Part shown: positions 1-64,000 of the stretch, piece by piece | Layout: the number at the start of each line of letters is the position of its first letter | Position numbering within the stretch: the stretch's first letter is position 1 | From: Thermithiobacillus tepidarius DSM 3134 | GTDB lineage: Bacteria > Pseudomonadota > Gammaproteobacteria > Acidithiobacillales > Thermithiobacillaceae | Length of the DNA: 64,000 bases | Assembly: GCF_000423825.1 (NCBI RefSeq) | Contig: NZ_AUIS01000007.1 | Coordinates: 1 to 64,000 of the forward strand | Reading direction: 5' to 3' | Program-made: the position numbers and the translations under genes | Notes under the pieces: model-generated | Database searches by the model: none | Seen by the model: the letters and a program-made list of their open reading frames with translations, nothing else | Told to the model about the DNA's origin: nothing

Positions 1-557
1 TCGGTGCCCACCTCGCGCGCCACGCGCGTCACCTCCGAGGCAAAGGAGCTCAACTGATCCACCATGGTGTTCACGGTGGTGCCGATGTGCAGGAACTCGC
101 CCTTGACCGGCCGCCCCTCGATCTCCAAGGCCATCTTCTGCGACAGATCGCCCTCGGCCACGGCGCTGAGCACGCGCGCCACCTCGGTGGTCGGCTGGAC
201 GAGATCGCCGATCAGGGTATTGATGGAATCGACGCTGTTCCGCCACGCGCCCGAGACGTCGCCCAGGTGGGCCCGCTCGGTCATGCGGCCTTCCTGGCCG
301 ACGACCCGGCCGACGCGCATGATTTCGTTGGCCATTTTCTGGTTCATGGCCATCAGTTCGTTGAAGACCTGGGCCACCTCGCTGCTCAATCCGGTCCGGC
401 TCCGGCGCAGACGCACGGAGAAGTCGCCGTCCCTGGCCGCTTCCAGGGCGGTCAGCAACTGTTCCAGGAATTGATTGCAGGTGGTGCTTCCGGAGGTGCG
501 GCTCTTGGCTTCGGCTTCCACTATCTCGTCCTCTTGCGCGTTACCATCAGTCGTCAT
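1..557 (-). CDS. HAMP-repeat signalling protein (hybrid histidine kinase type), N-terminal part only
   Basis: An open frame read on the minus strand from an ATG at 557 runs off the left edge, so only about 185 N-terminal residues are visible. After a polar start of about 35 residues there is a HAMP-like stretch (LEAARDGDFSVRL), then linker helices, then a second HAMP unit with the typical words AEGDLSQKM, GRPVKGEF and VNTMVDQLSSFASEVTRVAREVG. That second unit is the signature of the tandem HAMP repeats in soluble hybrid histidine kinases of the Nik1 type. No membrane segment is seen in the visible part, so the protein is probably cytoplasmic. The kinase and receiver domains would lie beyond the window and are inferred, not seen. 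It could also be a HAMP-array chemoreceptor. Confidence 0.85.
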   Translation of the reverse strand, partial: MTTDGNAQEDEIVEAEAKSRTSGSTTCNQFLEQLLTALEAARDGDFSVRLRRSRTGLSSEVAQVFNELMAMNQKMANEIMRVGRVVGQEGRMTERAHLGDVSGAWRNSVDSINTLIGDLVQPTTEVARVLSAVAEGDLSQKMALEIEGRPVKGEFLHIGTTVNTMVDQLSSFASEVTRVAREVGT

Positions 558-656
558 GCCGGTTCAGGGTCACTCCCGCGGGAGGCGCGTGCGTGGAATG
601 GGGCTGCGTGCCGGCGGCCAAATAAAGCTGGTGGATTTCGTAAAGCAGAGATGGCT

Positions 657-724
657 GTGGGACTTGAACCCGCGTTCAAGCTGGATACAGCGGCATACTT
701 TTACCCCAAAAGTCTGACCCCGAC
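657..724. other. tRNA-T-arm-like and repeat-like remnant
   Basis: The gap between the HAMP gene and dusA (558-759) contains a short stretch that, on the minus strand, resembles a tRNA T-arm: loop complement ACTTGAA at 662-668 flanked by near-complementary GTGGG and CCCGC. No anticodon arm, acceptor stem or CCA can be built around it. A little further, 701-724 reads on the minus strand as GGGGTCAGACTTTTGGGG, a kind of sequence I associate with scattered repeats next to REP-associated transposases. Either could be a degraded insertion or attachment site. Nothing here is a functional RNA gene that I can support. Confidence 0.2.
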
Positions 725-759
725 AAGGACTGATTGCGCGGGCGAGGCAAAGCGGCCGT

Positions 760-1806
760 TCAGGCGCCGGCGCGGAAAATCGCCGTGGCTTCGGGGGTGT
801 CGCGGGCGGGACGGTCCAGCACGTCGTCGCTCAGCTGGGCCATGGCGCGGTCCAGCAGTTCCGGCCCCGGACGGCCCCGATGCAGCTCGGTGCTCAGGAA
901 GCGCTTCCAGGCACGCGTGCCCGGCTCGCCATGGAACAGTCCCAGCATGTGCCGGGTGATCTGGTGCAGGGTGGCGCGCCCGCCGGCCAGCACGTCCTCG
1001 GCATAGGCCTGCATGTCGCGGATCACCTGGCGCCGGGTGAGCGGCACGGCGGGCGGGCGGCCGAAGACGCGCGCGTCGGCCTGCGCCAGCATCCAGGGGT
1101 CATGGTAGGCGGCGCGGCCCACCATGACGCCGTCCACCTGCCGGAGCTGCGCTTCCACCTGGGCCAGGGTGGTGACGCCGCCGTTCAGCTCGATGCGCAG
1201 GTGCGGGAAGTCGCGCTTGAGCCGATGCACCAGCTCGTAGCGCAGGGGCGGGACCGTGCGGTTCTCCGCCGGGCTCAGGCCGCTGAGCCAAGCCTTGCGG
1301 GCGTGCACGATGAAGGTCGCGCAGCCCGCCGCGGCCACCGTTTCCACGAAGCGGGCGACGTCCTCGTAGCGGTCCAGCTCGTCCACGCCGATGCGGTGCT
1401 TCACCGTCACCGGCAGGCGGGTGGCGCCGCGCATGGCTGCCACCATGTCCGCCACCTGCGCGGGGGTGCGCATCAGGCAGGCGCCGAAGCGGCCCGACTG
1501 CACCCGGTCGGAGGGGCAGCCGACGTTGAGGTTGACTTCGGCATAGTTCCAGTCCTCGGCAATGCGGGCGCATTGGGCCAGTTGCGCCGGATCATCGCCG
1601 CCCAACTGGATGGCGAGCGGCTGCTCGCTGGCGTCGAAGTCCAGAAAGCGCTCGCGGTCGTGTCCGAAGAGGATGGCGCCGGTGGTGACCATCTCCGTAT
1701 AGAGCAGGCAGTGCCGGCAGATCCGCCGCAGGAAGAAGCGGCAGTGGCGGTCGGTCCACTCCATCATGGGCGCGATGCTGAGAAGATGGCTGTCGGGATT
1801 TGGCAT
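760..1806 (-). CDS. dusA: tRNA-dihydrouridine(20/20a) synthase DusA
   Basis: This gene encodes an FMN- and NADPH-dependent enzyme that reduces uridine 20/20a in the tRNA D-loop. The protein opens with the Dus hallmark LLSIAPMMEWTDRHCR, followed by LYTEMVTTGAILFG, IQLGGDDPAQLA and NLNVGCPSDRVQSGRFGACLM. The cysteine in NVGCPS is the catalytic acid. The later VKHRIGVDELDRYE, LNGGV and VMVGRAAYHDP give the TIM-barrel phosphate and FMN contacts. I chose ATG 1806 (MPNPDSHLL), giving 348 aa, the usual DusA length. The frame stays open 159 bases further upstream, but that extension is Arg/Ser-rich and unlike the family. It stands alone, with 190 bp of noncoding DNA to the next gene upstream. Confidence 0.93.
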   Translation of the reverse strand: MPNPDSHLLSIAPMMEWTDRHCRFFLRRICRHCLLYTEMVTTGAILFGHDRERFLDFDASEQPLAIQLGGDDPAQLAQCARIAEDWNYAEVNLNVGCPSDRVQSGRFGACLMRTPAQVADMVAAMRGATRLPVTVKHRIGVDELDRYEDVARFVETVAAAGCATFIVHARKAWLSGLSPAENRTVPPLRYELVHRLKRDFPHLRIELNGGVTTLAQVEAQLRQVDGVMVGRAAYHDPWMLAQADARVFGRPPAVPLTRRQVIRDMQAYAEDVLAGGRATLHQITRHMLGLFHGEPGTRAWKRFLSTELHRGRPGPELLDRAMAQLSDDVLDRPARDTPEATAIFRAGA

Positions 1807-1995
1807 GGCGAAGGATGCGGATGACGAGGGTGAATCCACGAGGCGGCATGATAGCGCTTCGGCGGCGGGAAGTCCCGCAGCAATCGGTGCGGCACCGATC
1901 CGGAAGCGGCGGATGGGCTTCCCTCGCCCCTGCCGCGTCCGGGTGGATCGGGCGCTATGCGCCAATGCAGATGCAACGGCCGGGAGCGGAGCGGA

Positions 1996-2433
1996 TCATT
2001 GCCCGGACTCGGAACAGGTGCCCTGCTCCACCCGCTCCCCCGAACTCAGGTACAGCCAGGCGCGCGCGCCGTCGCCCCAGACGATGGCATGCTGGCCGAA
2101 AACGCGGGCCAGTTCCAGCGCCTCGTCCAAGCGCAAGCCGAACACGGCCGCGCTTTCCTCGCGCCAGCCGTCGCGGCCTTCGCCGCGCGCGGGCAAATGG
2201 GACCAGCCGCGCGCCGCGAGCTGCTCCAGCAGGAGCCGCTGGCGAGCATCGTTGGCCTCCCGGTCCAGCGGCTGGGAGCGGGGATTCCAGGCGGTGATGA
2301 GGGCGAAGGGCCGGCGCAGGCACGGGGGCAGGATCTCGTCCCCGATGCGAAAACACGCCGGCCCTTCGGCGCACTGCACCGCGTAGCGGCTTTGGAAGTA
2401 GGCGGACAGCAGCTCCGGCGACAGCTCCGGCAT
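1996..2433 (-). CDS. DUF3293 domain protein
   Basis: This 145-aa soluble protein matches the DUF3293 pattern: a short N-terminal helix with SAYFQSRYAV, a strand ending in FALITAWNPRS, then a conserved QRLLLEQLAARGW segment. The C-terminal part, LARVFGQHAIVWG, completes the family fold. The family is common in proteobacteria and has no established biochemical function. The start codon lies six bases beyond the stop of the dacB gene, so it is most likely the third gene of an ampG-dacB-DUF3293 transcript. Whether it has a cell-wall role is only suggested by that position. Confidence 0.8.
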   Translation of the reverse strand: MPELSPELLSAYFQSRYAVQCAEGPACFRIGDEILPPCLRRPFALITAWNPRSQPLDREANDARQRLLLEQLAARGWSHLPARGEGRDGWREESAAVFGLRLDEALELARVFGQHAIVWGDGARAWLYLSSGERVEQGTCSESGQ

Positions 2434-2439
2434 GGCGGG

Positions 2440-4125
2440 TCAGAACTCCGTCTCCGCTTCTTCACCCAGAGGCAGCGGCTGATTCGAGATCCGGCTGGTG
2501 GCGAGCAGGGCCACCAGCTGGTCGATGCGGCTCTTGATCTGCGCGTCGGACACGCGGAACCCGTTCACCATGATGGCAAAGGCGTAATCATGGCCATCGG
2601 CCTTGCGGATGTAGCCCGCCAGGGTCTGCACGCCGCGCAGGCTGCCGGTCTTGGCATAGACCTCCGCTTCGCCGTTGAGGCTGCGCAGGCGGTGGCGCAG
2701 GGTGCCGTCATGCCCGCCCCAGGGCAGGGAGGCGCGCCAGACAGTACCCCAGGGCGCGGTGCTGGCATAGCTCAGCACCGCGGTCAGGGCCGCCGGCGGC
2801 AGGCGGTTGTTGCGCGACAGGCCGCAGCCGTCGTCCATGTAGCAGGACGGCGTCAGCAGCGCGCGCTCGCGCAGCCAGCTCTTGAGGTGGAAGGAGGCCG
2901 TGGCCAGGCTGCCGTCGCCGCCTTGAGCAAGGCTGGCCTCGCGCAGCAGCATTTCCGCGTGCAGATTCTGGCTGACCTTGTTCACCACCGCCACCGCCTC
3001 GCGCAGCGGCGGCGAGCGCAGCTCGGCCAGTGTCAGATAGTTGCCGTAGCTCAGCGAATTGTAGACCTTCTCGCCGGGACTGCGCCGCAGGATCTCCACC
3101 CCGCCGCCGACGAGGATGCCGCGCTTTTCCAAGGCATCGCGGAAAGCCAGCACGGCCATGCGCGCCGGATCCGGCTGGGCCAGCATCATGAAGCGCGCGC
3201 CGCCGCGCGCGCGCGCCTGGCCCTGCAGCTCCCAGTAGCCGCCCTTGTCCACCAGCCGCACGGCACTGCCGCCACCATTGACCGTCATCACGGCGTTGCG
3301 GATCAGGCCGCGCGGATTGGGCTCGATGGAAGCGGAAGCCCATTGCCCGGCGCGCGGCGCCGGACGCACGGTCACCAGCACCATGCCGTCGTTGAAGCTC
3401 AGGCTGCTCACCGGAGCGCCGTACCAGCGGATGCTGTCCTCCTCGGTCCAGCCAGCCGGCCGGGGTTCCGTGGGATAGCGCCGAGTATCCGCCACCAGCC
3501 CATCGGGGATTTCACGCACGCCACGCGCCCACAACGCCTCGGCCAACTTGTCGAAAGGCTCGCTCAGCGGGCCGCGCACGGTGGTGCCGTGAAAGGGGAA
3601 GACGCGGCTGGACAGGTTGGGATCGCCGCCGCCCAGGAGCACCAGCGGCCCCTGCACCACGCCGTTGATGTTAGGTGCCGACCGGGCCAACACCTGGGTG
3701 CTGAAGGTCGCGTCCGGGCCCAGCACGTCCAGGGCGAAGGCGGTAGTCAGCAGCTTGGCCGTCGAAGCGGGCTGCAGCGGCTCGGTGCCGCCGGTTTCGT
3801 ATAGCGGCTGCCGGCTGTTCAGGTCCATCACGCTGACTCCCCAGATCCCCTCGCTGGCGGAGCGGCTTGCCAGAAAGGCATCAATCTGCGCCGTGGGGAA
3901 GCTCCTCAGCGTCTCCGCCAGCGATGGGCTCACTGGGTAGGCGGGACGCTGCCAGGCAGCCTGCTGCGCCGCCGGTGCCGCCAGCGCCGGCTTGGCCAGG
4001 GACGGGTTGGCCCGCAAGCCGCCGGAATCGCAGGCTGACGCCAGCAGCGCGACCGCGGAAATCAGCAGCCATTTGCTGCGCTTGTCGAAAGCAAGCAGCC
4101 GGGGGTTCTTCATCTTCTTATCCAT
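2440..4125 (-). CDS. dacB: D-alanyl-D-alanine carboxypeptidase/endopeptidase (PBP4 type), lipoprotein
   Basis: This is a low-molecular-mass class C penicillin-binding protein that trims or cross-cuts peptidoglycan peptides in the periplasm. All three serine-enzyme motifs are visible: SxxK as STAK at residues 121-124, SxN as SQN, and KTG in the C-terminal part (YAKTGSLRGV). At 561 aa it fits PBP4, which carries inserted domains between the first two motifs. The N-terminus has a hydrophobic segment ending in LLASAC (Cys 32), a lipobox, so it is probably anchored as a lipoprotein; classical DacB is soluble. An alternative start at the second ATG (4113) would keep the lipobox. Its first 8 bases overlap the end of ampG, suggesting translational coupling. 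Confidence 0.9.
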   Translation of the reverse strand: MDKKMKNPRLLAFDKRSKWLLISAVALLASACDSGGLRANPSLAKPALAAPAAQQAAWQRPAYPVSPSLAETLRSFPTAQIDAFLASRSASEGIWGVSVMDLNSRQPLYETGGTEPLQPASTAKLLTTAFALDVLGPDATFSTQVLARSAPNINGVVQGPLVLLGGGDPNLSSRVFPFHGTTVRGPLSEPFDKLAEALWARGVREIPDGLVADTRRYPTEPRPAGWTEEDSIRWYGAPVSSLSFNDGMVLVTVRPAPRAGQWASASIEPNPRGLIRNAVMTVNGGGSAVRLVDKGGYWELQGQARARGGARFMMLAQPDPARMAVLAFRDALEKRGILVGGGVEILRRSPGEKVYNSLSYGNYLTLAELRSPPLREAVAVVNKVSQNLHAEMLLREASLAQGGDGSLATASFHLKSWLRERALLTPSCYMDDGCGLSRNNRLPPAALTAVLSYASTAPWGTVWRASLPWGGHDGTLRHRLRSLNGEAEVYAKTGSLRGVQTLAGYIRKADGHDYAFAIMVNGFRVSDAQIKSRIDQLVALLATSRISNQPLPLGEEAETEF

Positions 4126-5338
4126 GGTGCACTCGCGCCGGCATCAACCAGGCCAGGAGGACGCCCGGCCAGGAAATCACAAAAGCGATCCAAAAGAACA
4201 CGGTAAAGCCGACGCCGGCGGCGACGAAGCCGCTGAGGCTGCCGGCGATGGTGGCGGCCACCGACATGAGCGCGGAACCGATGGCGAAATGGGTAGCCTG
4301 AAAATTGCCGCTGCAGCGCTGCATCAGAAAGACCATGAGCGCCGCCGTGCCGAACCCGGCCGCCACCTGCTCAAAGGCGACCACCGCCGCCACGCCCAGG
4401 AGACCGGGCTTGGCGTAGGCCATCCAGGCATAGGCCGGGATGGCCAGGCTCTGGATGAGGGCGAAGGGAAAAAAGCAGCGACGCAAGCCGTAGCGGCTGA
4501 TGATGGCGCCGCCCAACAGCGCGCCGCCGATGCCCGCCAGGGTACCGACAGTGCCGGACAGAAAGCCGCGGGCCGCGGTGTCGTAGCCCAGGTACTTCAA
4601 GAGCGGCGTGGCCATGGCGAACATCATGGCGTCGCCGGCGCGGAACAGCAGGATGAAGGCCAGCACCATCCAGATGTGGGGCTGGCGCAGGTAGCTCAGG
4701 AAGGCTTCCTTGACCACGGCGGCACGCAGGGTGTCTTGGCTGGCGGCTACGGGCGGCAGCAGCAGATGATGCAGCACGGCCAGGAAGGCCAGGATGCCGG
4801 CCGCCGCCAGGAAGCAGGCCACCCAGGACACCATGCCCGCCAGCACCACCAGGGCGCCGTTGCCCACCAGCAGGGCCACCCGATAAGCCGCCACCCGCAG
4901 ACCGGAGTAAGCGGCCTGATCGGCATCATTGAGCGATTGGATGTAGTAGCCGTCGATGGCGATGTCGTGGGTGGCCGCGATGAAAGCGATCACGAGGAAA
5001 ACCTTGGCCGCCAGCCCCAGATCGAAGCTCTGCGCCGGCCAGGCCAGCGCCGCCACCGCCAAGGCAAGCAGCAGTTCGATGCCCACGATCCAGATCTTCT
5101 TGCTGCTGATGACGTCCACCAGCGGACTCCACAGGAACTTCAGGTTCCAGGCCAGGCCGTAGAGCGAGGTCAGGCCGATGGCCTGCAGGCTGGCGCCGGC
5201 CGCCGTGAAGAACTGGGCGGAGATCTGATGGACGATGGAATAAGGCAGGCCCTGGGCGAAGTAGGTGCTGAGCGCCCAGGAGGCGGTGCGGGCACGCCGG
5301 GGGGGCGAGGCAGTCACGGGCACAGCGGGTGAAGACAT
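4118..5338 (-). CDS. ampG: AmpG-like muropeptide permease (MFS/PAT family)
   Basis: This 406-aa polytopic membrane protein has about twelve hydrophobic segments. Near the N-terminus, TYFAQGLPYSIVHQI and the loop GLAWNLKFLWSPLVDV match the AmpG/PAT transporter family. Further family words are THDIAIDGYYIQ and the FRAGDAMMFAMATP segment before the second half. AmpG imports anhydro-muropeptides released by wall turnover into the cytoplasm for recycling. It is shorter than Escherichia coli AmpG, which has 14 helices. The overlap with a PBP4 gene supports a wall-recycling role over other MFS substrates, but the substrate is inferred. No strong Shine-Dalgarno sequence is visible before ATG 5338. 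Confidence 0.82.
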   Translation of the reverse strand: MSSPAVPVTASPPRRARTASWALSTYFAQGLPYSIVHQISAQFFTAAGASLQAIGLTSLYGLAWNLKFLWSPLVDVISSKKIWIVGIELLLALAVAALAWPAQSFDLGLAAKVFLVIAFIAATHDIAIDGYYIQSLNDADQAAYSGLRVAAYRVALLVGNGALVVLAGMVSWVACFLAAAGILAFLAVLHHLLLPPVAASQDTLRAAVVKEAFLSYLRQPHIWMVLAFILLFRAGDAMMFAMATPLLKYLGYDTAARGFLSGTVGTLAGIGGALLGGAIISRYGLRRCFFPFALIQSLAIPAYAWMAYAKPGLLGVAAVVAFEQVAAGFGTAALMVFLMQRCSGNFQATHFAIGSALMSVAATIAGSLSGFVAAGVGFTVFFWIAFVISWPGVLLAWLMPARVHHG

Positions 5339-5785
5339 AGAAATTCCTTATCGTGCAAGAGGACTTGCGGGGCGCACCCGACATGCCGGACGGCCCGGGA
5401 AGCTGCGCGCGGGCGCCCGTCGTTCCGCACGGGCGTTGTTACGTTACCCCAATATAGTCGAAGATCCCGAGCCCACCAGGGCAGTACCCGACCATCGTTG
5501 ACACGAACGCAAGTCCCTCCGAACGGCTGACACGCGCCTCGGAAAGCCGCCTCGCTGCCGCCCTTCGTGGCACCACGGATTCGGGAAATGGGGATCTGGA
5601 TGGTCGGGGTGCAATCTCACACGCGAACGGCACCGTCGCCGATGCTAAAGGAGTACTCCGGCCCGCCCCTGGTGTCAAGATTCCGTCGCACCCTCATGAT
5701 CCGCTCGAAGGAACTCTGGATGCGCGCGCGCCCTCTAAAGCGACTGTTGTCCGCATCCAAGACCAAGCCGATTCGAGGAGGAAAC
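5339..5785. other. Intergenic region between ampG and the DsrE-like gene
   Basis: This 447-bp gap separates divergently read genes, so it should hold promoters for both. Short overlapping frames exist on both strands, but none has a ribosome binding site, a recognisable motif or a consistent codon bias. A clear ribosome binding site (GAGGAGGAAAC) lies at its right end, directly before the ATG at 5786. I see no terminator, repeat or RNA gene. Confidence 0.5.
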
Positions 5786-6232
5786 ATGAAAAACATGATG
5801 GCCCGCGTCGCTCTCGTGCTGTGGGTGGCGCTCATGAGCTTCAGTCTGCAGGCCCAGGCGCAGGACAGCGCGCCGGCGCAGTCTCCAGAAAACTTCAAGC
5901 TCCTGCTGGAGGTCAACAGCGCCAGCCAGGAAAGCTGGCACGGCGCCATCAGCACGGCCCGGCAGGTCATGACCACGATCGGCATGGACAAGGCCCAGAT
6001 CGAGGTGGTCGCCTGGGGGCCGGGCATCAAGATGCTGCTGAAGAACTCTCCGGTCGCCGAGAACATCCAGAGCCTCTCCATGTACGGCATCAAGTTCCTG
6101 GCCTGCAACAACACCATGAAGGCGATGAAGATCCAACCCACGGACCTGGCCGAGGGCGTCACCATCATACCCGCCGCCGTCGTGCACATCGTCCAGCGCG
6201 ACCACGAGGGCTGGACGCAGATCAAGATGTAG
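5786..6232 (+). CDS. Periplasmic DsrE-family protein
   Basis: This 148-aa protein begins with a Sec signal peptide (MKNMMARVALVLWVALMSFS followed by LQAQAQ, cleavage likely after AQA). The mature part has the DsrE/DsrF-like alternating fold: KLLLEVNSAS, a helix with ARQVMTTIG, IEVVAWGPG, a helix with VAENIQSL, GIKFLACNNTMKAM and a C-terminal VHIVQRDHEGW. The single Cys in FLACNNT sits where sulfur-carrier family members keep their active cysteine. Several exported relatives are known only as DsrE-family proteins; a role in handling reduced sulfur is inference from the fold. The frame is open further upstream, but the GAGGAGG site and the signal peptide fix the start at 5786. Confidence 0.82.
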   Translation: MKNMMARVALVLWVALMSFSLQAQAQDSAPAQSPENFKLLLEVNSASQESWHGAISTARQVMTTIGMDKAQIEVVAWGPGIKMLLKNSPVAENIQSLSMYGIKFLACNNTMKAMKIQPTDLAEGVTIIPAAVVHIVQRDHEGWTQIKM

Positions 6233-6373
6233 CGTCGCCGTGCCGCCGGCGCCCCGGCCGCACCGGGGCGCCGGCACGCCCCGCCCGAACCGCGCTCCAG
6301 CGGCTCGCGAATCCCCGGAAATGGGCTACACTTCCCCCTTTGGCAGCTTTCCCGAGAACGGCCGCGCCCTTTC

Positions 6374-7333
6374 ATGCCCATCGACCCCATCCAGCTCGCC
6401 AGCCATGTGCTGGTGCCGTTTGCCCTGCTCATCATCATCGGCGGACTGTGGAATCGCTGGGAGCCGGGCGGCGTCAGCGCCGCCAGCGCGCGCAAGGTCG
6501 TCAATGCCCTGGTGCTGAATCTGTTTTACCCGGCGCTGGCCTTTTCGGTCATCAGCCGCGCCCGCTGCGGCGTCGAAGCCGCATGGGTGCCGCTGCTGGT
6601 CGCGCTGGGCGTTTTCGCCGGCGCCGGCATCGGCTATCTCCTGCTGCGGCATACCTCGCTGGGCCGCGGCCTGGCGCCCGCCAGCCTGGCGGCGCTGGTG
6701 CTGGCCGGCGCCTTCGGCAACATCGTCGGCGTGGGCGTTCCGGTGCAGATCGCCCTCTTCGGGCCGGATGCGGCCCGCTACGCCGTCTACGCCGACATCC
6801 TCGCCACCCTGCCCCTGACTTGGACCTTCGGCGTTTGGCTGGCCTACCGGCTGGGGCCGGGCGCGGGGCCCGCCGGCGGCGCCGGGCGGTTCCTGCGCGT
6901 GCTGGCCACGCTGCCGCCCATCTGGGCCTTCGCCGCCGCTCTGGCCTTCCGGCTGGGCCAGTGGCCGGTGCCGGACTGGCTGGCGGCCAGCGCCCACTTC
7001 ATCGGCGCGCCCACCATTCCGGCCATGATGCTGACGGTGGGCTTGTCCCTGCCGCTGACCGATTGGCGCCGGCGCCTGCGGCCGGTGGCCACGGCCGGCG
7101 CCGTCAAGCTTCTGCTGGCCCCGCTGCTGATCTGGCTGCTGGCCCGCCCGCTGGCCGGCCAGGGCGAGCCCATCCGAGCCGCCATCCTGGAAAGCGCCAT
7201 GCCGACCATGATGGCCACCCTGATGCTGGCCGACCGCTTCGAGCTGGACGCTGAAATCCTGTCCATGGCCATTGCCTTGAGTGCCGTGGCCTTTTTCGGC
7301 ACCCTTTTCCTATGGCTGATGATCCTGTTCTGA
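6374..7333 (+). CDS. AEC-family (auxin efflux carrier type) transporter
   Basis: This 319-aa protein is almost entirely hydrophobic, with about ten transmembrane segments in two halves. The first half has VLVPFALLIIIGG and ALVLNLFYPALAF, the usual AEC start. The second half has the conserved ILESAMPTMMATLMLADRF word and a C-terminal LSAVAFFGTLFLWL helix. AEC proteins in bacteria move small organic acids or amino acids; the substrate here is unknown. Its last 22 bases overlap the start of gluQ, so the two are probably co-transcribed, though no functional link is obvious. Confidence 0.85.
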   Translation: MPIDPIQLASHVLVPFALLIIIGGLWNRWEPGGVSAASARKVVNALVLNLFYPALAFSVISRARCGVEAAWVPLLVALGVFAGAGIGYLLLRHTSLGRGLAPASLAALVLAGAFGNIVGVGVPVQIALFGPDAARYAVYADILATLPLTWTFGVWLAYRLGPGAGPAGGAGRFLRVLATLPPIWAFAAALAFRLGQWPVPDWLAASAHFIGAPTIPAMMLTVGLSLPLTDWRRRLRPVATAGAVKLLLAPLLIWLLARPLAGQGEPIRAAILESAMPTMMATLMLADRFELDAEILSMAIALSAVAFFGTLFLWLMILF

Positions 7334-8241
7334 CTCCGGCGGACGGCTCCGCCCGTGCCGGCGCAACACCCGTCGGGCGCTTCGCTCCCTCCCCCACCGG
7401 CGCCTTGCACCTGGGCTCGCTGGTGGCCGCCATCGGCAGCCATCTCTGTGCCAAGTCCTTGGGCGGCCGCTGGCTGCTGCGCATGGAAGACCTGGACACG
7501 CCGCGCAACGTGCCGGACGCCGATGCGGCCATCCTGCGCGATCTGGAGCGGCTCGGCCTGGAATGGGACGGCCCGGTGCTGTACCAGTCCACCCGCCTGG
7601 AAGCCTATGCGGCGGCCCTGGAGACCCTGCGCGCACAGGGCGCGGCCTTCGCCTGCGGCTGCTCGCGCCAGGAGGTCAGCTTGGCGGGCGGGGTCTATCC
7701 CGGCACCTGCCGCACCGGCCTGCCGCCTGGCCGCACGGCGCGGGCCGTGCGCATGCACGCGCCCGAAGGCGAAGTCCGCTTTCTCGATCTCCTGCACGGC
7801 CCGCAGCGGCAGCATCCGGCCCGCCAGGGCGACTTCGTGATCCACCGCGCCGACGGCATCTTCGCTTACGTCTTCGCCTGCGTGGTGGATGATGCCGCCC
7901 AGGACGTGACCCAGATCGCGCGTGGTGCCGATCTGCTGGAAATCACCGGCCGCCAGCGCCTGCTGCAGGAAGCCCTGGGCTATCCGGAACCGATTTACGC
8001 CCACCTGCCGCTGGTGCTGGACGCCAGCGGACACAAGCTCTCCAAAAGCGCCGGCGCCGAGGCCTGGGGCAACCGCCCGAGCGACGCCTGGGCGCGCGCC
8101 CTGGCCCACCTGGGCTGGCCCCTGCCCGCGGAACTGCAGGGTGCGCCGGTGGCGGAGATCCGGCGCTATGGGCTGGAGCGTGCCGGCAAGATGCTGCGTG
8201 CAAGGCTGGAGCAGGGACTGGGTCCGGTCCAGGCACGATGA
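7312..8241 (+). CDS. gluQ: Glutamyl-Q tRNA(Asp) synthetase
   Basis: This is a shortened paralogue of glutamyl-tRNA synthetase that lacks the anticodon-binding domain and attaches glutamate to queuosine at position 34 of tRNA-Asp. At 309 aa the length is typical. The class I signatures are present: GRFAPSPTGALHLGSL (HIGH equivalent HLGS) near the N-terminus and HKLSKSAGA (KMSKS equivalent) about 230 residues later. Other matches are RMEDLDTPRN and the CGCSRQEV zinc-site region, with a further Cys in GTCRTG. The family usually sits beside dksA; here it follows a transporter gene, with a 22-base overlap. Confidence 0.93.
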   Translation: MADDPVLTPADGSARAGATPVGRFAPSPTGALHLGSLVAAIGSHLCAKSLGGRWLLRMEDLDTPRNVPDADAAILRDLERLGLEWDGPVLYQSTRLEAYAAALETLRAQGAAFACGCSRQEVSLAGGVYPGTCRTGLPPGRTARAVRMHAPEGEVRFLDLLHGPQRQHPARQGDFVIHRADGIFAYVFACVVDDAAQDVTQIARGADLLEITGRQRLLQEALGYPEPIYAHLPLVLDASGHKLSKSAGAEAWGNRPSDAWARALAHLGWPLPAELQGAPVAEIRRYGLERAGKMLRARLEQGLGPVQAR

Positions 8242-8348
8242 GGATGGTTTCCGCCGAGGGAGCCAACTGGACGGGCACTGGCGCCCAATGGCAGGAGCAG
8301 CCTGTCCCCGCGGCTCGCGCCCGCTGCTGAGCGGGTGCCGGCTGCGGA

Positions 8349-8588
8349 CATGCAGGAGCGAGCCCGCTCGCGCCTGCGGCCGGTGGCGACCGTGTGGCCG
8401 AGGAGCGATGCCCGGGCGTCAGCCAACGCCTCCCCTCACCCTGCCTTCTCCTCGAAGGTATTCCGGGGCATGCCAACGTGATACCGTGCCAAGCCTGACG
8501 GGTTGTCATCCCAACTGTAGAAGCGAGCTCGCGATCAACCGTGTGGCGAGCGAGTCATCGCGGGCCAGCCCGCGCCTGCGCTCAAAAC
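8349..8588. repeat. REP-like palindromes and a dispersed repeat
   Basis: The gap after gluQ holds several short GC-rich inverted motifs: GCAGGAGCGAGCCCGCTCGC (8351-8370), TGTAGAAGCGAGCTCGCGAT (from 8517) and CGGGCCAGCCCG (about 8560-8571). They resemble the REP sequences common in Pseudomonas and relatives. The block near 8470-8501 (TGCCAACGTGATACCGTGCC then AAGCCTGACGGG) recurs, slightly changed, at 56434-56467. The rest of 8242-8723 contains no gene that I can support. The copies are close to a transcription unit end, the usual place for REP elements. Confidence 0.6.
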
Positions 8589-8723
8589 GTCGGGGCTCTC
8601 CAGCTCAGCCCAACCGACTCCACAGCCACAGCCCACTCCCCCTGACCCACCCCGCCCCCGAGCGCCCCCGATTGCACGCGACCAAGCCAACAAACATAAT
8701 AAAAAAGCAAAACATCGAATCAC

Positions 8724-8747
8724 TTCCATTCACGTTAATGAATGGAA
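8724..8747. promoter_or_regulatory. Perfect palindrome, probable LysR operator
   Basis: TTCCATTCA (8724-8732) and TGAATGGAA (8739-8747) form a perfect nine-base inverted repeat with a six-base spacer. Its core fits the T-N11-A rule for LysR-type regulators. It ends 24 bases before the probable TTG start of the adjacent LysR gene and overlaps an upstream in-frame ATG, which argues against that ATG being the start. Autoregulation is likely. The half-site CCATTCA reappears upstream of dabB in locus 1. Confidence 0.6.
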
Positions 8748-8771
8748 CGTCCTTACGGAAAGGAACCGGCC

Positions 8772-9785
8772 TTGAATGTGACCTTTCGCCAACTGCGCCT
8801 GCTGGAAGCGGTGGCGCGGCATTCCAGCTTTACCCGCGCGTCCGAGGAACTGCACCTGACCCAGCCTGCGGTGTCGACCCAGATCAAGCAATTGGAAGAA
8901 GCCGTGGGCATGCCCCTGTTCGAGCAGATCGGCAAGAAGATTTTCCTCACCGAAGCCGGCAAGGAGATGTACGCCTTCAGCCGCGCGATCGCGCAGCAGT
9001 TCCGCGACGTCGAGTCGGTGCTGGACGACATGAAGGGCGTGAAGCGCGGCACGCTGTCGCTGACGGTCACCAGCACCGGCAACTACTTCGCCCCCTATCT
9101 GCTGGCGGCCTTCGTCGACCGCCATCCCGGCACCCAGGTGCACCTGGAGGTCAGGAATCGCGAGGAGGTGGTGAGCCAGTTGCAGGAGAACATTCCGGAC
9201 ATGGTGGTGATGGGAACGCCGCCCCACAACATCGAGCTCCAGGCGCAAGCCTTTCTGCGCAACCCGCTGGTGATCATCGCACCGCCGGACCACCCCTTGG
9301 TGGGCGTGGATCAAGTGCCGCTCAGCCGGCTGATCGGCGAGAACTTCATCCTGCGCGAGCGCGGCTCGGGCACGCGCATGGCGGTGGAGCGCTTCTTTCA
9401 GCAGCGCGGCGTGAAGATCAATACCTCGATGGAGATGAGCGGCAACGAAGCCATCAAGCATGCGGTCATGGCTGGCCTGGGGCTGGGCATCGTGTCGCTG
9501 CACACGCTGGAATTCGAACTGGCGCTGGACCGGATTGCCATTCTGAGCGTGGAGGGCTTTCCGATCATGAAGGAGTGGTATCTCGTCACCCGCAGCGGCA
9601 AGCGCATGTCGCCCATTGCGCAGGCCTTCCACGAATTCGTGCTGACCGAAGCCGAGCAGATCATCAAGCTGCCGCAGCCGAATCCGGCGCCCCGCCCAGG
9701 GCAGCGCGGGAAGCACGCGGACTTGCGTGCCGCCGAGCCTTCGCACTTCGGCCTTTCGCGTCCGGGCAGCGCCGAAAGCCGCTGA
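8772..9785 (+). CDS. LysR-type regulator, CbbR-like, of DAB locus 1
   Basis: This DNA-binding regulator begins with the CbbR-style helix-turn-helix: VTFRQLRLLEAVARHSSFTR, then ASEELHLTQPAVSTQIKQLE. A co-inducer-binding domain of two Rossmann-like lobes follows (GVKRGTLSLTVTSTGNYFAP, FILRERGSGTRMAVERFF). CbbR proteins sense metabolites such as NADPH or RuBP and control carbon-fixation genes. I prefer the TTG at 8772 (LNVTFRQL), preceded by AAAGGAACC. An ATG at 8742 is also in frame but lies inside a perfect palindrome. The gene is convergent with the dabB-dabA-PII operon. Regulation of that operon is inferred from position and shared half-sites. Confidence 0.88.
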   Translation: MNVTFRQLRLLEAVARHSSFTRASEELHLTQPAVSTQIKQLEEAVGMPLFEQIGKKIFLTEAGKEMYAFSRAIAQQFRDVESVLDDMKGVKRGTLSLTVTSTGNYFAPYLLAAFVDRHPGTQVHLEVRNREEVVSQLQENIPDMVVMGTPPHNIELQAQAFLRNPLVIIAPPDHPLVGVDQVPLSRLIGENFILRERGSGTRMAVERFFQQRGVKINTSMEMSGNEAIKHAVMAGLGLGIVSLHTLEFELALDRIAILSVEGFPIMKEWYLVTRSGKRMSPIAQAFHEFVLTEAEQIIKLPQPNPAPRPGQRGKHADLRAAEPSHFGLSRPGSAESR

Positions 9786-9911
9786 AGGCACGGGCAGGCA
9801 CGGCGCGCGGGCCTGATGCCCCAGGCTTGCGATGCGGCGTGCGCCCCTTGCGGAACGAGCCCCCGCCGCGCCGGAATCGATCCCGCGCGCCCGATGGCCG
9901 GGGCATCCGGC

Positions 9912-10238
9912 TCAGCTCTTGAATTTCACCAAGCGGCTGACCTGGATGTCCGAGATGAACACCACGCCGGTGTGCTTGTTGAAAAACGGCGCGAAGCCTT
10001 CGAGGATGGGTTCCACCAACTCCTCGGGAACGGCCACGATGATCATGATCAACACCGCGTCCTCGTTGAACATGAGGTGGCCCTCATGGAAGCCGTGCCG
10101 GCCCTTGCCGGACAGATTGCCGACAATGGTGTAGCCCGTGACGCCTGCGCGGTCGAGCAGATCGGTGGCAAACTCCTGATGCGCGCCCTCGATGATGATC
10201 TCCAGCTTCTTGACGGGGCTGAGATTGAGATTGGTCAT
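9912..10238 (-). CDS. PII-like signalling protein of DAB locus 1
   Basis: This 108-aa protein has the ferredoxin-like PII fold pattern: KKLEIIIEGAHQEFATDLLD, a strand GYTIVGNLSGKGRHG, VLIMIIVAVPEELVEPILEG and a C-terminal VVFISDIQVSRL. The T-loop segment (GKGRHGFHEGHLMF) lacks the uridylylated tyrosine of nitrogen PII, so it is more like the carbon-associated PII-like proteins. Its ATG overlaps the dabA stop as ATGA, so it is translationally coupled to dabA. Members beside DAB and SbtA-type transporters are thought to gate transport according to nucleotide or bicarbonate status; that role here is inference. It is the last gene of the operon. Confidence 0.82.
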   Translation of the reverse strand: MTNLNLSPVKKLEIIIEGAHQEFATDLLDRAGVTGYTIVGNLSGKGRHGFHEGHLMFNEDAVLIMIIVAVPEELVEPILEGFAPFFNKHTGVVFISDIQVSRLVKFKS

Positions 10239-13200
10239 GCCGCATTCTCCTTTGCTTCGACGGTGATGCCGGATGCACGTGCCACGCGCTGGCGCCATTC
10301 CCCATCTTCGAATACGTGGAAGATCTGGGTCTCCGGATCCACGATGACCATGCGGATCCAGCCATTGTGGACGAGGTGCTTGATGGTCGCCACCGCTTCG
10401 ATGGCCCGCCGAGCCGTCTCGAACGGCGCCTCGAGCACGGTGATCAGCCGCAAGGGCTCGTGATAGGGCTCGCCATCCTTGAGCACGGTCTGCGAGGGCA
10501 GGCCGGTGCGCAGATCGCTCAGATTGCCGGTCATGACGCCGAAACGGCCCGCGATGTTGTGGTAGGCCTTGCTGCCGCTGCCGTAATGCTCGTTGTCGAC
10601 GGCCGAGAAGTAGTGCTCCATGTTGATCCACTGGCCGACCACCACCGGCCCGGCCAGGATGTTCTCCAGCAGGCGGCCCTTGGGATCGCAGCGGTAGTCG
10701 TAGGAGTTCAGGAAGCTACGGGCCTCGAGGTCCATGTGCTCGGTGATGTGGCGGCGGCCGACGATGAAGGCCGCATTGCGCGACAGCCCCCACTCGGGCC
10801 GCACCTGCGACCAGTCCATGGCATTGCGCCGCGCATTGCGGTACGCCTTTTCCGGGTCATCGCTGCTGTCGGCGGGCTCCAGGGTCTGGAGCCGCTCCGC
10901 CGCGCTCAGGCGCGAAGCAGCCCGCAGGCCGTTGGTCAGCCGCTCCAGGTACACCAGGTGGCTCGGCGGCAGCAGCTCGAGGTCATAGAGCCGCAGCTCG
11001 TCGGTGGTGGTGTTGTGCAGGGCGGGAATGAACCAGGTATCGGCGGCGATGTCGATGCCCTGAGCACGCAGGCGCTCGCGCACCGCCGGCTTGTTGGCCA
11101 TCTGCGCGAAGACCCGGGCGTTGACGATGCCGTGGTTGCCGCCGCAGGCGCCGCAGTCGAGGGCGGATTCGTAAGGATTGTTCTCCGAGCTGCTGCCATG
11201 GCCGGTCAGCAGCACGAAACGCGAGAAGTCCTTGGTTAGGCCGATGGAGCGCAGCGCCTGGCTGACGAAGTGCACCTGCTCGTCCAGGGTGAAGCCGATG
11301 CGCCCCAGGCGCTCGAACTGGATCTGCACATAACCGCGGTCGATGCGATAGACCCGCCGCAGGCAATCGATGAAATTGGCCTCGGCCTGGGCATCCAGCT
11401 TGAACTGGCGCGCGAACTCGGTCGGCCCCTCCTGGTTGCCCATGGCCGCTTCGCGGAGCTCGCGGATCATGTCGTCGGTGATCGCCTCGCGCTCGATGCC
11501 GAGCTCGCGGCCGAGCGCCTTCACGATCATGACCCGCTGCAGGGAGCGGATGATCGAGTCCGCCTGCTCGCGCGTCAGCTTGTCCAACAGCAGGCGACTG
11601 CTCGACCTGGCCGGATGCAGCCGGCTGCGCCAGCGGTTGTATGCCAGCGGCGCGAAGCTCTTGCCGAACATGTCCAGGCCGAAGAGCAGGCCCAGCGCCT
11701 CCACGGTGATGAAGGGCGACAGCACCGAGCCTTTCAGGTCATGGAAGACGTGCTCCAGCGCGGTGACGAAATCATCGTCATCCGTGTTCCGCGCGGTGCT
11801 GAGTTCCAGCACCATGTTCTTGGGGGTGACCACCACCGGGCAGAGATGGGTTTCGCTGCCCTTGTCCAGGCCGACGAAGCTCACCGGCACGCCGAAGAAA
11901 CCGGCGATGCCGTAGGTCTGGTAGTCGCCGAGCTGTTCCAGGTGGCGGCGGATGCGTTCGGAACGCACATCGATGCAAAAAAGCATCTGGGCGAAGGGAC
12001 GCTTCTCGCGCGGCGCCGGCGCCGTCAGCTTCAGCCCGTTCAGCAGCCGATCCATGTGCTGCGCCTCGTGAGCATTCAGCCACATCTGGCCCTCTTCCCG
12101 CTCGAGGCTGGCGAGCATCGGCAACAGGCGATCGACCTCGTTCGGCTTCAGGTGCTCAATCGCATCGGCCATCCCGGCGCGCGCGGCCAGCTGCCGCAAG
12201 CCCGCGGCCATGCGCCGGGCCTCGTCCTCGCGCTTGCGCGCCAGGTATTCGGGCAGCAGGCGGACCATGCGCGCCTTGCGTCCACTCTCGATGGCATCCT
12301 CGACCGCATGCGCCATGGCCGGCAGAACCCGCTTGCCGTGGAGCTCATGGCGCAAATAGGCTTCCTCCGGGTGCTCGTCGACGAAGCGGGCGAGCTCGAC
12401 CGTATTCACCGGGATCCGCTTGCGCTGGGCGTGCTCGCGCAACAGCGCCAATCCCAGCACCAGGCGGATGGCCAGATAATCCACCAGATCGGCCGGATAG
12501 ATCTGATTCCAGTGATAGTGCTTGGCACCCGAGCGCCAGCGGATGAAGCCGGCCCAGCCATGCAGCCGGGTCAGTTCGGCCGTGAAATAATCCATCCAGG
12601 CATCTTCGGGCACCCGCAGCTCGGTCATCACATGGCTGATGATGCCCTCGGGCGTGTCGTCGAGGGCGAGGATCTGCTTGATGTGCAGGCCATGGATGAA
12701 CAGCTTCAGGTTGCGCCGCGCCAGTGCGCTCCAGGCCGTGAACAACCCCTTTTCGCGCCCGGGCATCTGCCAGACGGACTGGCCCTCGTCGAAGAAATCG
12801 AGGCAGCTCTTGATCACCAGCTCGTCCAGGGTCGTGCCGATCTCTGTGCCGAAAAGCGCGTCCACAACGGCGTGCACCGGGCGGCTGGGCGGCATCTCGG
12901 CCTTGACGCGCGCGGCCAGGGACACCGGATCGAGCTCGAACGGGGGCAAGGCAGCGCCGGTGAGCGCGGCATGGACATCACGCCCGTTCGCCAGGGTCGG
13001 GCGCCAACCCAGCGGCTGCTCGACCTGGGTCAGCAGCGTCATCAGCAGTTGTTGCAGATCCAGCCCCGCGAGGGACGGCTGCTTGGCACGGAAGTGCTCG
13101 ATCTGCGCCGCCAGCACGGCCGTGTCGATCTTGCCGCTGGCCAGGTAGCGCTGATAGATGGCACGCGGCAGGTAGGCGCGCGCATGAAAGAGCCGCTCGC

Positions 13201-13354
13201 CCTCGGTCGTCGCCTGCTCAAAGGGCATGTGCTCCAACCCGTGCAGGGGATTGTGGTGGATGAAGGTGCGCATCGGCCAGAAGAAGGGAATGGGTTCGCC
13301 GGCCATCTGGACCATGGCGCGGATCTTGAGTCGTCTCCCGAGTGCGAGCGTCAC
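10235..13354 (-). CDS. dabA: DabA, zinc-dependent carbonic-anhydrase-like subunit of DAB inorganic-carbon transporter (locus 1)
   Basis: This 1039-aa protein belongs to the DUF2309/UPF0753 family, the large peripheral subunit of DAB transporters that make or accumulate bicarbonate in the cytoplasm. The beta-carbonic-anhydrase-like zinc set is complete: Cys 460 and Asp 462 in FCIDVRSERIRRHLE, His 719 in LLTGHGSSSENN, and Cys 734 in LDCGACGG. Near the N-terminus, FFWPMRTFIHHNPLHGLEH is also typical. The start is GTG at 13354, with a perfect AGGAGG six bases before it. That GTG overlaps the stop of the upstream membrane-protein gene (GTGA), and the 3' end overlaps the PII-like gene (ATGA). At 1039 aa it is longer than the locus 2 copy (867 aa). 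Confidence 0.94.
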   Translation of the reverse strand: MTLALGRRLKIRAMVQMAGEPIPFFWPMRTFIHHNPLHGLEHMPFEQATTEGERLFHARAYLPRAIYQRYLASGKIDTAVLAAQIEHFRAKQPSLAGLDLQQLLMTLLTQVEQPLGWRPTLANGRDVHAALTGAALPPFELDPVSLAARVKAEMPPSRPVHAVVDALFGTEIGTTLDELVIKSCLDFFDEGQSVWQMPGREKGLFTAWSALARRNLKLFIHGLHIKQILALDDTPEGIISHVMTELRVPEDAWMDYFTAELTRLHGWAGFIRWRSGAKHYHWNQIYPADLVDYLAIRLVLGLALLREHAQRKRIPVNTVELARFVDEHPEEAYLRHELHGKRVLPAMAHAVEDAIESGRKARMVRLLPEYLARKREDEARRMAAGLRQLAARAGMADAIEHLKPNEVDRLLPMLASLEREEGQMWLNAHEAQHMDRLLNGLKLTAPAPREKRPFAQMLFCIDVRSERIRRHLEQLGDYQTYGIAGFFGVPVSFVGLDKGSETHLCPVVVTPKNMVLELSTARNTDDDDFVTALEHVFHDLKGSVLSPFITVEALGLLFGLDMFGKSFAPLAYNRWRSRLHPARSSSRLLLDKLTREQADSIIRSLQRVMIVKALGRELGIEREAITDDMIRELREAAMGNQEGPTEFARQFKLDAQAEANFIDCLRRVYRIDRGYVQIQFERLGRIGFTLDEQVHFVSQALRSIGLTKDFSRFVLLTGHGSSSENNPYESALDCGACGGNHGIVNARVFAQMANKPAVRERLRAQGIDIAADTWFIPALHNTTTDELRLYDLELLPPSHLVYLERLTNGLRAASRLSAAERLQTLEPADSSDDPEKAYRNARRNAMDWSQVRPEWGLSRNAAFIVGRRHITEHMDLEARSFLNSYDYRCDPKGRLLENILAGPVVVGQWINMEHYFSAVDNEHYGSGSKAYHNIAGRFGVMTGNLSDLRTGLPSQTVLKDGEPYHEPLRLITVLEAPFETARRAIEAVATIKHLVHNGWIRMVIVDPETQIFHVFEDGEWRQRVARASGITVEAKENAA

Positions 13355-14094
13355 AGGCTACCTCCTGTCAGGTAGAGACCGGCAGCCACGAAGGCGACGA
13401 GCAGGCTCGCATACGCCAGCGTGGAAGGTCGTCCGATGTCATCGATGGATCCTTGGCGGGCGGGGCCGACCACGAAGCCCTGCACCAGCCTGATTGCCGC
13501 CCAGCCCCAGATCAGCCAGATGAACACCGTGCCGAGGGCGGCCGACCAGCCGAGCCGCTGCAGCAGGCCCAGCATGGCAAAGAAGGTCGGGAAGGGCGGC
13601 GTGGCAACGCCGGCCAGTGCCGCCAGGACGAGCACGCCGGACAGGCGCGGCAGCATGCCCGCCAGCCCACCGGGCAAGCCCGCGTAGGCCGCGCCGAAGC
13701 GTCGCGACAAAGGACCGGTGAGCAGCGCCAGCAAGGCTGCCGGGAGGCTGAACCAGAAAGCAAAGAACCGCAGCTCGGTGATGCTGGCGCCGCCATTGGC
13801 CAGCGCCCAGGTCAGGGCCAGCGCCGATGTGGCGAGAAAGCTCGCCCACAGGCCGAGGTCCCGCACGGTCAGGAGGCGCAGCGCGTAGAATCCCGCGCTC
13901 AGCAGTGCCCAGGGCACGAAGGCCGACGGGACATCCTGGCCGGCGGCCTGCAACGCCATCACCCCGAGCTGCGGCCAGAGCAGCAACAGCACGAAGCGGG
14001 CAACGGGATGGCGTAGCCGCGTGACCGCGACATTGAGCACGATGCTCAGCGGGAACAGCGGCAGAAACAATCCGGCAATCAGCAGTAGCGTCAT
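13351..14094 (-). CDS. Membrane protein between dabB and dabA (accessory DAB subunit candidate)
   Basis: This 247-aa protein has about seven or eight hydrophobic segments and very few charged residues. It begins MTLLLIAGLFLPLFPLSIVL and ends with a helix followed by GGSL. The word GVATPPFPTFFAMLGLL resembles a discontinuous-helix segment of NuoL/M/N and Mrp-type antiporter subunits, so it may derive from part of such a subunit. I do not recognise it as a named family. It begins one base after the dabB stop and overlaps dabA by four bases, so it is made together with both. The likely role is a membrane partner of the DAB complex, which is inference. Locus 2 has no equivalent. Confidence 0.8.
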   Translation of the reverse strand: MTLLLIAGLFLPLFPLSIVLNVAVTRLRHPVARFVLLLLWPQLGVMALQAAGQDVPSAFVPWALLSAGFYALRLLTVRDLGLWASFLATSALALTWALANGGASITELRFFAFWFSLPAALLALLTGPLSRRFGAAYAGLPGGLAGMLPRLSGVLVLAALAGVATPPFPTFFAMLGLLQRLGWSAALGTVFIWLIWGWAAIRLVQGFVVGPARQGSIDDIGRPSTLAYASLLVAFVAAGLYLTGGSL

Positions 14095-14095
14095 G

Positions 14096-15775
14096 TCACA
14101 CCCACCTCGTCCAGACGTTCAGCCGTTTCGAAAGGGCCAGCACGGATTCCGTCAACCTGGCATACACGTCGGCCACATAGAGTTCGCGCGAAATCAGCGA
14201 ATAGAACGCCAGCTTGAGAGGCGACACATCGCCGTCGCGCGTGCCGCCCCTGGCTGCGGCGTAGTAGGTCGCCAGCCAGCCCAGGACGATGGCGGCCGTC
14301 AGGATCGCGACGAGAACATCGAAGGTCGCCCACGGAATGCTGGCCGCCGCGTAGATGCGTTCGCTCAAGTTCTGGTCCGGGAACAGGAACTGGCTGAAGG
14401 CGTGCTCGATGAGGGTATAGCCGGCCACCACGATGGTGAGCGACAGGATGATCATGCCCATCAGGCGCCACGGGCTCTCGGCATGCAGGCGGTAGGTGGC
14501 GAACAGCAGCTGCGCGCCGGTGACCCAGCCGAAGAACAGCAGGATGATGCCGCCCTGCTGGCCGACGAAATCGCCGCCCACCAGCCAATGGGACAGGCCG
14601 AGGATCACGAACGGCACCACCACCGTGATCGCCGCGGCGACCACCCAGGGCAGGCGGGAAGCCACCGGCTTGCGTTCGACCACGAAGGTGTAGACATCGT
14701 CCTGCGGGACGCCGTCGTGGTTGCGCGCGTTGCCGATCACGCCGCCGGCGCCGAGGAAAAGCGTGCCCTTGAAGAGGCCGTGGGCAATCAGGTGATAGAT
14801 CGCCAGGGAAAAGGCGCCGACGCCGCACTCGACGAACATGAAGCCCATCTGCCCCATGGTGGAATAGCCGAGGGACTTTTTGATGTCATTCTGGGTCAGC
14901 ATGAGCACCGAACCCAGGATGGCCGTGACCAGGCCCACCGCGAAGACCAGGTGCAGCACCTCGCCGGCGTAGACGAAGACCGGGGCGAAGCGGGTGATGA
15001 TGAAGCCGCCGGCGTTGACGATGCCCGCGTGCATCAGGGCCGAGACCGGCGTCGGTCCCTCCATGGTGTAGGGCAGCCAGGTGTGCAGCGGGAACTGCGC
15101 CGAGCGCGCGAAGGCGGCCAGCGCCACCAGCAGGCCGACCGTGGCCGCCAGCGGGAGTCCGAAGATGGTCTGGGTGTCGGGGGCGGCGGCGAGATGCTCG
15201 AAGAGCGCCGGCAGCGACACCGTGCCGAAGGCCTGGTACAGCAGGACCGCGGCCAGCGCCAGCGGCAGATCGCCGAGCCGGTAGGTGAAGAAGGTCCAGA
15301 AGGCGTAGCGTTGCGCGGTCGGCCGCTGCAGATCGTGGCCGAGCAGGAAATACAGCAGCACGCCGACCAGATGCCACGCCACCAGCAGGGTAATGAGATC
15401 GCCTGCGGCCACCATCAATAGAATGGTGGCCGTCATCAGATCCAGCAGCACGAAGAAGCGGACATAGCCGCGCTCCTCGGCCATGTAGCGAACCGAGTAG
15501 ACGTGCACCACCAAGCTGATGCCCGCGACCGCCAGGGACATGATGCTGCTCAGTGGATCGTGGTACAGACTGCCCCAAGGCAGGCCGGATGATATCCATT
15601 GGGCGTCCCGCTCGCTCAAATACAGCACCAGCGAGGCGGCGGCGAGCAGAAGGGTGATTACCGAAAACGCGACGCTCAGGCGCGCCAAGCTCCGCTGCGG
15701 CCTGCCGGCGAGCAACGCGATCAGTATGGCCGAGGACAGCGGAATGGCCGGAAGCAAAGCTGTCAGTTTGTCCAC
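14096..15775 (-). CDS. dabB: DabB, NuoL-like ion-conducting membrane subunit of DAB (locus 1)
   Basis: This 559-aa polytopic protein belongs to the proton-conducting complex I/Mrp antiporter family and pairs with DabA. Diagnostic segments are VHVYSVRYMAEERGYVRFF, AWHLVGVLLYFLLGH, the core QFPLHTWLPYTMEGPTPVSALMHAGIVNAGG, and QNDIKKSLGYSTMGQMGFM. These hold the conserved Lys and His residues of the ion path. It is shorter than NuoL because the long C-terminal lateral helix is missing, as usual for DabB. The start is GTG at 15775, preceded by GGGAGAG. It is the first gene of the minus-strand operon dabB, membrane protein, dabA, PII-like. Confidence 0.92.
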   Translation of the reverse strand: MDKLTALLPAIPLSSAILIALLAGRPQRSLARLSVAFSVITLLLAAASLVLYLSERDAQWISSGLPWGSLYHDPLSSIMSLAVAGISLVVHVYSVRYMAEERGYVRFFVLLDLMTATILLMVAAGDLITLLVAWHLVGVLLYFLLGHDLQRPTAQRYAFWTFFTYRLGDLPLALAAVLLYQAFGTVSLPALFEHLAAAPDTQTIFGLPLAATVGLLVALAAFARSAQFPLHTWLPYTMEGPTPVSALMHAGIVNAGGFIITRFAPVFVYAGEVLHLVFAVGLVTAILGSVLMLTQNDIKKSLGYSTMGQMGFMFVECGVGAFSLAIYHLIAHGLFKGTLFLGAGGVIGNARNHDGVPQDDVYTFVVERKPVASRLPWVVAAAITVVVPFVILGLSHWLVGGDFVGQQGGIILLFFGWVTGAQLLFATYRLHAESPWRLMGMIILSLTIVVAGYTLIEHAFSQFLFPDQNLSERIYAAASIPWATFDVLVAILTAAIVLGWLATYYAAARGGTRDGDVSPLKLAFYSLISRELYVADVYARLTESVLALSKRLNVWTRWV

Positions 15776-16189
15776 TGTGTCAACTCTCCCGTATGCAAGT
15801 TGTTTTCATTCAGCGCCTCGGCGGCGCGGGGAAACCGCAGGGTGCGGGGCCATTCGGCGGCACCCGCCCGGCGGCAAATGCGGCCACTGCCGCGCCGACG
15901 GATACATCATGCCGGGGGCAGGTCAGCAACGCCCCGACCAAGGCTTTGAGAAGCGGCAATCCGGGCAGCGGATCAGTGGTTCCTGTCCCGAAAAAGCCGC
16001 ATGGCCGGATGCAGCCCGTGGATGAGCTGGATGCAGCCATTCATTGGAAGCTAATGGTAGATATTGAATACGATAAACAACAGTCTTGATTTTTTATGGC
16101 AACCATAAACCGAAATGAATGGATGGCGCGCGGGAACGCGGCGTGAGCTGACGCTGCGCCGCCGGCGGCGCCGAGCCGGAAGCGACCTG
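15776..16189 (-). promoter_or_regulatory. Regulatory region of DAB locus 1
   Basis: This 414-bp region upstream of dabB has a distinctly AT-rich patch at about 16038-16125. Within it, 16093-16109 is the perfect palindrome TTTATGGCAACCATAAA, whose core satisfies the LysR T-N11-A rule. Flanking it, CCATTCATT (16037-16045) and AATGAATGG (16114-16122) form a wider inverted pair. These match the half-site CCATTCA of the palindrome before the LysR gene at 8772. I take this as the CbbR-type control region of the operon. Short frames in the region look random. The promoter itself cannot be placed with confidence. Confidence 0.55.
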
Positions 16190-17000
16190 CTCTTGTCCAA
16201 GGACCCGCTCCAGCGCACACGATGCCAACCATGGCAGGAAAAGATGAGGCCCACCATGCCGTTGCAGACGTTCAGCGTTCCAGGGCGCAGGTCAAGCGTC
16301 TCGTCCATGAAGCGCAGGTCACGAAAGCCGCGCAGGATCACGGGCAAGGCATCCGCCGGCATCGCGGCGTCATCCGGACAACCCCGGCGCGAAGGCCAGG
16401 CAAAGATCCGCGCCAGCAAGCTCGCTGATGCCACGGATGAGAAAGCGACAAGGGTCGCGCAGCGGCCAAAGGGTGGCGCGCGAACTGGAAAAATGCAGCT
16501 TGGCGTGAAAGACGCCATGCATTGTGATCAATTCAGCGAGAGGATCTAGCCCCGCGTCGATGCGCTCATCCATCGGGCTGGCGACCCGCTCCTGCTGAAA
16601 CAAACCGGCACGCATGGCCGGATCGCCCTGGTGCCGCATCCACTGTCCCGACTGCTCGCAGAGCGGCTGGGTGGCTGGCACTTCGCGCAGGTCGAAGTCC
16701 ACGCCGAGATAGCCGCGGGATTCGCCGTCGGGCTCTCGATCCGCTGCACAGCAGTCAGAGAGACGCCGCGCATTGCGGCTGATGCAGGCTGCCGACAGGG
16801 AGAACGGGCTGCCCGCCAGCGCTTCCGCCAGATACGCCCGATCGCTGCGGTCTCGGCCGCAGTGCTCCGTCAGGAGCCCGCCCGGGAAGCATTGGCAGCA
16901 AGTTGGCGGGCATGACCGTCCAGCACGCGCAGGTACTTGCAGTAGGGCAGCTCGGCCAGGCCGTCCATCAGCAGGCGTTCCAGGCCCGCAGCGAGCCTGG
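16190..17000 (-). pseudogene. Decayed PDC-sensor-domain-like protein gene
   Basis: Recognisable pieces of one protein lie in order on the minus strand but in different frames. First is LLMDGLAELPYCKYLRVLDG, ended by a stop at 16870-16872. Then, in another frame, come RDRSDRAYLAEALAGSPFSL and ISRNARR. A third frame supplies SLTAVQRIESP, and the second resumes with DGESRGYLGVDFDLREVP through FHAKLHFSSSRATLW to DLCLAF. A further shift gives LRFMDETLDLRPGTLNVCNG. Together they resemble PDC (Cache-like) sensor proteins seen in other proteobacteria; this family match is from memory of the motifs. At least four frame disruptions and a missing start make it nonfunctional. Confidence 0.75.
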
Positions 17001-17009
17001 CCCCAGGTC

Positions 17010-17584
17010 CTAGGCCGCGAGGCCGATGTTCGCCATGCGCAACGGATTGGCATGGGCGCGTCCGTCGGTCTCGGCGAGGGCCTGCCCGCTCGCCGTCGCC
17101 AATGCCCAGGCGCAGGCGTCTTCCAGGCCGGTCCAGGCATCGATTCCCCTACGCATGCCCGAATCGCATGCGCCTTCCAAGCGCAGGACCAGATGCTGTG
17201 CCGGGAACCCCGCCTCTTGGGCGAAGGCCTCGAGCGCAGCCCAATGGCGAATGAAGCGGCGCGCGAAGCGCGCCCGCCCTTGGGCCACGCGGTGCACTCG
17301 AGGGCACGCTCGTCCGCTGCCCACGCCAATCGGCAAGCCGATCAGCTCCACGGCGATGCGGGCGTTGCGCCGTGCCGCTTCCAACTGGGTGCCCGGGCGC
17401 GGTGTTTCGCGCGTGAAGCGCCAAGGCGGTCCGTGTCGTAACCGGCCACGTGCCTGATGCGGCACCCCAGCGCCTTTTCCACGGCCGGGGCGATGACCCG
17501 TTCCTTGCCGTGCCGGGTTGGCAGCGCGATTTCCGCGCCGGTATACACCGCTGGCAGACGGCGGATGCAACGCTCATGGCGCAC
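17010..17584 (-). pseudogene. Decayed DUF6671 gene
   Basis: The 5' part reads in one frame as VYTGAEIALPTRHGKERVIA, then PAVEKALGCRIRHVAGYDTDRLG. It shifts frame near 17421 and continues FTRETPRPGTQLEAARRNAR then IAVELIGLPIGVGS. The expected central GLASEGxFGP region is then missing, and the frame resumes with VHRVAQGRARFARRFIRHWA and HLVLRLEG, ending at HANPLRMANIGLAA. The words ALPTRHGKE, DTDRLG and the ending are those of DUF6671 proteins. The gene therefore has a frameshift, an internal deletion and a lost C-terminus. Its start overlaps the dabA stop of locus 2, so it was once the next gene of that operon. Confidence 0.75.
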
Positions 17585-20177
17585 TCGCTTCGAACCGCTC
17601 CCAGCGCCCGCTTGCCACGCGCCGGAAGATGCCGCCGTCCGTGCCGATGCGGAACAGGTGCAGCCAGCCGTTCTCCACCAACTGGCGCACCAGCTCGTGG
17701 CGGGCGATGACGTCGTCCATGGCGGCCGCGGGCGCTTCGATGAACACGCTCAGGCGCAGGGGCTCGTGCACCCAGCGCTTGCCGTCGTGCAGCGACTGCA
17801 AGGACAGGCCGACGCGCAGGTCGCCGCCGTTGCCCTCCAGCACGCCGATGGCGCCGCCGACCACGTTGTGCAGCACCTTGTTGCCACTGCCGAAGCGCTG
17901 ATTGTCGACTACCGAGCCGTAGTACTGCATGTTGATCCAGTTGGCCACCACCAACGGTGCGGTCATGATCAGCTCCAGGGTGCGGAAGCTTTCATCGGCC
18001 TGCCACCGGTACTCATGCAGGAAGGCGCGGCCGCCCAGATCGACGCCGAGGGTGCGCTCCCGGGGCGCGGCGATGAAGGCCGCGTTGCCGGCCAGGCCCC
18101 ATTCCGGGCGCACCTGGGACCAGTCGCGGCTGCGCCGGCGCACATCGGCCTCCACGGCCCGGTCCGGCAGGCCGGCGGTGCCGAGCAGCGCGGCGCGCTG
18201 CATGCGGGTCAGGCCGCCGGCCTGCTCCAGCCACTGGCGCAGTTGCGCCAGGTCCTGTGCCAGCGGTTCGGGTACTTCGTCGGTGTCGAACAGGCGCACG
18301 TCGTCGGTGGTGGTGTCGTGCAGACCGGCCAGGAACCAGGTGTCCTCCGGGATGACGATGCCGCGCTCGCGCAAACCGCGCCGCACCGCCGGCTGGTTCA
18401 GCAGCGCGGCCACCACGCGGGCACTGGCCTCGCCGGTCTGGCCGGCGCAGGCACCACAGTCCAGACCGGTGGCGTGGGGATTGTTCACCGTGCTGCTGCC
18501 GTGCCCCACCAGCAGCACCAAGCGCGCGAAATCGCCGGTTAGGGCCATGGCGCGCAGGATACGCTCCGCGTTGTCGACCCAATCGGCCTGCGGGATGCCC
18601 GCCTCCGCGTGCTGGCCGCAGCACTGCGCCTGCGGCGCGGCGGCCAGGGCGGGGCCGATCCGGCTGATGAGTTGCTTGTCCAACCCCTGCGTGAACGGGT
18701 CGGGTACCGGCCGGCTCCAGCCGAAACTGTCACTGATCAGCTTGGGTGCATACATCAGCCCGGCGGCCTCGACGAAGGAAAAGCAGGAGGCCGCCGACAG
18801 CTTGAACCCCTTCCAGGCCTTGCTCAGACTGATGCGCTGGCGCCGCTTGGCCGCTTGCTGCGCATTCGCCTGCGGATCGTCGGTCTTCAGCTGCTCGCAT
18901 ACGCGGTAGGCGGGGTTGAAGATCACCGGGACGTGAGAACGGCCGGCGCCGGCGCCGAGCGGCACGTATTCGATGAAGACGCCGAAGAAGCCGGCGAACC
19001 CGAGCGTCTGCACCTTGGGCGCCACCGTTTCCAGGGCGCGGCGGAATACCTCGGAACGCACGTCGATGCAGAAGGCCGCCTGCACTGCCGGCCGCGCGGC
19101 GGCCCGGGCGCGTTCCCCGTGTTTGGGCGCGGCACCCAGCCCGGCGATCACCTCGCGCTGGAAGCCGATCTCCATGGCGTTGAGCAGGATGCGGTCGACC
19201 TCCGCAGCCGCTTGGCGCTTGGCGGACGGCGGCCGCATGCTGGCGGCCAACATCTCACGCCAGCGCGCCACCAGGGCCGCAGTGCCCTTTTCCGTGAACA
19301 GCAGGACGTCCCACATCAGCCGAATGGCCAGCAGATCGACCATGGAATCGTCCTGCTGCCCAGCGAGTTCCGCCTGCCAGCGCAAGTAGCGGGTCCAGGC
19401 CGCCCAACCGCCGATGCTCAGCAGTGCGGCGTGCAGGTAGCGCTCCGTCGCCGCCGGCGGAATGTCCAGCTGCTCGAGCGCCCAGGCAATGGCCGCGCGC
19501 GGCTGGGCAGGCAGCCTGGCGACGGCCGCCCGGAAGTCGCCCAGACCCATCATGGCGGGGCTCCGGTCGAGAGCGGCGGCCTTGCGCCAGGCGGCATACA
19601 GGGACTGCCCGCGCCAGGGCATGCTCACCATGGCCTGGCCCAGGTCGAAATAGGCGGCGCAATGCAGGCTGATGCGCTCGGTGACGAAACTCGTCCACAT
19701 GCCGCCCTCCACCCGGTCGAGCACCTCGCTGACCGAAGCCATGCCCATCTTCGGCCGGGGGGCTTCCGAGGCGAGCACCCGTTCAATGGCCGCCACATCC
19801 ATTTGGCTGCCGCAGCGGGCGATGGCCAATTCCAGGTCCTCGCGCGTGATGCGGCCCGCGGCCAGCTGTTCGCGATAGTAGGCACGCGGCATATAGAGGC
19901 TGCTGCCAACGACGCGGGCCAGGGTGTCGGACGCCTCCTGGAATGTCTGGTCGCGCAGGCCGAAAAACGGGTTGACGGCGACGAAGTGCTTCAGCGGCCA
20001 CAGGGGCGCGATGCGCGCGCAGGCTGCGTCGATGAGCCGGTCCAGTTCGACGGCGTCCGTCTGGGCCGGGCCGGCGGCGTGGGCGCCGGCCCGGCCCGGC
20101 CCCTGCTCCGGACGGGTGTCTGTTTCGCGGACCGGCAGATCGGACTCTTTCAAGAAAATGGCATCGGTGGCGCTCAT
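17574..20177 (-). CDS. dabA: DabA, zinc-dependent subunit of DAB inorganic-carbon transporter (locus 2)
   Basis: This 867-aa second DUF2309 protein is clearly a different branch from the locus 1 copy. The zinc residues are conserved: Cys 370 and Asp 372 in FCIDVRSEVFRRALE, His 559 in LLVGHGSSTVNN, Cys 574 in LDCGACAGQ. The N-terminal region has LWPLKHFVAVNPFFGLRDQT in place of the locus 1 FFWPMRTFIHHNP. I chose the ATG at 20177 (MSATDAIFL), preceded by AAGGAGGCTA; an in-frame extension to 20222 runs into dabB. It starts three bases after the dabB stop, so the two form a tight operon. A decayed gene follows where an accessory gene might have stood. Confidence 0.94.
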   Translation of the reverse strand: MSATDAIFLKESDLPVRETDTRPEQGPGRAGAHAAGPAQTDAVELDRLIDAACARIAPLWPLKHFVAVNPFFGLRDQTFQEASDTLARVVGSSLYMPRAYYREQLAAGRITREDLELAIARCGSQMDVAAIERVLASEAPRPKMGMASVSEVLDRVEGGMWTSFVTERISLHCAAYFDLGQAMVSMPWRGQSLYAAWRKAAALDRSPAMMGLGDFRAAVARLPAQPRAAIAWALEQLDIPPAATERYLHAALLSIGGWAAWTRYLRWQAELAGQQDDSMVDLLAIRLMWDVLLFTEKGTAALVARWREMLAASMRPPSAKRQAAAEVDRILLNAMEIGFQREVIAGLGAAPKHGERARAAARPAVQAAFCIDVRSEVFRRALETVAPKVQTLGFAGFFGVFIEYVPLGAGAGRSHVPVIFNPAYRVCEQLKTDDPQANAQQAAKRRQRISLSKAWKGFKLSAASCFSFVEAAGLMYAPKLISDSFGWSRPVPDPFTQGLDKQLISRIGPALAAAPQAQCCGQHAEAGIPQADWVDNAERILRAMALTGDFARLVLLVGHGSSTVNNPHATGLDCGACAGQTGEASARVVAALLNQPAVRRGLRERGIVIPEDTWFLAGLHDTTTDDVRLFDTDEVPEPLAQDLAQLRQWLEQAGGLTRMQRAALLGTAGLPDRAVEADVRRRSRDWSQVRPEWGLAGNAAFIAAPRERTLGVDLGGRAFLHEYRWQADESFRTLELIMTAPLVVANWINMQYYGSVVDNQRFGSGNKVLHNVVGGAIGVLEGNGGDLRVGLSLQSLHDGKRWVHEPLRLSVFIEAPAAAMDDVIARHELVRQLVENGWLHLFRIGTDGGIFRRVASGRWERFEASAP

Positions 20178-20179
20178 GA

Positions 20180-21808
20180 TTAGCCTCCTTGGGACTGGGT
20201 GGACTGGAGCGGCCCGGGCCACACGCGCTGCAACAATCGTGTGATGTAAACGTCGATGTACAGGCCGTTGTACAGATGCACGTACAGGGCCTCCCGCAGG
20301 CGGGAGGGGGTCGTGCTCCTGAAGAACTGCTGCACCATCAGCAGGCCGAGAAAAGCGGCGATGGTCAGCCCGATGAGCGCGGGCTGAAAGGCGCTGGCCG
20401 CATCGCGCAGCGGCAGCACGCTGCCGTGCAGGGCGCGCTCGAACACCCCGTGCAGGGCGAAGTAAGCAACGGAAACGATGGCGGCAAGGCCCAGAACGCG
20501 CAGCAGGAAAGCCGGGCTGCCCGGCAAGCTGGCCGCCTGCAGCAGCAACTGGCTCAGGGCGATGGCCACGATGGCTCCCGCGGCAAGCAGCGCGGGCTGC
20601 GCCTGCGGCATGATGCCGAATGCCGCGCCGACGCCCAGGGCCATCAGCCCCGCGCCGAGCAGGGCGAAACCCAGGTGGCCGAGCTGCCAGTCCTTGCCTT
20701 GGTAAGCCACGGCGGGTGCGCGAAAGCCGTCGACACCGCTGCCGGAAGCCAGGAAGGCATGCGCCTTGTACAGCGAGTGGGCCACCAGGTGCAGCATGGC
20801 CAGGCTATACAGCCCAAGGCCGCACTCCAGCAGCATGAAGCCCATCTGCGCCGTGGTGGACCAGGCGAGCGAGACCTTGATGCTGGTCTGTGTAAGCATG
20901 ACCAGGGACGCCAAGGTCAGCGTAACCAGGCCGACGAGCGCCAACAGGCCCAGGGCCGTTCCCGAATGGGACAGAACCGGACTCATGCGGATGACGAGGA
21001 ATGCCCCGGCGTTGACGATGCCCGCGTGCAGGAGCGCGGACACCGGCGTGGGCGCCTCCATCACCTGGATCAGCCAGCCGTGAAAGGGAAACTGGGCCGA
21101 CTTGAGGCCGGCGCTCAGCACGATCAGCATCGAGGCCCATTGCAGGGCCGGCGGCAGCGGCCCGTCCAGCGCGGCCATGCGGCGGAAGATCTCCCCGAAC
21201 TCCAAGGTGTGGAGCGTCGACCCGATCAGGAAGATCGCGAGCAGCAGGCTGGCATCGCCGATGCGGCTGGCGACGAACTTTTTATGGGCCGCCAGCACGG
21301 CGGCCGGCCGCTCGCGATAGAACAGCAGCAGTTGATGCAGGCAGAGGCTGGTCGCGATCCAGGCCAGGGAGAACATGAGCAGGTTGCCGGATACGATCAA
21401 GGTCAGGATGGCGGCGAGCGTCAGGGCCAACCACTTGTGGAAGCGGCCTTGGCTGGCATCGCCGTCGAGGTAGTTGCGCGCATAGCGGGACACCACCACT
21501 CCCACGAAGGACACGAGCATCAGCATGATAATGGTCACGCCATTGACGTAGCTGCCGACGGAAAACGCGCCAACATCGCCGGGCACGGGCAGCGAGAACA
21601 AAGTCCACGAATGCGTCGCGCCGAAACCGTGCGCCACCGCCGCGAGCAACGCACCGGCGAAGGCCAGCCACGCGGCGGCGATGTTCATGCGTGCCATCAG
21701 GCGGGGACGGGCGTTGGCCAGCGCCGTCGGCATGAGGCCGACGGCCCAAAGCAGCAACGGGGCGGCCAGAACGAGAACGGGGGTCAACGAACTCAGTGTA
21801 GGTGGCAT
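20180..21808 (-). CDS. dabB: DabB, NuoL-like ion-conducting membrane subunit of DAB (locus 2)
   Basis: This 542-aa polytopic membrane protein has the complex I/Mrp antiporter core: SYVNGVTIIMLMLVSFVGVV, SRYARNYLDGD, FPFHGWLIQVMEAPTPVSAL, LHAGIVNAGAFLVIRMSP, and TSIKVSLAWSTTAQMGFM with LLECGLGLYSLAMLHLVAHS. It is the partner of the DabA encoded directly downstream. Ion flow through this subunit is thought to drive hydration of CO2 by DabA. It is the first gene of its operon. A LysR gene is transcribed away from it across a 134-bp gap that holds a likely LysR operator. Confidence 0.92.
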   Translation of the reverse strand: MPPTLSSLTPVLVLAAPLLLWAVGLMPTALANARPRLMARMNIAAAWLAFAGALLAAVAHGFGATHSWTLFSLPVPGDVGAFSVGSYVNGVTIIMLMLVSFVGVVVSRYARNYLDGDASQGRFHKWLALTLAAILTLIVSGNLLMFSLAWIATSLCLHQLLLFYRERPAAVLAAHKKFVASRIGDASLLLAIFLIGSTLHTLEFGEIFRRMAALDGPLPPALQWASMLIVLSAGLKSAQFPFHGWLIQVMEAPTPVSALLHAGIVNAGAFLVIRMSPVLSHSGTALGLLALVGLVTLTLASLVMLTQTSIKVSLAWSTTAQMGFMLLECGLGLYSLAMLHLVAHSLYKAHAFLASGSGVDGFRAPAVAYQGKDWQLGHLGFALLGAGLMALGVGAAFGIMPQAQPALLAAGAIVAIALSQLLLQAASLPGSPAFLLRVLGLAAIVSVAYFALHGVFERALHGSVLPLRDAASAFQPALIGLTIAAFLGLLMVQQFFRSTTPSRLREALYVHLYNGLYIDVYITRLLQRVWPGPLQSTQSQGG

Positions 21809-21888
21809 GGCCTGACTCCTTGCGGTTGGTGATGAGAACGCCTGGCCACCGAGTCTAGGAAAGATGGATGCAAAACAAAAATGAATTG

Positions 21889-21925
21889 TTAGAATAGAAA
21901 TGATAGCCTGTAGGCAATACTCTAA
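21889..21925. promoter_or_regulatory. Inverted repeat in the dabB/LysR divergent promoter region
   Basis: TTAGAATAG (21889-21897) and AATACTCTAA (21916-21925) form an imperfect inverted repeat (TTAGA.TA against TACTCTAA) with about 18 bases between them. It lies in an AT-rich stretch 18 bases before the LysR start codon. Its position in a divergent LysR intergenic region and its TNA-type half-sites fit a CbbR-like operator serving both directions. Distances are compatible, but the promoter elements are not clear. Confidence 0.5.
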
Positions 21926-21942
21926 CAGGAGGGGTGAGCGTC

Positions 21943-22851
21943 ATGATGCGCGTCAGCTTGCGTCAGTTGCGGACATTCGAGGCGGTAGCCCGCCTGAAGA
22001 GCTTTTCGCGGGCGGCTGAAGAAATGCACGTCACGCAGCCGACGGTCTCGAAACAGATCCGGCTGCTCCACGAAGAGGTGGGACTGCCGCTGCTCGAACA
22101 GATCGGCAAAAAGGTCTTTCTCACCCAGGCGGGCGAAGAGCTCTATGCCACCTGTGCCGACTGGCTGGACACCTGGGCCCGTTTCGAGCAGACCATCGCG
22201 GACCTCAAGGGCGTGAAGCGGGGACGATTGCGGATCGCGGCGGTCACCACCACCAAGTACTTCATGCCGCGGATCCTTGGGCCCTTTTGCGCCCAGTATC
22301 CGGGAATCGATGTCGCCCTGGAGGTCGTCAACCGGGATCGCCTGCTGGAGCGGCTCGGGCGCAACCAGGATGATGTCTACATCATGGGTGTGCCGCCCGA
22401 GGAACTCGACATGGAATGCGAGCCCTTCATGGAAAACCCGCTGGTGGTGCTGGCGCCGATCTCGCACCCGCTGGCGCGGCGCAAGCGCATCCCCTTCGCC
22501 GACCTGGCAAACGAGCCCTTCCTCGTGCGGGAACGCGGCTCGGGCACGCGCATGACCATCGAACGCGAGTTCCAGGAGCGTCAGGCGCAGCTCAGGATAC
22601 GCATGGAACTGGGCAGCAACGAGGCAATCAAACAGGCAGTCGCCGGCGGACTCGGGCTGGCGCTCCTGTCCCAGAGCACCCTCCATCCCGATCCCCACCG
22701 GGAAGCGGTGACCGTGCTCGACGTGCAGGGCTTTCCCATCCGGCGCTCCTGGTATGTGGTTCGCCCGCGGCACAAGCAAATGTCGGTGGTGGCGCGCACC
22801 TTCCTCGACTTTCTGCGCGAGCATGTGCGGCTGCTCGAGCCGCGGCACTGA
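21943..22851 (+). CDS. LysR-type regulator, CbbR-like, of DAB locus 2
   Basis: This protein of about 302 aa has an N-terminal helix-turn-helix (SLRQLRTFEAVARLKSFSRA, MHVTQPTVSKQIRLL) and a LysR substrate domain. It has the same landmarks as the locus 1 regulator: GVKRGRLRIAAVTTTKYFMP, PFLVRERGSGTRMTI and GSNEAIKQAVAGGLGLALLS. The two regulators are clearly paralogues. AGGAGGGG stands nine bases before ATG 21943 and fixes the start; an upstream in-frame GTG overlaps that site. It is divergent from dabB-dabA of locus 2 and most likely controls it. Confidence 0.9.
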   Translation: MMRVSLRQLRTFEAVARLKSFSRAAEEMHVTQPTVSKQIRLLHEEVGLPLLEQIGKKVFLTQAGEELYATCADWLDTWARFEQTIADLKGVKRGRLRIAAVTTTKYFMPRILGPFCAQYPGIDVALEVVNRDRLLERLGRNQDDVYIMGVPPEELDMECEPFMENPLVVLAPISHPLARRKRIPFADLANEPFLVRERGSGTRMTIEREFQERQAQLRIRMELGSNEAIKQAVAGGLGLALLSQSTLHPDPHREAVTVLDVQGFPIRRSWYVVRPRHKQMSVVARTFLDFLREHVRLLEPRH

Positions 22852-22977
22852 CAATGGGTGGCGCCCCCTGCCCCGCCGCCCAAAATAGCCTTTCGTTTGC
22901 CCCGCCGCCGTCATACAATGGCCGTGTTGCCCGGGCCATTTAAGACCCAGACATCTGAATAGGAGATTCCCGCAATC

Positions 22978-23724
22978 ATGAGCTTCCCCTTGTTACCCGT
23001 TTCCGGCTGGTGGGTGGTCCTCTACGTGCTGCTCGCCACCCACATCACCATCGCGTCGGTGACCATCTACCTGCACCGCTCGCAATCGCACATGTCCGTC
23101 ATCCTCCACCCGCTGGTCAGCCACTTCATGCGCTTCTGGCTCTGGCTCACCACCGGCATGGTCACCAAGGAGTGGGTATCCTCCCATCGCAAGCACCACG
23201 CCTTCTGCGAACGCGAGGGCGATCCCCACAGCCCGAAGATCTACGGCATCTGGCACGTGCTCTTCGGCGGCGCCTTCCTGTACCGCAAGGCGGTCCAGGA
23301 CCGCGACATGGTCGAGAAATACGGGCGCGGCACGCCGGAAGACTGGGTCGAGCGCAAGCTGTACAGCCGCTTCCCGGCTTTGGGCATCACCCTGCTGCTG
23401 GCCGTCAACCTGCTGCTCTTCGGCTGGCTGGCGGGCTTTCTGGCCTGGGGCGTGCAGATGCTGTGGATCCCCTTCTGGGCGGCGGGCGTGATCAACGGCC
23501 TCGGCCACTTCACCGGCTACCGCAACTTCCAGGTCAAGGACAACAGCACCAACCTCTTTCCCTGGGGCATCCTGATCGGCGGCGAGGAGCTGCACAACAA
23601 TCATCACCGCTACGCCGCTAGCCCCAAGCTGGCCGTGAAGCCCTGGGAGTTCGACATCGGCTGGGCCTATATCCGCCTGCTGGAGCTCCTCGGCCTGGCC
23701 AAGGCCAAGCGGGTCATCCAATAA
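22978..23724 (+). CDS. Membrane fatty acid desaturase (acyl-CoA delta-9 type)
   Basis: This 248-aa membrane di-iron enzyme introduces a double bond into saturated acyl chains. The three histidine boxes are present: HRSQSH near residue 33, HRKHH near 65, and HNNHH near 203, with a further HFTGYRN. Hydrophobic segments lie before and between the boxes. The length is short compared with eukaryotic enzymes but normal for this proteobacterial group. TAGGAGATTCCC precedes the ATG. The product would adjust membrane fluidity aerobically. A bidirectional terminator follows directly. Confidence 0.9.
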   Translation: MSFPLLPVSGWWVVLYVLLATHITIASVTIYLHRSQSHMSVILHPLVSHFMRFWLWLTTGMVTKEWVSSHRKHHAFCEREGDPHSPKIYGIWHVLFGGAFLYRKAVQDRDMVEKYGRGTPEDWVERKLYSRFPALGITLLLAVNLLLFGWLAGFLAWGVQMLWIPFWAAGVINGLGHFTGYRNFQVKDNSTNLFPWGILIGGEELHNNHHRYAASPKLAVKPWEFDIGWAYIRLLELLGLAKAKRVIQ

Positions 23725-23741
23725 AGGCAGCCCAAGAAACA

Positions 23742-23769
23742 AAAACGCCCGGCCAAGGCCGGGCGTTTT
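23742..23769. terminator. Bidirectional terminator between desaturase and rpmG
   Basis: A perfect stem of AAAACGCCCGGCC pairing with GGCCGGGCGTTTT, with a two-base loop, ends in T-runs on both strands. It lies between convergent genes and can serve both. Confidence 0.9.
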
Positions 23770-23791
23770 CATGCATGCTGCCGCGGGAAGC

Positions 23792-23947
23792 TTACTTGAG
23801 CTTTTCTTCGCGGTAGGTCACGTGCTTGCGCACCACGGGATCGTACTTCTTGAACTCCAGCTTGTCGGGCGTGGTCTTCTTGTTCTTGGTGGTGGTATAG
23901 AAGTGGCCGGTCTTGGCCGAGGACACCAGTTTGATCTTGTCGCGCAT
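23792..23947 (-). CDS. rpmG: 50S ribosomal protein L33
   Basis: This 51-aa basic protein begins [20 protein letters not shown] and continues [17 protein letters not shown], then [13 protein letters not shown], all standard L33. The zinc-ribbon cysteines are absent, as in the cysteine-free form common in proteobacteria. The gene is 10 bases downstream of rpmB, the usual order. AAGGAGTTCTCC precedes the ATG. Confidence 0.95.
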
Positions 23948-23957
23948 GGAGAACTCC

Positions 23958-24194
23958 TTAGATCTTCTCGCCCTTGGCGCGCAGTTCGGCCAGGACGACG
24001 TCGATGCCCTTCTTGTCGATGGTCTTCACCGCGCGGGCGCTGAGCCGCAGGCGCACCCAGCGGTTCTCGCTCTCGACCCAGAAGCGGCGGCTTTGCAGGT
24101 TGGGCAGAAAGCGGCGGCGGGTCTTGTTGTTCGCGTGAGAAACGTTGTTGCCGGACATGGGCTTCTTGCCCGTCACGAGACAAACCTTAGCCAT
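23958..24194 (-). CDS. rpmB: 50S ribosomal protein L28
   Basis: This 78-aa protein begins [20 protein letters not shown] and has the typical [14 protein letters not shown] and [16 protein letters not shown] segments. It is the first gene of the rpmB-rpmG pair. GGAGAAGTTCC precedes the ATG. The AT-rich 24195-24260 stretch upstream should contain the promoter. L28 sits near the exit-site side of the large subunit and is needed for assembly. Confidence 0.96.
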
Positions 24195-24317
24195 GGAACT
24201 TCTCCAATAGGAATTCTGTAAAGTCGGACTTTATATCAGATTATCCGCCGCTTGTGTAGTACCATTTGCGCGGCCGGCCTGCGACAATAACGCCACAGCC
24301 TCAACCCGGAGCGACGC

Positions 24318-24791
24318 ATGCACGACGACCTCGACACCGCCATTGCCCAGGCGCGCCAGACAGGAGAAGCGCCCGCCTTGATCGACCTGCTCTTCCGCCG
24401 GGCCATGGAGCTCCACGACCAGGAGCAGGACGCGGCCGCCATCGCCGCCCTGGAGGAAGCGGTCGCCTTGGCCAACGCCCTGGACGGCGGCCCCACGGAT
24501 CTGCTGCCCCAGCTGGCCCTGGCCCATCTGCTGCGCCAGCAGGCGGCCTGGGAGCGCGCCCAGATCCTCTATCAGGACGCCCTGCGTCGGGTGCGCGGCC
24601 TGGACCTGGCCGAGCCCGAGCGCGACAAGGTGCTGGGGCAGATCTTTCTGGGCCTGGGGCGAATCTTCGAGGCCCGGGGGCAGGCGGAGGCGGCCGCCGA
24701 GGCCTGGCGCCGCAGCTTGGGCTTCTTCCGGCGCGGCGGCCACCGGGAGTGGGCCGAGCTGTTGGAGCACCTGCTCCAGCCCGCGGACTAG
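24318..24791 (+). CDS. Small TPR-like protein of unknown function
   Basis: This 157-aa, strongly helical, acidic, Ala/Leu-rich protein has a tetratricopeptide-like pattern. Successive helix pairs are visible: FRRAMELHDQEQDAAAIAAL, LALAHLLRQQAAWERAQILY, and LGLGRIFEARGQAEAAAEAW. There is no signal peptide or membrane segment, so it is probably a cytoplasmic protein-binding scaffold. It faces the rpmB promoter and is convergent with the reductase-like gene that ends eight bases away. Partner and pathway are unknown. Confidence 0.75.
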   Translation: MHDDLDTAIAQARQTGEAPALIDLLFRRAMELHDQEQDAAAIAALEEAVALANALDGGPTDLLPQLALAHLLRQQAAWERAQILYQDALRRVRGLDLAEPERDKVLGQIFLGLGRIFEARGQAEAAAEAWRRSLGFFRRGGHREWAELLEHLLQPAD

Positions 24792-24798
24792 CGGCGCC

Positions 24799-25572
24799 TC
24801 AGCCTTGGTCGGCGATTTCGCGCAGGGTCGGGACCGCGATCCCCAGGCGCTCCGCGTGGGCCAGGGCACGGCGCAGGCGCACGGGCGCGCTGCGTCCCAT
24901 GCACCCGTGCAGCGGGTCGGCGAGGAGGGCCGCCTGCAGACCCTGCAGCAGCGCCGCCCGCGCGAAGCGGCCGCCGGTCAACCCTTCCTGGATGGCGATC
25001 ACCTCGTCCATGACCGCTTCCGCCAGCTCCCGGTGCCGCTCCCATAACTCGCCCGTGTTGCCGCCCACCCGCATACCGGCGATGTTGGTGGTGAGAATAT
25101 AGACATTCTTGAGCACCAGCTCGAAGGTCAGCGCCTCCTCGCTGTCGAGCGCGCGGGCCGGAATGCCCACCGCGCCCAAGGCCCGCAGCAGCAGCTCGGC
25201 GGCGGGGCCGTGCACCGGCGAAGGCAGCAGGGGCTTCACGTCGGTGCCCGCTTTCTTCTCGAACCATACGGGCACGACCGTGGGCAGGCGGATGCTGTGC
25301 CGCTGCCAGTCGCGCGGCAGCAGCTCGTTCTGCAGCAGGGCCACCCGCTCCCGCCAGGGCGTCGGCAGGCGCTCCAGCACCGGATGCAGATCGTCCTCGC
25401 CGGTGGCCACCAGCACCAGCGGCGGGCGCGGAAAGCGCTCGGCCACGGCCGCCATGTCCGTGCCCCGCAGCACCGGCAGCACGCCGGTGCCAGCAGCCAG
25501 CAAGGCCCCGGCAAAGACCCGGCCGAGCTGGCCCATGCCGATCACCACCGCCGGATTGAAGTTGTCGTCCAT
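24799..25572 (-). CDS. Ketopantoate-reductase-like NAD(P)-binding protein
   Basis: This 257-aa protein starts with a Rossmann motif (VVIGMGQLGRVFAGALLAAG) and has LVLVATGEDDL where a nucleotide-binding strand is expected. A C-terminal helical half follows, with TFELVLKNVYILTTNIAGMR. The layout resembles ketopantoate reductase and related 6-phosphogluconate-dehydrogenase-like folds. It is shorter than PanE, and the usual PanE catalytic Lys and Glu are not obvious to me, so the substrate is uncertain. An in-frame ATG at 25581 would add three residues. It is convergent with the TPR gene. Confidence 0.65.
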   Translation of the reverse strand: MDDNFNPAVVIGMGQLGRVFAGALLAAGTGVLPVLRGTDMAAVAERFPRPPLVLVATGEDDLHPVLERLPTPWRERVALLQNELLPRDWQRHSIRLPTVVPVWFEKKAGTDVKPLLPSPVHGPAAELLLRALGAVGIPARALDSEEALTFELVLKNVYILTTNIAGMRVGGNTGELWERHRELAEAVMDEVIAIQEGLTGGRFARAALLQGLQAALLADPLHGCMGRSAPVRLRRALAHAERLGIAVPTLREIADQG

Positions 25573-25673
25573 CTTGCCCATCCCTGTTGCGAACGGCCGC
25601 CGCGGCGCACCCGCGGCGGCCGTCTGATTGCCTAGAACAAGTCCAGCCACATGGTGGCAAATTTCGGCGGCCA

Positions 25674-25707
25674 GGCAAAGGGGGGCGGCGTGCCGCCCCC
25701 CTTTGCC
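25674..25707. terminator. Strong palindrome after the debranching enzyme gene
   Basis: GGCAAAGGGGGGCGGC pairs perfectly with GCCGCCCCCCTTTGCC around a two-base loop. It starts directly at the 3' end of the debranching enzyme gene. There is no long T-run, so it may act as an mRNA 3' stabiliser as much as a Rho-independent terminator. Confidence 0.6.
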
Positions 25708-25708
25708 G

Positions 25709-27976
25709 TCAGATCTGGATCTGCACCCGCAGCGGAGCGCCGTCCACGCCCAGCACCTCCACATTGGCCCGCTCGCCCTTGCGGAAGAATTGCAGGTCGA
25801 GCCGCGTGTTGCCGATGCGCAGGTTGGACAGGCGCACACTGGGCAGCCAAGCCGGCAGGCAGGGCTGCTGGATGTCCAGGCGGCCCTCCGGCACGTTGGG
25901 CTGCAGACCCAGGAAAGAGCGCAGCAACAGAAACCAGGTGGCGCTGGCCCAGGCCTGCGGCGTGCACGCCACCGGGTAGCGCACCGGGAAGCTGGCCTCC
26001 TGCGGGCCAATGCCGCAGAAAAGCTCGGGCAGGCGCAGATGCTCGAAGCTCTGCGCGGCCTGGAACAGGGAGTCGAAGAGGGCCAGCGCCTGCGCCTGCA
26101 TGTCGTAGTTGGCCAAGCCTTGGGCGATGAGCGAGTTGTCGTGGGGCCAGACGGAGCCGTTGTGATAGCTCAGCGGATTGTAGGCCTTCTGCATGGGGGC
26201 CAGGGTGCGGATGCCCCAGCCGTTGAAGAGCTCCTGGCCCATCAGGTGCTGGGCCAGGAGCCGTGCCCGCTGCGGCTCGATGGCGCGGCTGAAGAGCAGG
26301 TGGCCGGGATTGGAGGTCAGCGTCGGCAGCGCCCGTTTCTGGCCATCCAGCGCCAGGGCGTAGAATTGCTGGTTGGGCAGCCAGAAGTGGTCCTCGATGC
26401 GGCGCATCAGCTCGCGGGCACGCGCCTCCCACTGTCGGGCGGCGGTCTCGTCGCGCGCCAGCTCCCGCAGCAGGTTGCCCAGCCGGCGGAAGGCGTCGGC
26501 GGCATAGCCCTGCACCTCGACCAGCGCGATGGGCGGCTCGGCGAAGCGGTATTCCGGCCAGGGCACGCCGTCGAAGGAATCCTTCCAGCCCTGGTTGGCC
26601 AGCCCCATGCCGCCGGCGGCGCCCTGGTACTCAATGAAGCCGTCGCCGTCCGGATCGCCGCCCCACGGCTCCGTGCTGATCAGCCACTCCGCCGCCGCCA
26701 CCGCGGCGGGCAGCAGGCTGCGCACCATGTCGCCATCGCCTGTCCAGCGCCAGTACTCCTCCAGCAGCACGATGAAGAGCGGCGTGGCATCGATGGTGCC
26801 GTAGTAAGGGGTATGGCGGATCATGCCGATGCGGGCCAGCTCGCCGTAGCGCATCTCGTGCATGATCTTGCCCGGCGCCTCCTCGCGGAACGCGTCCACC
26901 TGCTTGCCCTGGTAGTGGGCCAGGAACTGCAGGGTGTCGCGGGCCAGCTGCGGATTCACCAGCAGCGACTGGAAGGCGGTGATCAGCGCGTCGCGGCCAA
27001 AGGGAGCCACGTACCACGGCACGCCGGCGGCAATGATGCGCCGGCCGTCGTCCTCCAGGATCAAGGCTTTCAGGTCGGCCCGCGCTTGGTGAAGGGCCGA
27101 ATCGAAGAACTCGTCCGCCGTATCGAAATCGGTGCACTGCTGCTCCCATAGATGATAAGCGGAAGCCACCACGCGCTCCCGATCGGCGAAGGACGCGGCC
27201 GGCGGCAGCACGGCCTCCGGTGAAGCGCCCACATGGGGCACCGCCATCACCTCCAGATCCACCTGCTCGGCCGGCTCCAGGCTCAGCTCCCAGCGCGCGT
27301 GCCGACCGTCCAGCACGGCGGGCGCCGGGGAAAAGCACAGGGTGCTGCGGTAATAGAGCTCGTCCAGTCCACGGTAGGTGAGCCGGACCTGATTGCCATT
27401 CACCTGCGGTTCGAAGAATTGGCCGCGCTGCTCCCGCTCCAGGCCGCGCGCCTCGAAAAGATCGGCGAAGTCTGCCGCGAACCAGATTTCCAACCATAAA
27501 TGAATGCGGTGCGGCAGATAGTTGATCACGCGCAGGTGGTCGGCGAAGACGTCGGTGATCACCTGGCGCCGCTGCACGTGCATGAAGTTCTGCGCGCGCC
27601 AGTCCGGCGGTTCGTCGGTGGCGAAGCCGTCGTAGAGGGACAGATCGATCTGGCTGACGTAATGGGTGGAGACGTTGCTCGACAGCTCGGCGGAGGTCTC
27701 GCCCGGCAACTTCAGCTCATAGAAGCTCAAAAAGCGCGTGTCCCGGTAAAAGAGTCCCAGCTCCGCCGCCCCCGGCGGGGTGACGTTGCCCCGTCCGTTG
27801 AGCACGGCGAACATGCTGCCGCGCTTGAGCACCAGCTTGCGGCCCGTGCCCACGTCGGGACCTTCGGCGGGCGGCACCCAACCGAAGACCTGCTCCAGCG
27901 GAATGGGAATCAGCCGGTCCGCCTCCGCGGCGGCCCGGCTTTCGCGATCGTGCTTGGCGTTGGGAACGTCATTCAT
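25709..27976 (-). CDS. Glycogen debranching enzyme (amylo-alpha-1,6-glucosidase family)
   Basis: This 755-aa cytoplasmic protein has a glycogen-debranching N-terminal domain (GRGNVTPPGAAELGLFYRDT, FLSFYELKL) followed by a GH-like alpha/alpha-barrel. The barrel includes GVPWYVAPFGRDALITAFQS, MRYGELARIGMIRHTPYYGT, GVPWPEYRFAEPPIALVEVQ and SVWPHDNSLIAQGL. This family removes alpha-1,6 branches or trims related glucans; the exact substrate of the short bacterial form is not settled. The gene follows the glycosyltransferase gene by nine bases and probably shares its transcript. Together with glgA elsewhere in the window it points to glycogen or a related glucan store. Confidence 0.86.
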   Translation of the reverse strand: MNDVPNAKHDRESRAAAEADRLIPIPLEQVFGWVPPAEGPDVGTGRKLVLKRGSMFAVLNGRGNVTPPGAAELGLFYRDTRFLSFYELKLPGETSAELSSNVSTHYVSQIDLSLYDGFATDEPPDWRAQNFMHVQRRQVITDVFADHLRVINYLPHRIHLWLEIWFAADFADLFEARGLEREQRGQFFEPQVNGNQVRLTYRGLDELYYRSTLCFSPAPAVLDGRHARWELSLEPAEQVDLEVMAVPHVGASPEAVLPPAASFADRERVVASAYHLWEQQCTDFDTADEFFDSALHQARADLKALILEDDGRRIIAAGVPWYVAPFGRDALITAFQSLLVNPQLARDTLQFLAHYQGKQVDAFREEAPGKIMHEMRYGELARIGMIRHTPYYGTIDATPLFIVLLEEYWRWTGDGDMVRSLLPAAVAAAEWLISTEPWGGDPDGDGFIEYQGAAGGMGLANQGWKDSFDGVPWPEYRFAEPPIALVEVQGYAADAFRRLGNLLRELARDETAARQWEARARELMRRIEDHFWLPNQQFYALALDGQKRALPTLTSNPGHLLFSRAIEPQRARLLAQHLMGQELFNGWGIRTLAPMQKAYNPLSYHNGSVWPHDNSLIAQGLANYDMQAQALALFDSLFQAAQSFEHLRLPELFCGIGPQEASFPVRYPVACTPQAWASATWFLLLRSFLGLQPNVPEGRLDIQQPCLPAWLPSVRLSNLRIGNTRLDLQFFRKGERANVEVLGVDGAPLRVQIQI

Positions 27977-27985
27977 GAGAACCTC

Positions 27986-29068
27986 TCAAATGGCGTTGGA
28001 GAGGAGAGGCGGCAGTTCCTGCCGCAACGCCGGCGCCCGCCGGCCGAGGATGCGGTGGTAGTAGGCAAGATGCTCGTCCACCATGCGCTCCATCCCGAAG
28101 CGGCGGACTGCATGCGCCCGGACGCGGGCGCGGTCCAGGCGGGCGAGATCCGGGACGCGGGTGATCATCTCGTCCAGGTCGCGCACGATGAAGCCGGTAA
28201 CCCCCTCGTCCACCACCTCGGGCACGCTGCCGCGCCCGAAGGCCAGCACGGGCGTACCGCACAGCATGGCCTCGATCATCACCAAGCCGAAAGGTTCCTC
28301 CCACTGGATGGGAAAGAGCAGACCCAGGGCGCCACCCAGCAGCGCCGTCTTGCGTGGATGATCGACCGGCCCCAGGTACTCCACCCCCGGCTCGCGCAGG
28401 CGCCGCTGCAGCGCTTCCGCCAGATGCATCTCATTGGCCGGCCAGTCCTCTCGATGCAACCGGCCGGCGATGCGCAGCGGCAAGCCGGCGCGCCGCGCCA
28501 CCTCGATGGCCTCTGCAGCGCCCTTGTATGGCGCGAAGCGGCCCAGGAAGGCCAGGTAATCACCGGCCTGCGGCTGGAAGGGATAGCGCTCCGCCTGCAG
28601 GCCGTGGTGGATCGTGTGCGCCCGGGGCAGCGGCACTTCCAAGGCGCGCTGCCGCTCGCTGATGAACACGTAGTGGGCCTCCGGGTGGCGCAGATACACT
28701 TGGCTCAGGCTCGCCTCGGCGCAATGATGCACGGTGTACACTAGCGGGATATCCGCCGCCAGCGTGCCCAGTTGAATGGCGGTGACACCGTGGGCATGGA
28801 TGATGTCGAAGGGCGGCTGTCTGCTCAGAATGTCGCGATAGGCGTAGGTGACGTGCTCCACCTCGTTCATCGGGGACGGCGGCCATACGGCCTGATCGAA
28901 ACAGTATTTCAGGGTGGCGGAAGTCTTGCTGTCGCCGGTGGCGTAGAGCACCACCTCGTGGCCGCGTCTGGCGTAGCCTTCGGCCAGCTCGTAAGCGATC
29001 AGCTCGGTACCACCATAGTTGGAAGGCGGGCATGCGACGAAGGGCGTGCTGATCAAGGCGATTCGCAT
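27986..29068 (-). CDS. GT4-family glycosyltransferase
   Basis: This 360-aa GT-B enzyme begins [20 protein letters not shown], with the [20 protein letters not shown] acceptor-side loop. The C-terminal donor half has [40 protein letters not shown], and the [20 protein letters not shown] signature with the Glu pair of GT4 enzymes. The start ATG 29068 is preceded by GAGAGGATTTCC; longer upstream frames are noncoding in character. The neighbouring debranching enzyme suggests a glucan, trehalose or glucosyl-compatible-solute role, but donor and acceptor are not determined. Confidence 0.88.
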
Positions 29069-29474
29069 GGAAATCCTCTCTTTTCCGGTCGTTGAGCGAT
29101 TCCCCCCTGTTTGGATGAGATTTTTATTTAGAAGATGGCAAGCCGCCGTTCCATTCAGGATACCGGCACGCAATATGATTCCATCAAGATGCCGCCGCAG
29201 AATCCGACCAAAGCCGGAATAGCATGCTGAACTTGCCACGCCGATAAAAGTCGAAAGCGGCTGCTTTCCTGCATGGATCGCACCGCCCGCGGCGCTCCTC
29301 CGATCCACGGCAAACGCTCATGGGCTTCTCATGCTACGACAGCGGCAGGCGGCGGAAATTCAGGGACGGATCATTTACAAAAATTGACAATTTCCAAATG
29401 AACGAGAAAAATCCCCGTTTTGACATGCTTTTCCAGCGCACGCAGCGCTTGCCCCGGCGTGGAGATACGAACAA
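29069..29474. promoter_or_regulatory. Divergent promoter region, GT4 / MscS
   Basis: This 406-bp gap lies between divergent genes and is more AT-rich than its surroundings, especially 29115-29180 and 29365-29420. Both promoters should lie here. No convincing operator palindrome or small gene was found. Confidence 0.5.
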
Positions 29475-30554
29475 ATGCGCGTCAAACTGATTAAAAGCAT
29501 ACCCAGACTGCCTCTTTCCAGCGTACTGTGGACGGCGCTCGCCTTCGTCGCCGTCATGGCCCTGGCGGCGGTGGAGAAGTACTATGACCTGCCCAACACC
29601 TGGGTGACGATCCTGCGCGCGCTGATCGTGGTGCTCGTCGGCCTGCGCATCATCCGGAACATCGAAGCCACCCTGGCGCGCAAGCGCGCCGCCGCGCTGT
29701 CCAAGGTCATCGCCGGCGAGGAGACGAGCCTCAGCGCGCTGTCCTGGCAGGATTCGGTCACCGGCATCTACATCACGCGCCTGCTCCTCTACGCAGTTCT
29801 GGCGCTCGTGACCATCTTCGCCGTGGGCGGCACGCTGAGCGGCTTCGTCGTCGGCGGCACCCTGGTCTCGGTCATGCTCGGCGTGGCCGGCCAGTCCTTT
29901 TTCGCCAATTTCTTCGGCGGCCTGGCCATCGCCATCTTCAAGCCCTTCGAGATCGGCGACCACATCCAGCTCGTCGCCGGCCAGTTGCCCATCGTCATCG
30001 AATCCTATCCGCACCCCACCCGCGCCCAGGGCTACCAGGGCATCATCCGCGACATCAACCTCTTCTACACCGAACTGCGCCTGGACAGCGGCCAACTGCT
30101 GCGCGTGCCGAACGGCATCGTCATCAATGCCGGCGTGCTGAAGGCCGATCCCAACGACTGGGTGCGGGTACATTTCCGCTTCGACGTGGATGCCGGCCTG
30201 GATGCCCAGCAGGTCTTGCAGGGACTGAGCGAGGCCGCCGCCGAACATTTCAGCCCCGCCGAAGCGGCGGATGTGCCGCCCGCACTGCCGGGCACCCGCA
30301 ACCACTCCGCACGGCAGCCGGCAGGACCGGACAACGCGCACGCCGCGGCGAACGCCCACGACCGGCTGGTGGCTGCCATGGAAAACCAGAATCTGAAGCA
30401 GCTCGGCTGGCAGCCGCCCGAGGTGGCCATCGTCGACGTCAGCCCGAGCGCGATCAGCATCGAGGTGCGCGCGTCCGTCCCCCACCGCAAGCGTCTGCTG
30501 TGCAAGGAGGACTTTTTCCTCGCCGCCCTGCCCCACCTGCGCAAGCCGGCCTGA
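29475..30554 (+). CDS. MscS-family mechanosensitive channel
   Basis: This 359-aa inner-membrane channel protein has about four hydrophobic N-terminal segments, then the MscS pore helix GGTLVSVMLGVAGQSFFANF and the beta-domain entry IAIFKPFEIGDHIQLV. The strands INLFYTELRLDSGQLLRVPN and the C-terminal alpha/beta domain follow. The loop after 30240 is long and Ala/Pro-rich (about residues 255-300). It would release small solutes when turgor rises, and the adjacent glucan genes may affect the same osmotic balance. The ATG at 29475 lacks a strong ribosome binding site. Confidence 0.88.
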   Translation: MRVKLIKSIPRLPLSSVLWTALAFVAVMALAAVEKYYDLPNTWVTILRALIVVLVGLRIIRNIEATLARKRAAALSKVIAGEETSLSALSWQDSVTGIYITRLLLYAVLALVTIFAVGGTLSGFVVGGTLVSVMLGVAGQSFFANFFGGLAIAIFKPFEIGDHIQLVAGQLPIVIESYPHPTRAQGYQGIIRDINLFYTELRLDSGQLLRVPNGIVINAGVLKADPNDWVRVHFRFDVDAGLDAQQVLQGLSEAAAEHFSPAEAADVPPALPGTRNHSARQPAGPDNAHAAANAHDRLVAAMENQNLKQLGWQPPEVAIVDVSPSAISIEVRASVPHRKRLLCKEDFFLAALPHLRKPA

Positions 30555-30666
30555 GCCCCGGGCGCTCCCGACGCGGCGGCTGCCGCCTTCCCCCTGCCCG
30601 CGCGGTCCCGACGCGGCAGCTACGCAGATTGCCGAAAGACCCCCGCTACTGCTAATGTAACGGCCC

Positions 30667-32697
30667 ATGAAAACACCACGCAAACTGCTCGTCACCAGCG
30701 CTCTGCCCTACGCCAACGGCGCCATCCATCTCGGCCATCTGGTGGAATACATCCAGACGGACATCTGGGTGCGCTACCACCGGCTGTGCGGCCACGACTG
30801 CGTGTACGTTTGCGCCGACGACACCCACGGCACGCCGATCATGATCCGGGCGCAGAACGAGGGCATCACGCCCGAGGCCCTGGTGGCGCGCGTGCACGGC
30901 GAGCACCTGCGCGACTTCCAAGCCTTCGGCATCGGCTTCGACCTGTATTACACCACCCACTCGCCGGAAAACCGCGCGCTGTCCGTCGCCATCTATCTGG
31001 CCCTCAAGGAGGCCGGGCACATCGCCGTGCGCACCATCGAGCAGGCCTTCGACCCGGTCAAGGGCATGTTCCTGCCCGACCGCTTCATCCGCGGCCAATG
31101 CCCGCGCTGCGGCGCGCCGGACCAGTACGGCGACGCCTGCGAGGCCTGCGGCGCCACCTACAGCCCCACGGAGCTGGTCAACCCGGTCTCCGCCCTGTCC
31201 GGCGCCACCCCGGTGCTGAAGCATTCGGAGCACTATTTCTTCCGCCTGGCCGACTTCCAGGACTTCCTGCGCCAGTGGATCCACAGCGGCGTGCTGCAGG
31301 AAGAGGTCGCCCACAAGCTGGAGGAGTGGTTCCAGGCCGGCCTGCAGGACTGGGATATCTCCCGCGACGCGCCCTACTTCGGCTTCGAGATCCCCGACGC
31401 GCCCGGCAAATACTTCTACGTCTGGCTCGACGCGCCCATCGGCTACATGGCCGCCACCCAGCACTGGTGCGCGCAGCACGGCCGCGACTTCGACGACTAC
31501 TGGCGCCGGCCGGTGACCGAGGGCGGCGCCGAGATCTACCACTTCATCGGCAAGGACATCGTCTACTTTCATACCTTGTTCTGGCCGGCCATGCTCAAGG
31601 GCGCGGGCTACAAGCTGCCCAGCGGCATCTTCGTGCACGGCTTCCTGACCGTGGACGGCGCCAAGATGAGCAAGTCGCGCGGCACCTTCATCAACGCCGC
31701 CGCCTACCTGCGTCATTTGGACCCCGAGTACCTGCGCTACTACTACGCCACCAAGATCAGCCCGCGGGTGGAGGACATCGACCTCAACCTGGAGGACTTC
31801 GCGCTGCGGGTGAACAGCGATCTGGTGGGCAAGGTGGTGAACCTCGCCTCCCGCGCAGCCGGCTTCATCAACAAGCGCTTCGAAGGCCGGCTGGCGGCCG
31901 ATCTGGGCGAGGACGCGGACCTCTATGGTGAACTGGCCGCCGCGCGCGAGCACATCGGCGCCCTCTACGAAGCGCGCGAATACGGCAAGGCCATGCGCGA
32001 GATCATGGCCCTGGCCGACCGGGTCAACCAATACGTGGACCAGCGCGCCCCCTGGGTGCTGGCCAAGGACCCGGCCCAGGCCGAGGCCCTGCAGCGCGTC
32101 TGCACCACGACCCTCAACGCCTTCCGCGCCCTGGTCACCTATCTGGCCCCGGTGCTGCCGGACCTGGCCGGGCGCAGCGCCGCCTTCCTGAGCCTGGAGC
32201 GGCTCGATTGGGAGGGACTTGCGCAGCCCCTGCTGGACCACGCCATCCGCCCCTATGAACACCTCATGCACCGCCTGGAAACCGACCGGATCAATGCCAT
32301 GCTCGAAGACGCCAAGCAGGAACTCCCCCCCGCCGTGCCGGCGTCCGCCGGCGTGCAGCCGCCCATCAGCGACACCATCGGCATCGACGATTTCGCCAAG
32401 ATCGACCTGCGCGTGGCGCGGATCCGCAACGCCGAGCAGGTGGAGGGCGCCGACAAGCTCCTGAAGCTGACCCTGGATCTCGGCGGCGAGACCCGCACCG
32501 TCTTCGCCGGCATCAAGAGCGCCTACCGGCCCGAGGACCTCATCGGCCGGCTGACGGTCATGGTCGCCAACCTGGCGCCGCGCAAGATGAAGTTCGGCCT
32601 GTCCGAGGGCATGGTGCTGGCCGCCAGCGGCGAGGCCGGCGGCCCTTTCCTGCTGGCGCCCGACAGCGGCGCGGCGCCGGGTATGCGCATCAAATAG
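30667..32697 (+). CDS. metG: Methionyl-tRNA synthetase with C-terminal tRNA-binding domain
   Basis: This 676-aa class I synthetase charges tRNA-Met. The HIGH motif is HLGH at residues 21-24 ([11 protein letters not shown]) and the KMSKS motif is at 333-337. The zinc knuckle has CPRCG and CEACG (Cys 145, 148, 158, 161). Other family landmarks are [18 protein letters not shown] and [14 protein letters not shown]. The last 110 residues ([20 protein letters not shown] onward) are the Trbp111/Arc1p-like dimerisation and tRNA-binding domain. It is a housekeeping gene with its own upstream gap containing two near-identical short GC-rich words (TCCCGACGCGGC, twice). Confidence 0.97.
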
Positions 32698-32757
32698 CCG
32701 CCTTTGCGGCAGCGGCTGCCATCACGCGGCCGATGCGGCGCCGATCCCGATGCATAC

Positions 32758-32798
32758 GGCACCGGCCCCCGGATCCATCCGGGGGCCGGTGCCTCTTG
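32758..32798 (+). terminator. Terminator after metG
   Basis: A 16-base perfect stem, GGCACCGGCCCCCGGA against TCCGGGGGCCGGTGCC, with a four-base loop is followed by TCTTGT. It separates metG from the rnf operon. Confidence 0.75.
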
Positions 32799-32894
32799 TG
32801 ACGGCGGAGATAATGCCTTAGTATTTTGCTCGGGTATTCCCGAGCACATGGCCCGGGTTGCCGTCGCGGCGATCCACTGGATTCGGGGGTTTAG

Positions 32895-33476
32895 ATGGGC
32901 GGCTACATGACCATCCTGGTCAGCACCGTGCTGGTCAACAACTTCGTGCTGGTAAAGTTTCTCGGCCTCTGCCCCTTCCTGGGGGTATCCAAGAAGCTGG
33001 AAACCGCCACCGGCATGGCGCTCGCCACCACCTTCGTGCTCACCCTGTCGGCCATCTCCAGCTGGCTGGTGGAACACTACATCCTGGATCCGCTGGGCCT
33101 CAGCTACCTGCGCACCATCGCCTTCATCCTGGTCATCGCCGCCCTGGTGCAACTGACCGAGATGGTGGTGCACAAGACGAGCCCCGTGCTCTATCAGCTG
33201 CTTGGCATCTTCCTGCCGCTGATCACCACCAACTGCGCGGTACTGGGCGTGGCGTTGCTGCTGGTGCAGGACCAGATGAGCTTCCTGGAAAGCGCGGTGT
33301 ACGGCTTCGGCGCCGCCGTGGGCTTCTCGATGGTCATGATCCTCTTTGCCGGCCTGCGCGAGCGCATCGAGGTAGCCGACGTGCCGGTGGCCTTCCGCGG
33401 CTCGGCCATCGCCCTGGTCACCGCCGGGCTCATGTCCCTGGCGTTCATGGGCTTTGCCGGCTTGGTCAAACATTAA
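32895..33476 (+). CDS. rnfA: RnfA, electron transport complex membrane subunit
   Basis: This 193-aa integral membrane protein has six predicted helices and is homologous to RnfE and NqrD/E. The start [20 protein letters not shown] and [20 protein letters not shown] match RnfA. The cysteines in GLCPF and TTNCAVLG are the conserved pair that holds the intramembrane iron-sulfur cluster with RnfE. I chose ATG 32895 because it aligns with the family start; an internal ATG at 32907 is less likely. It is the first gene of rnfABCDGE. In this context Rnf may use ion-motive force to drive electrons to low potential. Confidence 0.95.
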
Positions 33477-33531
33477 AGGACCTCCAGGTCCTCGGCTTGA
33501 ATTTTAACATTTGTTCATAGTCTAATGGGTT

Positions 33532-34095
33532 ATGATTAGCGCGATTCTCAGTCTGGGTCTGCTGGCACTGGCGCTGGGCCTCCTGCTCGGCTACGCCGCG
33601 GTCAAGTTTCGCGTGGACGCCGATCCCATGGTGGAAAAGATCGACGCCCTGTTGCCGCAGACCCAGTGCGGCCAGTGCGGCTACCCCGGCTGCAAGCCCT
33701 ATGCCGAAGCGGTCGCCCGCGGCGAAGCCGACATCAATCACTGCGTGCCCGGCGGCAACATGACCGTGCGCGCCTTGGCGGACCTGCTCGGCGTGGAAGC
33801 CAAGCCCCTGGATGCCGAACCCAAGCCGCCGTCCGTGGCGGTCATCGACGAAAACCGCTGCATCGGCTGCACCTTGTGCCTGCAAGCCTGTCCGGTGGAC
33901 GCCATCGTCGGCGCCGCCAAGCAGATGCATACCGTCATTGCCAAGGAGTGCACGGGCTGCGAGCTCTGCCTGGAGCCCTGTCCGGTGGACTGCATCCATA
34001 TGGAGCCCATTCCGCAAACGGCGGATAACTGGCGCTGGGGCAATCCGCAGCAGCCCCATCCCTATCCCGTCATCCCGCTGGTCAAAGCCTCCTGA
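33532..34095 (+). CDS. rnfB: RnfB, iron-sulfur subunit
   Basis: This 187-aa protein has one N-terminal membrane helix ([19 protein letters not shown]) and then a Fe-S domain with [16 protein letters not shown] and a fourth Cys in HCVPGG. Two ferredoxin-like clusters follow: [12 protein letters not shown] and [12 protein letters not shown]. This is the minimal proteobacterial RnfB arrangement. It would pass electrons from Rnf membrane subunits to soluble ferredoxin. Its stop codon shares one base with the rnfC start. Confidence 0.96.
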
Positions 34096-35891
34096 TGTTC
34101 ACGCTGCGCCGCCTCACCGCCGCGTTCTCGCCCGTTGCGCGCGAGCGCGAGGTCACGTCCGTCTACCCGGCCGGGGGCACGGCGGCGGGCGCCTTCCCGC
34201 TGCACCGCTTCCACGGCGGCATCCATCCGCCCGGCCACAAGGCGGACAGCAGCGGCAGCCCCATCGCGCCCCTCGCCCCCGAGGGCCTGCTGGTGCTGCC
34301 CCTGCAGCAGCACATCGGCCAGAGCGCCGAGCCCGTGGTAGAGGTGGGCGAGCAGGTGCTCAAGGGGCAACTGCTGGCCAAGCCGGTGGGCTACATCAGC
34401 GCCGCCCTGCACGCGCCCACCTCCGGCATCGTCGCGGCCATCGGCCCGGCCCCCACGCCGCACCCCTCCGGCCTGCCGCAGCTGGCCATCACCCTGCAGC
34501 CGGACGGCGCGGACCGTTGGATCGAGCGCCAGCCGGTGGCGGATTTCCGCAAGCTGGACCCCAGCGCCCTGCGCACCCTGATCCGCAACGCGGGCATCGT
34601 CGGCCTGGGCGGCGCCAGCTTCCCCACCGCCGTCAAGATGAACCCCGGCGAGCACCACGATCCGGTGCTCATCCTCAACGGCGCCGAATGCGAACCCTAC
34701 ATCACCTGCGATGACGCGCTGATGCGCGAACGCGCCGACGAAATCCTGCAGGGCGCCGAGATCATGCTGCACGCCCTCGGCGGCCGGCGCTGCCTCGTCG
34801 GCATCGAGGGCAACAAGCCCGAGGCCATCGCCGCCATGCGCCGTGCCGCCGCCGGGCACGCGGACATGACGGTGGTGGAAGTGCCGACCGTGTATCCCAT
34901 GGGCGGGGCCAAGCAGCTCATCGAGGCGCTCACCGGCCGCCAGATACCGGCCGGCGGGCATTCCATCGACATCGGCGTGGTCTGCGTCAACGTCGGCACC
35001 GCCTACGCCACCAAACGCGCAGTGCTGGACGGCGAGCCGCTCGTCTCACGCATCGTCACCGTCGCCGGCCATGTCCGCCAGCCGCAGAACTTCGAAGCCC
35101 CCCTGGGCCTGAGCATGGAGCGCCTCATCCAGGCCGCCGGCGGCCCGGCCGGCCCGGTGGACCGGGTACTCATGGGCGGCCCGCTCATGGGCGTGGCCCT
35201 GCACCGCACCGATGTCCCGGTGATCAAGGCGGCCAACTGCGTGCTGGTGATGGCGCCGGAACAGGCTCAGCCGGTCCACGAAGCCATGCCGTGCATCCGT
35301 TGCGCTGCCTGCGTGGAAGCCTGCCCGGCCAGCCTGATGCCGCACGATCTCTACTGGTTCGCGCGCGCCCAGAATTTCGACAAAGCGCAGGAATACAACA
35401 TCTTCGATTGCATCGAATGCGGCGCCTGCGCCTATGTCTGTCCCTCCGAGATCCCGCTGGTGCACTATTTCCGCTACGCCAAGCAGGAGATCGCCGCCAT
35501 CGAGCGCGACCGCGAGAAGGCAGACCTGGCGCGGCGCCGCAACGAGGCCCGCTTGGCTCGCATCGCTCGCGAGAAGGCCGAGGCCGAAGCCAAGCGCGCC
35601 GAAAAGATGGCTGCCATGGCCCGCACCAAGGAGGCGCAGGCCAATGCCGCGACGATAGGGGAAGCCGCGGCGGGTGCGGCTACGCCAGCCGCCACCCTGA
35701 GCCCGGAGCAGAAGGCAGCCATCGAAGCGGCCCTGGCCCGGCGGCGGGAGCGCGAGGCGGCCGCGGGCAATGCGGACAAACCGAAACACGAACTGACGCC
35801 CGAGCAATTGGCCAAGATCGAAGCGGCCAAGGCGCGCAAGGCGGCACAGACTGCCGGGCCTGCCCCGGAACGGGATACCAAGTCACAATAA
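34095..35891 (+). CDS. rnfC: RnfC, NADH-oxidising subunit
   Basis: This 598-aa peripheral subunit is predicted to bind NADH and FMN. Features in order are an N-terminal barrel-like domain (HIGQSAEPVVEVGEQVLKGQ), the NuoF-like nucleotide region with GLGGASFPTAVKM and LNGAECEPYITCDD, and two 4Fe-4S motifs, CIRCAACVEACP and CIECGACAYVCP. The last 130 residues are an Ala/Glu/Lys/Arg-rich coiled coil (from about IERDREKADLARRRNEARLA), a tail often seen in gammaproteobacterial RnfC. It follows rnfB with a one-base overlap. Confidence 0.96.
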   Translation: MFTLRRLTAAFSPVAREREVTSVYPAGGTAAGAFPLHRFHGGIHPPGHKADSSGSPIAPLAPEGLLVLPLQQHIGQSAEPVVEVGEQVLKGQLLAKPVGYISAALHAPTSGIVAAIGPAPTPHPSGLPQLAITLQPDGADRWIERQPVADFRKLDPSALRTLIRNAGIVGLGGASFPTAVKMNPGEHHDPVLILNGAECEPYITCDDALMRERADEILQGAEIMLHALGGRRCLVGIEGNKPEAIAAMRRAAAGHADMTVVEVPTVYPMGGAKQLIEALTGRQIPAGGHSIDIGVVCVNVGTAYATKRAVLDGEPLVSRIVTVAGHVRQPQNFEAPLGLSMERLIQAAGGPAGPVDRVLMGGPLMGVALHRTDVPVIKAANCVLVMAPEQAQPVHEAMPCIRCAACVEACPASLMPHDLYWFARAQNFDKAQEYNIFDCIECGACAYVCPSEIPLVHYFRYAKQEIAAIERDREKADLARRRNEARLARIAREKAEAEAKRAEKMAAMARTKEAQANAATIGEAAAGAATPAATLSPEQKAAIEAALARRREREAAAGNADKPKHELTPEQLAKIEAAKARKAAQTAGPAPERDTKSQ

Positions 35892-35939
35892 CAAGGTAAA
35901 AATGCGTTCTGCCTCTTGCCACCCCGGAGGGACCCGGCT

Positions 35940-36983
35940 ATGTCGCTGAAGGTCCCCAGCTCCCCGCACATCCACGGCGGCGCCAGCGTCAGCCTGGTGA
36001 TGCGGCGGGTCATTTACGCCCTGCTGCCGGCCATCGCCGTCGCCACTTACCTCTTCGGTTGGGCGGTGCCCATCCAGCTCGTCCTCGCCAGCGCCAGCGC
36101 CCTCCTCGCCGAGGCGCTCATGCTGCGCCTGCGCAAGCGGCCGGTGGGCCGCTTTCTGCGTGATTACAGCGCCGTCGTCACCGGCCTGCTGCTGGCCCTG
36201 AGCATTCCCGCCATTGCGCCTTGGTGGCTGACCGTCGTCGGCGTCTTCTTCGCCATCGTCGTGGCCAAGCAGCTGTACGGCGGTCTCGGCTACAATCCTT
36301 TCAACCCGGCCATGGTCGGCTACGTGATGCTGCTGATCTCCTTCCCCAAGTACATGACCCACTGGCCGGCGCTGGCGCCGCTGGGCTCGGCCGACGCGCT
36401 CGGCTTCATGGATAGCCTGCGCTTGATCTTTGCCGGCTGGCAGCCGCTGGACGCGGTCAGCCAGGCCACCGTGCTGGATCTGGTGAAGACCGAGATGGGC
36501 CGCGACCACACCCTCGGCGAGATCGTCGGCGGCCACGCGCATCTCTTCGGCACCTTCGCCGGCGCGGGCGGCGAGTGGGTGGCTTTGGCCTATCTGCTCG
36601 GCGGACTGTGGATGATCCACAAGCGGGTGATCAGCTGGCACGTTCCGGCCGCCATGCTGGGCGGCACTGCGTTGATGGCGGGACTCTTTCACCTTTACAA
36701 TCCCGACCTCTATCCGGGGCCGCTCTTCCATCTCTTCGGCGGCGGCCTGATGCTGGGCGCCTTCTTCATCGCCACCGATCCGGTCAGCTCTCCCACCACG
36801 CCGCGCGGCCGCTTGATCTTCGGTACGGCCATCGGTGCGCTGACCTACGTCATCCGGACCTGGGGCGGCTATCCCGATGGCGTCGCCTTTTCCGTGCTGC
36901 TCCTGAACATGGCCGTGCCCATGATCGACTACTACACCCGGCCCACCGTCTACGGCCACGGCCAGGGAGGGAGCAGCCATTGA
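35940..36983 (+). CDS. rnfD: RnfD, membrane flavoprotein subunit
   Basis: This 347-aa membrane protein is related to NqrB. It begins MSLKVPSSPHIHGGASVSLV and has helices throughout, with GGLGYNPFNPAMVGYVMLLI as a family signature. The Thr in VSQATVLDLV sits in the region of the covalent FMN site, although the usual SGAT word is changed to SQAT. The start is ATG 35940, with GGAGGGACCC before it; a longer in-frame start at 35916 would cover that site. The 3' end overlaps rnfG by four bases. Confidence 0.94.
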   Translation: MSLKVPSSPHIHGGASVSLVMRRVIYALLPAIAVATYLFGWAVPIQLVLASASALLAEALMLRLRKRPVGRFLRDYSAVVTGLLLALSIPAIAPWWLTVVGVFFAIVVAKQLYGGLGYNPFNPAMVGYVMLLISFPKYMTHWPALAPLGSADALGFMDSLRLIFAGWQPLDAVSQATVLDLVKTEMGRDHTLGEIVGGHAHLFGTFAGAGGEWVALAYLLGGLWMIHKRVISWHVPAAMLGGTALMAGLFHLYNPDLYPGPLFHLFGGGLMLGAFFIATDPVSSPTTPRGRLIFGTAIGALTYVIRTWGGYPDGVAFSVLLLNMAVPMIDYYTRPTVYGHGQGGSSH

Positions 36984-37609
36984 TCTGGAAACACGCCGCC
37001 AAGATGGCCCTCATTCTGGCAGCCTTCGCGGTGGTGACCACAGCCGCGCTGGCCTTGACTTACCTACAGACAAAGAAAGTGGTGGCCCACAACGAGGAAA
37101 TGGCACTGCTGGAACGCATAGACGCCGTGATGCCGAAATCGCTTTACGACAACGACTTGCTGAAGGACACAACCACTGTGGTAAGTCCGGAATACCTGGG
37201 GAGCGCCAATCCGGTGACCGTGTACCGGGCGCGCAAGCAAGGTCATCCCGTTGGCGTTGCCTTCCAGATCATTGCGCCCAACGGCTATTCGGGCGACATC
37301 ACGTTGCTCGTCGGCATCCTGGCCGACGGCCGCATCGCCGGGGTGCGCGTGCTCGCCCACAAGGAAACGCCGGGATTGGGTGACTACATCGAGGCCGAGC
37401 GCTCGCCCTGGATCCTATCCTTCAAAGGCAAGTCGCTGGGCGATCCGCCCGCCAATCGCTGGGCAGTACGCAAAGACGGTGGCGATTTCGACCAGTTCAC
37501 CGGCGCGACCATTACACCGCGGGCGGTAGTAGGTGCCGTCAAGAAGGCTTTGCAGTTTTATGAGGCCAATCAGAATGTGCTATTTTCCCAAGCGCCAGCA
37601 ATGCATTAG
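36980..37609 (+). CDS. rnfG: RnfG, periplasmic flavin-binding subunit
   Basis: This 209-aa protein has one N-terminal membrane helix (MALILAAFAVVTTAALAL) and a periplasmic FMN-binding domain. Family landmarks are GYSGDITLLVGI, VLAHKETPGLGDYIE, and DFDQFTGATITPRAVV, whose second Thr region carries the covalently bound FMN. The start is TTG 36980, overlapping the rnfD stop as TTGA, with GGGAGGGAG about nine bases before it. The much longer open frame upstream is out-of-frame rnfD sequence. Confidence 0.94.
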   Translation: MIWKHAAKMALILAAFAVVTTAALALTYLQTKKVVAHNEEMALLERIDAVMPKSLYDNDLLKDTTTVVSPEYLGSANPVTVYRARKQGHPVGVAFQIIAPNGYSGDITLLVGILADGRIAGVRVLAHKETPGLGDYIEAERSPWILSFKGKSLGDPPANRWAVRKDGGDFDQFTGATITPRAVVGAVKKALQFYEANQNVLFSQAPAMH

Positions 37610-37654
37610 AATTTCACTACCCCGGGTTTCATCCATTCGCGCAAAGGGTGAAAA

Positions 37655-38350
37655 ATGAGCGCCAGCAGCTACACGAACATCGTCAAGAGCGGGCTCTGGA
37701 CCAACAATCCAACCCTGGTCCAACTCTTGGGCATGTGCCCCACCATGGCGGTGACCAGCAGCGCCGTCAACGGCATCGGCATGGGACTGGCTACCTTGGG
37801 CGTGCTGACGGCCTCCAATGCATCCGTTTCGCTGATCCGCAACCTAGTCAGCCCGGAAATCCGGGTGCCCGTCTTCATCCTGGTCATTGCCGCCTTCACT
37901 ACCATCATCGATTTGGCCATGAATGCCTACGTGCATGAATTGCACAAGATTCTGGGCATTTTCATTCCACTAATCGTAACCAACTGCTTCGTCCTCGGGC
38001 GTGCCGAGGCCTTCGCCTCCAAGCATGCCGTGGACAAGGCCGCCCTGGACGGCGTCATGATGGGCCTCGGCTTCACCATCGCCCTCTTCGTCTTGGGCGG
38101 CATGCGCGAAATCCTGGGCAAGGGCACGCTCTTCGCCAACGCGCACACCCTCTTTGGCCCGGGCGCCCAGTGGCTGGAGATGACCGTAATCCCTAACTAC
38201 GACGGCTTCCTGTTCATGATCCTGCCCCCTGGCGCCTTCATTGGTCTGGGTCTCATGATCGCTTTCAAGAACTACCTGGATGGCCGGACCCGGCAGCGCG
38301 AGACGGCCGCAGCACCCGCGGTGCCGGCTTTGGCCGACGGGCGCGGCTGA
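37655..38350 (+). CDS. rnfE: RnfE, membrane subunit
   Basis: This 231-aa integral membrane protein is homologous to RnfA. It shows NPTLVQLLGMCPTMAVTSSA, with the conserved Cys, and IVTNCFVLGRAEAFAS with the second. About six helices are visible, ending GAFIGLGLMIAFKNYLDG. It pairs with RnfA around the intramembrane Fe-S cluster. AAAGGGTGAAAA precedes the ATG. It ends the classical rnf set; the next two genes point in the same direction. Confidence 0.95.
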   Translation: MSASSYTNIVKSGLWTNNPTLVQLLGMCPTMAVTSSAVNGIGMGLATLGVLTASNASVSLIRNLVSPEIRVPVFILVIAAFTTIIDLAMNAYVHELHKILGIFIPLIVTNCFVLGRAEAFASKHAVDKAALDGVMMGLGFTIALFVLGGMREILGKGTLFANAHTLFGPGAQWLEMTVIPNYDGFLFMILPPGAFIGLGLMIAFKNYLDGRTRQRETAAAPAVPALADGRG

Positions 38351-38504
38351 ATCAGGGGAAGCTTATTCGGGCATAAAAACAATCCCTTTTACAAGCCCCG
38401 GCCCGGGGATGATAATTTTTGATTGAGCTGCGGCGCAGCGTATTAGACCACAAGCCCCAGTCGCATGGGGTGCATAATCTGTCACTTATCCGGGAGCGAA
38501 TCAC

Positions 38505-38921
38505 ATGGCAGGACATTTTCCCTTTTCCGGCAAAGCCAACCGCGTGTCCGTGTTTGCCTTCTACGAGGCCCAGAACTGGAGCCTGCCCGTGCAGGAACAG
38601 TACTACAAGCGCTGGTATGATTGGGCCAAGAATTACGTCATGAACGACCCGGATCTGAAGGCCGCCAAAGCTCCGGAGTTCGCCCATTATCCCTATGGGA
38701 CCCACGCGCACCACAATTTCCACCTGAGCGACTACATCTGGGCCACCACGCTGCTGGACCTCGGTGAGTTCATCAAGCACAACATTCTGCCCCGCCTGAG
38801 CCACGACGAGCTGCACAAGCTCGAAGAGGAGCACCATCACTGGATCGAGGAGATGGCCAAGGCGGCCGAGGCGCATCCCCGCGCCGCGCCGGGCGAGGTC
38901 GGGCGCTACCGCCACGTCTGA
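38505..38921 (+). CDS. His-rich protein of unknown function between rnfE and nth
   Basis: This 138-aa soluble protein is rich in His, Tyr, Trp and Glu. It begins MAGHFPFSGKANRVSVFAFY and contains clusters such as HYPYGTHAHHNFHLSDY and KLEEEHHHWIEEMAKAAEAH. No Cys, signal peptide or membrane segment is present. The many His and Glu residues would suit metal binding, but I do not recognise the family. It lies 154 bp after rnfE, with its own GAGCGAATCAC ribosome binding region, and is followed by a terminator, so it may be transcribed on its own. Codon use looks like that of its neighbours. Confidence 0.75.
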   Translation: MAGHFPFSGKANRVSVFAFYEAQNWSLPVQEQYYKRWYDWAKNYVMNDPDLKAAKAPEFAHYPYGTHAHHNFHLSDYIWATTLLDLGEFIKHNILPRLSHDELHKLEEEHHHWIEEMAKAAEAHPRAAPGEVGRYRHV

Positions 38922-38937
38922 GTTTCGAGGCAAAAAG

Positions 38938-38969
38938 GGCAAGGGCGCTCCGGGCGCTCTTGCCGTTTT
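38938..38969 (+). terminator. Terminator before nth
   Basis: GGCAAGGGCGC pairs with GCGCTCTTGCC around a five-base loop and is followed by GTTTT. It ends the orphan gene's transcript just eight bases before the nth start, so nth must be read through it or use a promoter inside the orphan gene. Confidence 0.75.
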
Positions 38970-38976
38970 CGACATC

Positions 38977-39627
38977 ATGGATCGACACGCAATCGAGCGT
39001 TTCTTCGCTGGCCTCGCCGAGGCCATTCCCTCCCCCAAGACCGAGCTGAACTACAGCACGCCCTACGAACTGCTGGTGGCCGTGGCGTTATCCGCCCATA
39101 CCACCGACAAGTCGGTCAACAAAGCCACGGCAAAGCTCTTCGCTGTGGCCAACACGCCGGCGGCCATGGTGGCCTTGGGCGTGGAAGGCGTGAAGGGCTA
39201 CATCAAAACCGTCGGCCTGTACAACACCAAGGCCGCCAACCTGGTGCGCGCGGCGGAGATCCTGCTGGAGCGCCACCAGGGCCAGGTTCCGCACTCCCGC
39301 GAGGCGCTGGAGGCCCTGCCCGGCGTCGGCCGCAAGACAGCCAACGTCATTCTCAACATGGCCTTCGGCGAGCAGACCATGGCCGTGGACACCCACATCT
39401 TCCGGGTGTCCAACCGTACCGGCCTGGCGCCGGGCAAGACGCCGCTGGCCGTGGAGAAAGCCCTGCTGCAGCGCGTGCCGCCTCCCTACCTGAAAGACGC
39501 CCACCACCTGCTCATCCTCCATGGGCGTTACACCTGCACCGCCCGCAATCCCAAGTGTGACCGCTGCCCTGTCCATGCGGCCTGCCGCTGGCCGCAGAAG
39601 CCGCCCCGGCCCGGGAACACGACGTGA
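38977..39627 (+). CDS. nth: Endonuclease III
   Basis: This 216-aa DNA glycosylase/AP lyase removes oxidised pyrimidines. The helix-hairpin-helix LPGVGRKTANVILNMAFG carries the catalytic Lys, and VDTHIFRVSNRTGLAPG the catalytic Asp. The 4Fe-4S loop is complete: C-x6-C-x2-C-x5-C in CTARNPKCDRCPVHAAC. The position after the rnf genes is the usual gammaproteobacterial order. The last four bases overlap the FIST gene (GTGA). Confidence 0.96.
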   Translation: MDRHAIERFFAGLAEAIPSPKTELNYSTPYELLVAVALSAHTTDKSVNKATAKLFAVANTPAAMVALGVEGVKGYIKTVGLYNTKAANLVRAAEILLERHQGQVPHSREALEALPGVGRKTANVILNMAFGEQTMAVDTHIFRVSNRTGLAPGKTPLAVEKALLQRVPPPYLKDAHHLLILHGRYTCTARNPKCDRCPVHAACRWPQKPPRPGNTT

Positions 39628-40733
39628 CGGGCGCGGCGGCCACCGGCCTCAGCAGCGGGTCGCGGGCCACACCGGCGCTCGCCGCGGCCGCCGTGAGCGA
39701 GGCCCTGGCCAAGCTGGACAGTCCGCGCGCCAACAGCGTGCTGCTCTTCCTGACCGAGCAATTCGCTCCGGTCCTGGATGAGAGCTTGCGGGCCTGCGCG
39801 CGCGCGGCCGCCTGCACCCAGGTCATGGGCGCGAGTGCCGTGGGCGTGCTCACGGAAGCGGGCTGGATCCGCGGACGAGCCGCCTGCGCCGCGCTGGTCC
39901 TCGCCGGCCCCTACCGGCTGGACCCGCCCTTTGCCGCCGGCTCCGGCCAGAGCATCCTGTCCTTTGCCACACCGGCACTGCTGGACTGGGACTGGCTGCA
40001 GCACCTCTTCCCGCGGGTGGGCGCGGTGGCCAGCGCCAGCACCGCGGCCGGGCCGCATCAGGTGTGGGCCGGCAGCCGGCAGATCGCCCAGGGCCGGGTG
40101 CAGGCCGTCCTGACCGGCGCCGAGCACGCCGCGCTGGCCCTGTCGCGCGGCGTGCGGCAACTGACTCCGCCGCTGCCCGTGACGGCCGGCCACGGACGCC
40201 TGCTGCTGGAGCTGGGACACCGGCCCGCCCTGGAGTGGCTGGCGAAGTCGCTGCCCTACAGCGTGCGCGAGGAGGACAGGATCCCCCTGCATCGGATGGC
40301 GATCGGCTGGGTCCATGGCGATCCGCATACGGCAGTGACGGCGGGCCGCTATCGGCTGCTCGATCTCCTCGGCACCGATCCGGCACGGCAGAGCATGGAG
40401 CTGAGCAGCGCGGTCCCTCCCGGCCGGCACGTGTTCCTGGCCCTGCGCGATCCCATCAGCGCCGAGCGTGATACCCGCATGGGGCTGCAGCAGATCCAGC
40501 AGGAGCTCAGCGAGCCGGCCTTCGGCCTGCTCTTCCCCTGTCTTGGCCGCGGCGCCGATTTTTTTCGCGGCGCCGATCGCGATCTCGAACTGATGCGGGA
40601 GCAGTTTCCCGGCCTGCCGTTCATCGGCTTCTACGGCAGCGGGGAGATTGGTCCTCTGGAAATGCAGAGCCAATTGTTCCAATATACGGCCATCATGGCC
40701 GCGTTCGGCAAAAGAGCGATTCTGCCGATCTAG
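39624..40733 (+). CDS. FIST-domain sensory protein
   Basis: This 369-aa protein has the FIST N domain (NSVLLFLTEQFAPVLDESLR, CTQVMGASAVGVLTEAGWIR) and the FIST C domain. The C domain includes GMAIGW-like RMAIGWVHGD, DPISAERDTRMGLQQIQ and the closing FPGLPFIGFYGSGEIGPLEM. FIST domains are proposed to bind small ligands such as amino acids and to feed into signalling. No output domain is fused here. The start is GTG 39624, overlapping nth by four bases. A functional link to nth or Rnf is not evident. Confidence 0.88.
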   Translation: MTGAAATGLSSGSRATPALAAAAVSEALAKLDSPRANSVLLFLTEQFAPVLDESLRACARAAACTQVMGASAVGVLTEAGWIRGRAACAALVLAGPYRLDPPFAAGSGQSILSFATPALLDWDWLQHLFPRVGAVASASTAAGPHQVWAGSRQIAQGRVQAVLTGAEHAALALSRGVRQLTPPLPVTAGHGRLLLELGHRPALEWLAKSLPYSVREEDRIPLHRMAIGWVHGDPHTAVTAGRYRLLDLLGTDPARQSMELSSAVPPGRHVFLALRDPISAERDTRMGLQQIQQELSEPAFGLLFPCLGRGADFFRGADRDLELMREQFPGLPFIGFYGSGEIGPLEMQSQLFQYTAIMAAFGKRAILPI

Positions 40734-40812
40734 AACAACAAAATCAGCGCCCTACCCGAGGAAAGATCTTGCGTTCCCCTAAACCCTAGGACAAGATGGG
40801 AAAAAGGAATTC

Positions 40813-42141
40813 ATGTTGCTCAAATCCGGCCTCTTCAAGACCTCCATGCACGTTCGCCTTGCTTGGCTCACCCTCGGTGCCGCTTACGCCGTACCGGGCG
40901 TAGCCGACACCTTCGCCCTGCCGCCGCCGGGCGATGACGTGGTTGGCAAGCCGCGCGTCGTCGTGACCCGCGAACGCGACACCCTGCTCGACATCGCCCG
41001 CGCCTATGACCTCGGCTACGAGGAGATCGTCCGGGCCAATCCCGGCGTGGACCCCTGGCTGCCCAAGCCCGGTACCCGCATCATCCTGCCGACCCAGTTC
41101 ATTCTGCCCAAGGCGCCGCGCACCGGCATCGTGCTGAACGTGCCGGAGATGCGCCTGTATTACTTCCCCAAGGCGAAGGAGGGCGAAACCCCCATGGTCG
41201 TCACCCACCCGATCGGCATCGGCCGCGAGGGCTGGGCCACGCCGCTGGGCGAAACCAAGGTGGCGTCGAAGCGGGCCAATCCCAACTGGTACGTACCCGC
41301 CTCCATCCAGAAGGAACACGCCGCCGCCGGCGATCCGTTGCCCAAGGTGGTGCCGGCCGGTCCGGACAACCCGCTGGGCAACTTCGCCATGCCCCTGGGC
41401 ATCCCCGGCTATCTGATCCACGGCACCAACAAGCCCTTCGGCATCGGCCGGCGTGTGAGCCATGGCTGCATTCAGCTCTATCCGGAGGACATCGAAAGCC
41501 TCTTCAAGGACGTGCCCGTGGGCACGCCGGTGCGCATCGTCAACCAGCCCTACAAGGCCGGCTGGCTCAACGGCACGCTCTACTTCGAGACGCACGCGCC
41601 GCTGGAGGAGGACCAGAAGAAGAGCGCCAACCTGACACCCATGGTCAACGTGATCGTGGACGCCGCCAAGGATCGCAAGCTGGTCGATTGGGACAAGGCG
41701 ACCGAGGTGGCCAGCCTGCACGTGGGACTGCCCGTGCCCATCTCCCCCGATACGCCCGGGGTGGCCGAGCTCCTGGCCAAGCTCAACAACATGGAGCCCG
41801 CGCCCAACGAGGCCACCCTCGATACCGCCAACGAGCCGTCGCTCGCCGAGCTGAGCGGCAAATGGGTGGTGCAGGCCGGCGGCCTGGAAAGCGAGGAAGA
41901 CGCCCTGCGCCTGGCTGCCATGCTGCGCCACTTGGGCCCGCCGATCCCGGCCCTGGCCACCCAGGTCAAGGGGGCGTTCCAGATCTTCACCGGCCCATTC
42001 GGCAGCAAGAAGGAAGCGCTGGCCGCCAGCAAGCGCATCAAGTCGAGCCTGGAAGTGGCGACGCGGGTGCTTGCGCCGGAACAATCCTCAGCCCAGCTGC
42101 AGGGCAGCGCCAAATCCTCCTTCAGCGCCAGCGCCCGTTGA
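40813..42141 (+). CDS. L,D-transpeptidase with LysM-like and SPOR-like domains
   Basis: This 442-aa periplasmic enzyme of the ErfK/YbiS/YcfS group forms 3-3 peptidoglycan links or attaches lipoprotein to the wall. After a signal sequence (LAWLTLGAAYAVPGVADT) come a LysM-like segment (VVTRERDTLLDIARAYDLGY) and the YkuD catalytic domain. The active site is HGTNKPFGIGRRVSHGCIQL, with the nucleophile Cys in SHGC. The C-terminal 80 residues (GKWVVQAGGLESEEDALRLA onward) look like a SPOR-type glycan-binding domain. The Braun-type lipoprotein gene lies directly opposite, convergent. That neighbour suggests lipoprotein anchoring as its job. Confidence 0.9.
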   Translation: MLLKSGLFKTSMHVRLAWLTLGAAYAVPGVADTFALPPPGDDVVGKPRVVVTRERDTLLDIARAYDLGYEEIVRANPGVDPWLPKPGTRIILPTQFILPKAPRTGIVLNVPEMRLYYFPKAKEGETPMVVTHPIGIGREGWATPLGETKVASKRANPNWYVPASIQKEHAAAGDPLPKVVPAGPDNPLGNFAMPLGIPGYLIHGTNKPFGIGRRVSHGCIQLYPEDIESLFKDVPVGTPVRIVNQPYKAGWLNGTLYFETHAPLEEDQKKSANLTPMVNVIVDAAKDRKLVDWDKATEVASLHVGLPVPISPDTPGVAELLAKLNNMEPAPNEATLDTANEPSLAELSGKWVVQAGGLESEEDALRLAAMLRHLGPPIPALATQVKGAFQIFTGPFGSKKEALAASKRIKSSLEVATRVLAPEQSSAQLQGSAKSSFSASAR

Positions 42142-42226
42142 GCAGGCCTGCCACGGGTTTAACCCGTGGCGCCCGTGCTGGCGCATGAGCGGCTGCCGAG
42201 TTGCCTCCCTGCCCCGGCAGCCACGT

Positions 42227-42260
42227 AAAAAGCCCCGCCGTCTTGGACGGCGGGGCTTTT
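42227..42260. terminator. Bidirectional terminator between L,D-transpeptidase and lipoprotein genes
   Basis: AAAAGCCCCGCCGTC pairs with the following GACGGCGGGGCTTTT around a four-base loop, with T-runs on both strands. A second palindrome without a T-run (GCCACGGGTT and AACCCGTGGC) lies at 42150-42170. Confidence 0.9.
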
Positions 42261-42279
42261 GCTTTTGCTGCGGATTTTT

Positions 42280-42606
42280 TTACTTGCGCATGGATCTTTC
42301 GAAGCTGCGCTCGCTGCCGCCCATGCTGGGCTGAGGCTGGGGCTGAGCCGCCATCTGCTGCTGGATCTGATTCACACGGTTCATGGCTTCGTTGGCCGTG
42401 GTCTGGGCGGTGTTGGCGCGGTTGATCGCTTCGTTGGCCGTGGTCTGGGCGGCGTTGGCCGTCTGGTTGGCCTGTTCAGCCGTGGTCCGGGCCTGGTTGG
42501 CGGTGGCTTCGACCCGCTGCAGATCACCCTTGGTGGCGCAAGCGGCAAGGCTGAGGGGCAGAACCAAAGCGGAAAGTTTAAGTGCAGTGATCAGCGTCTT
42601 GCTCAT
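42280..42606 (-). CDS. Braun-type (Lpp/OprI-like) outer membrane lipoprotein
   Basis: This 108-aa lipoprotein has the signal ALVLPLSLAACATKG with a lipobox at LAAC (Cys 23). The mature part is an alanine/asparagine zipper of heptads with a tandem 14-residue unit (EAINRANTAQTTAN, then EAMNRVNQIQ...). In DNA this gives a 42-base direct repeat around 42387-42470. A Gln/Pro-rich linker follows, and the protein ends RSMRK. The C-terminal Lys after Arg is the residue that L,D-transpeptidases link to peptidoglycan in Lpp and OprI. GGAGAAACGC precedes the ATG. Two transpeptidase genes flank it, which supports wall attachment. Confidence 0.85.
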   Translation of the reverse strand: MSKTLITALKLSALVLPLSLAACATKGDLQRVEATANQARTTAEQANQTANAAQTTANEAINRANTAQTTANEAMNRVNQIQQQMAAQPQPQPSMGGSERSFERSMRK

Positions 42607-42745
42607 AGCGTTTCTCCTTTTATAGTTAGCAGCAAAGCACGTTTAGCTTAAACGGTAATCCAGCAGCTTTCCAGCCATTTGCCGGCTACTCCGCCAAAAG
42701 TCGGAGTCGCAAACATGGCCAGGAATCGACACGATACGGAGCGCT

Positions 42746-43432
42746 TCAGCGAATCACGACCCTGGTACCCACCTCCACCCAATTGGCGAGTTGCTCGACC
42801 TGTTCATTGGTGAGCGCCACGCAACCCTGGGTCCAATTGTAGCGGCGATGCACATTGACATCGCCTTGGCCGATGCCGTGAATGCCGATCTGCCCACCCA
42901 AGGGCGTATCTTGCAAGGGCAGTTGCTTGTGGGCCAGCAGATTCTTGTTCAGCTCGTACACATCCTTGCTGATCAAATTCTCCTTGTAGGCCTTTTCCGT
43001 GACGTCCAGGTTCGGATAGTCCAGGCCGAAGAAAATGTGAAAGCGGCTGTTGTCGTTGATCCAGGCAATATGATAGGTGCCCAGCGGCGTCTTGCCGTCG
43101 CCGGAGGTACGCACCTCGCCCACCCCGCCGCGCCCGAGAGCCACGTAGTCGAATTTCTTCAGCACCGTATCCCGTTCATACACGGTCAGGGTCTGCTGGC
43201 GCGTATCCACCATGATCCAGGGCTTGCCGTCATCGGCGTCCACCACGGCCATGGGCAATGGTTGCGCCGGGGGAATGGCTGCCAGTTGGAGCGGCTCCAC
43301 CCGTGCCGGCGCGGGAGTTGCAGAGGCGGGCACATCCGCGGCCTGGGCGGCCATGCTCAGGAGGGTGCCCATCATCAGAGCGGTTGCTGCTTTGGGAAGC
43401 GAGTTTTTGATGCGTTCGATCCAGACTGCCAT
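42746..43432 (-). CDS. L,D-transpeptidase (YkuD family, YafK-like)
   Basis: This protein of about 228 aa has a signal peptide (LPKAATALMMGTLLSMAAQA) and a single YkuD domain. It opens with IMVDTRQQTLTVYERDTVLK and GDGKTPLGTYHIAWINDNSR. The catalytic pair is HGIGQGDVNVH and the nucleophile Cys in WTQGCVALTNEQVEQL. Thr replaces Ser before the usual SxGC, as in several YafK-like members. The start is ATG 43432 (MAVWIERIK) with AGGAACAAGAA in front; a longer frame to 43507 lacks a signal-peptide character. It lies downstream of nothing else on this strand. Confidence 0.88.
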   Translation of the reverse strand: MAVWIERIKNSLPKAATALMMGTLLSMAAQAADVPASATPAPARVEPLQLAAIPPAQPLPMAVVDADDGKPWIMVDTRQQTLTVYERDTVLKKFDYVALGRGGVGEVRTSGDGKTPLGTYHIAWINDNSRFHIFFGLDYPNLDVTEKAYKENLISKDVYELNKNLLAHKQLPLQDTPLGGQIGIHGIGQGDVNVHRRYNWTQGCVALTNEQVEQLANWVEVGTRVVIR

Positions 43433-43537
43433 TTCTTGTTCCTGTGAAAATTCTTGGTACGGGGGCGGGTCTTCCCACCATTTCTCCCAGTGGGGATTAT
43501 AGAACAAACACGGAATTCTGCCGGGGCCGCGGACGCG

Positions 43538-44302
43538 CTAGCTGACGGGCCCGGTGGGCCAGCCCAGCTTCAATGCTTCGAGTGCCGCCACCACCGTGCG
43601 CGCCACCAGCAGGTTGCGATACCACTTATGGTCCGCCGGCACGATGGTCCAGGGCGCCCAAGCCGTGTGGGTGGCCTGCAGCGCCGTGTTGTAGGCCGCC
43701 TGGTACTCGTTCCAGTGGGGCCGCTCGGACAGGTCCGAGGCGGACAGCTTCCACATCTTGGCGGGATCGCGGATGCGGGCGGCCAGGCGCTCCGCCTGCT
43801 CCTCCGGGGAAATGTGCAGGAAGAACTTGAGCAGGATGATCCCGTTGTGGTGGAGATATTGCTCGAAAGCGTTGATTTCGTCAAAGCGCCGACGCCGCAC
43901 GGCCTCGTCGATGGTGCCGTGCACGAAGGCGGTGACCACGTCCTCGTAGTGGGAACGGTTGAAGACGCCGATGGTGCCATGCGGGGGCACGTGCCGGTGG
44001 ATGCGCCACAGGTAATCGTGGGCGCGCTCCAGGTCGTTGGGGGCTTTGAAGGACAGCACCTGGGTGCCGACCGGATTGAGCCCGGACAGCACATGGCGGA
44101 TGGTGCCGTCCTTGCCCGAGGTATCCATCCCCTGCAGGATGATGAGCAGGGCGTGGCGGCGATTGGCGTAGAGCAGATCGTGCAGCTCGGCCAGTTGCTC
44201 GCGATGCTTGACGAGCGCCTGGCGCGCGGCCTCCTTGTCCTCGCTGCCGGGATGCCCGGCGGCGTCCACTTGGTCCAGGGACGGCAACTTCTCCATGCTC
44301 AT
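43538..44302 (-). CDS. ppk2: Polyphosphate kinase 2 family protein
   Basis: This 254-aa P-loop kinase uses polyphosphate to phosphorylate nucleotides. The Walker A region is LIILQGMDTSGKDGTIRHVL, the lid and base-binding parts include APNDLERAHDYLWRIHRHVP and FNRSHYEDVV, and ILLKFFLHISPEEQAERLAA is the Walker B side. The sequence WKLSASDLSERPHWNEYQAAY is typical of class I/III PPK2. Direction (ADP to ATP or AMP to ADP) cannot be read from sequence by eye. Its start overlaps the ppsA stop by four bases, so the two are coupled. Confidence 0.93.
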   Translation of the reverse strand: MSMEKLPSLDQVDAAGHPGSEDKEAARQALVKHREQLAELHDLLYANRRHALLIILQGMDTSGKDGTIRHVLSGLNPVGTQVLSFKAPNDLERAHDYLWRIHRHVPPHGTIGVFNRSHYEDVVTAFVHGTIDEAVRRRRFDEINAFEQYLHHNGIILLKFFLHISPEEQAERLAARIRDPAKMWKLSASDLSERPHWNEYQAAYNTALQATHTAWAPWTIVPADHKWYRNLLVARTVVAALEALKLGWPTGPVS

Positions 44303-46722
44303 CCCTCCTGGCCGCGGGCCTGCCGCGCCTCGAAGTCCAGCACGGCGAGCGTGGTCTTCAGCACGCTGTCCGGATTGAGGCTGATGGAATCGATGCCGGC
44401 CTCGACCAGGTACTGGGCCAGTTCCGGGTAATCGGAGGGCGCCTGGCCGCAGATGCCCGAGTGGCGACCGTTGCGCCGCGCGCCTTCCACGGTCATGCGC
44501 AGCATGGCCAGCACGCCGGGATCACGCTCGTCGAACTCGAAGGCGACCAGCGCCGAGTCGCGGTCGACGCCGAGCACCAGTTGGGTGAGGTCGTTGGAGC
44601 CGATGGAAAAGCCGTCGAAGACCTGGGCAAAGGCATCGATCTGCAACACGTTGTTGGGGATCTCGCACATGACATAGATCTCCAGGCCCTTGTCGCTGCG
44701 CCGCAGGCCGTGCTCGGCCATGGCGGCCACCACCCGCTCGCCCTCCTCCACCCGCCGGCAGAAGGGGATCATGAGCTTGACATTGGCAAGGCCCATCTCC
44801 TCCCGGACGCGCCGCATGGCGGCGCACTCCAGGGCGAAGCCCTCGGCGTAGGCCGGGTGGGTGTAGCGCGAGGCGCCGCGGAAGCCGAGCATGGGATTCT
44901 CCTCGCGCGGCTCGAAGGCACGCCCGCCCAGGAGGCTGGCGTACTCGTTGCTCTTGAAGTCGGACATGCGCACCACGACGGGCTTCGGGTAGAAGGCGGC
45001 GGCGATGGTGCCGACGCCCTCGGCCAGGCGCTCCACGAAAAAGTCCGCCGGCCGCTCGTGATGCCGCGCCAGGGCCAGGATCGCCTCGCGCTCCGCCGGG
45101 TCGGCCACCCGCTCCGGGTGCAGCAGGGCCATGGGATGGGCCTTGATGTAGGCGTTGATGATGAACTCCATGCGCGCCAGCCCCACGCCGTCGTTGGGAA
45201 TGAAGCTGGTCTGGAAGGCCAGCTCGGGGTTGGCGATGTTGATCATGATGCGGGTCTTGGGGCGCTGCAACTGGCTCAGGTCGGTGCGCAGCACCTCGAA
45301 GGGCAGCGCGCCTTCATAGAGCTTGCCCACGTCGCCTTCGGCGCAGGACACCGTCACCGCCTGGCCGCTGCTCACCTTGTCCATCACGCCTTCCACGCCG
45401 ACGATGGCGGGGATGCCCAGCTCGCGCGCGACGATGGCGGCGTGGCAGGTGCGTCCGCCGCGGGCGGTGACGATGGCGGCGGCCTGCTTCATCACCGGCT
45501 CCCAATCCGGGGTGGTGGTGTCCGCCACCAGCACCTCGCCGGGCTGGAAGCGGGCCAGCTCGCCCGGATCAGTGATGACGTGGACCGCGCCCGCGGCAAT
45601 CTTGGTGCCTACCGCGCGCCCGGTGGCCAGCACCGGTCCTTCGCCCCGCAGCACGAACTCCTCGAGCACATCCCCCTGGCGCCGGGACACCACCGTTTCC
45701 GGCCGCGCCTGCACCAGATAGAGCCGGCCGTCGAGGCCGTCCTTGGCCCACTCCACGTCCATGGGCCGGTCGCGGCCGGCTTTGGCGCTGTAATGGGCTT
45801 CCACCTTGATGGCATAGTCGGCCAGTTGCAGCACCTCGGCATCACTGAGGCAGAAGCGCCCCCGCTCCGCCTCGCTGGTGTCCACGTTGCAGGTGCTGGT
45901 CTCCTGGGCGGCGCCGCTGTAGATCATCTTGACCTGCTTGCGGCCCAGGCGCCGCCGCAGCACCGCCCGGTAGCCCTGCTGGAAGGTGGGCTTGTGCACG
46001 TAGAACTCGTCCGGATCCACGGCGCCCTGCACCACGTTCTCACCGAGCCCATAGGCGCCGGTGATGAAGACCACGTCGCGGAAGCCCGACTCGGTGTCCA
46101 GGGAAAACATGACGCCGCTGGATGCCAGGTCGGCGCGCACCATTTTCTGCACGCCGATGGACAGCGCCACCTTGAAGTGGTCGAAGCCCTGATCCATGCG
46201 GTAGGAAATGGCGCGATCGGTGAAGATGCTGGCGAAGCAGCGCCGGCAGGCGTCCAGCAGCATCTCGTCGCCGCTGACGTTGAGATAGGTCTCGTGCTGG
46301 CCGGCGAAGCTGGCGTGCGGCAGGTCCTCGGCGGTGGCGGAACTGCGCACGGCGACGGTCATCTCCGGTCCGTACTCGGCCTGCAGGCGGTGGTAGGCCT
46401 CGAGGATCTCGACCCGCAGCGCGTCGGGCAGGCCGGACTCGTACACGATGCTGCGCGCCGCCTGGGCACGCCGGGCCAGATCGTCCAAGCGGTTCTTGTC
46501 GAAGTCGTCCAGCAAGGCATGCAGCCGCTCCCAAGCGCCGGCCCGGGTCAACATGTCCCGATAGGCCTCGGCGGTGATGGCGAAGCCGTCGGGCACCGGA
46601 ATGCCGAGCGGGGTGAGCTCGCGGTACATCTCGCCGAGGGAGGCGTTCTTGCCGCCCACGCGCGGCACGTCCTCGATGCCCAGTTCACTGAAGAAAAGAA
46701 CGTACTTGCTGGATCGCGACAT
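44299..46722 (-). CDS. ppsA: Phosphoenolpyruvate synthase
   Basis: This 807-aa enzyme converts pyruvate and ATP to PEP, AMP and phosphate. Its three domains are visible: an ATP-grasp N-terminal part (VGGKNASLGEMYRELTPLGI, VRSSATAEDLPHASFAGQHE), the phosphohistidine domain (GGRTCHAAIVARELGIPAIV, with the catalytic His), and the PEP-binding TIM barrel (SDFKSNEYASLLGG, GSNDLTQLVLGVDRDS, CGQAPSD). ATG 46722 (MSRSSKYV) has GGGG five bases ahead; the GTG at 46728 is a weaker choice. In an autotroph it feeds gluconeogenesis and glycogen, fitting the upstream glgA gene. Confidence 0.96.
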   Translation of the reverse strand: MSRSSKYVLFFSELGIEDVPRVGGKNASLGEMYRELTPLGIPVPDGFAITAEAYRDMLTRAGAWERLHALLDDFDKNRLDDLARRAQAARSIVYESGLPDALRVEILEAYHRLQAEYGPEMTVAVRSSATAEDLPHASFAGQHETYLNVSGDEMLLDACRRCFASIFTDRAISYRMDQGFDHFKVALSIGVQKMVRADLASSGVMFSLDTESGFRDVVFITGAYGLGENVVQGAVDPDEFYVHKPTFQQGYRAVLRRRLGRKQVKMIYSGAAQETSTCNVDTSEAERGRFCLSDAEVLQLADYAIKVEAHYSAKAGRDRPMDVEWAKDGLDGRLYLVQARPETVVSRRQGDVLEEFVLRGEGPVLATGRAVGTKIAAGAVHVITDPGELARFQPGEVLVADTTTPDWEPVMKQAAAIVTARGGRTCHAAIVARELGIPAIVGVEGVMDKVSSGQAVTVSCAEGDVGKLYEGALPFEVLRTDLSQLQRPKTRIMINIANPELAFQTSFIPNDGVGLARMEFIINAYIKAHPMALLHPERVADPAEREAILALARHHERPADFFVERLAEGVGTIAAAFYPKPVVVRMSDFKSNEYASLLGGRAFEPREENPMLGFRGASRYTHPAYAEGFALECAAMRRVREEMGLANVKLMIPFCRRVEEGERVVAAMAEHGLRRSDKGLEIYVMCEIPNNVLQIDAFAQVFDGFSIGSNDLTQLVLGVDRDSALVAFEFDERDPGVLAMLRMTVEGARRNGRHSGICGQAPSDYPELAQYLVEAGIDSISLNPDSVLKTTLAVLDFEARQARGQEG

Positions 46723-46816
46723 GGTCACCCCGTTGTCGGTGCGCTGCGGCTCGGCGGGTTCGCGGTGCGCCTGGCGCCGCGTCCCTTCCCTAAGACACGC
46801 GGATGCCGCCGAATGC

Positions 46817-48283
46817 TCAGTGCCGGCGGATTTCCTCGTAGACCTTCACGTATTCCTGGGCTGCCCGCTCCCAGCTGAAGTCCTGGCTCATGCCGTGCTG
46901 CTGCAGTACGCGCCAAGCCTCGGGCTGCCGGTAGCGCTGCCGGGCGCGCCGGAAAGCGGCCAGCAGATCCTCCACCGTCGGCCGGTCGAAGACGAAGCCG
47001 TTGGCCGCGCACACGGCCGGGGACTGGGTGTCGGCGTCCACCACCGTGTCGGCCAACCCGCCCGTGCGCCGCACCAGGGGCGGCGTGCCGTAAGCCAGGC
47101 TGTACATCTGATTGAGGCCGGAGGGCTCGAAGCGGGACGGCATCAGGAAGAGGTCCAGCCCGGCCTCGATACGGTGCGCCAAGCCCTCGTCGTAACCGAT
47201 GCGGACGGCCACTTGCGTCGGATAATCCGCCGCGAAGGACTGGAAGCGCTCTTCCAGCTCGCGCTCACCGCTGCCCAGAAGCGCGAACTGCCCTCCCCCT
47301 GCCAGCATCTCCGGCAGGGCATCGGCCACCAGATCCATGCCCTTTTGCGACACCAGGCGGCTCACCACGCCAAAGAGGAAGGCGTCCGCGTCTTCCGGCA
47401 GCCCCATTTCCCGCTGCAAGGCGCGCTTGCAGCGCGTCTTGCCGGCCAGGTCGCCGGCCTCGTAGCGGGCGGGCAGCTGCGCGTCGCGGGTCGGATTCCA
47501 GGTGCGGGTATCGATGCCGTTCAGGATGCCGCGCAGGTCGCGCGCGCGCTCGCGCAGCAGCCCGTCCAGGCCCATGCCGAATTCCGGCGTCTGGATCTCG
47601 CGGGCGTAGGTGGGACTGACGGTGCTGATGCGGTCGGCGTAGACCAGGCCGGTCTTCATGAAGGAAAACTGGCCGTAGTACTCGGTGCCGTGCAGGTGGA
47701 AATCTGCCGGTGGCAGGCCCAGTCGCTGCACAGCCGCGGCCGGGAAGATGCCTTGGTAGGCCAGGTTGTGCACGGTGAAGAGCGTGCCCGGCCGGCTGGC
47801 GCCGGCGCGCTCCTCCAGCACCAGCAGATACGGCAGCAGCGCGCTCTGCCAATCGTTGGCATGCACCACCTCGGGCCGCCAATCCAGGTTGGCCACCCGT
47901 CCCTGGGCCAGTTCCTGCCCGACCCGGGCCAGCAGAGCGAAGCGCTGGTCGTTGTCGGACCAATCCTGTCCCTGCGGATCCTGGTAGGGACCGCCGGGGC
48001 GCTGGTAATAAGGCGGATAATGCAGCAGATAAATGGGATAACCGCCCTCCGGGGCATCCAGCACGCTCAGCCGGGCCGCTTCCGTCAGCCCGGGCAAGTG
48101 GAGCTGCGCCACCGGCTGCCCCGCGCCGAAATCGGGCGCGATGCTCCCGTAGGCGGGCGTCAGCACCCGCACGTCGTGGCCCAGGTGCCGCAAGGCCGCG
48201 GGCAGCGACTGGGATACATCGCCCAAGCCGCCCGTCTTGGACAGGGGCATGATCTCCGAGGTGACGAACAGAATGCGGGTCAT
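46817..48283 (-). CDS. glgA: Glycogen synthase (ADP-glucose type)
   Basis: This 488-aa GT5 enzyme extends alpha-1,4-glucan from ADP-glucose. It starts MTRILFVTSEIMPLSKTGGL with the KTGGLGDV donor-binding loop, then VHANDWQSALLPYLL, FTVHNLAYQGIFPA and TVSPTYAREIQTPEFGMGLD. The C-terminal half has GVVSRLVSQKGMDLV and the signature FLMPSRFEPSGLNQMYSLAY with the catalytic Glu. It is upstream of ppsA on the same strand, with an 88-bp gap. Together with the debranching enzyme at 25.7 kb it shows a glycogen store. Confidence 0.96.
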   Translation of the reverse strand: MTRILFVTSEIMPLSKTGGLGDVSQSLPAALRHLGHDVRVLTPAYGSIAPDFGAGQPVAQLHLPGLTEAARLSVLDAPEGGYPIYLLHYPPYYQRPGGPYQDPQGQDWSDNDQRFALLARVGQELAQGRVANLDWRPEVVHANDWQSALLPYLLVLEERAGASRPGTLFTVHNLAYQGIFPAAAVQRLGLPPADFHLHGTEYYGQFSFMKTGLVYADRISTVSPTYAREIQTPEFGMGLDGLLRERARDLRGILNGIDTRTWNPTRDAQLPARYEAGDLAGKTRCKRALQREMGLPEDADAFLFGVVSRLVSQKGMDLVADALPEMLAGGGQFALLGSGERELEERFQSFAADYPTQVAVRIGYDEGLAHRIEAGLDLFLMPSRFEPSGLNQMYSLAYGTPPLVRRTGGLADTVVDADTQSPAVCAANGFVFDRPTVEDLLAAFRRARQRYRQPEAWRVLQQHGMSQDFSWERAAQEYVKVYEEIRRH

Positions 48284-48441
48284 AAGCGGGTTGCTTGGCT
48301 TGATGGTTCTTCTTCTTGAACGCCCGAAACAGACGCCGATGCTGCCGCCGGCCTGAAGCGCGGGGCACTCACAGGATTATGAAGAAGGGACCGGGGAACG
48401 GCAATAGCAAGGACGGCGGAGGCGGAACGCCGGGCCGCGCT

Positions 48442-48873
48442 TCAGGCCGGCGTTGCCCAATCGCGTTGCAGGTGCGCCAGAATACCGCTGGCCACTTCGC
48501 CCAATCCCTGCTCGTCGCGGGCGAGATCGGCGAGAATGACGAGTCCCAGCTCGCCGCCCCGCAACGGCCGCAGGTACAGGCGGCCGGCGCCGTAGCGGAT
48601 GGCGACGCTGTGAAGCTCGGTGGTGCCGCCGATCCGCTGCAAGGCGCGCTGGGAAAAAGCCAGCATGCCGGCGGCCAGGCCGGCAAAGTCCTCCTGGGTC
48701 ATGTCGCCCGGCAGCGCCGCCGCCAGCGACACCCCATCGCTGCTGACCAGTGCCAGACCCGACAGTCCGTGCTCGGCCCGGGCTCTGTCCAGCAAGTGCT
48801 GGGCGACGCGCAAGCCGGTGTCGCTGCGCAAGTCGCCGGCACTGGGCAGGTCGGGCATGCATTGTGCCGTCAT
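48442..48873 (-). CDS. Roadblock/LC7-domain protein
   Basis: This 143-aa soluble protein has the Roadblock/LC7 pattern: a helix (RVAQHLLDRARAEHGLSGLA), a strand with LVSSDGVSLAAALP, the long helix LAAGMLAFSQRALQRIG, then TELHSVAIRYGAGRLYLRPL and ELGLVILADLARDEQGLGEV. Bacterial members act as scaffolds or as regulators of small GTPases such as MglA; no GTPase gene is in the window. The ATG overlaps the upstream stop as ATGA, making it the third gene of a coupled module with the STAS protein and the phosphatase. GGAGAAGGCGC precedes the start. Confidence 0.82.
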   Translation of the reverse strand: MTAQCMPDLPSAGDLRSDTGLRVAQHLLDRARAEHGLSGLALVSSDGVSLAAALPGDMTQEDFAGLAAGMLAFSQRALQRIGGTTELHSVAIRYGAGRLYLRPLRGGELGLVILADLARDEQGLGEVASGILAHLQRDWATPA

Positions 48874-50090
48874 GCGCCTTCTCCCAGGGATGCTGCCGGG
48901 CGGGACAGAGCCTCCGGCAGGAATGCCCCGGGGCCGCCGAGCGGCAGGTAGCGCTTGAACAGCGTGGTGAGCATGTCCAGCTCCTCCGGTTCGGGCGCGC
49001 ACCAGCCCGCCAGCTGCATGTCGCGCAACACCTGCCGGCCCTTGTCCTCCTGTGCCATAGTCAGCAGGATCTCCCGCAGGGTTGCCTGCAAAGGCGCGCG
49101 CCCGGGCGCCACGCAGAGCAGGTGGAAAGCAAAGCAGGAGTCGCTTTCATCCAGCAGCCAAGTCGCCGAACGGGTCAGGCCCGACAGGCCGCGGTAGTTT
49201 TCGCTGAGCATGAAGACCAGATCCACTTCGCCCTGCAGCAGCATTTGCAGGGCCTTCATCTCCTGGCCGGCAAAGCGGAACTGTAGCCCGGCGGAATCCA
49301 ACCCGCTCTCGTCCAGCAGAAAGCGCCCCAAGAGATAAACGAAGCTGTTCGGTGTCGCGGCGGCCACCCGCGCGCCGGCGAAGTCGCGCAGGGCCCGGCG
49401 CGGGTCGTCGGCGCGCACGAGAATGCTGACTTCGTCGGTCTGTCCCTGCGGCCGCAGGACCGGCACGAATCCGGCGGACAGCATCAGGGCGCAGGCGTCG
49501 AAGGGCTTGGCGTAGACGATATCCGCCGCAACGCCCTGCTGCGCCGCAGCAATGCCCAGGGCGCCGTGCACCGGCTCGAAGTGGACGGCCCGCTCCAAGC
49601 GCCGCTGCAAGTAGGTATTGAAAAAGTACCAGCCGCTCAACTGCTGGCTGCTTTGCAGACTGACCCGGAAGTGCAGCCTGGCGCCGTCGTCCGCCGCAAC
49701 GGGTGCCGCCACCGGCGCCGTTGCGGACTGGAAGACGGCCGGACCGGCTGGAACAGCGGCTGCGGCCGGCGGACAGCCGCCTTCGGCCAGATAGTGACCC
49801 ATGCCGGTCATCTTGAAGAGCATGCCAACCATGCGATTGGGGTTTTTGACGTGAACGCGGATGCCGCGATCCCGCAGGCTCTCGAAGACCTTCAGAATCT
49901 GCGCCAGCCCCATGGAATTGACCCGCTGGACGGCGGAAAAGTCCAGGATCAGGCAGGCCTGCAGGTCCACTTCCAGCAGACCGGCCAGTACCGGTCCCGC
50001 GTCCACGTCCACCGAACCGCTCAATTGAAAACACGAGGTCTGCGCCTCGCTGGCGGGCTGCGCCGCGAGTGACAGGGATGGGCTAGGCAT
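48870..50090 (-). CDS. STAS domain fused to a PhnD-like binding-protein domain, cytoplasmic
   Basis: This 406-aa protein lacks a signal peptide. Residues 15-105 fit a STAS (anti-sigma antagonist) domain: ACLILDFSAVQRVNSMGLAQ, with Ser 59 where partner-switching proteins are phosphorylated, and GIRVHVKNPNRMVGMLF. After a Pro/Ala linker, residues 138-385 look like a PhnD/type 2 periplasmic-binding fold: GWYFFNTYLQRRLERAV, GVAADIVYAKPFDACAL, VAAATPNSFVYLLGRFLLDE, ALQMLLQGEVDLVFML. That domain is normally outside the membrane; here it appears cytoplasmic. It overlaps the phosphatase gene by eight bases and the Roadblock gene by four. The domain names are recognised by pattern only. Confidence 0.75.
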   Translation of the reverse strand: MPSPSLSLAAQPASEAQTSCFQLSGSVDVDAGPVLAGLLEVDLQACLILDFSAVQRVNSMGLAQILKVFESLRDRGIRVHVKNPNRMVGMLFKMTGMGHYLAEGGCPPAAAAVPAGPAVFQSATAPVAAPVAADDGARLHFRVSLQSSQQLSGWYFFNTYLQRRLERAVHFEPVHGALGIAAAQQGVAADIVYAKPFDACALMLSAGFVPVLRPQGQTDEVSILVRADDPRRALRDFAGARVAAATPNSFVYLLGRFLLDESGLDSAGLQFRFAGQEMKALQMLLQGEVDLVFMLSENYRGLSGLTRSATWLLDESDSCFAFHLLCVAPGRAPLQATLREILLTMAQEDKGRQVLRDMQLAGWCAPEPEELDMLTTLFKRYLPLGGPGAFLPEALSRPAASLGEGA

Positions 50091-52155
50091 GGCTCGGCAC
50101 CTCGTTGACTTCGCTGTGATAGAGAAACTGAAAGCCCGTGTCGGCCTCCGCATCCAAGGGACTGGCCAAGTCCAGGAGGGCGGTGATCTGCGTCCGTCGC
50201 TGGGGATGCACACGGATCTGCAGATAGTCGGCCAGACGCCAGATGAGGTAGAGACCGGCACCGCCCACCCCCGCCTCCAGCCCCTGTCCCGCCAGATGCC
50301 GCACCAGCCGGTTCAGAAAGGTCGCGGGCGTCAGGGTGCCCCAGTCGTCGCTGACCGCGATCCCCAGGCACTGCCCGCCCAGGGCAAGCTCCAGACGCAA
50401 GCTCTCCGTGGCGGCCAGGGTGCGGCGCATGCCCTTGCTGTAGAGGGGGCGCCCCTGGCCGTCGCGCGGCGCGGCGTAAAGGCCGTTTTCCAGCATCTCG
50501 TCCAGAAGCAGCACCACGGTTTCCAGGTGCTCCGCCGTCAGGGCGCCACGCTCCGCCAGCCACGCCTCCGCCTCGCTCATGATGAAGGACTTGTCCTCGC
50601 TGCCGGTGAGATCGAAAGCGCGCCGCTCCCGCGTTGCCGGCAGGAGGCGGTGGAGGTCGTCCGCACCGTCCGACGGCTCCCGGTGCTGGAGCAGGAGCTC
50701 CTCCCAGCCCAGCTGCTGCAAAAAAGCCTGGCGGCGCGGCAGCACCCGCCGGATGCCGTCCCGGCACAGGCGCGGCAGCAGGTCGGCGAAGCAGCTCTCG
50801 GCCAGGAAGACCATGGACTGGCGCGCGATGCGGGGAGAAATGGGCGCCGGATTGACCCGGTAGAAGGCGTCGGCGATGCGGATCAGGTCGCTGCCCGGCT
50901 GCGGGCTCTGCGGTACCGGGCCAGGAACGGCCTCGGGGCGCTCCTGGAAGTCCAGCACGAAGAGGGTGACGTCATCGGCAAAGCTGTCGCCGCCGCAGTG
51001 CACATGCAAGGCATCCAGCACGGCGGCTTTCAACTGCGCAGCCGGTGCCGCGCCGTGCGCGTCGAGCAGCGCCTCCAGGCGCTCGTAGCCAAAGGGCTCA
51101 CCTACAGGCGACTCGGCCTCCACCACGCCGTCCGTGTACAGGAACAGGCGGTCGCCCACCTCGAAATCCACGATCTGGCTGGCGTAGTCGGCCTTGGCCT
51201 CCTTGCCCAGCGGCAGGCCACCCGCCTCCAGCATGGACCAGGTGCCATGTCCGGCACGCCGCAGGTAGGGAAACTGATGGCCCGCATTGGCAAAGCGCAG
51301 CGTGCCGTTGCGGGTGTCCACGCTGGCACAGAAGAGGGTCATGAGCAGGGATTGGCGGGCCGTGGCCAACAGGGTCTGGTTCAGCCGCTCCAGGATTTCC
51401 CGGGGATCGGAGACTCCTTCCGTGGCCAGCAGGTTCACGCCGGCCTTGGCGGCGCTCACCATGGTGCCCGAGGCCACGCCGTGGCCGCTCACGTCGCCCA
51501 CCAGCAGTACAGTCCGGTGCGGCCCGGCGGCGAAGTAGTCGTAGTAGTCGCCGCCCACTTCACTGGAGGTGATCATGTGCGCCTGTCCCGCCAAGCCCGC
51601 CATCCGCATCTCCGGCGGCGGCAGCAGGGTGCGCTGCAGGAGAGCGGCATTGGCCACCTCGCTTTGCAGCCGCCGACTGAGCACCTGCAGGGTATCGATC
51701 AAGCGGGCTTGGCTTTCGGAAATGCTCAGCATCAGGTCGGCCACGGGCACCACCCCCAGGATGCGCCCCTGCGCCTGCACCGGCACGGCTTCCAGCATCA
51801 GCTCCGGATCGTGCTCGAGCAGGTCGCGCAGGACTTGATCCACCCGGCTGTCTGCAGCGGGGCAAAACGGCACGTAGCCGAGCTGCGGCGCATGGGCCAG
51901 CAGATCACGGAGGGTTTTGCGGATGAAGAGCTCCTTGGCATAGGCCCGGCTGAAGTAGTTCAGCAGGGTGCGTCTAGCCAGGAGGTGGAAGCCGGCTTCG
52001 TCGAGCACCGGCAACGCCAACAGAGTCTGCTGGCTGCCGAAGCGCTCCAGCACGGCGGCAACCGGCTCATCGAGATGGGTCGGCTGGATGAAGGTGACCA
52101 GATCCCGCAGGACGGGAACGGCAAACGCGGGACGTCCACCAGCAAGTGCAGCCAA
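50083..52155 (-). CDS. SpoIIE-type PP2C phosphatase fused to a HATPase domain
   Basis: This 690-aa soluble protein has four visible parts. Residues 15-150 look like a CBS-type pair (LLALPVLDEAGFHLLARRTL, ILGVVPVADLML). A short coiled coil at 150-180 (RRLQSEVANAALLQRTLLPP) leads to a SpoIIE/RsbU phosphatase at 185-405. Its metal-site words are GGDYYDYF (Asp 203), GDVSGHGVASG (Asp 221), LYTDGVVEA and DDVTLFVL. The last 150 residues are a GHKL ATPase, with N box DEMLENGLYAAP, SDDWG and GVGGAGLYLIWRLADYL. A phosphatase and an anti-sigma-like kinase in one chain is unusual. The start is TTG 52155 with AAAAGGAC before it. Confidence 0.82.
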   Translation of the reverse strand: MAALAGGRPAFAVPVLRDLVTFIQPTHLDEPVAAVLERFGSQQTLLALPVLDEAGFHLLARRTLLNYFSRAYAKELFIRKTLRDLLAHAPQLGYVPFCPAADSRVDQVLRDLLEHDPELMLEAVPVQAQGRILGVVPVADLMLSISESQARLIDTLQVLSRRLQSEVANAALLQRTLLPPPEMRMAGLAGQAHMITSSEVGGDYYDYFAAGPHRTVLLVGDVSGHGVASGTMVSAAKAGVNLLATEGVSDPREILERLNQTLLATARQSLLMTLFCASVDTRNGTLRFANAGHQFPYLRRAGHGTWSMLEAGGLPLGKEAKADYASQIVDFEVGDRLFLYTDGVVEAESPVGEPFGYERLEALLDAHGAAPAAQLKAAVLDALHVHCGGDSFADDVTLFVLDFQERPEAVPGPVPQSPQPGSDLIRIADAFYRVNPAPISPRIARQSMVFLAESCFADLLPRLCRDGIRRVLPRRQAFLQQLGWEELLLQHREPSDGADDLHRLLPATRERRAFDLTGSEDKSFIMSEAEAWLAERGALTAEHLETVVLLLDEMLENGLYAAPRDGQGRPLYSKGMRRTLAATESLRLELALGGQCLGIAVSDDWGTLTPATFLNRLVRHLAGQGLEAGVGGAGLYLIWRLADYLQIRVHPQRRTQITALLDLASPLDAEADTGFQFLYHSEVNEVPSHA

Positions 52156-52194
52156 AGATTGTGTCCTTTTCCAGAAGGCGTTCTTTTCGAGGGC

Positions 52195-52216
52195 CGCCCA
52201 GGGGCGGCCCTTCTGC
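52195..52216. terminator. Possible terminator between minE and the phosphatase gene
   Basis: GGGCCGCC and GGCGGCCC form a stem with a small loop in the 121-bp gap between minE and the TTG-started phosphatase gene. There is no clean T-run on the minus strand, so it may be weak or only separate the two transcripts partly. Confidence 0.4.
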
Positions 52217-52276
52217 TTCTTCGAGCAGATTCAGCCTAACAGGAAAAGATGACAGTTTGATGAAACCCGGAGCGGG

Positions 52277-52573
52277 TCAGCGGGACGGGCTACGGGCGCC
52301 GCGCCCGTCGGCGCCGTCGCGTCTGTTCAAGGAGACGTTGAGCTCGAAGACCTCCACCGAGCCTTGCTTGGCCAGGTTGATGCTGATGTCGTCCCGGCTC
52401 ACGGGTAGGTAGCGCGCCACCACCTCCAGAATCTCCTGTTGCATGCGCGGGATGAAGTCGGACTCCATGGCCGGACTGCCGACCCCGCGTTCATGCGCCA
52501 GAATAATCTGCAGGCGCTCCTTGGCAATGTTGGCCGATTTCGGCTTTTGGAAAAAGAAATCAAGAATACCCAT
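52277..52573 (-). CDS. minE: Cell division topological specificity factor MinE
   Basis: This 98-aa protein carries the MinD-contacting N-terminal part with KERLQIILAHERG and the C-terminal topological specificity domain (FIPRMQQEILEVVARYLPVS, ISINLAKQGSVEVFELNVSL). The N-terminal MGILDFFF is the membrane-targeting stretch. A short Arg/Gly/Ser tail follows the family domain. The start shares one base with the minD stop. With MinD it produces the pole-to-pole oscillation that keeps division at midcell. Confidence 0.95.
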   Translation of the reverse strand: MGILDFFFQKPKSANIAKERLQIILAHERGVGSPAMESDFIPRMQQEILEVVARYLPVSRDDISINLAKQGSVEVFELNVSLNRRDGADGRGARSPSR

Positions 52574-53382
52574 TATCTGCCCCGCTTGAACAATCGGGCG
52601 AAGAACCCGCCCTCCACGGTCATGAAACGCTGCGGCACATCCTCGCCCAGGTAGCGGGCGACAATGTCCTGGTAGGCCTCGCCGGCCGAGCTCTTGCCGA
52701 GCACCACGGGCTCGCCCGAGTTGGAGGACTGCAGGACGTCCTCCGATTCGGGCACCACGCCCAGCAGCTTGATGCGCAGGGTGTCGAGAATGTCGTCGGC
52801 CGACAGCATCTCGCCCTCGGCTACGCGGCGCGGCTGGTAGCGGGTGACCACCAGATACTCGCGGATGGGTTCCTCGCCCAACTCGGCGCGGCGTGATTTT
52901 GCGGTCAGCAGGCCGATCATGCGGTCGGCGTCGCGCACCGAGGACACTTCCGGGTTGACCACGACGAAGGCATCGTCCGCGTAGTACATGGCGTGCATGG
53001 CACCCTGCTCGATGCCTGCGGGCGAATCGCAGACGATGTAGGCGAACTCCTGGGACAGCTCGTCGATGACCCGGCCGACGCCCTCGATGGTGAGCACGTC
53101 CTTGTTCTTGGTCTGGGAGGCGGGCAGGATGGCCAGATTCTTCTCGCGCTTGTCGCGGATCAGCGCCTGGTGCAGCTTGGCCTCGCCCTGGATCACGTTG
53201 ACGAAGTCATAGACCACCCGCCGCTCGCAGCCCAGCACCAGATCCAGATTGCGCAGGCCGATGTCGAAATCCACCACGCAGGTGGGGTAGCCGCGTGCCG
53301 CCAGGCTGAACGCGATGTTGGCGCTGGTCGTGGTCTTACCGACGCCGCCCTTTCCGGAAGTGACTACGATAACTCTTGCCAT
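52573..53382 (-). CDS. minD: Septum-site-determining ATPase MinD
   Basis: This 269-aa ParA/MinD-family ATPase has the deviant Walker A motif GKGGVGKTTTSANIAFSLAA, the Walker B-like VDFDIGLRNLDLVLG, and DSPAGIEQGAM. The C-terminus ends with an amphipathic membrane-targeting helix (FFARLFKRGR). It lies between minC, seven bases upstream, and minE, in the standard minCDE order. Confidence 0.97.
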   Translation of the reverse strand: MARVIVVTSGKGGVGKTTTSANIAFSLAARGYPTCVVDFDIGLRNLDLVLGCERRVVYDFVNVIQGEAKLHQALIRDKREKNLAILPASQTKNKDVLTIEGVGRVIDELSQEFAYIVCDSPAGIEQGAMHAMYYADDAFVVVNPEVSSVRDADRMIGLLTAKSRRAELGEEPIREYLVVTRYQPRRVAEGEMLSADDILDTLRIKLLGVVPESEDVLQSSNSGEPVVLGKSSAGEAYQDIVARYLGEDVPQRFMTVEGGFFARLFKRGR

Positions 53383-53389
53383 TGGCTAC

Positions 53390-54079
53390 TTACCCCAGTT
53401 TCTCGAAAACAAGCTCTTCATCCCGCAATGCCACGCCGACGCTGCTGCCGCTGAATTCCAACATCAGCGGATGGTCGGGCAGCATGAAATGGCCGGCGAT
53501 GGACACCAGTTGCGCCGCAAAGTGCGTCGCATAGACGCGCGCCCCCATGTCCCCCATGGCACCAGCCAAGGCCCGCCCCGCCAAGCGCCCGTAGACGTGA
53601 ATGCTGCCGTCCGCCAGCACCTCGCCCCCCACGTTCACTCCGTGCAGCGCCACCAGGTCCCGTCCGCGCGCGTAGATCTGCTGTCCGGCGCGCACCGGCT
53701 GCTCCAGCACCAGCGACCCGGAGGTAGGCGCGGGTGCGGGCGCCTCTTCCGGCATCCGCTCCGCGCGCGGCTCCTGCTGGAAAAGAACCAGGCCCGCCTG
53801 GCGCCCGGCCTCCAGCAGCGCCGCGCCGGCGCCGCGCAGGCCCACCACCCGCAGGCCCTCAGCATGCAGCACATCCAGAAAGCCCCGGAGTGCGCCGGCG
53901 TCGGCCGCCTGCCACTCGCTGGCGTCCAGCACCAGATTCGCCTGGCGAAGGAAATCCCCGGCCAGCGCCAGCTTCTCGCGAAGCTCGTTCTGCAGGGCGC
54001 TTAAGTCTGTGGAAACCGGGAGAATGACGGGTAGAAGAAATCGGTCCGCCTTGATGCGCAAGGGAGGTGTTGGAGACAT
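53390..54079 (-). CDS. minC: Septum formation inhibitor MinC
   Basis: This 229-aa protein has an N-terminal FtsZ-inhibiting domain and a C-terminal right-handed beta-helix. The beta-helix is well conserved: QPVRAGQQIYARGRDLVALH, GVNVGGEVLADGSIHVYGRL and GRALAGAMGDMGARVYATHF. The N-terminal half is more divergent, as usual. It is the first gene of the min operon. The upstream 54080-54294 gap, shared with the divergent gene at 54295, should carry its promoter. Confidence 0.94.
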   Translation of the reverse strand: MSPTPPLRIKADRFLLPVILPVSTDLSALQNELREKLALAGDFLRQANLVLDASEWQAADAGALRGFLDVLHAEGLRVVGLRGAGAALLEAGRQAGLVLFQQEPRAERMPEEAPAPAPTSGSLVLEQPVRAGQQIYARGRDLVALHGVNVGGEVLADGSIHVYGRLAGRALAGAMGDMGARVYATHFAAQLVSIAGHFMLPDHPLMLEFSGSSVGVALRDEELVFEKLG

Positions 54080-54294
54080 GCGAAACCTTTAAAAATGAAT
54101 TGCTTTTCTATCACGGGCGGACCCGCGCTGCAAGCGCCGGATCCAAGATCCCCGGGCGCGCACCGCGCTGTGGCCGCTTATGCCCCCATCGGCGGGACTG
54201 CGGTTGAACCGGCCTGCAGGATACCTTAAGGTACTAGCCGTTTCGGCACTTCGCCCTGCAACGGTTCATCCCACTCACGCTGAACGGAAAAGCC

Positions 54295-54903
54295 ATGGAT
54301 CAAAGCCAAGAACAACAGCAAAGCGAGCTGTGCAACCGCTTCAAGGAACAGCGCGAGGCCAAGCGCTGGGTCGGCTACTTCGCCAACCTGCACGAGGGCG
54401 AGGACCCCGTCGCCTACAGGCTCTTCGGCGCCCTGATGCGCTTCAAGATGGGCCTGATGATCCTGGCGCCGGACCAGCCGGAACGCTACGAGCCCGTCTA
54501 CCGGGACAGCCTCAAGTACCACCTGCAGACCATCCGCCACGGCCGGCTGGCCACCAGCTTCGCCCCGCTGAAGACCCGGGTCTACTTCATCGAAACCCCC
54601 GGCGCCATGGACGCCTTCTATGCCTGCGCCGATTTCTGCGTACCGGGCGGCACGCTGGGCGGCGGGCCCGTGGACCTGATCACCCCGATCCGCGCCGGCT
54701 GCCCGCTCGTGCTCGGGCCGGCCATGCCCAGCAACGCCCTGAAGCGCGGCCTGCTGGAAGCGCAGGGCGCGGTGGCGGCGGAGAGCCTGGAGCAGGTGGT
54801 CGAATTGGCCAAGATCTGGATCGCCGATCCCGCCGCGGCCAAGGCCCATGCCGAGCGCGCGGCGGCCTGGCTGGCCGCCAACCCGGCGCTGGCCGGCGCC
54901 TGA
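54295..54903 (+). CDS. Protein resembling the C-terminal half of Kdo transferase (WaaA)
   Basis: This 202-aa protein has no signal peptide. Its second half, from residue 95, matches the donor-binding half of WaaA-like GT-B enzymes: TPGAMDAFYACADFCVPGGT, LGGGPVDLITPIRAGCPLVL, GPAMPSNALKRGLLEAQGAV and a closing helix with KAHAERAAAWLAANP. In WaaA the corresponding parts are the ADLAFVGGSL-like strand, the GGHNPLEPAALG loop and the GP-N turn. The N-terminal 90 residues (KRWVGYFANLHEGEDPVAYR, LFGALMRFKMGLMILAPDQP) partly fit the inter-domain start of the same half. There is no acceptor domain, so full transferase activity is doubtful. Family placement is from motif comparison only. Confidence 0.6.
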   Translation: MDQSQEQQQSELCNRFKEQREAKRWVGYFANLHEGEDPVAYRLFGALMRFKMGLMILAPDQPERYEPVYRDSLKYHLQTIRHGRLATSFAPLKTRVYFIETPGAMDAFYACADFCVPGGTLGGGPVDLITPIRAGCPLVLGPAMPSNALKRGLLEAQGAVAAESLEQVVELAKIWIADPAAAKAHAERAAAWLAANPALAGA

Positions 54904-54914
54904 GCCAAACGCAG

Positions 54915-54950
54915 AAAGCCCCCGGCCGGAGATCCCGGCCGGGGGCTTTT
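54915..54950. terminator. Bidirectional terminator
   Basis: AAAGCCCCCGGCCGG pairs with CCGGCCGGGGGCTTT around a six-base loop, followed by T-runs on both strands. It lies between convergent genes and can end both. Confidence 0.9.
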
Positions 54951-54966
54951 CACGTTGGCGGGCCGC

Positions 54967-56208
54967 TTACTTCTTCTGCGCCTTCAGATCATTGTAGAAG
55001 AAGCGGATCATGAAGCGCAGCACGTACTGGGTGTCCTTGGAGAAGAGGATGCGCAGCAGACCCATGATGCCGCCACCCTTCTTCTCCTGGCCGCGCAGCT
55101 CTTCCTGGGTCTGCTCCAGGGCCGCCAGGGCAATGCCGACCTGGGGCTGATAGCGCTTGGCCAGCACCATGCCCTCATCGATCCAGGCCTTCAGCTGCGC
55201 GTCGCTGGGCAGATAGGGCTGCAGGGCGTCGATGGCGGTGCTGGCCCGCTTCAGCAGACCGCTGCGATGCACGGCGCCGGCGACGTTGATGAGGTCGGGC
55301 AGCATCTCGTCCAGGTGTGCTTGGCGCACACCCGCCAGCATGCGCCGCACCCGCTCGGCCAGGCTCGGCGCATCGCCGACCACCAGCGCCTGGGCCTGCT
55401 GGGCGATGTCCAGCCACTCCTGCGCCGCGGCCTTCACCTGGGCCATGACGGCAGCCACATCCAGGTCCTTGAAGGCTTCGGGCGCCACATCCTTGAGCGT
55501 GCCGATGCCGATGCTCAGCTGCCCGCCCCAGTACTCCGCCTGATCCAGCAGACCGCTCACGCGCACCGCCAGATTGTCGGCGTCGCCCTGGGCCAGCGCC
55601 TTGACACGCATGGCGATGCGCAACCAGGCATCGGCCGCTTCCTGCAGCTCGTCCACCTTCTCCGGCAGGTTCATGGCGAGCACGGCTTCGCTCAGCGCCG
55701 CCAGCGCCTGCTTGACCGTATCCATCCAGTAAGGGAGCTGGGCCTGGAGCTGGTACACCTTGTCGATCAGGGCCTGCAGGGATTCGCCCTGGGGCAGCGT
55801 GGAAGTGGCGCGCAGCACAATCTGCACGCGGTTGAGCATGCCGCTGTCGTGCAGCAGCGCCAGGGTATCCAGCAGTTGCGGCAGCACCACGTCCAGCTGG
55901 GCGCGCTTCAGCGCGTGCAGCATGTCGCGCACCCGCTCGTTGGCTGACTCGGCGGAGTCGATGTGCAGCAGGTCCAGCGCTTCCTGGGAGGTTTCCTTGA
56001 GGGCCTGCAGCTTGGGCCGGAAGGCGGCAATGACCTTGTCCTCGTCCACCGCTTCGGGCAGTTCCGAGAGCACGTCCCGGACCAGGGTCAGCAGGTCCTC
56101 GATCTGAAAGGCCCAATCGCCGATCTTGGCCAGCCCGGCCCATTCCTTCTGCGTCAGCGCTCCCGCCTGCGCGGCGCCCACTTCACTTTTCATCATTGCA
56201 TTGCCCAT
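54967..56208 (-). CDS. Helical protein with internal duplication, DUF1641-like end
   Basis: This protein of about 413 aa is almost wholly alpha-helical, acidic and leucine-rich, without membrane or signal segments. Two parts look duplicated: LDVVLPQLLDTLALLHDSGM with LNRVQIVLRATSTL (about residues 120-155), and LDEMLPDLINVAGAVHRSGL with LKRASTAIDAL (about 300-335). The C-terminus (GIMGLLRILFSKDTQYVLRF) resembles the end of DUF1641 proteins, a tentative match. GGGAGA stands six bases before ATG 56208 (MGNAMMKSEV); another ATG at 56214 is too close to that site. It is a single gene with an AT-rich promoter region (56225-56290). Function unknown. Confidence 0.7.
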   Translation of the reverse strand: MGNAMMKSEVGAAQAGALTQKEWAGLAKIGDWAFQIEDLLTLVRDVLSELPEAVDEDKVIAAFRPKLQALKETSQEALDLLHIDSAESANERVRDMLHALKRAQLDVVLPQLLDTLALLHDSGMLNRVQIVLRATSTLPQGESLQALIDKVYQLQAQLPYWMDTVKQALAALSEAVLAMNLPEKVDELQEAADAWLRIAMRVKALAQGDADNLAVRVSGLLDQAEYWGGQLSIGIGTLKDVAPEAFKDLDVAAVMAQVKAAAQEWLDIAQQAQALVVGDAPSLAERVRRMLAGVRQAHLDEMLPDLINVAGAVHRSGLLKRASTAIDALQPYLPSDAQLKAWIDEGMVLAKRYQPQVGIALAALEQTQEELRGQEKKGGGIMGLLRILFSKDTQYVLRFMIRFFYNDLKAQKK

Positions 56209-56779
56209 TGGCATTCTCCCCCACTGACATGACCCGATAAAATATTTAAATGATAAAATAAACAGATACTTAAAAACGAAGCGGCCTGATGACGATTTTG
56301 TAACACAAAGCACGCGGCTTGCCTAGAATTTCTTGAAGAGCGCCTGGGGCGCGTGCAGGAGCAAAGTACCGCGCGGCCAGGAGCGCCGACCGTCCCGCAG
56401 CCTTCTCCTGCCTGGCTCCCGGCGGGAGGGGGTGTGCCGACGTGGTACCGTGCCAAAGCCTGGCGGGCTGGCCAGCCCGCTCCTACGACCAGCGGCGACA
56501 GCGGGGTTCAGGATCTCGGCTTTCCATCCCCTTTGTCCCGCCGCGTCGCGCGAGGCGGCAGGTCGGGGCGTCTTCTGGTTACTTTTCCGGGGCGCACCGG
56601 AAAAGCAACCGGCTGCCGGGCAGCCTCCGACACCGGACCCAGCCCGCTCCAACTTTAAAACCCGTTGGACTCAACCCAACCCCCACCTCGCCCCCGGCGC
56701 CCACCCCATTTCTCCCTTTCATCCGGGAAACCAGCCTTGCTAGGATAGTCTAAGGTTATCCAGCCCCACAGGAGCCGGC
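56209..56779. repeat. Intergenic region with promoter DNA and a REP-like dispersed repeat
   Basis: The left part (56225-56290) is very AT-rich and should hold the promoter of the minus-strand helical protein. From 56402 to 56490 is a GC-rich repeat: CTTCTCCT, then TGCCGACGTGGTACCGTGCC, AAAGCCTGGCGGG, and the palindrome GCGGGCTGGCCAGCCCGC with CTCCTAC. The TGCC.ACGTG.TACCGTGCC word and its flanks match the repeat at 8470-8501. The rest, to 56760, is Pro/Ser-biased in all frames and contains no supported gene. Confidence 0.55.
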
Positions 56780-57229
56780 ATGTTATACGGAGACAAACGG
56801 GAGACCTACCGCGAGGTCTTCTTCCAAACCTGGCGGAAGTACCAGGAGCAGCGGCCGCTGGAGGGCATCGAGAAGCTGCTCCTGCCCATCATGACCATGC
56901 ATCCGGAATATCACGAGCTGCTGGCGCACCCCGAGCGCGCCGCGGACCGCGATTACCCGCCGGAGATGGGCCAGACCAACCCTTTCCTCCACATGGGCCT
57001 GCACGTATCGATCGCGGAGCAGGTCTCCATCGATCAGCCGCCCGGCATCAAGGCACTCTATGAGCAGGCCTGCCGGCATTTCGGCGATGTGCACGCGGCC
57101 GAGCACGCCATCATGGAATGCCTGGCCGAAACGCTCTGGCAAATGCAGCGAAGCGGCAGCTCGCTCGACATGCAGGGCTACCTGAACTGCATCCGGTCCC
57201 AATCGGGCCTTCCTCCGGTACACAGCTAA
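56780..57229 (+). CDS. DUF1841 family protein
   Basis: This 149-aa soluble protein has the DUF1841 pattern: YREVFFQTWRKYQEQRPLEG, MTMHPEYHELLAHPE, then MGQTNPFLHMGLHVSIAEQV and a C-terminal HAAEHAIMECLAETLWQMQR. Conserved His and Glu residues in HMGLH and AEHAIMECL could bind metal, but no activity is known for the family. The gene precedes the oligoendopeptidase by nine bases and is probably co-transcribed. CAGGAGCCGGC precedes the ATG. Confidence 0.88.
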   Translation: MLYGDKRETYREVFFQTWRKYQEQRPLEGIEKLLLPIMTMHPEYHELLAHPERAADRDYPPEMGQTNPFLHMGLHVSIAEQVSIDQPPGIKALYEQACRHFGDVHAAEHAIMECLAETLWQMQRSGSSLDMQGYLNCIRSQSGLPPVHS

Positions 57230-57238
57230 GGGAGCGAC

Positions 57239-59032
57239 ATGAACACGGCAACGGATCTTGTCACCACGGGCGCCGAGAACGTCCACTGGAATCTCGCCGA
57301 CCTTTATCAGGACCTGAACGATACCGCCCTGGAGAACGATCTCCGGTGGGCGGCGGAACAGGCCCAGGCCTTCGAAGCACGCTACCGCACGGAGCTGGCG
57401 GCGCTGAGCGCCACGGAACTGCTGGCGGCCGTGCAGACGCTGGAGGCCATCCAGAGCCGCCTGGCGCGGGTCGGCGCCTTTCTCTATCTCAACTACGCCA
57501 CCCACACCGACGCCCCGCGCTATGGCGCCGCGCTGCAGCGCTACGAGGAGCGGGCGACGGCCGTCCAGCAGCATCTCATCTTTTTCGATCTGGCCTGGAA
57601 CGCCCTGGATGAAGCCGCCGCCGAGCGCTTCCTGGCCGACCCCGCGCTCAAGCAGTACCGCCATCACCTGCGCAGCGCGCGCCGCTACCGTCCCCACCTG
57701 CTCTCCGAGCCGGAGGAAAAGATCCTGGCGGAAAAGCAGGTCACCGGCCGCTCCCTGTGGGAACGCCTCTTCGACGAGACCTTGGCCGAGCTGCGCTTCG
57801 ACGTGCAGGGCAGGAGCCTCACCGAGCAGGAGACGCTGGCGCTGTTGAGCAATCCCGATCGCGATACCCGGCGCGCGGCGGCCGACGCCCTGACGGCGGG
57901 CTTGCAGAGCCGGCTGCGCACGCTGACCAGCTGCTTCAATGCCATGCTCGCCGACAAGTCCCTGGACGACCGGCTGCGCAAGTACCCGCACTGGCTGGCC
58001 GACCGCAACCTGGCCAATGAGGCCAGCGACAGCATGGTCGACGCCCTCATCGACGCGGTGGTCGCGCGCTATCCCCTGATGGCCCGCTATTATCGGCTCA
58101 AGGCCCGCCTGCTGGGCCTGGAGCGGCTGGAGGACTACGACCGCTATGCGCCCATCCCGGGCGCGGAGCGGCGCTACAGCTGGGACGAGTGCCGCCGCAT
58201 CGTGCTGGGCGCCTTCACCGACTTCTCGCCGCGCATCGGCGCCATCGTGCAGGAATTCTTCGACAAGCAGTGGATCGACGCCGCTATGGTACCCGGCAAG
58301 CGCGGCGGCGCCTTCGCCCACCCGGTCACCCCGGATGCCCATCCTTACGTCTTCGTCAACTTCAGCGGCACCGTGCGCGACGTGATGACCGTGGCGCACG
58401 AGCTGGGCCACGGCGTGCACCAGTATCTGGCGCGCGAACAGGGCTTCTTCAATGCCAACACGCCGCTCACCACCGCCGAAACCGCCTCGGTCTTCGGCGA
58501 GATGCTCACCTTCGAGCGACTCATGCGCGACGAGCAGGACCCGCGTCGCCGCCTGGGGCTCCTGTGCGGCAAGCTGGAGGATGCCTTCGCCACGGTCTTC
58601 CGCCAAGTGGCCATGAACCGCTTCGAGGACGTCATGCACACCACCCGCCGGACGGAAGGCGAGCTGTCCAGCGAGCGCCTATCCGAGCTGTGGATGCAGA
58701 CCCAGCAGCCGCAGTTCGAGGACGCCGTGCACCTGCGCGACGGCTACCGGATCTGGTGGAGCTACATACCGCACTTCATCGGTTCGCCCGGCTACGTCTA
58801 TGCCTATGCTTTCGGCGAGCTGCTGACCCTGGCCCTGATCCAGCGCTACCACGAGATGGGCGATGCCTTCGTGGACCGGTATCTGGAGATGCTGCGCCTA
58901 GGCGGCGCCGCCAGCCCCGAGGAGGTGGTGGCCCGCGCCGGCGTGGACCTGCGCGATCCCGGCTTCTGGTCCCGCGGCCTCGATTACCTGGAAGGCATGG
59001 TGCTGGAAGCGGAGCGGCTGGCATCCGCCTGA
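57239..59032 (+). CDS. M3-family oligoendopeptidase (PepF-like)
   Basis: This 597-aa zinc metallopeptidase acts on short peptides in the cytoplasm. The active site is VAHELGHGVHQYLAREQGFF (HExxH with the third ligand Glu in TAETASVFGEMLTFERL). The N-terminal helical domain (WNLADLYQDLNDTALENDLR) and PYVFVNFSGTVRDVMT also match the PepF/oligoendopeptidase F type. The length is normal. AAGGGAGCGAC precedes the ATG. It ends in the usual GRGLDYLEGMVLEAERLA-like helix. Confidence 0.93.
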   Translation: MNTATDLVTTGAENVHWNLADLYQDLNDTALENDLRWAAEQAQAFEARYRTELAALSATELLAAVQTLEAIQSRLARVGAFLYLNYATHTDAPRYGAALQRYEERATAVQQHLIFFDLAWNALDEAAAERFLADPALKQYRHHLRSARRYRPHLLSEPEEKILAEKQVTGRSLWERLFDETLAELRFDVQGRSLTEQETLALLSNPDRDTRRAAADALTAGLQSRLRTLTSCFNAMLADKSLDDRLRKYPHWLADRNLANEASDSMVDALIDAVVARYPLMARYYRLKARLLGLERLEDYDRYAPIPGAERRYSWDECRRIVLGAFTDFSPRIGAIVQEFFDKQWIDAAMVPGKRGGAFAHPVTPDAHPYVFVNFSGTVRDVMTVAHELGHGVHQYLAREQGFFNANTPLTTAETASVFGEMLTFERLMRDEQDPRRRLGLLCGKLEDAFATVFRQVAMNRFEDVMHTTRRTEGELSSERLSELWMQTQQPQFEDAVHLRDGYRIWWSYIPHFIGSPGYVYAYAFGELLTLALIQRYHEMGDAFVDRYLEMLRLGGAASPEEVVARAGVDLRDPGFWSRGLDYLEGMVLEAERLASA

Positions 59033-59097
59033 GAAACTTCGAGGGCGGTGGTTCAGTCTAGATCCGGGAGAACCCTGTCCTTTCCGAGGAGGCCATC

Positions 59098-59331
59098 ATG
59101 AACACGCAACGCGGCGACGTCATGATCCACGTGCACGAAAACCTCACGGCGGATCAGCTCCGCCAGTTGGAAAGCGCCATCTCTCAGACCGGGTGCGCGG
59201 CGAGCGCCCAGGCGGCGCCCGATTCCGGGCACATGATCCTGGTGCGCTTCGATCCGCAGTGCACCAGCATGGACGCGCTGCTGCAGGTGGTTCGCGACCA
59301 GGGCTTCCGTGCAGACCTGGTGGGGCTGTGA
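59098..59331 (+). CDS. Small HMA-like (ferredoxin-fold) protein
   Basis: This 77-aa protein has a beta-alpha-beta-beta-alpha-beta pattern: VMIHVHENLTADQLRQLESA, TGCAASAQAAPDSGHMILVR, then SMDALLQVVRDQGFRADLVG. It resembles heavy-metal-associated (HMA) domains, but the CxxC metal motif is missing; only GCA and a second lone Cys are present. GAGGAGGCC precedes the ATG at 59098. An internal ATG at 59122 would shorten it by eight residues. It lies next to bfd and bfr, so a role in metal handling is possible. Confidence 0.72.
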   Translation: MNTQRGDVMIHVHENLTADQLRQLESAISQTGCAASAQAAPDSGHMILVRFDPQCTSMDALLQVVRDQGFRADLVGL

Positions 59332-59390
59332 GCGGAACCTGAACGCATCCCGCCCTGCCGTACCCGATCATTTACTGCGGCCAACAGTTA

Positions 59391-59410
59391 TTGACAATCA
59401 CTCTCATTTA
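59391..59410 (+). promoter_or_regulatory. Fur-box-like site upstream of bfd
   Basis: The sequence TTGACAATCACTCTCATTTA fits the AT-rich, GATAATGATTCTCATT-like Fur consensus well, and includes a TTGACA that could be the -35 element. It stands 40 bases before the bfd ATG. Iron-dependent repression of bfd by Fur is known in other bacteria, so this placement makes sense. Confidence 0.65.
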
Positions 59411-59450
59411 GATTTACATTGTTACCCACGACAGCAACCGGAGGGTAGCC

Positions 59451-59645
59451 ATGTACGTGTGTCTCTGCCATGCCGTGACCGACAGGGATATCAAGCAGGC
59501 CGTGGAGAATGGCGCCTGCACCATGCGCCATCTGCGGGATGAGCTCAAGGTCGCCACCCAGTGCGGCCGCTGTGCCCAATGCGCCAAGGGCTGCCTCAAC
59601 CAAGCCCTGGCCGAACGGGTCTGCAGTGAAAACGAGGCGGCCTGA
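59451..59645 (+). CDS. bfd: Bacterioferritin-associated ferredoxin
   Basis: This 64-aa 2Fe-2S protein has the BFD motif MYVCLCHAVTDRDIKQAVEN followed by CGRCAQCAKG: Cys-x-Cys near the N-terminus and Cys-x2-Cys further on. BFD delivers electrons to bacterioferritin so that stored iron can be released. It is 140 bp upstream of bfr on the same strand. GGAGGGTAGCC precedes the ATG, and a Fur-box-like site is upstream. Confidence 0.93.
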   Translation: MYVCLCHAVTDRDIKQAVENGACTMRHLRDELKVATQCGRCAQCAKGCLNQALAERVCSENEAA

Positions 59646-59785
59646 TCCACGCCCGCCTACTCCTTTGGTCCGACGCCGCCCTGTCTTTCACCCCCTATGC
59701 TGTTCTTTCTGCGCCCGTCCGCCGCGGAATGCTTTAGGTTTCCGCGCACGGAACACGACCTTCAAATCGAGATGGAGACCATGCC

Positions 59786-60253
59786 ATGCAGGGCGACAAA
59801 AAAATAATTGCCTATCTCAATCAGGTGCTCACTAACGAGCTCACTGCCATCAACCAGTACTTCATGCACTACAAGATGTGCGACAACTGGGGCTTCAAGC
59901 AGCTCGCGGAGGTCAACCGCAAGGAAAGCATCGAGGAGATGAAGCACGCCGAGGACCTAATGGACCGCATCCTCTTCCTCGAGGGCCTGCCCAACCTGCA
60001 AGACCTGCACAAGATCAACGTCGGCGAAACGGTAGAAGAGCAGCTCAGGCTGGACCTGGATCTGGAGATGCAAGCCGCGCCCCTGCTCCGCGAGGCCATC
60101 GAATACTGCCGCACCCAGCACGACGAAGTCAGCAAGGCCCTGCTCCAGGACATTCTGGATGCCGAGGAGGAGCACATCGACTGGCTGGAAACGCAGCTCG
60201 AGCTGATCGACAAGGTGGGCATCCAGAACTATCTGCAGTCGCAGATGGGATAG
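59786..60253 (+). CDS. bfr: Bacterioferritin
   Basis: This 155-aa subunit belongs to the haem-containing iron-storage 24-mer. The ferroxidase ligands are present: Glu 18 and Tyr 25 ([12 protein letters not shown]), Glu 51 and His 54 ([12 protein letters not shown]), and the pair in [12 protein letters not shown]. Met 52, the haem ligand, is conserved. The length is typical. It follows bfd and is ended by a terminator at 60262, so bfd and bfr form an iron-storage unit, although the 140-bp gap could hold a separate promoter. Confidence 0.95.
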
Positions 60254-60261
60254 TTGGAAGA

Positions 60262-60287
60262 GACGGGCCGCCAGGCCCGTCTTTCGT
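60262..60287 (+). terminator. Terminator after bfr
   Basis: GACGGGCC and GGCCCGTC form an eight-base stem around a four-base loop (GCCA), followed by TTTCGT. Confidence 0.75.
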
Positions 60288-60369
60288 GTGCAGCGTCATT
60301 GCCCTGACCACCGAGAAGCAGGGCTGTCTTTCCCGCTTGCGGGCCGCGCCCGGCGCGGCCCCAGCCATC

Positions 60370-61113
60370 CTACCCGTGCATGCGCAGCATGCCGATGGTC
60401 ACGCCTCCCACCAGAATCAGCAGAATCTGCTGCACCGTCGAGGTCAGCGCCGTCTCGCGATGCATGCCGGGAATCAAGTCGGCCATGGCGATGTAGAGGA
60501 AGCCGGCGGCACTGAAGGCCAGGACAAAGGGCACGGCTGCCTGGACGGCGCTCAGGGTGTAGTAGGCCAGCACGGCACCCAGAATGGTGGTGGTGTTCGA
60601 GAGCAGGTTGAAGGCCAACGCCTTTGCCCGGGAATAGCCGCTGTGCAGCAGGATGGCGAAGTCCCCGAGCTCCTGCGGGATTTCATGGGCGATGATGGCC
60701 AGAGTGGTGGCAATGCCGAGCGGCACCGAGGTGAGGAAAGCCGCGCCGATCACCACGCCGTCCAGGAAGTTGTGAAAGCCGTCGCCCAGGAGAATCAGGG
60801 GCGCGGCCGAGCTGTGAGTGTTGCAACTGTCATCATGGCAGTGACGCCAGAGCACCAGCTTCTCCAGAATGAAAAAACCCAGCAGCCCCGCCAGCACCGC
60901 CCCCAACACCTCATGCACCGGCGCCTGCTCCAGCGCCTCAGGAATGAGCCCCAGCAGCGAGCCTGCCAACAGCGCGCCCGTGGCGTAACTGATCATCGCC
61001 GGCAACAGACGGCGCCGCCCCTCCTCCGGCAGCAGCAGGAAAATACTGGCCGCCAGCACGGACAGCACCCCGCCGGCCATGGACCAGAGCAAAACGATGA
61101 GCAAGAGGGACAT
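60370..61113 (-). CDS. ZIP-family divalent metal transporter
   Basis: This 247-aa membrane protein has eight hydrophobic segments. Helix IV carries LLGDGFHNFLDGVVIGAAF and helix V IIAHEIPQELGDFAILLHSG, the two metal-binding signature helices of ZIP proteins. Between helices III and IV is a His/Cys/Asp-rich loop (WRHCHDDSCNTHSS), a likely metal-sensing loop. ZIP proteins bring zinc, iron or manganese into the cytoplasm. I chose ATG 61113 (MSLLLIVLLW) after GCCTGGAGCC; a longer frame to 61182 begins with soluble-looking sequence. Its neighbours are iron genes, so iron is a reasonable but unproven substrate. Confidence 0.88.
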   Translation of the reverse strand: MSLLLIVLLWSMAGGVLSVLAASIFLLLPEEGRRRLLPAMISYATGALLAGSLLGLIPEALEQAPVHEVLGAVLAGLLGFFILEKLVLWRHCHDDSCNTHSSAAPLILLGDGFHNFLDGVVIGAAFLTSVPLGIATTLAIIAHEIPQELGDFAILLHSGYSRAKALAFNLLSNTTTILGAVLAYYTLSAVQAAVPFVLAFSAAGFLYIAMADLIPGMHRETALTSTVQQILLILVGGVTIGMLRMHG

Positions 61114-61236
61114 AGAGGCTCCAGGCAAAATTTGCAGCAATGCTACCCTATCTTGCGCCGGGAGGGGTAGGGATTGCGCCACATTGCACTTGCGGCAACG
61201 TCCGGCGCCGGGCGCCGCTGGCCGTTTGCCAAAGAG

Positions 61237-61302
61237 TTGTCACCATTTGTCACAAAACTGTCACCGAATCTTCATCAGCAGTTCATGATCTTCCCCTAAG
61301 AT
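61237..61302 (+). promoter_or_regulatory. Pho-box array upstream of the PhoX-like gene
   Basis: Four to five seven-base units repeat at about 11-base spacing: TTGTCAC (61237), TTGTCAC (61247), CTGTCAC (61258), TCTTCAT (61269) and AGTTCAT (61280). The PhoB consensus half-site is CTGTCAT with 11-base spacing. The last unit lies in the place of a -35 element, ten bases before TAAGAT (61297-61302), a possible -10. Phosphate-starvation control of the downstream gene is therefore likely. Confidence 0.75.
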
Positions 61303-61354
61303 GCCCCGCGGATGCCCGCCTTGTGTGCTCCGATCAGCCAATCAGAGGAAAGAC

Positions 61355-63016
61355 ATGAACTTTACGCTCAAACATCTTCCCGTTGCCCTTGCCATGGCCG
61401 GCGTGATCAGCCTGAGTGCATGCGTCAGCGACGGCTCCGATACCACTGCGACTACTTCCAGCCAGTCCGCTCTGACCCGCCTCGCCACGACCGCCGCCGG
61501 TGCGGAGTTCACCGGCCTGTATCTCACGGAAACTGGCGATCTTTTTTTCAACGTGCAGCACCCCGACGCCGGCAACGCCTTTCCTTATAATCATGGATCC
61601 GTGGGCGTGATCGCCGGCACGGACTTCAACCAGCTTCCCACGAGCTTCGCGGCTGTATCGGTACCGGCTTCCACAGCCGAAAAGATGATGGTGCGCACGG
61701 CAGTGGGCAGCTATCAGATCATCGCCCGCGGCGGTGACACCCTGGGCGGGCTGGTGCCGGCGGGTCTGGGTACGGTGCTGGCGGCCGATGGCACACCCAT
61801 CACTCAGTCAGACGACCCGGACATGAACACTTTCGTGCCCATTGCCGGTACGACAGGTGAAGGCTACCTCTTCACCAACTGGGAGGATCGTCCGGGCAAC
61901 ATGAGCCGCCTGCGCATCAAAAAGAACGCCAATGGCGTCTGGAGCGTCACGGAAGCCATGAATGTCGATTTCAAATCGGTACAGGGCACCTGGGTCAACT
62001 GTTTCGGCACGCTGAGCCCCTGGGGCAATCCACTCACCTCGGAAGAACTCTATTTCGATGACACCAGCAAGTGGAGCAGCGCGGATAAGGGAGTAGCCAA
62101 CCTGCAGAAGTACCTGGGCAAGTTCCCCAATCCCTACCGCTACGGTTACATCGTCGAGATCACCAGTCCGGCTGCCACGCCCACGCCGGTCAAGCACTTC
62201 GCCATGGGCCGTTTCTCGCACGAGAACTCGGTGGTCATGCCGGACAACAAGACGGCCTATCTCAGCGATGATGGTGACGGCACCGTGTTCTTCAAGTTCG
62301 TGGCGAATACGGCGAATGACCTCTCCAGTGGCACGCTCTATGCCGCGAAGGTCACGCAGGATGCCGGCGTCACTGACCCGGCCAAGGCCGGCTTCAATAT
62401 TGAGTGGGTGGAAATCGGCAAGAGCGATGACACCACGATTGCAACCTGGATCGCGGCCTATGACGGGGACGGCGTCAACCCGGCCAGTTATATTACCGAT
62501 GCCGACATCAATGCCTGGGCGGAAAAGAAACTGAACAAGGATCTCAATGGCAACGGCACCATTGAATCCCCACTGCACGCCGATGACCGTTACGCCTTCC
62601 TCGAATCGCGCAAGGCGGCCAAGGCCTTGGGCGCCACGGCCGAATTCAAGAAGATGGAAGGCGTCAATATCAATTACAACGCCGCCAAGGATGGCAGCGT
62701 GCCCTACGCCTACATGGCCATGTCGGACGTGTCCGGCACCATGGCGGATGGTACCGGCGCCATCAATGTGGATGCCAACAAGTGCGGCGTGGTCTATCGC
62801 ATGAAGCTCGACACCACCTTCAATATCAGCCGCATGGAACCGGCCATTGCCGGTGGCCCCTACGACAAGACCCTGGCTGAAAACCAGTGCGCCGTGGACA
62901 ACATCTCAAATCCCGACAACATCCTGGTCATGAAGGACGGCCGGGTGATCGTGGGTGAGGACACCGGCTATCACGCCAACAACATGCTCTGGGTTTTCAA
63001 TTCCACCAACAAATAA
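61355..63016 (+). CDS. PhoX-like (DUF839) phosphatase, lipoprotein
   Basis: This 553-aa secreted protein has a lipobox LSAC (Cys 23), so it is membrane-anchored; classical PhoX is exported by Tat with a twin-arginine signal that is absent here. The beta-propeller landmarks of PhoX are present: GEGYLFTNWEDRPGNMSRLR, WVNCFGTLSPWGNPLTSEEL, MGRFSHENSVVMPDNKTAYL with SDDGDGTVFFKFV, and the end word NPDNILVMKDGRVIVGEDTG. PhoX enzymes are calcium-iron phosphatases that release phosphate from organic esters. The Cys in NCFG corresponds to one of the iron ligands. GAGGAAAGAC precedes ATG 61355. The Pho-box array supports a phosphate role. Confidence 0.85.
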   Translation: MNFTLKHLPVALAMAGVISLSACVSDGSDTTATTSSQSALTRLATTAAGAEFTGLYLTETGDLFFNVQHPDAGNAFPYNHGSVGVIAGTDFNQLPTSFAAVSVPASTAEKMMVRTAVGSYQIIARGGDTLGGLVPAGLGTVLAADGTPITQSDDPDMNTFVPIAGTTGEGYLFTNWEDRPGNMSRLRIKKNANGVWSVTEAMNVDFKSVQGTWVNCFGTLSPWGNPLTSEELYFDDTSKWSSADKGVANLQKYLGKFPNPYRYGYIVEITSPAATPTPVKHFAMGRFSHENSVVMPDNKTAYLSDDGDGTVFFKFVANTANDLSSGTLYAAKVTQDAGVTDPAKAGFNIEWVEIGKSDDTTIATWIAAYDGDGVNPASYITDADINAWAEKKLNKDLNGNGTIESPLHADDRYAFLESRKAAKALGATAEFKKMEGVNINYNAAKDGSVPYAYMAMSDVSGTMADGTGAINVDANKCGVVYRMKLDTTFNISRMEPAIAGGPYDKTLAENQCAVDNISNPDNILVMKDGRVIVGEDTGYHANNMLWVFNSTNK

Positions 63017-63034
63017 TGGTGGTTCGAGCTGTCC

Positions 63035-63061
63035 GGGGAGCGGGTTTCCGCTCCCCTTTTT
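63035..63061 (+). terminator. Terminator after the PhoX-like gene
   Basis: GGGGAGCGG and CCGCTCCCC form a nine-base stem around a four-base loop and are followed by TTTTT. It lies before the next gene on the same strand. Confidence 0.85.
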
Positions 63062-63080
63062 GCATTGAGAGTAGAGCCAA

Positions 63081-64000
63081 ATGCAAAGATCATCCTATCT
63101 TTTATTTCCCCTGCTCACCTTGCTGAGCGCCTGCGGCAAGGAGACGCCCACGCCGGCCGCCATTACCACAGCCGCCGCCAGCGCCCCCGAGCGGATCCAT
63201 AATCTCGAAGCGACCGTACCGCCACAGTGCTACACCCGTACTCAGGGACAATTCAACCCTTGCTACACCTGCCACCAGACGCGTGCCGATAGCAATCACC
63301 CCAACCAGGCGGCGGATGGCCATCTACAGGCCGCCTATGCCTTCTCGGATTTCGCCCTGGAAAATCACTGGAAAAATCTCTTTGTCGATCGCCGTCCGGC
63401 CATCGCGCGCATCTCGAACGCCGAGATCCTGAGCTACGTGCGCCAGGACAATTACAGCGCGCTCCCGGCACAACTGCGTACCCGTGGCTGGCAGGGCTAC
63501 ACACCCGATCTGGCAAATCTCTCTCAGGGTCCCGCGGCTTTCGACGCACAGGGCTTCGCCAAGGATGGCAGCGGCTGGCGCGCCTTCAACTACAAGCCCC
63601 TGCCCAGTACCTTCTGGCCCACCAACGGCTCCGCCGATGACGTGATGCTGCGCCTGCCCCCGGCCTTCCGCCAGGACGCCGGTGGCCAGTCGTCAACCGC
63701 GATCTACCGGCTCAACCTCGACATCCTGGAACTGGCCATTCAGGAACGTAAGCAGATGGACATTGATCCCGTGGATGAAAGCACGGTGGCCTTCGATGTC
63801 AACGGCGACGGTCGAATCAAGGGCATGGCGAGAACGCTGCGCCGTCCCGGACACTATGCGGGCCAAGCGCGGACGGTGCCGGTGACGCCCGCACTGTATC
63901 CTCAGGGCACGGAATTCCTGCACAGCGTGCGTTATCTGGACCCGCGTCCCGATGGCGTGCAGGGTAGCGCGCGCATGAAGGAACTGCGCTACATGCAGAA
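63081..64000 (+). CDS. Lipoprotein with one c-type haem motif (partial)
   Basis: The frame is open from ATG 63081 to the right edge, about 306 residues, so the C-terminus is missing. A signal peptide ends in LLTLLSACGKE (lipobox, Cys 18). The mature part has a single haem-attachment motif CYTCH at about residue 60, preceded by another Cys in PQCYTR. A calcium-loop-like DVNGDGRIKG follows near residue 245. It looks like a large, export-anchored monohaem protein of the outer or inner membrane surface. I do not recognise the family. It follows the PhoX-like gene but has a terminator in between, so common regulation is uncertain. Confidence 0.75.
   Translation, partial: MQRSSYLLFPLLTLLSACGKETPTPAAITTAAASAPERIHNLEATVPPQCYTRTQGQFNPCYTCHQTRADSNHPNQAADGHLQAAYAFSDFALENHWKNLFVDRRPAIARISNAEILSYVRQDNYSALPAQLRTRGWQGYTPDLANLSQGPAAFDAQGFAKDGSGWRAFNYKPLPSTFWPTNGSADDVMLRLPPAFRQDAGGQSSTAIYRLNLDILELAIQERKQMDIDPVDESTVAFDVNGDGRIKGMARTLRRPGHYAGQARTVPVTPALYPQGTEFLHSVRYLDPRPDGVQGSARMKELRYMQ

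Follow-up and report, generated by a model that had tools for sequence, protein, structure and literature searches.

A DAB1-type and a DAB2-type locus, each predicted to encode a CO2-hydrating pump, lie close together in Thermithiobacillus tepidarius

Thermithiobacillus tepidarius is a sulfur-oxidising bacterium from a spring. The genome of strain DSM 3134T (2,958,498 bp) contained two matches to PF10070, the dabA gene of locus 1 and that of locus 2, and both were found in the window, i.e., the whole stretch of 64,000 nucleotides analysed here. The loci were encoded on the same strand with 1.8 kb between them, the DAB1 locus (locus 1) downstream of the DAB2 locus (locus 2). On the minus strand, locus 1 read dabB, a membrane gene of 247 aa, dabA and a PII gene, with a convergent LysR gene, and locus 2 read dabB and dabA, with a divergent LysR gene (Table 1). 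The initial annotation of this DNA had listed the genes of both loci, and all were found where it had placed them. It had also set four coupled genes with a convergent LysR against a bare dabB-dabA pair with a divergent LysR. That description of the architectures holds, except that the LysR gene of locus 1 starts at 8742, outside the interval 9912-22851 assigned to the two loci, and that locus 2 is bare in its intact genes only, with broken DUF6671 and Cache-like genes after dabA. No tRNAs, and no RNA families at gathering score, were detected within the window.

Table 1. Coordinates of the features of the two DAB loci in the window.
Feature	Position	Strand	Basis and remarks
LysR-family regulator, CbbR-like, convergent to locus 1	8742..9785	+	PF00126, PF03466
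PII-family gene	9912..10238	-	PF00543; ATG overlaps dabA stop
dabA, DabA1 type, 1039 aa	10235..13354	-	PF10070, 884.6 bits
Third DAB1 gene, 247 aa, NuoM/ND4-like C-terminal-half homologue	13351..14094	-	Fold, profile, fusion to DabB
dabB, DabB1 type, 559 aa	14096..15775	-	PF00361, PF00662; DAB1 side of DabB tree; proton-path residues present
Broken Cache-like gene (weak PF02743)	16189..17040	-	At least two frames
Broken gene for DUF6671 (PF20376), next to the 3' end of dabA2	16971..17545	-	Two frames, internal gap, one stop
dabA, DabA2 type	17574..20222	-	PF10070, 956.9 bits; 882 aa from GTG, 867 aa from ATG at 20177
dabB, DabB2 type, 542 aa	20180..21808	-	PF00361; DAB2 clade of DabB tree
Intergenic region from dabB of locus 2 to its divergent LysR	21809..21933	.	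G+C 0.46, vs 0.64 in surrounding kilobases
LysR-family regulator, CbbR-like, divergent from locus 2	21934..22851	+	PF00126, PF03466

The genes of locus 1 were closely packed: dabB and the 247-aa gene were separated by 1 nt, and overlaps of 4 nt joined the 247-aa gene to dabA and dabA to the PII gene. This coupled series of dabB, membrane gene, dabA and PII gene is the DAB1 layout. Locus 2 showed the features of the DAB2 type, namely, placement in the DAB2 clade, a nuoL-like gene upstream of dabA and a reversed LysR gene at the 5' end. The difference in DabA size noted earlier was borne out, with 1039 aa in locus 1 and 867 aa in locus 2 when counted from the ATG. Against DabA2 of Halothiobacillus neapolitanus (9rd0_A), the DabA of locus 1 scored 340 bits and that of locus 2 scored 784 bits; the DabB of locus 2 scored 377.5 bits against H. 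neapolitanus DabB2 (9rd0_B). For both LysR regulators, the top NCBIfam model was CbbR (NF045990), at 291 bits for locus 1 and 245.5 bits for locus 2, both under the cut-off of 450, and the regulator of locus 1 was 55% identical to the product of the regulator gene adjoining cbbL on contig C27. CbbR-type boxes follow the pattern TNA-N7-TNA. Three control regions contained 0, 1 and 0 such boxes, which was not above shuffles, and none lay in the intergenic stretch of locus 2.

We compared both loci with the DAB systems of H. neapolitanus. Locus 2, like DAB2 of that species (hneap_0211/0212; PDB 9rd0, 9rd8 and 9rd9), is a two-gene dabB-dabA pair, and it shares the zinc ligands, the finger glutamate, the equivalent of L658 and the residues of the proton path; it differs in the two broken genes after dabA and in the DAB1 locus downstream. 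The order of locus 1 is identical to that of H. neapolitanus DAB1 (hneap_0907-0909 and a PII/SbtB gene) as given in the relevant passages of PMC4633670, i.e., a nuoL-like gene, a membrane gene, a long DUF2309 gene and PII. The same passages place H. neapolitanus DAB1 between cbbO and cbbQ, whereas DAB1 of the window adjoins DAB2. Unlike in H. neapolitanus, cbbQ lies next to a cbbO-like gene on a different contig of the present genome, with no DAB gene between them. The alpha-carboxysome locus on contig C27 comprised BMC, CsoS2, CsoSCA, cbbL and cbbQ genes and a VWA gene similar in size to cbbO; DAB1 lay apart from it on contig C5, and the carboxysome neighbourhood of H. neapolitanus DAB1, which is not a defining trait, is absent here.

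The two architectures also correspond to clades A and B of YbcC/COG3002, described in 2017 in the COGNAT paper (PMC5700660). In the parts of that paper devoted to the clades, clade A has nuoL-ybcC preceded on the 5' side by a LysR in reverse orientation, the pattern of locus 2, and clade B has PII at the 3' end, the pattern of locus 1; these parts mention neither the membrane gene of clade B, nor a gene after the dabA of clade A, nor loci joining both types. DAB1 and DAB2 were close together in at least six other genomes (L013, L015, L016, L029, L057 and L162). The survey of named loci took in the best 80 of 571 relatives that were confirmed, all of the DabA1 type, which makes it an uneven sample of the family. 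Relative G001 carried both types on separate contigs, indicating that proximity is not required for use. Co-occurrence of both types in one genome is ordinary and already known.

We then considered the residues on which activity would depend. Both DabA proteins had been said to keep the zinc set, and they do: the equivalents of C351, D353, R355, H524 and C539 of H. neapolitanus DabA2 are C460, D462, R464, H719 and C734 in locus 1 and C385, D387, R389, H574 and C589 in locus 2 (numbering from the GTG). The finger glutamate, E444 of H. neapolitanus DabA2, is likewise kept in both, as E552 and E485, respectively. Both DabBs of the window retain the equivalents of S256, H260, K310, S316, H339, H343 and K347 of H. 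neapolitanus DabB2; in the window DabB2 they were read by eye from its alignment with the H. neapolitanus protein. According to the pertinent passages of PMC7714395 and PMC13144422, each of the two H. neapolitanus systems, DAB1 (with the third gene) and DAB2, complements E. coli lacking carbonic anhydrase. The kept catalytic and proton-path residues, together with this complementation, make it plausible that both loci work. It is unlikely, in our estimation, that only one of them is a working CO2 pump, with DAB2 decaying or DAB1 serving another role. The DAB2 cassette already has a broken DUF6671 gene and a broken Cache-like gene, as such decay might leave them; however, all four dab frames are open, with a codon-position G+C like that of the other genes of the window, the catalytic and proton-path residues checked are all retained, and the open DAB2 pair of G001 is likewise without an adjoining DUF6671 or Cache-like gene.

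The broken DUF6671 gene gave the sole match to PF20376 in the genome (E 1.2e-4; 22.3 bits, under the cut-off of 23.8), and its zinc-ribbon end was looked for and not found. Pieces of the Cache-like gene at 16388-16885, 16189-16401 and 16723-17040 (the last with one stop) matched a 332-aa protein of L013 at 72, 57 and 44%, respectively, and the DNA of the region was 76% identical to that of L013 over 761 columns. Both genes are intact beside a DAB2-type dabA in some relatives. The DAB2 cassette here has lost its DUF6671 and Cache-like genes. In a comparison with YjjX, RdgB and Maf of the YjjX/ITPase superfamily, a poor structure model of DUF6671, built from 3 sequences only (pLDDT 58.6), aligned 120 residues with 1zwy_D (Z 13.2, rmsd 2.3), a YjjX match that we treat as a lead; the best Foldseek match of the same model was to a CinA protein (E 3.5e-3). 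The 'Ham1' of a carboxysome review was considered as a parallel to the YjjX match and set aside, the passage concerned giving it no support. The literature searched yielded no paper on DUF6671.

The initial annotation had suggested that the two loci may serve different CO2 ranges or ions. The two pumps could differ in their coupling ion, one using protons and the other sodium. PMC13144422 reports, in one passage, that a sodium-linked role was argued for MpsAB, and DabB1 differs from H. neapolitanus DabB2 at two positions, with H135 in place of I151 and R224 in place of K235. However, the seven proton-path positions are kept in both DabBs and the finger glutamate in both DabAs, and a published assay found DAB2 to function without a need for sodium. 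The shared proton-path residues and the sodium independence of DAB2 thus give no support to different ions, and we regard such a difference as quite unlikely. The evidence points rather to differences in regulation and in the membrane arm, where DAB1 alone has a PII homologue and an additional half subunit, respectively.

The AF2 model of the 247-aa protein (pLDDT 95.6, pTM 0.92) aligned 245 residues with residues 197-455 of 7qsd_M (Z 29.0, rmsd 2.3). With a profile of the third subunit and E values of up to 10, the PDB gave 18 sequences, every one a NuoM, ND4 or ND5 (best E 2.4e-7). Using hhalign, the match to NuoM-family proteins had an E of 6.5e-6 and a probability of 85%, with a hand-picked alignment (A3) of 49 of 63 frames on the third-subunit side and 12 of 20 frames aligned on the NuoM side. 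Only 23 of the 49 A3 members reached E 0.01 against TIGR01972, and four reached E 1 against PF00361. Derivation of the third subunit from DabB1 was rejected, as hhalign gave no profile match (probability 0.7%). By its predicted fold, the third DAB1 protein is clearly homologous to the C-terminal half of NuoM. Compared with NuoM/ND4 and MrpD antiporter-like subunits, it matches about residues 197-455 along its entire length, i.e., it has the C-terminal half only, without the proton-path residues checked: at two Lys positions, one His and one Glu of NuoM it has other residues or a gap. These Lys and Glu residues belong to the NuoM proton path. The protein, at half the length of NuoM, is therefore not a full-length NuoM with proton-path Lys and Glu.

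Among the best 80 of 571 relatives, the third gene was present in 67 of 72 DAB1-type loci (57 by tblastn and 10 by profile matches) and absent from five, the profile search having covered the frames of 19 loci. The protein was fused to DabB in four Aquificota loci (L065, L068, L071 and L080), and its homologue was full-length in three Nitrospirota loci. From the gene coupling and the fusion to DabB, we infer that the third protein is a member of the complex. We lean slightly towards a joint reading in which the third DAB1 gene encodes a NuoM-like C-terminal half without proton-carrying residues, full-length in some Nitrospirota and DabB-fused in some Aquificota, so that the membrane arms of DAB1 and DAB2 would differ in build and perhaps in coupling ratio, and in which DUF6671 would be a recurrent partner gene of DAB2-type pumps, one that several lineages, T. 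tepidarius among them, are losing, and perhaps a YjjX-like protein that handles nucleotides and has a zinc ribbon.

The PII protein of locus 1 scored 173.6 bits against 5d4n over almost its full length and 25 bits against the best SbtB, and was nearer the CPII structures than SbtB or other PII chains. We take PDB 5d4l-5d4p, 5drk and 5ds7 to be CPII, the carboxysome-associated PII proteins, and these entries are presumably linked to bicarbonate and ADP/AMP. The PII of locus 1 is a close homologue of these proteins. By tblastn positions, PII lay 3' of dabA1 in 73 of the 74 loci that had at least 450 nt downstream, among the best 80 of 571 relatives. In L040, dabA1 and the PII gene were repeated in tandem. 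Gene order and homology suggest that the PII homologue probably acts on DAB1.

The loci were 37% identical in DabA and 35% in DabB. In the DabA tree (70 rows) and the DabB tree (66 rows), the two copies fell in different deep, well-supported clades; the DabA tree was a quick search in which the program flagged long branches, and its rows were hand-chosen from 184 DabA frames, many being one gene fetched twice. The initial annotation had proposed separate ancestry, to be checked by phylogenies of DabA and DabB, and in these phylogenies the loci are indeed not sisters. In both trees the DAB1 clade included locus 1 and L033, a MAG labelled Halothiobacillus neapolitanus; in the DabA tree, L122 and L182, labelled DAB2-type beforehand, were placed outside the DAB2 clade. 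A local tandem duplication followed by divergence, with one locus derived from the other in place, could account for the shared strand, the distance of 1.8 kb, the shared core genes and the related LysR regulators, and the tandem repetition in L040 offers a precedent. However, the trees assign the two DabAs, and likewise the two DabBs, to different deep clades with relatives of their own (unless long branches mislead the trees), which rejects local duplication, and the gene sets are unlike, with G001 holding each type on its own contig. We consider duplication in place hardly credible.

The window dab genes grouped with Thiobacillus and others rather than with Acidithiobacillus, implying transfer. 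Trees forcing the Acidithiobacillia rows together were rejected for DabA1 (p-AU 1e-49) and DabA2 (p-AU 3e-4); the inner forks of the DAB2 clade were weakly supported.

We consider it very probable that the stretch combines two DAB types that are ancient paralogues, with extra parts on DAB1 and gene loss in DAB2. They would both belong to a single family of membrane-coupled CO2-hydrating pumps (DAB, DAC, YbcC-NuoL), with one representative of each main type found in autotrophs. A zinc site like that of beta-carbonic anhydrases would lie in DabA, and a NuoL-like path for protons in DabB. By analogy with H. neapolitanus DAB2, proton flow is thought to drive CO2 hydration one way, and bicarbonate would then build up for the carboxysome. 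DAB2 would be the minimal pair beside its own CbbR-like LysR; the membrane arm of DAB1 would gain a half-length, probably non-conducting NuoM-like subunit, and the PII homologue would probably tune DAB1 to bicarbonate and adenylate levels. The pumps would have been united by cassette movement, probably via exchange with Thiobacillus-like bacteria.

For chemolithoautotrophs, DAB pumps are an important means of taking up CO2 actively, and engineered carbon fixation makes use of them as well. With both types kilobases apart, in open frames and with distinct regulators, T. tepidarius is a convenient system for asking why autotrophs keep two. The third DAB1 protein, read as a complex I subunit reduced to one stripped half, frames a structural question, namely, whether it completes a half-channel, braces the DabA finger or docks PII, and DUF6671 is a candidate partner gene for DAB2. 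The NuoM homology of the third subunit, the broken DAB2 partner genes and the transfer-like grouping come as additions of the present analysis. Loci in which dabA is accompanied by four antiporter-like genes form a third clade; its novelty was considered and dropped, since clade C, as characterised in the corresponding part of PMC5700660, looks the same.

The initial annotation had placed two DAB inorganic-carbon loci in this DNA, and both were present at the noted positions, with the LysR directions given there. Adjoining genes of locus 1 were 1 nt apart or overlapped by 4 nt. The source genome comprises 2,958,498 bases in 43 contigs, with the window on contig C5, and contained no third PF10070 match besides DabA1 and DabA2. 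The G+C content of 66.8% given for the T. tepidarius DSM 3134T genome is consistent with the window composition; the accessible text of that paper makes no mention of carboxysome, bicarbonate or carbonic anhydrase (PMC5037610). A fatty acid desaturase gene (22978-23724) lay downstream of the locus 2 LysR gene on the same strand.

Features of the two DAB loci and the stretch between them
Feature	Position	Strand	Remark
LysR gene, convergent to locus 1	8742-9785	plus	
PII gene, locus 1	9912-10238	minus	
dabA, locus 1	10235-13354	minus	
247-aa membrane gene (third subunit), locus 1	13351-14094	minus	
dabB, locus 1	14096-15775	minus	
Broken Cache-like gene	16189-17040		
dabA, locus 2	17574-20222	minus	867 aa from ATG at 20177
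dabB, locus 2	20180-21808	minus	
LysR gene, divergent from locus 2	21934-22851		

In H. neapolitanus, DAB2 is described as a two-gene complex and DAB1 as having an extra small membrane protein (PMC13144422, available part); the DAB1 order there is nuoL-like, transmembrane hypothetical, 1046-aa DUF2309 protein and PII (PMC4633670, in part). Against the solved DabA2 (9rd0), DabA of locus 2 scored 784 bits and DabA of locus 1 scored 340 bits, and the locus 2 DabB scored 377.5 bits against H. neapolitanus DabB2. The 2017 division, in the portion available to us, separates a first clade with a reversed LysR, a second with a 3' PII, and a third in which dabA precedes nuoL and further membrane subunits are present (PMC5700660). 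Therefore, the architectures of locus 1 and locus 2 are known types, and the presence of DAB1 and DAB2 in one genome is already known from H. neapolitanus. As a pair of DAB loci, the two belong to a known kind; a third subunit of half length and the partner gene DUF6671 give them moderate interest.

Separate ancestry of the two loci, as had been proposed, was borne out when phylogenies of both proteins were run: the window copies were not sisters but fell in different deep clades of both trees (70 DabA rows; 66 DabB rows), and the DAB1/DAB2 split was common to the two. This split ruled out local duplication. The DAB2-side DabA clade (29 rows) was supported at 100 and its stem measured 1.15 changes per column, in a tree from a quick search in which the program flagged long branches; the DAB2-side DabB clade also had 29 rows (support 100/99). 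Among the rows labelled DAB2-type beforehand, 29 made up the DAB2-side DabA clade and two (loci L122 and L182) lay outside it. DabA1 and DabB1 had their closest rows in G001, a genome of another genus in the same family, and in Thiobacillaceae. For DabA2 and DabB2 the closest rows were again from G001, and also from an Acidiferrobacterales MAG and Thiobacillus sp. 0-1251. Trees keeping the Acidithiobacillia rows together were rejected for DabA1 (p-AU 1e-49; 6 rows vs 20) and for DabA2 (p-AU 3e-4; 6 rows vs 13). An exchange of dab genes between Thiobacillus-like bacteria and the window lineage would fit these sequence relationships. The genome paper, in its accessible part, flagged 178 genes as possible transfers from Thiobacillus and Sulfuricella (PMC5037610).

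We surveyed the neighbours of the best 80 of 571 relatives; these 80 loci were all DAB1-type. Among them, DAB2 occurred within the retrieved flanks of five (L013, L015, L016, L029 and L057), and it was near DAB1 in 4 of the 39 loci whose flanks reached 5 kb or more in each direction. A sixth side-by-side case, with dabA2 in pieces, was found in an Acidithiobacillales genome (G016, locus L162). DAB2 preceded DAB1 in the window, L015 and L016, and the two were divergent in L029 and convergent in L057. In Thiobacillus sp. 0-1251 (L013), DAB2 and its LysR were located between PII and the LysR that comes immediately after PII in T. thioparus (L014). G001 carried the two types on separate contigs. 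PF10070 matched above the cut-off in 71/396 genomes of the phylum sample and was found in 28/31 Acidithiobacillales genomes, 22 of the 31 having at least two matches, some of which are pieces of one gene.

The zinc-binding residues were intact in both window DabAs, in agreement with the earlier reading, and so were the Asp-Arg pair, the L658 equivalent and the glutamate of the finger (E444 by H. neapolitanus DabA2 numbering). The same residues occurred in 31/31 DabA1 rows and 31/31 DabA2 rows. Window DabB1 retained the S256, H260, K310, S316, H339, H343 and K347 positions of H. neapolitanus DabB2, with H135 and R224 in place of its I151 and K235; window DabB2 retained all nine, as read by eye from the alignment. 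These residue data give no support to different coupling ions for the two pumps. For H. neapolitanus DAB2, the available text reports that the zinc site and CO2 binding were demonstrated, that growth rescue depends on the listed residues, and that the purified protein showed no CO2 hydration without membrane potential (PMC13144422). Both window pumps would operate in the same way, each switched by its own LysR; DAB1 would additionally be tuned by PII and carry a passive membrane half-subunit. In a third DabA clade (8 rows), the finger-glutamate column held no Glu in 8/8 and L658 was His; this clade looks like clade C of PMC5700660, as far as its accessible part describes it. Four antiporter-like frames lay beside dabA in 6/8 third-clade loci (L174, L175, L176, L177, L186 and L187), with one at L170 and none above threshold at L173 and L180; Pfam confirmed PF00361 in all four frames of L176 and of L186.

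The third DAB1 subunit of the window had no Pfam match. An AF2 model was built from 49 homologues (pLDDT 95.6, pTM 0.92). The best 50 of its 104 Foldseek hits at E <=0.001 were all to entries of four kinds (complex I, Mrp, photosynthetic NDH, formate hydrogenlyase), and VIA-align superposed the model on residues 197-455 of bovine complex I chain M (7qsd_M) with Z 29.0 and rmsd 2.3 over 245 residues. Similarly, the family profile retrieved 18 PDB sequences at E <=10, all NuoM, ND4 or ND5 (best E 2.4e-7), and hhalign against 12 NuoM-family proteins of relatives gave E 6.5e-6 with probability 85% over 181 columns. No match of the third subunit to DabB1 was found. In 8/8 members compared, two NuoM Lys columns and one His column held other residues and one Glu column was a gap; in NuoM these residues belong to the proton path. 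Counting fused and long forms, the subunit was present in 67 of the 72 loci whose upstream flank reached 2.7 kb or more and was not found in L056, L082, L087, L089 and L091. Four Aquificota loci (L065, L068, L071 and L080) had its domain as a C-terminal extension of DabB, giving fusions of 754-790 aa. In Nitrospirota L084, L088 and L090 it made up the C-terminal half of a longer protein (438-439 aa); a scan covering L084 and L088 found PF00361 above the cut-off in both. The protein is termed hypothetical in the available part of PMC13144422. The wording of PMC7714395, in part, indicates that its family had already been noted in passing; no mention of half-length, fused and full-length forms was found in the accessible text of the papers cited here, including PMC7714395, PMC8438413, PMC9894237 and PMC13144422.

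Both LysR proteins matched the CbbR model best, yet under its cut-off, and shared 55% (locus 1) and 48% (locus 2) identity with the regulator whose gene adjoins the carboxysomal cbbL (contig C27). The locus 1 PII protein was a close match to structures 5d4l-5d4p (173.6 bits), and a PII gene lay 3' of dabA1 in 73/74 loci with room, the exception being L056. By analogy with SbtB and CPII, PII would most likely brake or activate DAB1 in response to bicarbonate and adenylates. In Nitrosomonas eutropha Nm 57 (L040, 6189-13431), a tandem dabA1 and PII repeat is a local duplication, unlike the window, unless it is an assembly artefact.

Genes for an alpha-carboxysome also stand together in the genome: those for cbbL, CsoS2, CsoSCA and two BMC shell proteins, a ParA-like gene, cbbQ and a VWA gene about as long as cbbO. 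The DAB1 genes of H. neapolitanus are flanked by cbbO and cbbQ (PMC4633670, in part), whereas in T. tepidarius cbbQ adjoins the cbbO-size VWA gene with no DAB between, and DAB1 adjoins DAB2. Three RuBisCO-large-like genes were seen, on C27 (L009, carboxysome locus), C21 (L010) and C43 (L011, a weaker 424-aa frame).

Two broken genes lay between dabA2 and dabB1, oriented with the operon. The first resembled DUF6671 but was split over two frames, with a gap inside it and one stop; its zinc-ribbon end was not found, and neither was any intact DUF6671 in the genome. Three pieces of the second resembled a Cache-like protein of 332 aa, for which the only further match found in the genome was weak (contig C15, E 1.3e-5). 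In L013, the Cache-like frame is open and DUF6671 is a short remnant. Across the phylum sample, DUF6671 was above the cut-off in 12/396 genomes, of which 9 had DabA, compared with 71/396 overall (Fisher p 1.7e-5, genomes taken as independent), and 3 had no DabA match; the two matches were <=1.3 kb apart in 6/12. Among Acidithiobacillales, DUF6671 was above the cut-off in 12/31 genomes, <=1.6 kb from DabA in 7/12 and farther or on another contig in 5/12. No mention of DUF6671 was found in the literature searched; a poor model hints at a YjjX/ITPase fold. Cache-like genes 41-48% identical to the L013 copy were seen in or adjoining dabA2 stretches of Acidithiobacillales (loci L094, L095, L096, L098, L114, L120, L162, L164, L165, L169 and L201).

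Follow-up and report, generated by a model that had tools for sequence, protein, structure and literature searches.

Related signaling systems

Partner switches that combine SpoIIE and kinase in one chain are already known (HsbR, CrsR, and SypE), and so are switches that do not end on a sigma factor (SypA, HsbD, and SiaC). The initial annotation, according to which these parts usually sit on separate proteins and end on a sigma factor, therefore made the module look newer than it is; HsbA acting on HsbD is one such exception. In HsbR-HsbA of Pseudomonas aeruginosa and CrsR-CrsA of Shewanella, a PP2C/SpoIIE and GHKL serine kinase chain acts on a STAS protein, and HsbA additionally acts on a protein that is not a sigma factor, the cyclase HsbD. 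In SypE-SypA of Vibrio fischeri, a bifunctional kinase/phosphatase controls the STAS serine, and the target of SypA is likewise not a sigma factor.

The locus described here lies within the window, that is, the whole stretch of 64,000 nt of Thermithiobacillus tepidarius DSM 3134 that was analyzed. Its first two genes form a similar pair with different inputs and a different substrate. The input of HsbR and CrsR is a receiver domain, whereas that of the pair is CBS-like (window) or PAS/PilJ (relatives). The substrates HsbA, CrsA, and SypA consist of STAS only, whereas the STAS domain of gene 2 carries a PhnD-like domain; SypE also has the domain order kinase-REC-phosphatase, unlike gene 1. AioX, ArrX, and XAC2383 are signaling receptors, sensors rather than transport proteins. 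They have the PhnD fold in common with gene 2, but theirs is periplasmic, whereas that of gene 2 is cytoplasmic, behind STAS.

Many proteobacteria, including Neisseria and Xanthomonas, have Group 3 MglA systems. The Group 3 MglA/MglB loci of beta- and gamma-Proteobacteria encode a Roadblock protein, as does the window, although the resemblance of gene 3 to their MglB is limited, and in the loci surveyed here the PhnD-like family of gene 2 is a neighbor within them, but their GTPase and receiver-like genes are missing at the window locus. The text of the 2014 survey does not mention PhnD, and its passage on the Group 3 loci lists no partner switch. No paper on the combination of STAS with PhnD, or of Roadblock with SpoIIE, was found among the open-access papers searched.

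Gene and domain organization

Three overlapping genes, all on the minus strand, make up the window module. The overlaps described initially (8 nt between genes 1 and 2, 4 nt between genes 2 and 3) agreed exactly with the ORF coordinates.

52155-50083, minus strand: gene 1, ORF with TTG start, 690 aa, predicted bifunctional SpoIIE phosphatase/SpoIIAB-like serine kinase
51706..52155, minus strand: N-terminal sensor region of gene 1, residues 1-150, CBS-pair-like (CBS, 18.5 bits)
50947..51522, minus strand: SpoIIE (PP2C-type phosphatase) domain of gene 1 (Pfam, 160.6 bits, 5.5e-47)
50197..50583, minus strand: GHKL ATPase/serine kinase domain of gene 1 (HATPase_c_2, 28.4 bits; AlphaFold model)
50090-48870, minus strand: gene 2, ORF with ATG start, 406 aa, STAS and cytoplasmic PhnD-like ligand-binding domain (Pfam and AlphaFold model)
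49794..50030, minus strand: STAS domain of gene 2, residues 21-99 (Pfam, 37.2 bits, cut-off 22.6)
49914..49916, minus strand: Ser59 codon in the N-S-M-G motif, candidate phosphorylation site, invariant in relatives
48984..49655, minus strand: PhnD-like domain (Phosphonate-bd, PF12974) of gene 2, residues 146-369 (Pfam, 109.8 bits)
48873-48442, minus strand: gene 3, ORF with ATG start, 143 aa, divergent Roadblock/LC7 protein (Pfam)
48562..48801, minus strand: Roadblock domain of gene 3 (Robl_LC7, 33.1 bits, cut-off 23)
52189..52212, no strand: strong hairpin between minE and gene 1

The Pfam matches of the three genes were far beyond chance. In gene 1, SpoIIE exceeded its cut-off of 25 bits, and HATPase_c_2 barely exceeded its own (28.4 vs. 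27.4 bits). The CBS-like sensor is suggestive only, because its 18.5 bits fall below the cut-off of 24; this N-terminal region had no credible relative among PDB structures, and relatives of gene 1 carry PAS, PilJ, or membrane sensors in its place. No receiver domain was matched in gene 1 in Pfam, and the linker between SpoIIE and kinase did not resemble the receiver-like protein encoded in Group 3 loci. In the alignment, the SpoIIE motifs GGDYYD, DVSGHG, TDG, and DD were kept across the relatives. Searched by profile against PDB sequences, the kinase region gave nothing credible; matches came from fold comparison alone, in which the best PDB hits of its AlphaFold model were SpoIIAB and RsbW. 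The N-box residues E553 and N557 and the G2 box were invariant in the aligned relatives, and the G1 box was atypical (D-N/D-W-G).

The AlphaFold model of gene 2 has two domains joined by a disordered linker (residues 103-135), the larger being PhnD-like. Ser59 was invariant in 9 of 9 aligned sequences, and likewise in a copy from Sphaerotilus; in the model it stands at the N-end of helix 59-74, the position that Ser58 has in SpoIIAA. No solved relative of gene 2 was found by sequence, and in structure comparison its PhnD-like domain matched the fold of AioX, ArrX, PtxB, PhnD, and XAC2383.

The reading of gene 1 as sensor, SpoIIE, and GHKL ATPase was thus upheld for the two catalytic parts and fell short for the sensor. 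Both profile matches central to the initial proposal, HATPase and STAS, passed their thresholds. Gene 2 does contain a STAS domain with an invariant serine, but its most informative part, the PhnD-like domain, had gone undescribed and is the new lead. Gene 3 was correctly assigned as a Roadblock protein.

The genes adjoining the module are glgA, minE, and minD. No sigma factor gene and no MglA-type GTPase gene was seen at the window locus, and no GGDEF gene adjoins the module. The hairpin may separate the module from minCDE transcription.

Conservation of the gene pair

Genes 1 and 2 were found together in 10 of 10 loci, nearly always overlapping; these comprise the window and nine others, among them loci of Acidithiobacillus, methanotrophs, and a Sphaerotilus plasmid. 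In each of the nine, the gene 1 homologue stood directly before gene 2, and in a sample of 369 genomes of the class the kinase region of gene 1 and the STAS-PhnD fusion were never seen one without the other. The plasmid copy was found via gene 2; plasmids gave no match to the kinase region of gene 1 when the window sequence was the only query.

A Roadblock gene was third in the window alone (0 of 9 other pair loci). The conserved unit is therefore the pair and not the trio: the neighborhood survey proposed initially bore out the order of genes 1 and 2, and a fixed three-gene module is rejected. A Roadblock gene also lies near the pair in A. sulfuriphilus. Most other pair loci had no Roadblock or GTPase gene nearby, though on some contigs little sequence follows the pair.

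Association of the PhnD-like family with Group 3 MglA loci

The closest standalone PhnD-like relatives sit inside Group 3 MglA GTPase/Roadblock loci. In the sampled genomes, all of them (18 of 18) had an MglB-like Roadblock gene within ~0.6 kb and a second, wHTH-Roadblock gene within ~1.6 kb. In the tree, the fused PhnD domains formed one clade (support 99/99), which was sister to the PhnD-like proteins of Group 3 MglA loci with moderate support (89/92). On a Crenotrichaceae contig, the pair is immediately upstream of a whole Group 3 MglA-type locus, in one run of gene 1, gene 2, TPR, receiver-like, GTPase, wHTH-Roadblock, and Roadblock genes. The window genome has its Group 3-type GTPase/Roadblock locus on contig 20 and not at the window locus; the receiver-like/wHTH partner protein, absent at the window, was found on contig 20 and in locus L067.

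Proposed mechanism

The domains and the invariant serine of N-S-M-G agree with the initial proposal of a partner switch built from phosphatase, kinase, and STAS, whose locus has no sigma factor, and the switch chemistry predicted for genes 1 and 2 is well supported at the sequence level. The variable N-terminal sensor of gene 1 would set the balance between the SpoIIE phosphatase and the SpoIIAB-like kinase, both of which, judging from domains and motifs, would act on Ser59 of the gene 2 STAS domain. According to its phosphorylation state, gene 2 would be kept by the kinase or freed to its target. Since gene 2 is fused to a domain of Ras-like GTPase/Roadblock loci, the switch may serve a GTPase system and not transcription. 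The most likely target would be a Roadblock/GTPase complex, because Group 3 MglA/MglB loci are where the PhnD-like family of gene 2 otherwise occurs; locally, this would be the gene 3 Roadblock protein. Gene 3 might act like an orphan MglB or MglC on a GTPase encoded elsewhere, for example at the Group 3-type locus on contig 20, and the expected output would be polarity, type IV pili, or surface behavior, rather than a sigma factor. We infer the phosphorylation of Ser59, the binding of gene 2 to Roadblock/GTPase, and the output.

We give an even chance to a partner switch whose STAS protein gained a GTPase-module domain and probably feeds a Roadblock/Ras-like GTPase, with an output other than a sigma factor. 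Direct coupling of a serine-phosphorylation switch to a Ras-like GTPase/Roadblock polarity module, via the cytoplasmic PhnD-like adaptor on STAS, is a more tentative proposal, to which we lean somewhat less; a further input, through ligand binding, may come from the PhnD-like domain. The early suggestion of a link to a Roadblock/GTPase system is thus plausible, whereas that of a self-contained switch was not borne out, because the locus encodes no GTPase. This absence also counts against a GTPase output, as do the divergence of gene 3 (just ~30% identical to Group 3 MglB; range 27-35% against Group 3-type MglB Roadblocks), the moderate support for the sister clade, the lack of a third-position Roadblock gene at the nine other pair loci and of any Roadblock or GTPase gene near most of them, and the presence of an ammonium transporter gene, not Roadblock, after the pair in Acidithiobacillus.

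If true, direct coupling would join two kinds of signaling not previously linked in the literature searched. Should gene 2 prove to be the bridge, phosphorylation of Ser59 would be a handle on a bacterial Ras-like GTPase, the PhnD-like protein of Group 3 MglA loci would be a candidate ligand sensor, and the input side of these systems would become directly testable.

Alternative explanations

A CrsR/HsbR-like switch could end on a sigma factor encoded elsewhere (e.g., RpoS or FliA/FlgM), with the gene 1 kinase doubling as anti-sigma factor and the Roadblock gene incidental. The kinase domain of HsbR and CrsR, which have the same phosphatase and GHKL kinase in one chain, binds RpoS, and the proteins that the gene 1 kinase resembles best in fold, SpoIIAB and RsbW, are themselves anti-sigma factors. 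We nevertheless consider this unlikely: none of the pair loci inspected showed a sigma or anti-sigma gene, and the PhnD-like fusion fits Roadblock/GTPase loci and not the known CrsR/HsbR scheme.

It is similarly improbable that gene 3 is a chance passenger and the pair alone is the module. The restriction of a third-position Roadblock gene to the window favors this, but the 4-nt ATGA overlap of genes 2 and 3 suggests translational coupling, and Roadblock genes accompany the PhnD-like family itself. Accidental overlap is also unlikely because the ~3-Mb window genome has three Roadblock genes.

More doubtful is a nitrogen switch, with an ammonium transporter or its P-II partner regulated by the pair and the PhnD-like domain as sensor of a small ligand. 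An amt gene follows the pair on the same strand, after 70-85 nt, in four Acidithiobacillus species; three of the four loci either have a further amt and/or P-II gene directly upstream or are truncated there by the end of the contig. Comparison of loci L034 and L088 places gene 1, gene 2, and amt2 between amt1 and a GGDEF-EAL gene. However, amt2 may merely be co-inherited with the pair, and no amt gene was seen with the pair in Thermithiobacillus, Methylocaldum, Methylococcaceae STB_183, or Sphaerotilus.

Least probable of the four is a c-di-GMP output like that of HsbA-HsbD or SiaC-SiaD, in which gene 2 would activate a diguanylate cyclase: a GGDEF-EAL gene lies near the pair in Acidithiobacillus and the SiaA model gives a weak hit to the gene 1 SpoIIE part (72 bits against a cut-off of 700), but the window module has no adjoining GGDEF gene and L088 has the GGDEF-EAL gene at the same site without the pair.

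Gene 2 as the exported binding protein of a phosphonate/phosphite ABC transporter was rejected: it starts with STAS, has no signal peptide by inspection, and has no permease, ATPase, or other transporter genes as neighbors. The module has STAS, SpoIIE, and GHKL parts in common with the RsbRST stressosome. Membership in such a complex was likewise rejected: the RsbR-RsbS-RsbT gene set is absent at the window, and a separate classical stressosome-like locus lies on contig 43 of the genome.

Domain content of the three genes

Genes 1 to 3 lie on the minus strand of the T. tepidarius DSM 3134 genome (2,958,498 bases; PMC5037610) at 52155-48442, and the three overlapping genes of the initial annotation were recovered, with mutual overlaps of 8 and 4 bases. 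Pfam profile searches gave the following assignments:

52155-50083, minus strand: gene 1, SpoIIE phosphatase domain (160.6 bits), HATPase_c_2 domain (28.4 bits, cut-off 27.4) and a weakly CBS-like N-terminus (18.5 bits, below the cut-off of 24)
50090-48870, minus strand: gene 2, STAS domain (37.2 bits) and Phosphonate-bd domain (109.8 bits)
48873-48442, minus strand: gene 3, Robl_LC7 (Roadblock) domain (33.1 bits)

The Roadblock assignment of gene 3 and the STAS domain of gene 2 were thus borne out. Within gene 1, the proposed phosphatase was clear, the ATPase passed marginally and the CBS-like sensor was a weak likeness.

Because the HATPase score was marginal, the kinase region was modelled (last 273 residues of gene 1 plus eight relatives). 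The predicted structure had a mean pLDDT of 80 and a pTM of 0.84, and its best-ranking folds in the PDB were SpoIIAB and RsbW, the classical partner-switch serine kinases, with SiaB further down the list. The N-box (E553, N557) and the G2 box were invariant in the alignment, and the G1 box was atypical (D-N/D-W-G). We take E553 to be the equivalent of the catalytic Glu of SpoIIAB.

The phosphorylatable serine proposed for gene 2 was found as Ser59, within an N-S-M-G motif that was invariant in all nine aligned gene 2 sequences and was also present in the Sphaerotilus copy. Ser59 lies at the N-end of a helix in the gene 2 model, which is the position of Ser58 in SpoIIAA.

Conservation of the pair

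STAS-PhnD fusions related to gene 2 turned up in Methylocaldum and four Acidithiobacillus species, in two MAGs (one Methylococcaceae, one Crenotrichaceae), in a contig assigned by binning to Methyloversatilis and on a plasmid of Sphaerotilus sulfidivorans. Gene 1 directly preceded gene 2 in 10/10 pair loci, including the window, with overlaps of 1 to 29 bases in nearly all of them. Across 369 sampled genomes of the class, the gene 1 kinase region and the fusion occurred in the same two genomes and in no others (genome samples were evenly drawn, not exhaustive). Genes 1 and 2 are a real unit. The front sensor of gene 1 was variable: the window copy is CBS-like, the Acidithiobacillus copies have PAS plus membrane segments, and Methylocaldum has PilJ-PAS.

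The fixed three-gene order proposed initially therefore held for the pair but not for the trio: a Roadblock gene stood third in the window only (1/10 pair loci), a count that may miss small or divergent Roadblock genes close to other pairs because gene finding relied on simple codon-position composition and on profiles made from a few seeds. Two of the contigs (L064, L035) stop soon past the pair, and a third (L067) starts within gene 1.

The plasmid copy in the betaproteobacterium S. sulfidivorans (L094:12188-16269, NZ_CP035710.1) is annotated merely as a SpoIIE phosphatase and a PhnD/SsuA/transferrin-family binding protein. Where Acidithiobacillus species carry the pair, a gene1-gene2-amt2 unit sits between amt1 and a GGDEF-EAL gene (L034:4271-13031), two genes that adjoin in a species lacking it (L088:5104-8321); amt2 is similar to amt1.

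Relatives of the PhnD-like domain

The gene 2 model showed two domains with a disordered linker between them, and its PhnD-like half matched the folds of AioX, ArrX, PtxB, XAC2383 and PhnD. On sequence inspection, the closest standalone relatives also lacked an N-terminal extension able to hold a signal peptide.

Outside the order, 20 sampled genomes held a standalone PhnD-like match, 18 of them strong (>140 bits). In all 18, an MglB-like Roadblock gene lay within approximately 0.6 kb, and a wHTH-Roadblock gene was no more than 1.6 kb away; most of these runs also encoded a small GTPase together with PAS, receiver-like and TPR-like proteins. The two genomes not fitting the Roadblock-neighbour pattern had the weakest matches. 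The run includes the Group 3 MglA neighbourhood of Wuichet and Sogaard-Andersen (receiver/wHTH-like protein, MglA, one or two MglB), whose text does not mention PhnD (PMC4316618). Assignment of the PhnD-like loci to Group 3 rests on gene content, taxonomy and the G5 motif (DAR/DGR).

In the PhnD tree, the fused domains formed a single clade (99/99), placed with moderate support (89/92) beside the PhnD-like proteins of Group 3-type loci and distant from transport-type proteins.

Gammaproteobacterial Group 3-type loci (L095-L102, L104-L111) regularly carried PAS, TPR-like and cytoplasmic PhnD-like proteins beside the GTPase and two Roadblocks. Some such loci had two PhnD-like genes (L096:4820-7218, one very divergent; L100:4796-6518).

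The standalone copy of Acidithiobacillia adjoins an SCP2 (sterol-carrier-like) gene, away from Roadblock genes, and lies downstream of it (L038:6464-7713, L039:5906-7143, L043:5912-7246). TatD- and ThiF-like genes are nearby, as is a UbiD-like gene in Acidithiobacillus (named by eye). This neighbourhood suggests a different use, perhaps lipid- or quinone-related.

Roadblock and GTPase genes near the pair

One Crenotrichaceae contig carried, in order, gene 1, gene 2, TPR, receiver-like, GTPase, wHTH-Roadblock and Roadblock genes. A convergent Roadblock gene lies 1.5 kb past the pair in A. sulfuriphilus, and Roadblock gene 3 lies alongside it in the window. In A. ferrianus a small GTPase gene is 3.5 kb from the pair, but that gene also occupies this site in a pair-less relative (L088). 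On contig 20, T. tepidarius itself has a Group 3-type locus, which could be the GTPase source for the module.

Proposed mechanism

The gene 1 sensor would shift the kinase-phosphatase balance, Ser59 would be the bit that gene 1 writes, and gene 2 would then swap partner. This scheme, modelled on HsbR, CrsR and SypE (PMC6482189, PMC10120452, PMC8256260), is probable. Genome context points, more tentatively, to a Roadblock/GTPase complex as a possible partner of gene 2. An orphan MglB belonging to a Group 3 system changes pilus-related behaviour in Snodgrassella (PMC11112851), so a Roadblock gene situated away from its GTPase has a precedent; gene 3 could act likewise.

The partner-switch mechanism, the phosphatase-kinase fusion and non-sigma outputs are already known. 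We found no report, in the searchable open literature, of the STAS-PhnD fusion or of its link with a protein family resident in Group 3 MglA loci; the fusion would be a specific, testable bridge to Ras-like GTPases.

Other observations

Contig 43 of the same genome carries a classical stressosome-like run (L041:8037-13746) of RsbR-like, RsbS-like STAS, RsbT-like ATPase and SpoIIE (RsbX-like) genes, with a histidine kinase and a response regulator; its SpoIIE was the only match in the genome besides gene 1. In the window, 54967-56313 (minus strand) encodes a 448-aa protein with apparent internal repeats and no Pfam match above cut-off. For the short protein at 54295-54903 (plus strand), the resemblance to Kdo transferase (WaaA) is confined to the C-terminal half of that enzyme; it may be an orphan fragment or a GT-B half that stands alone.
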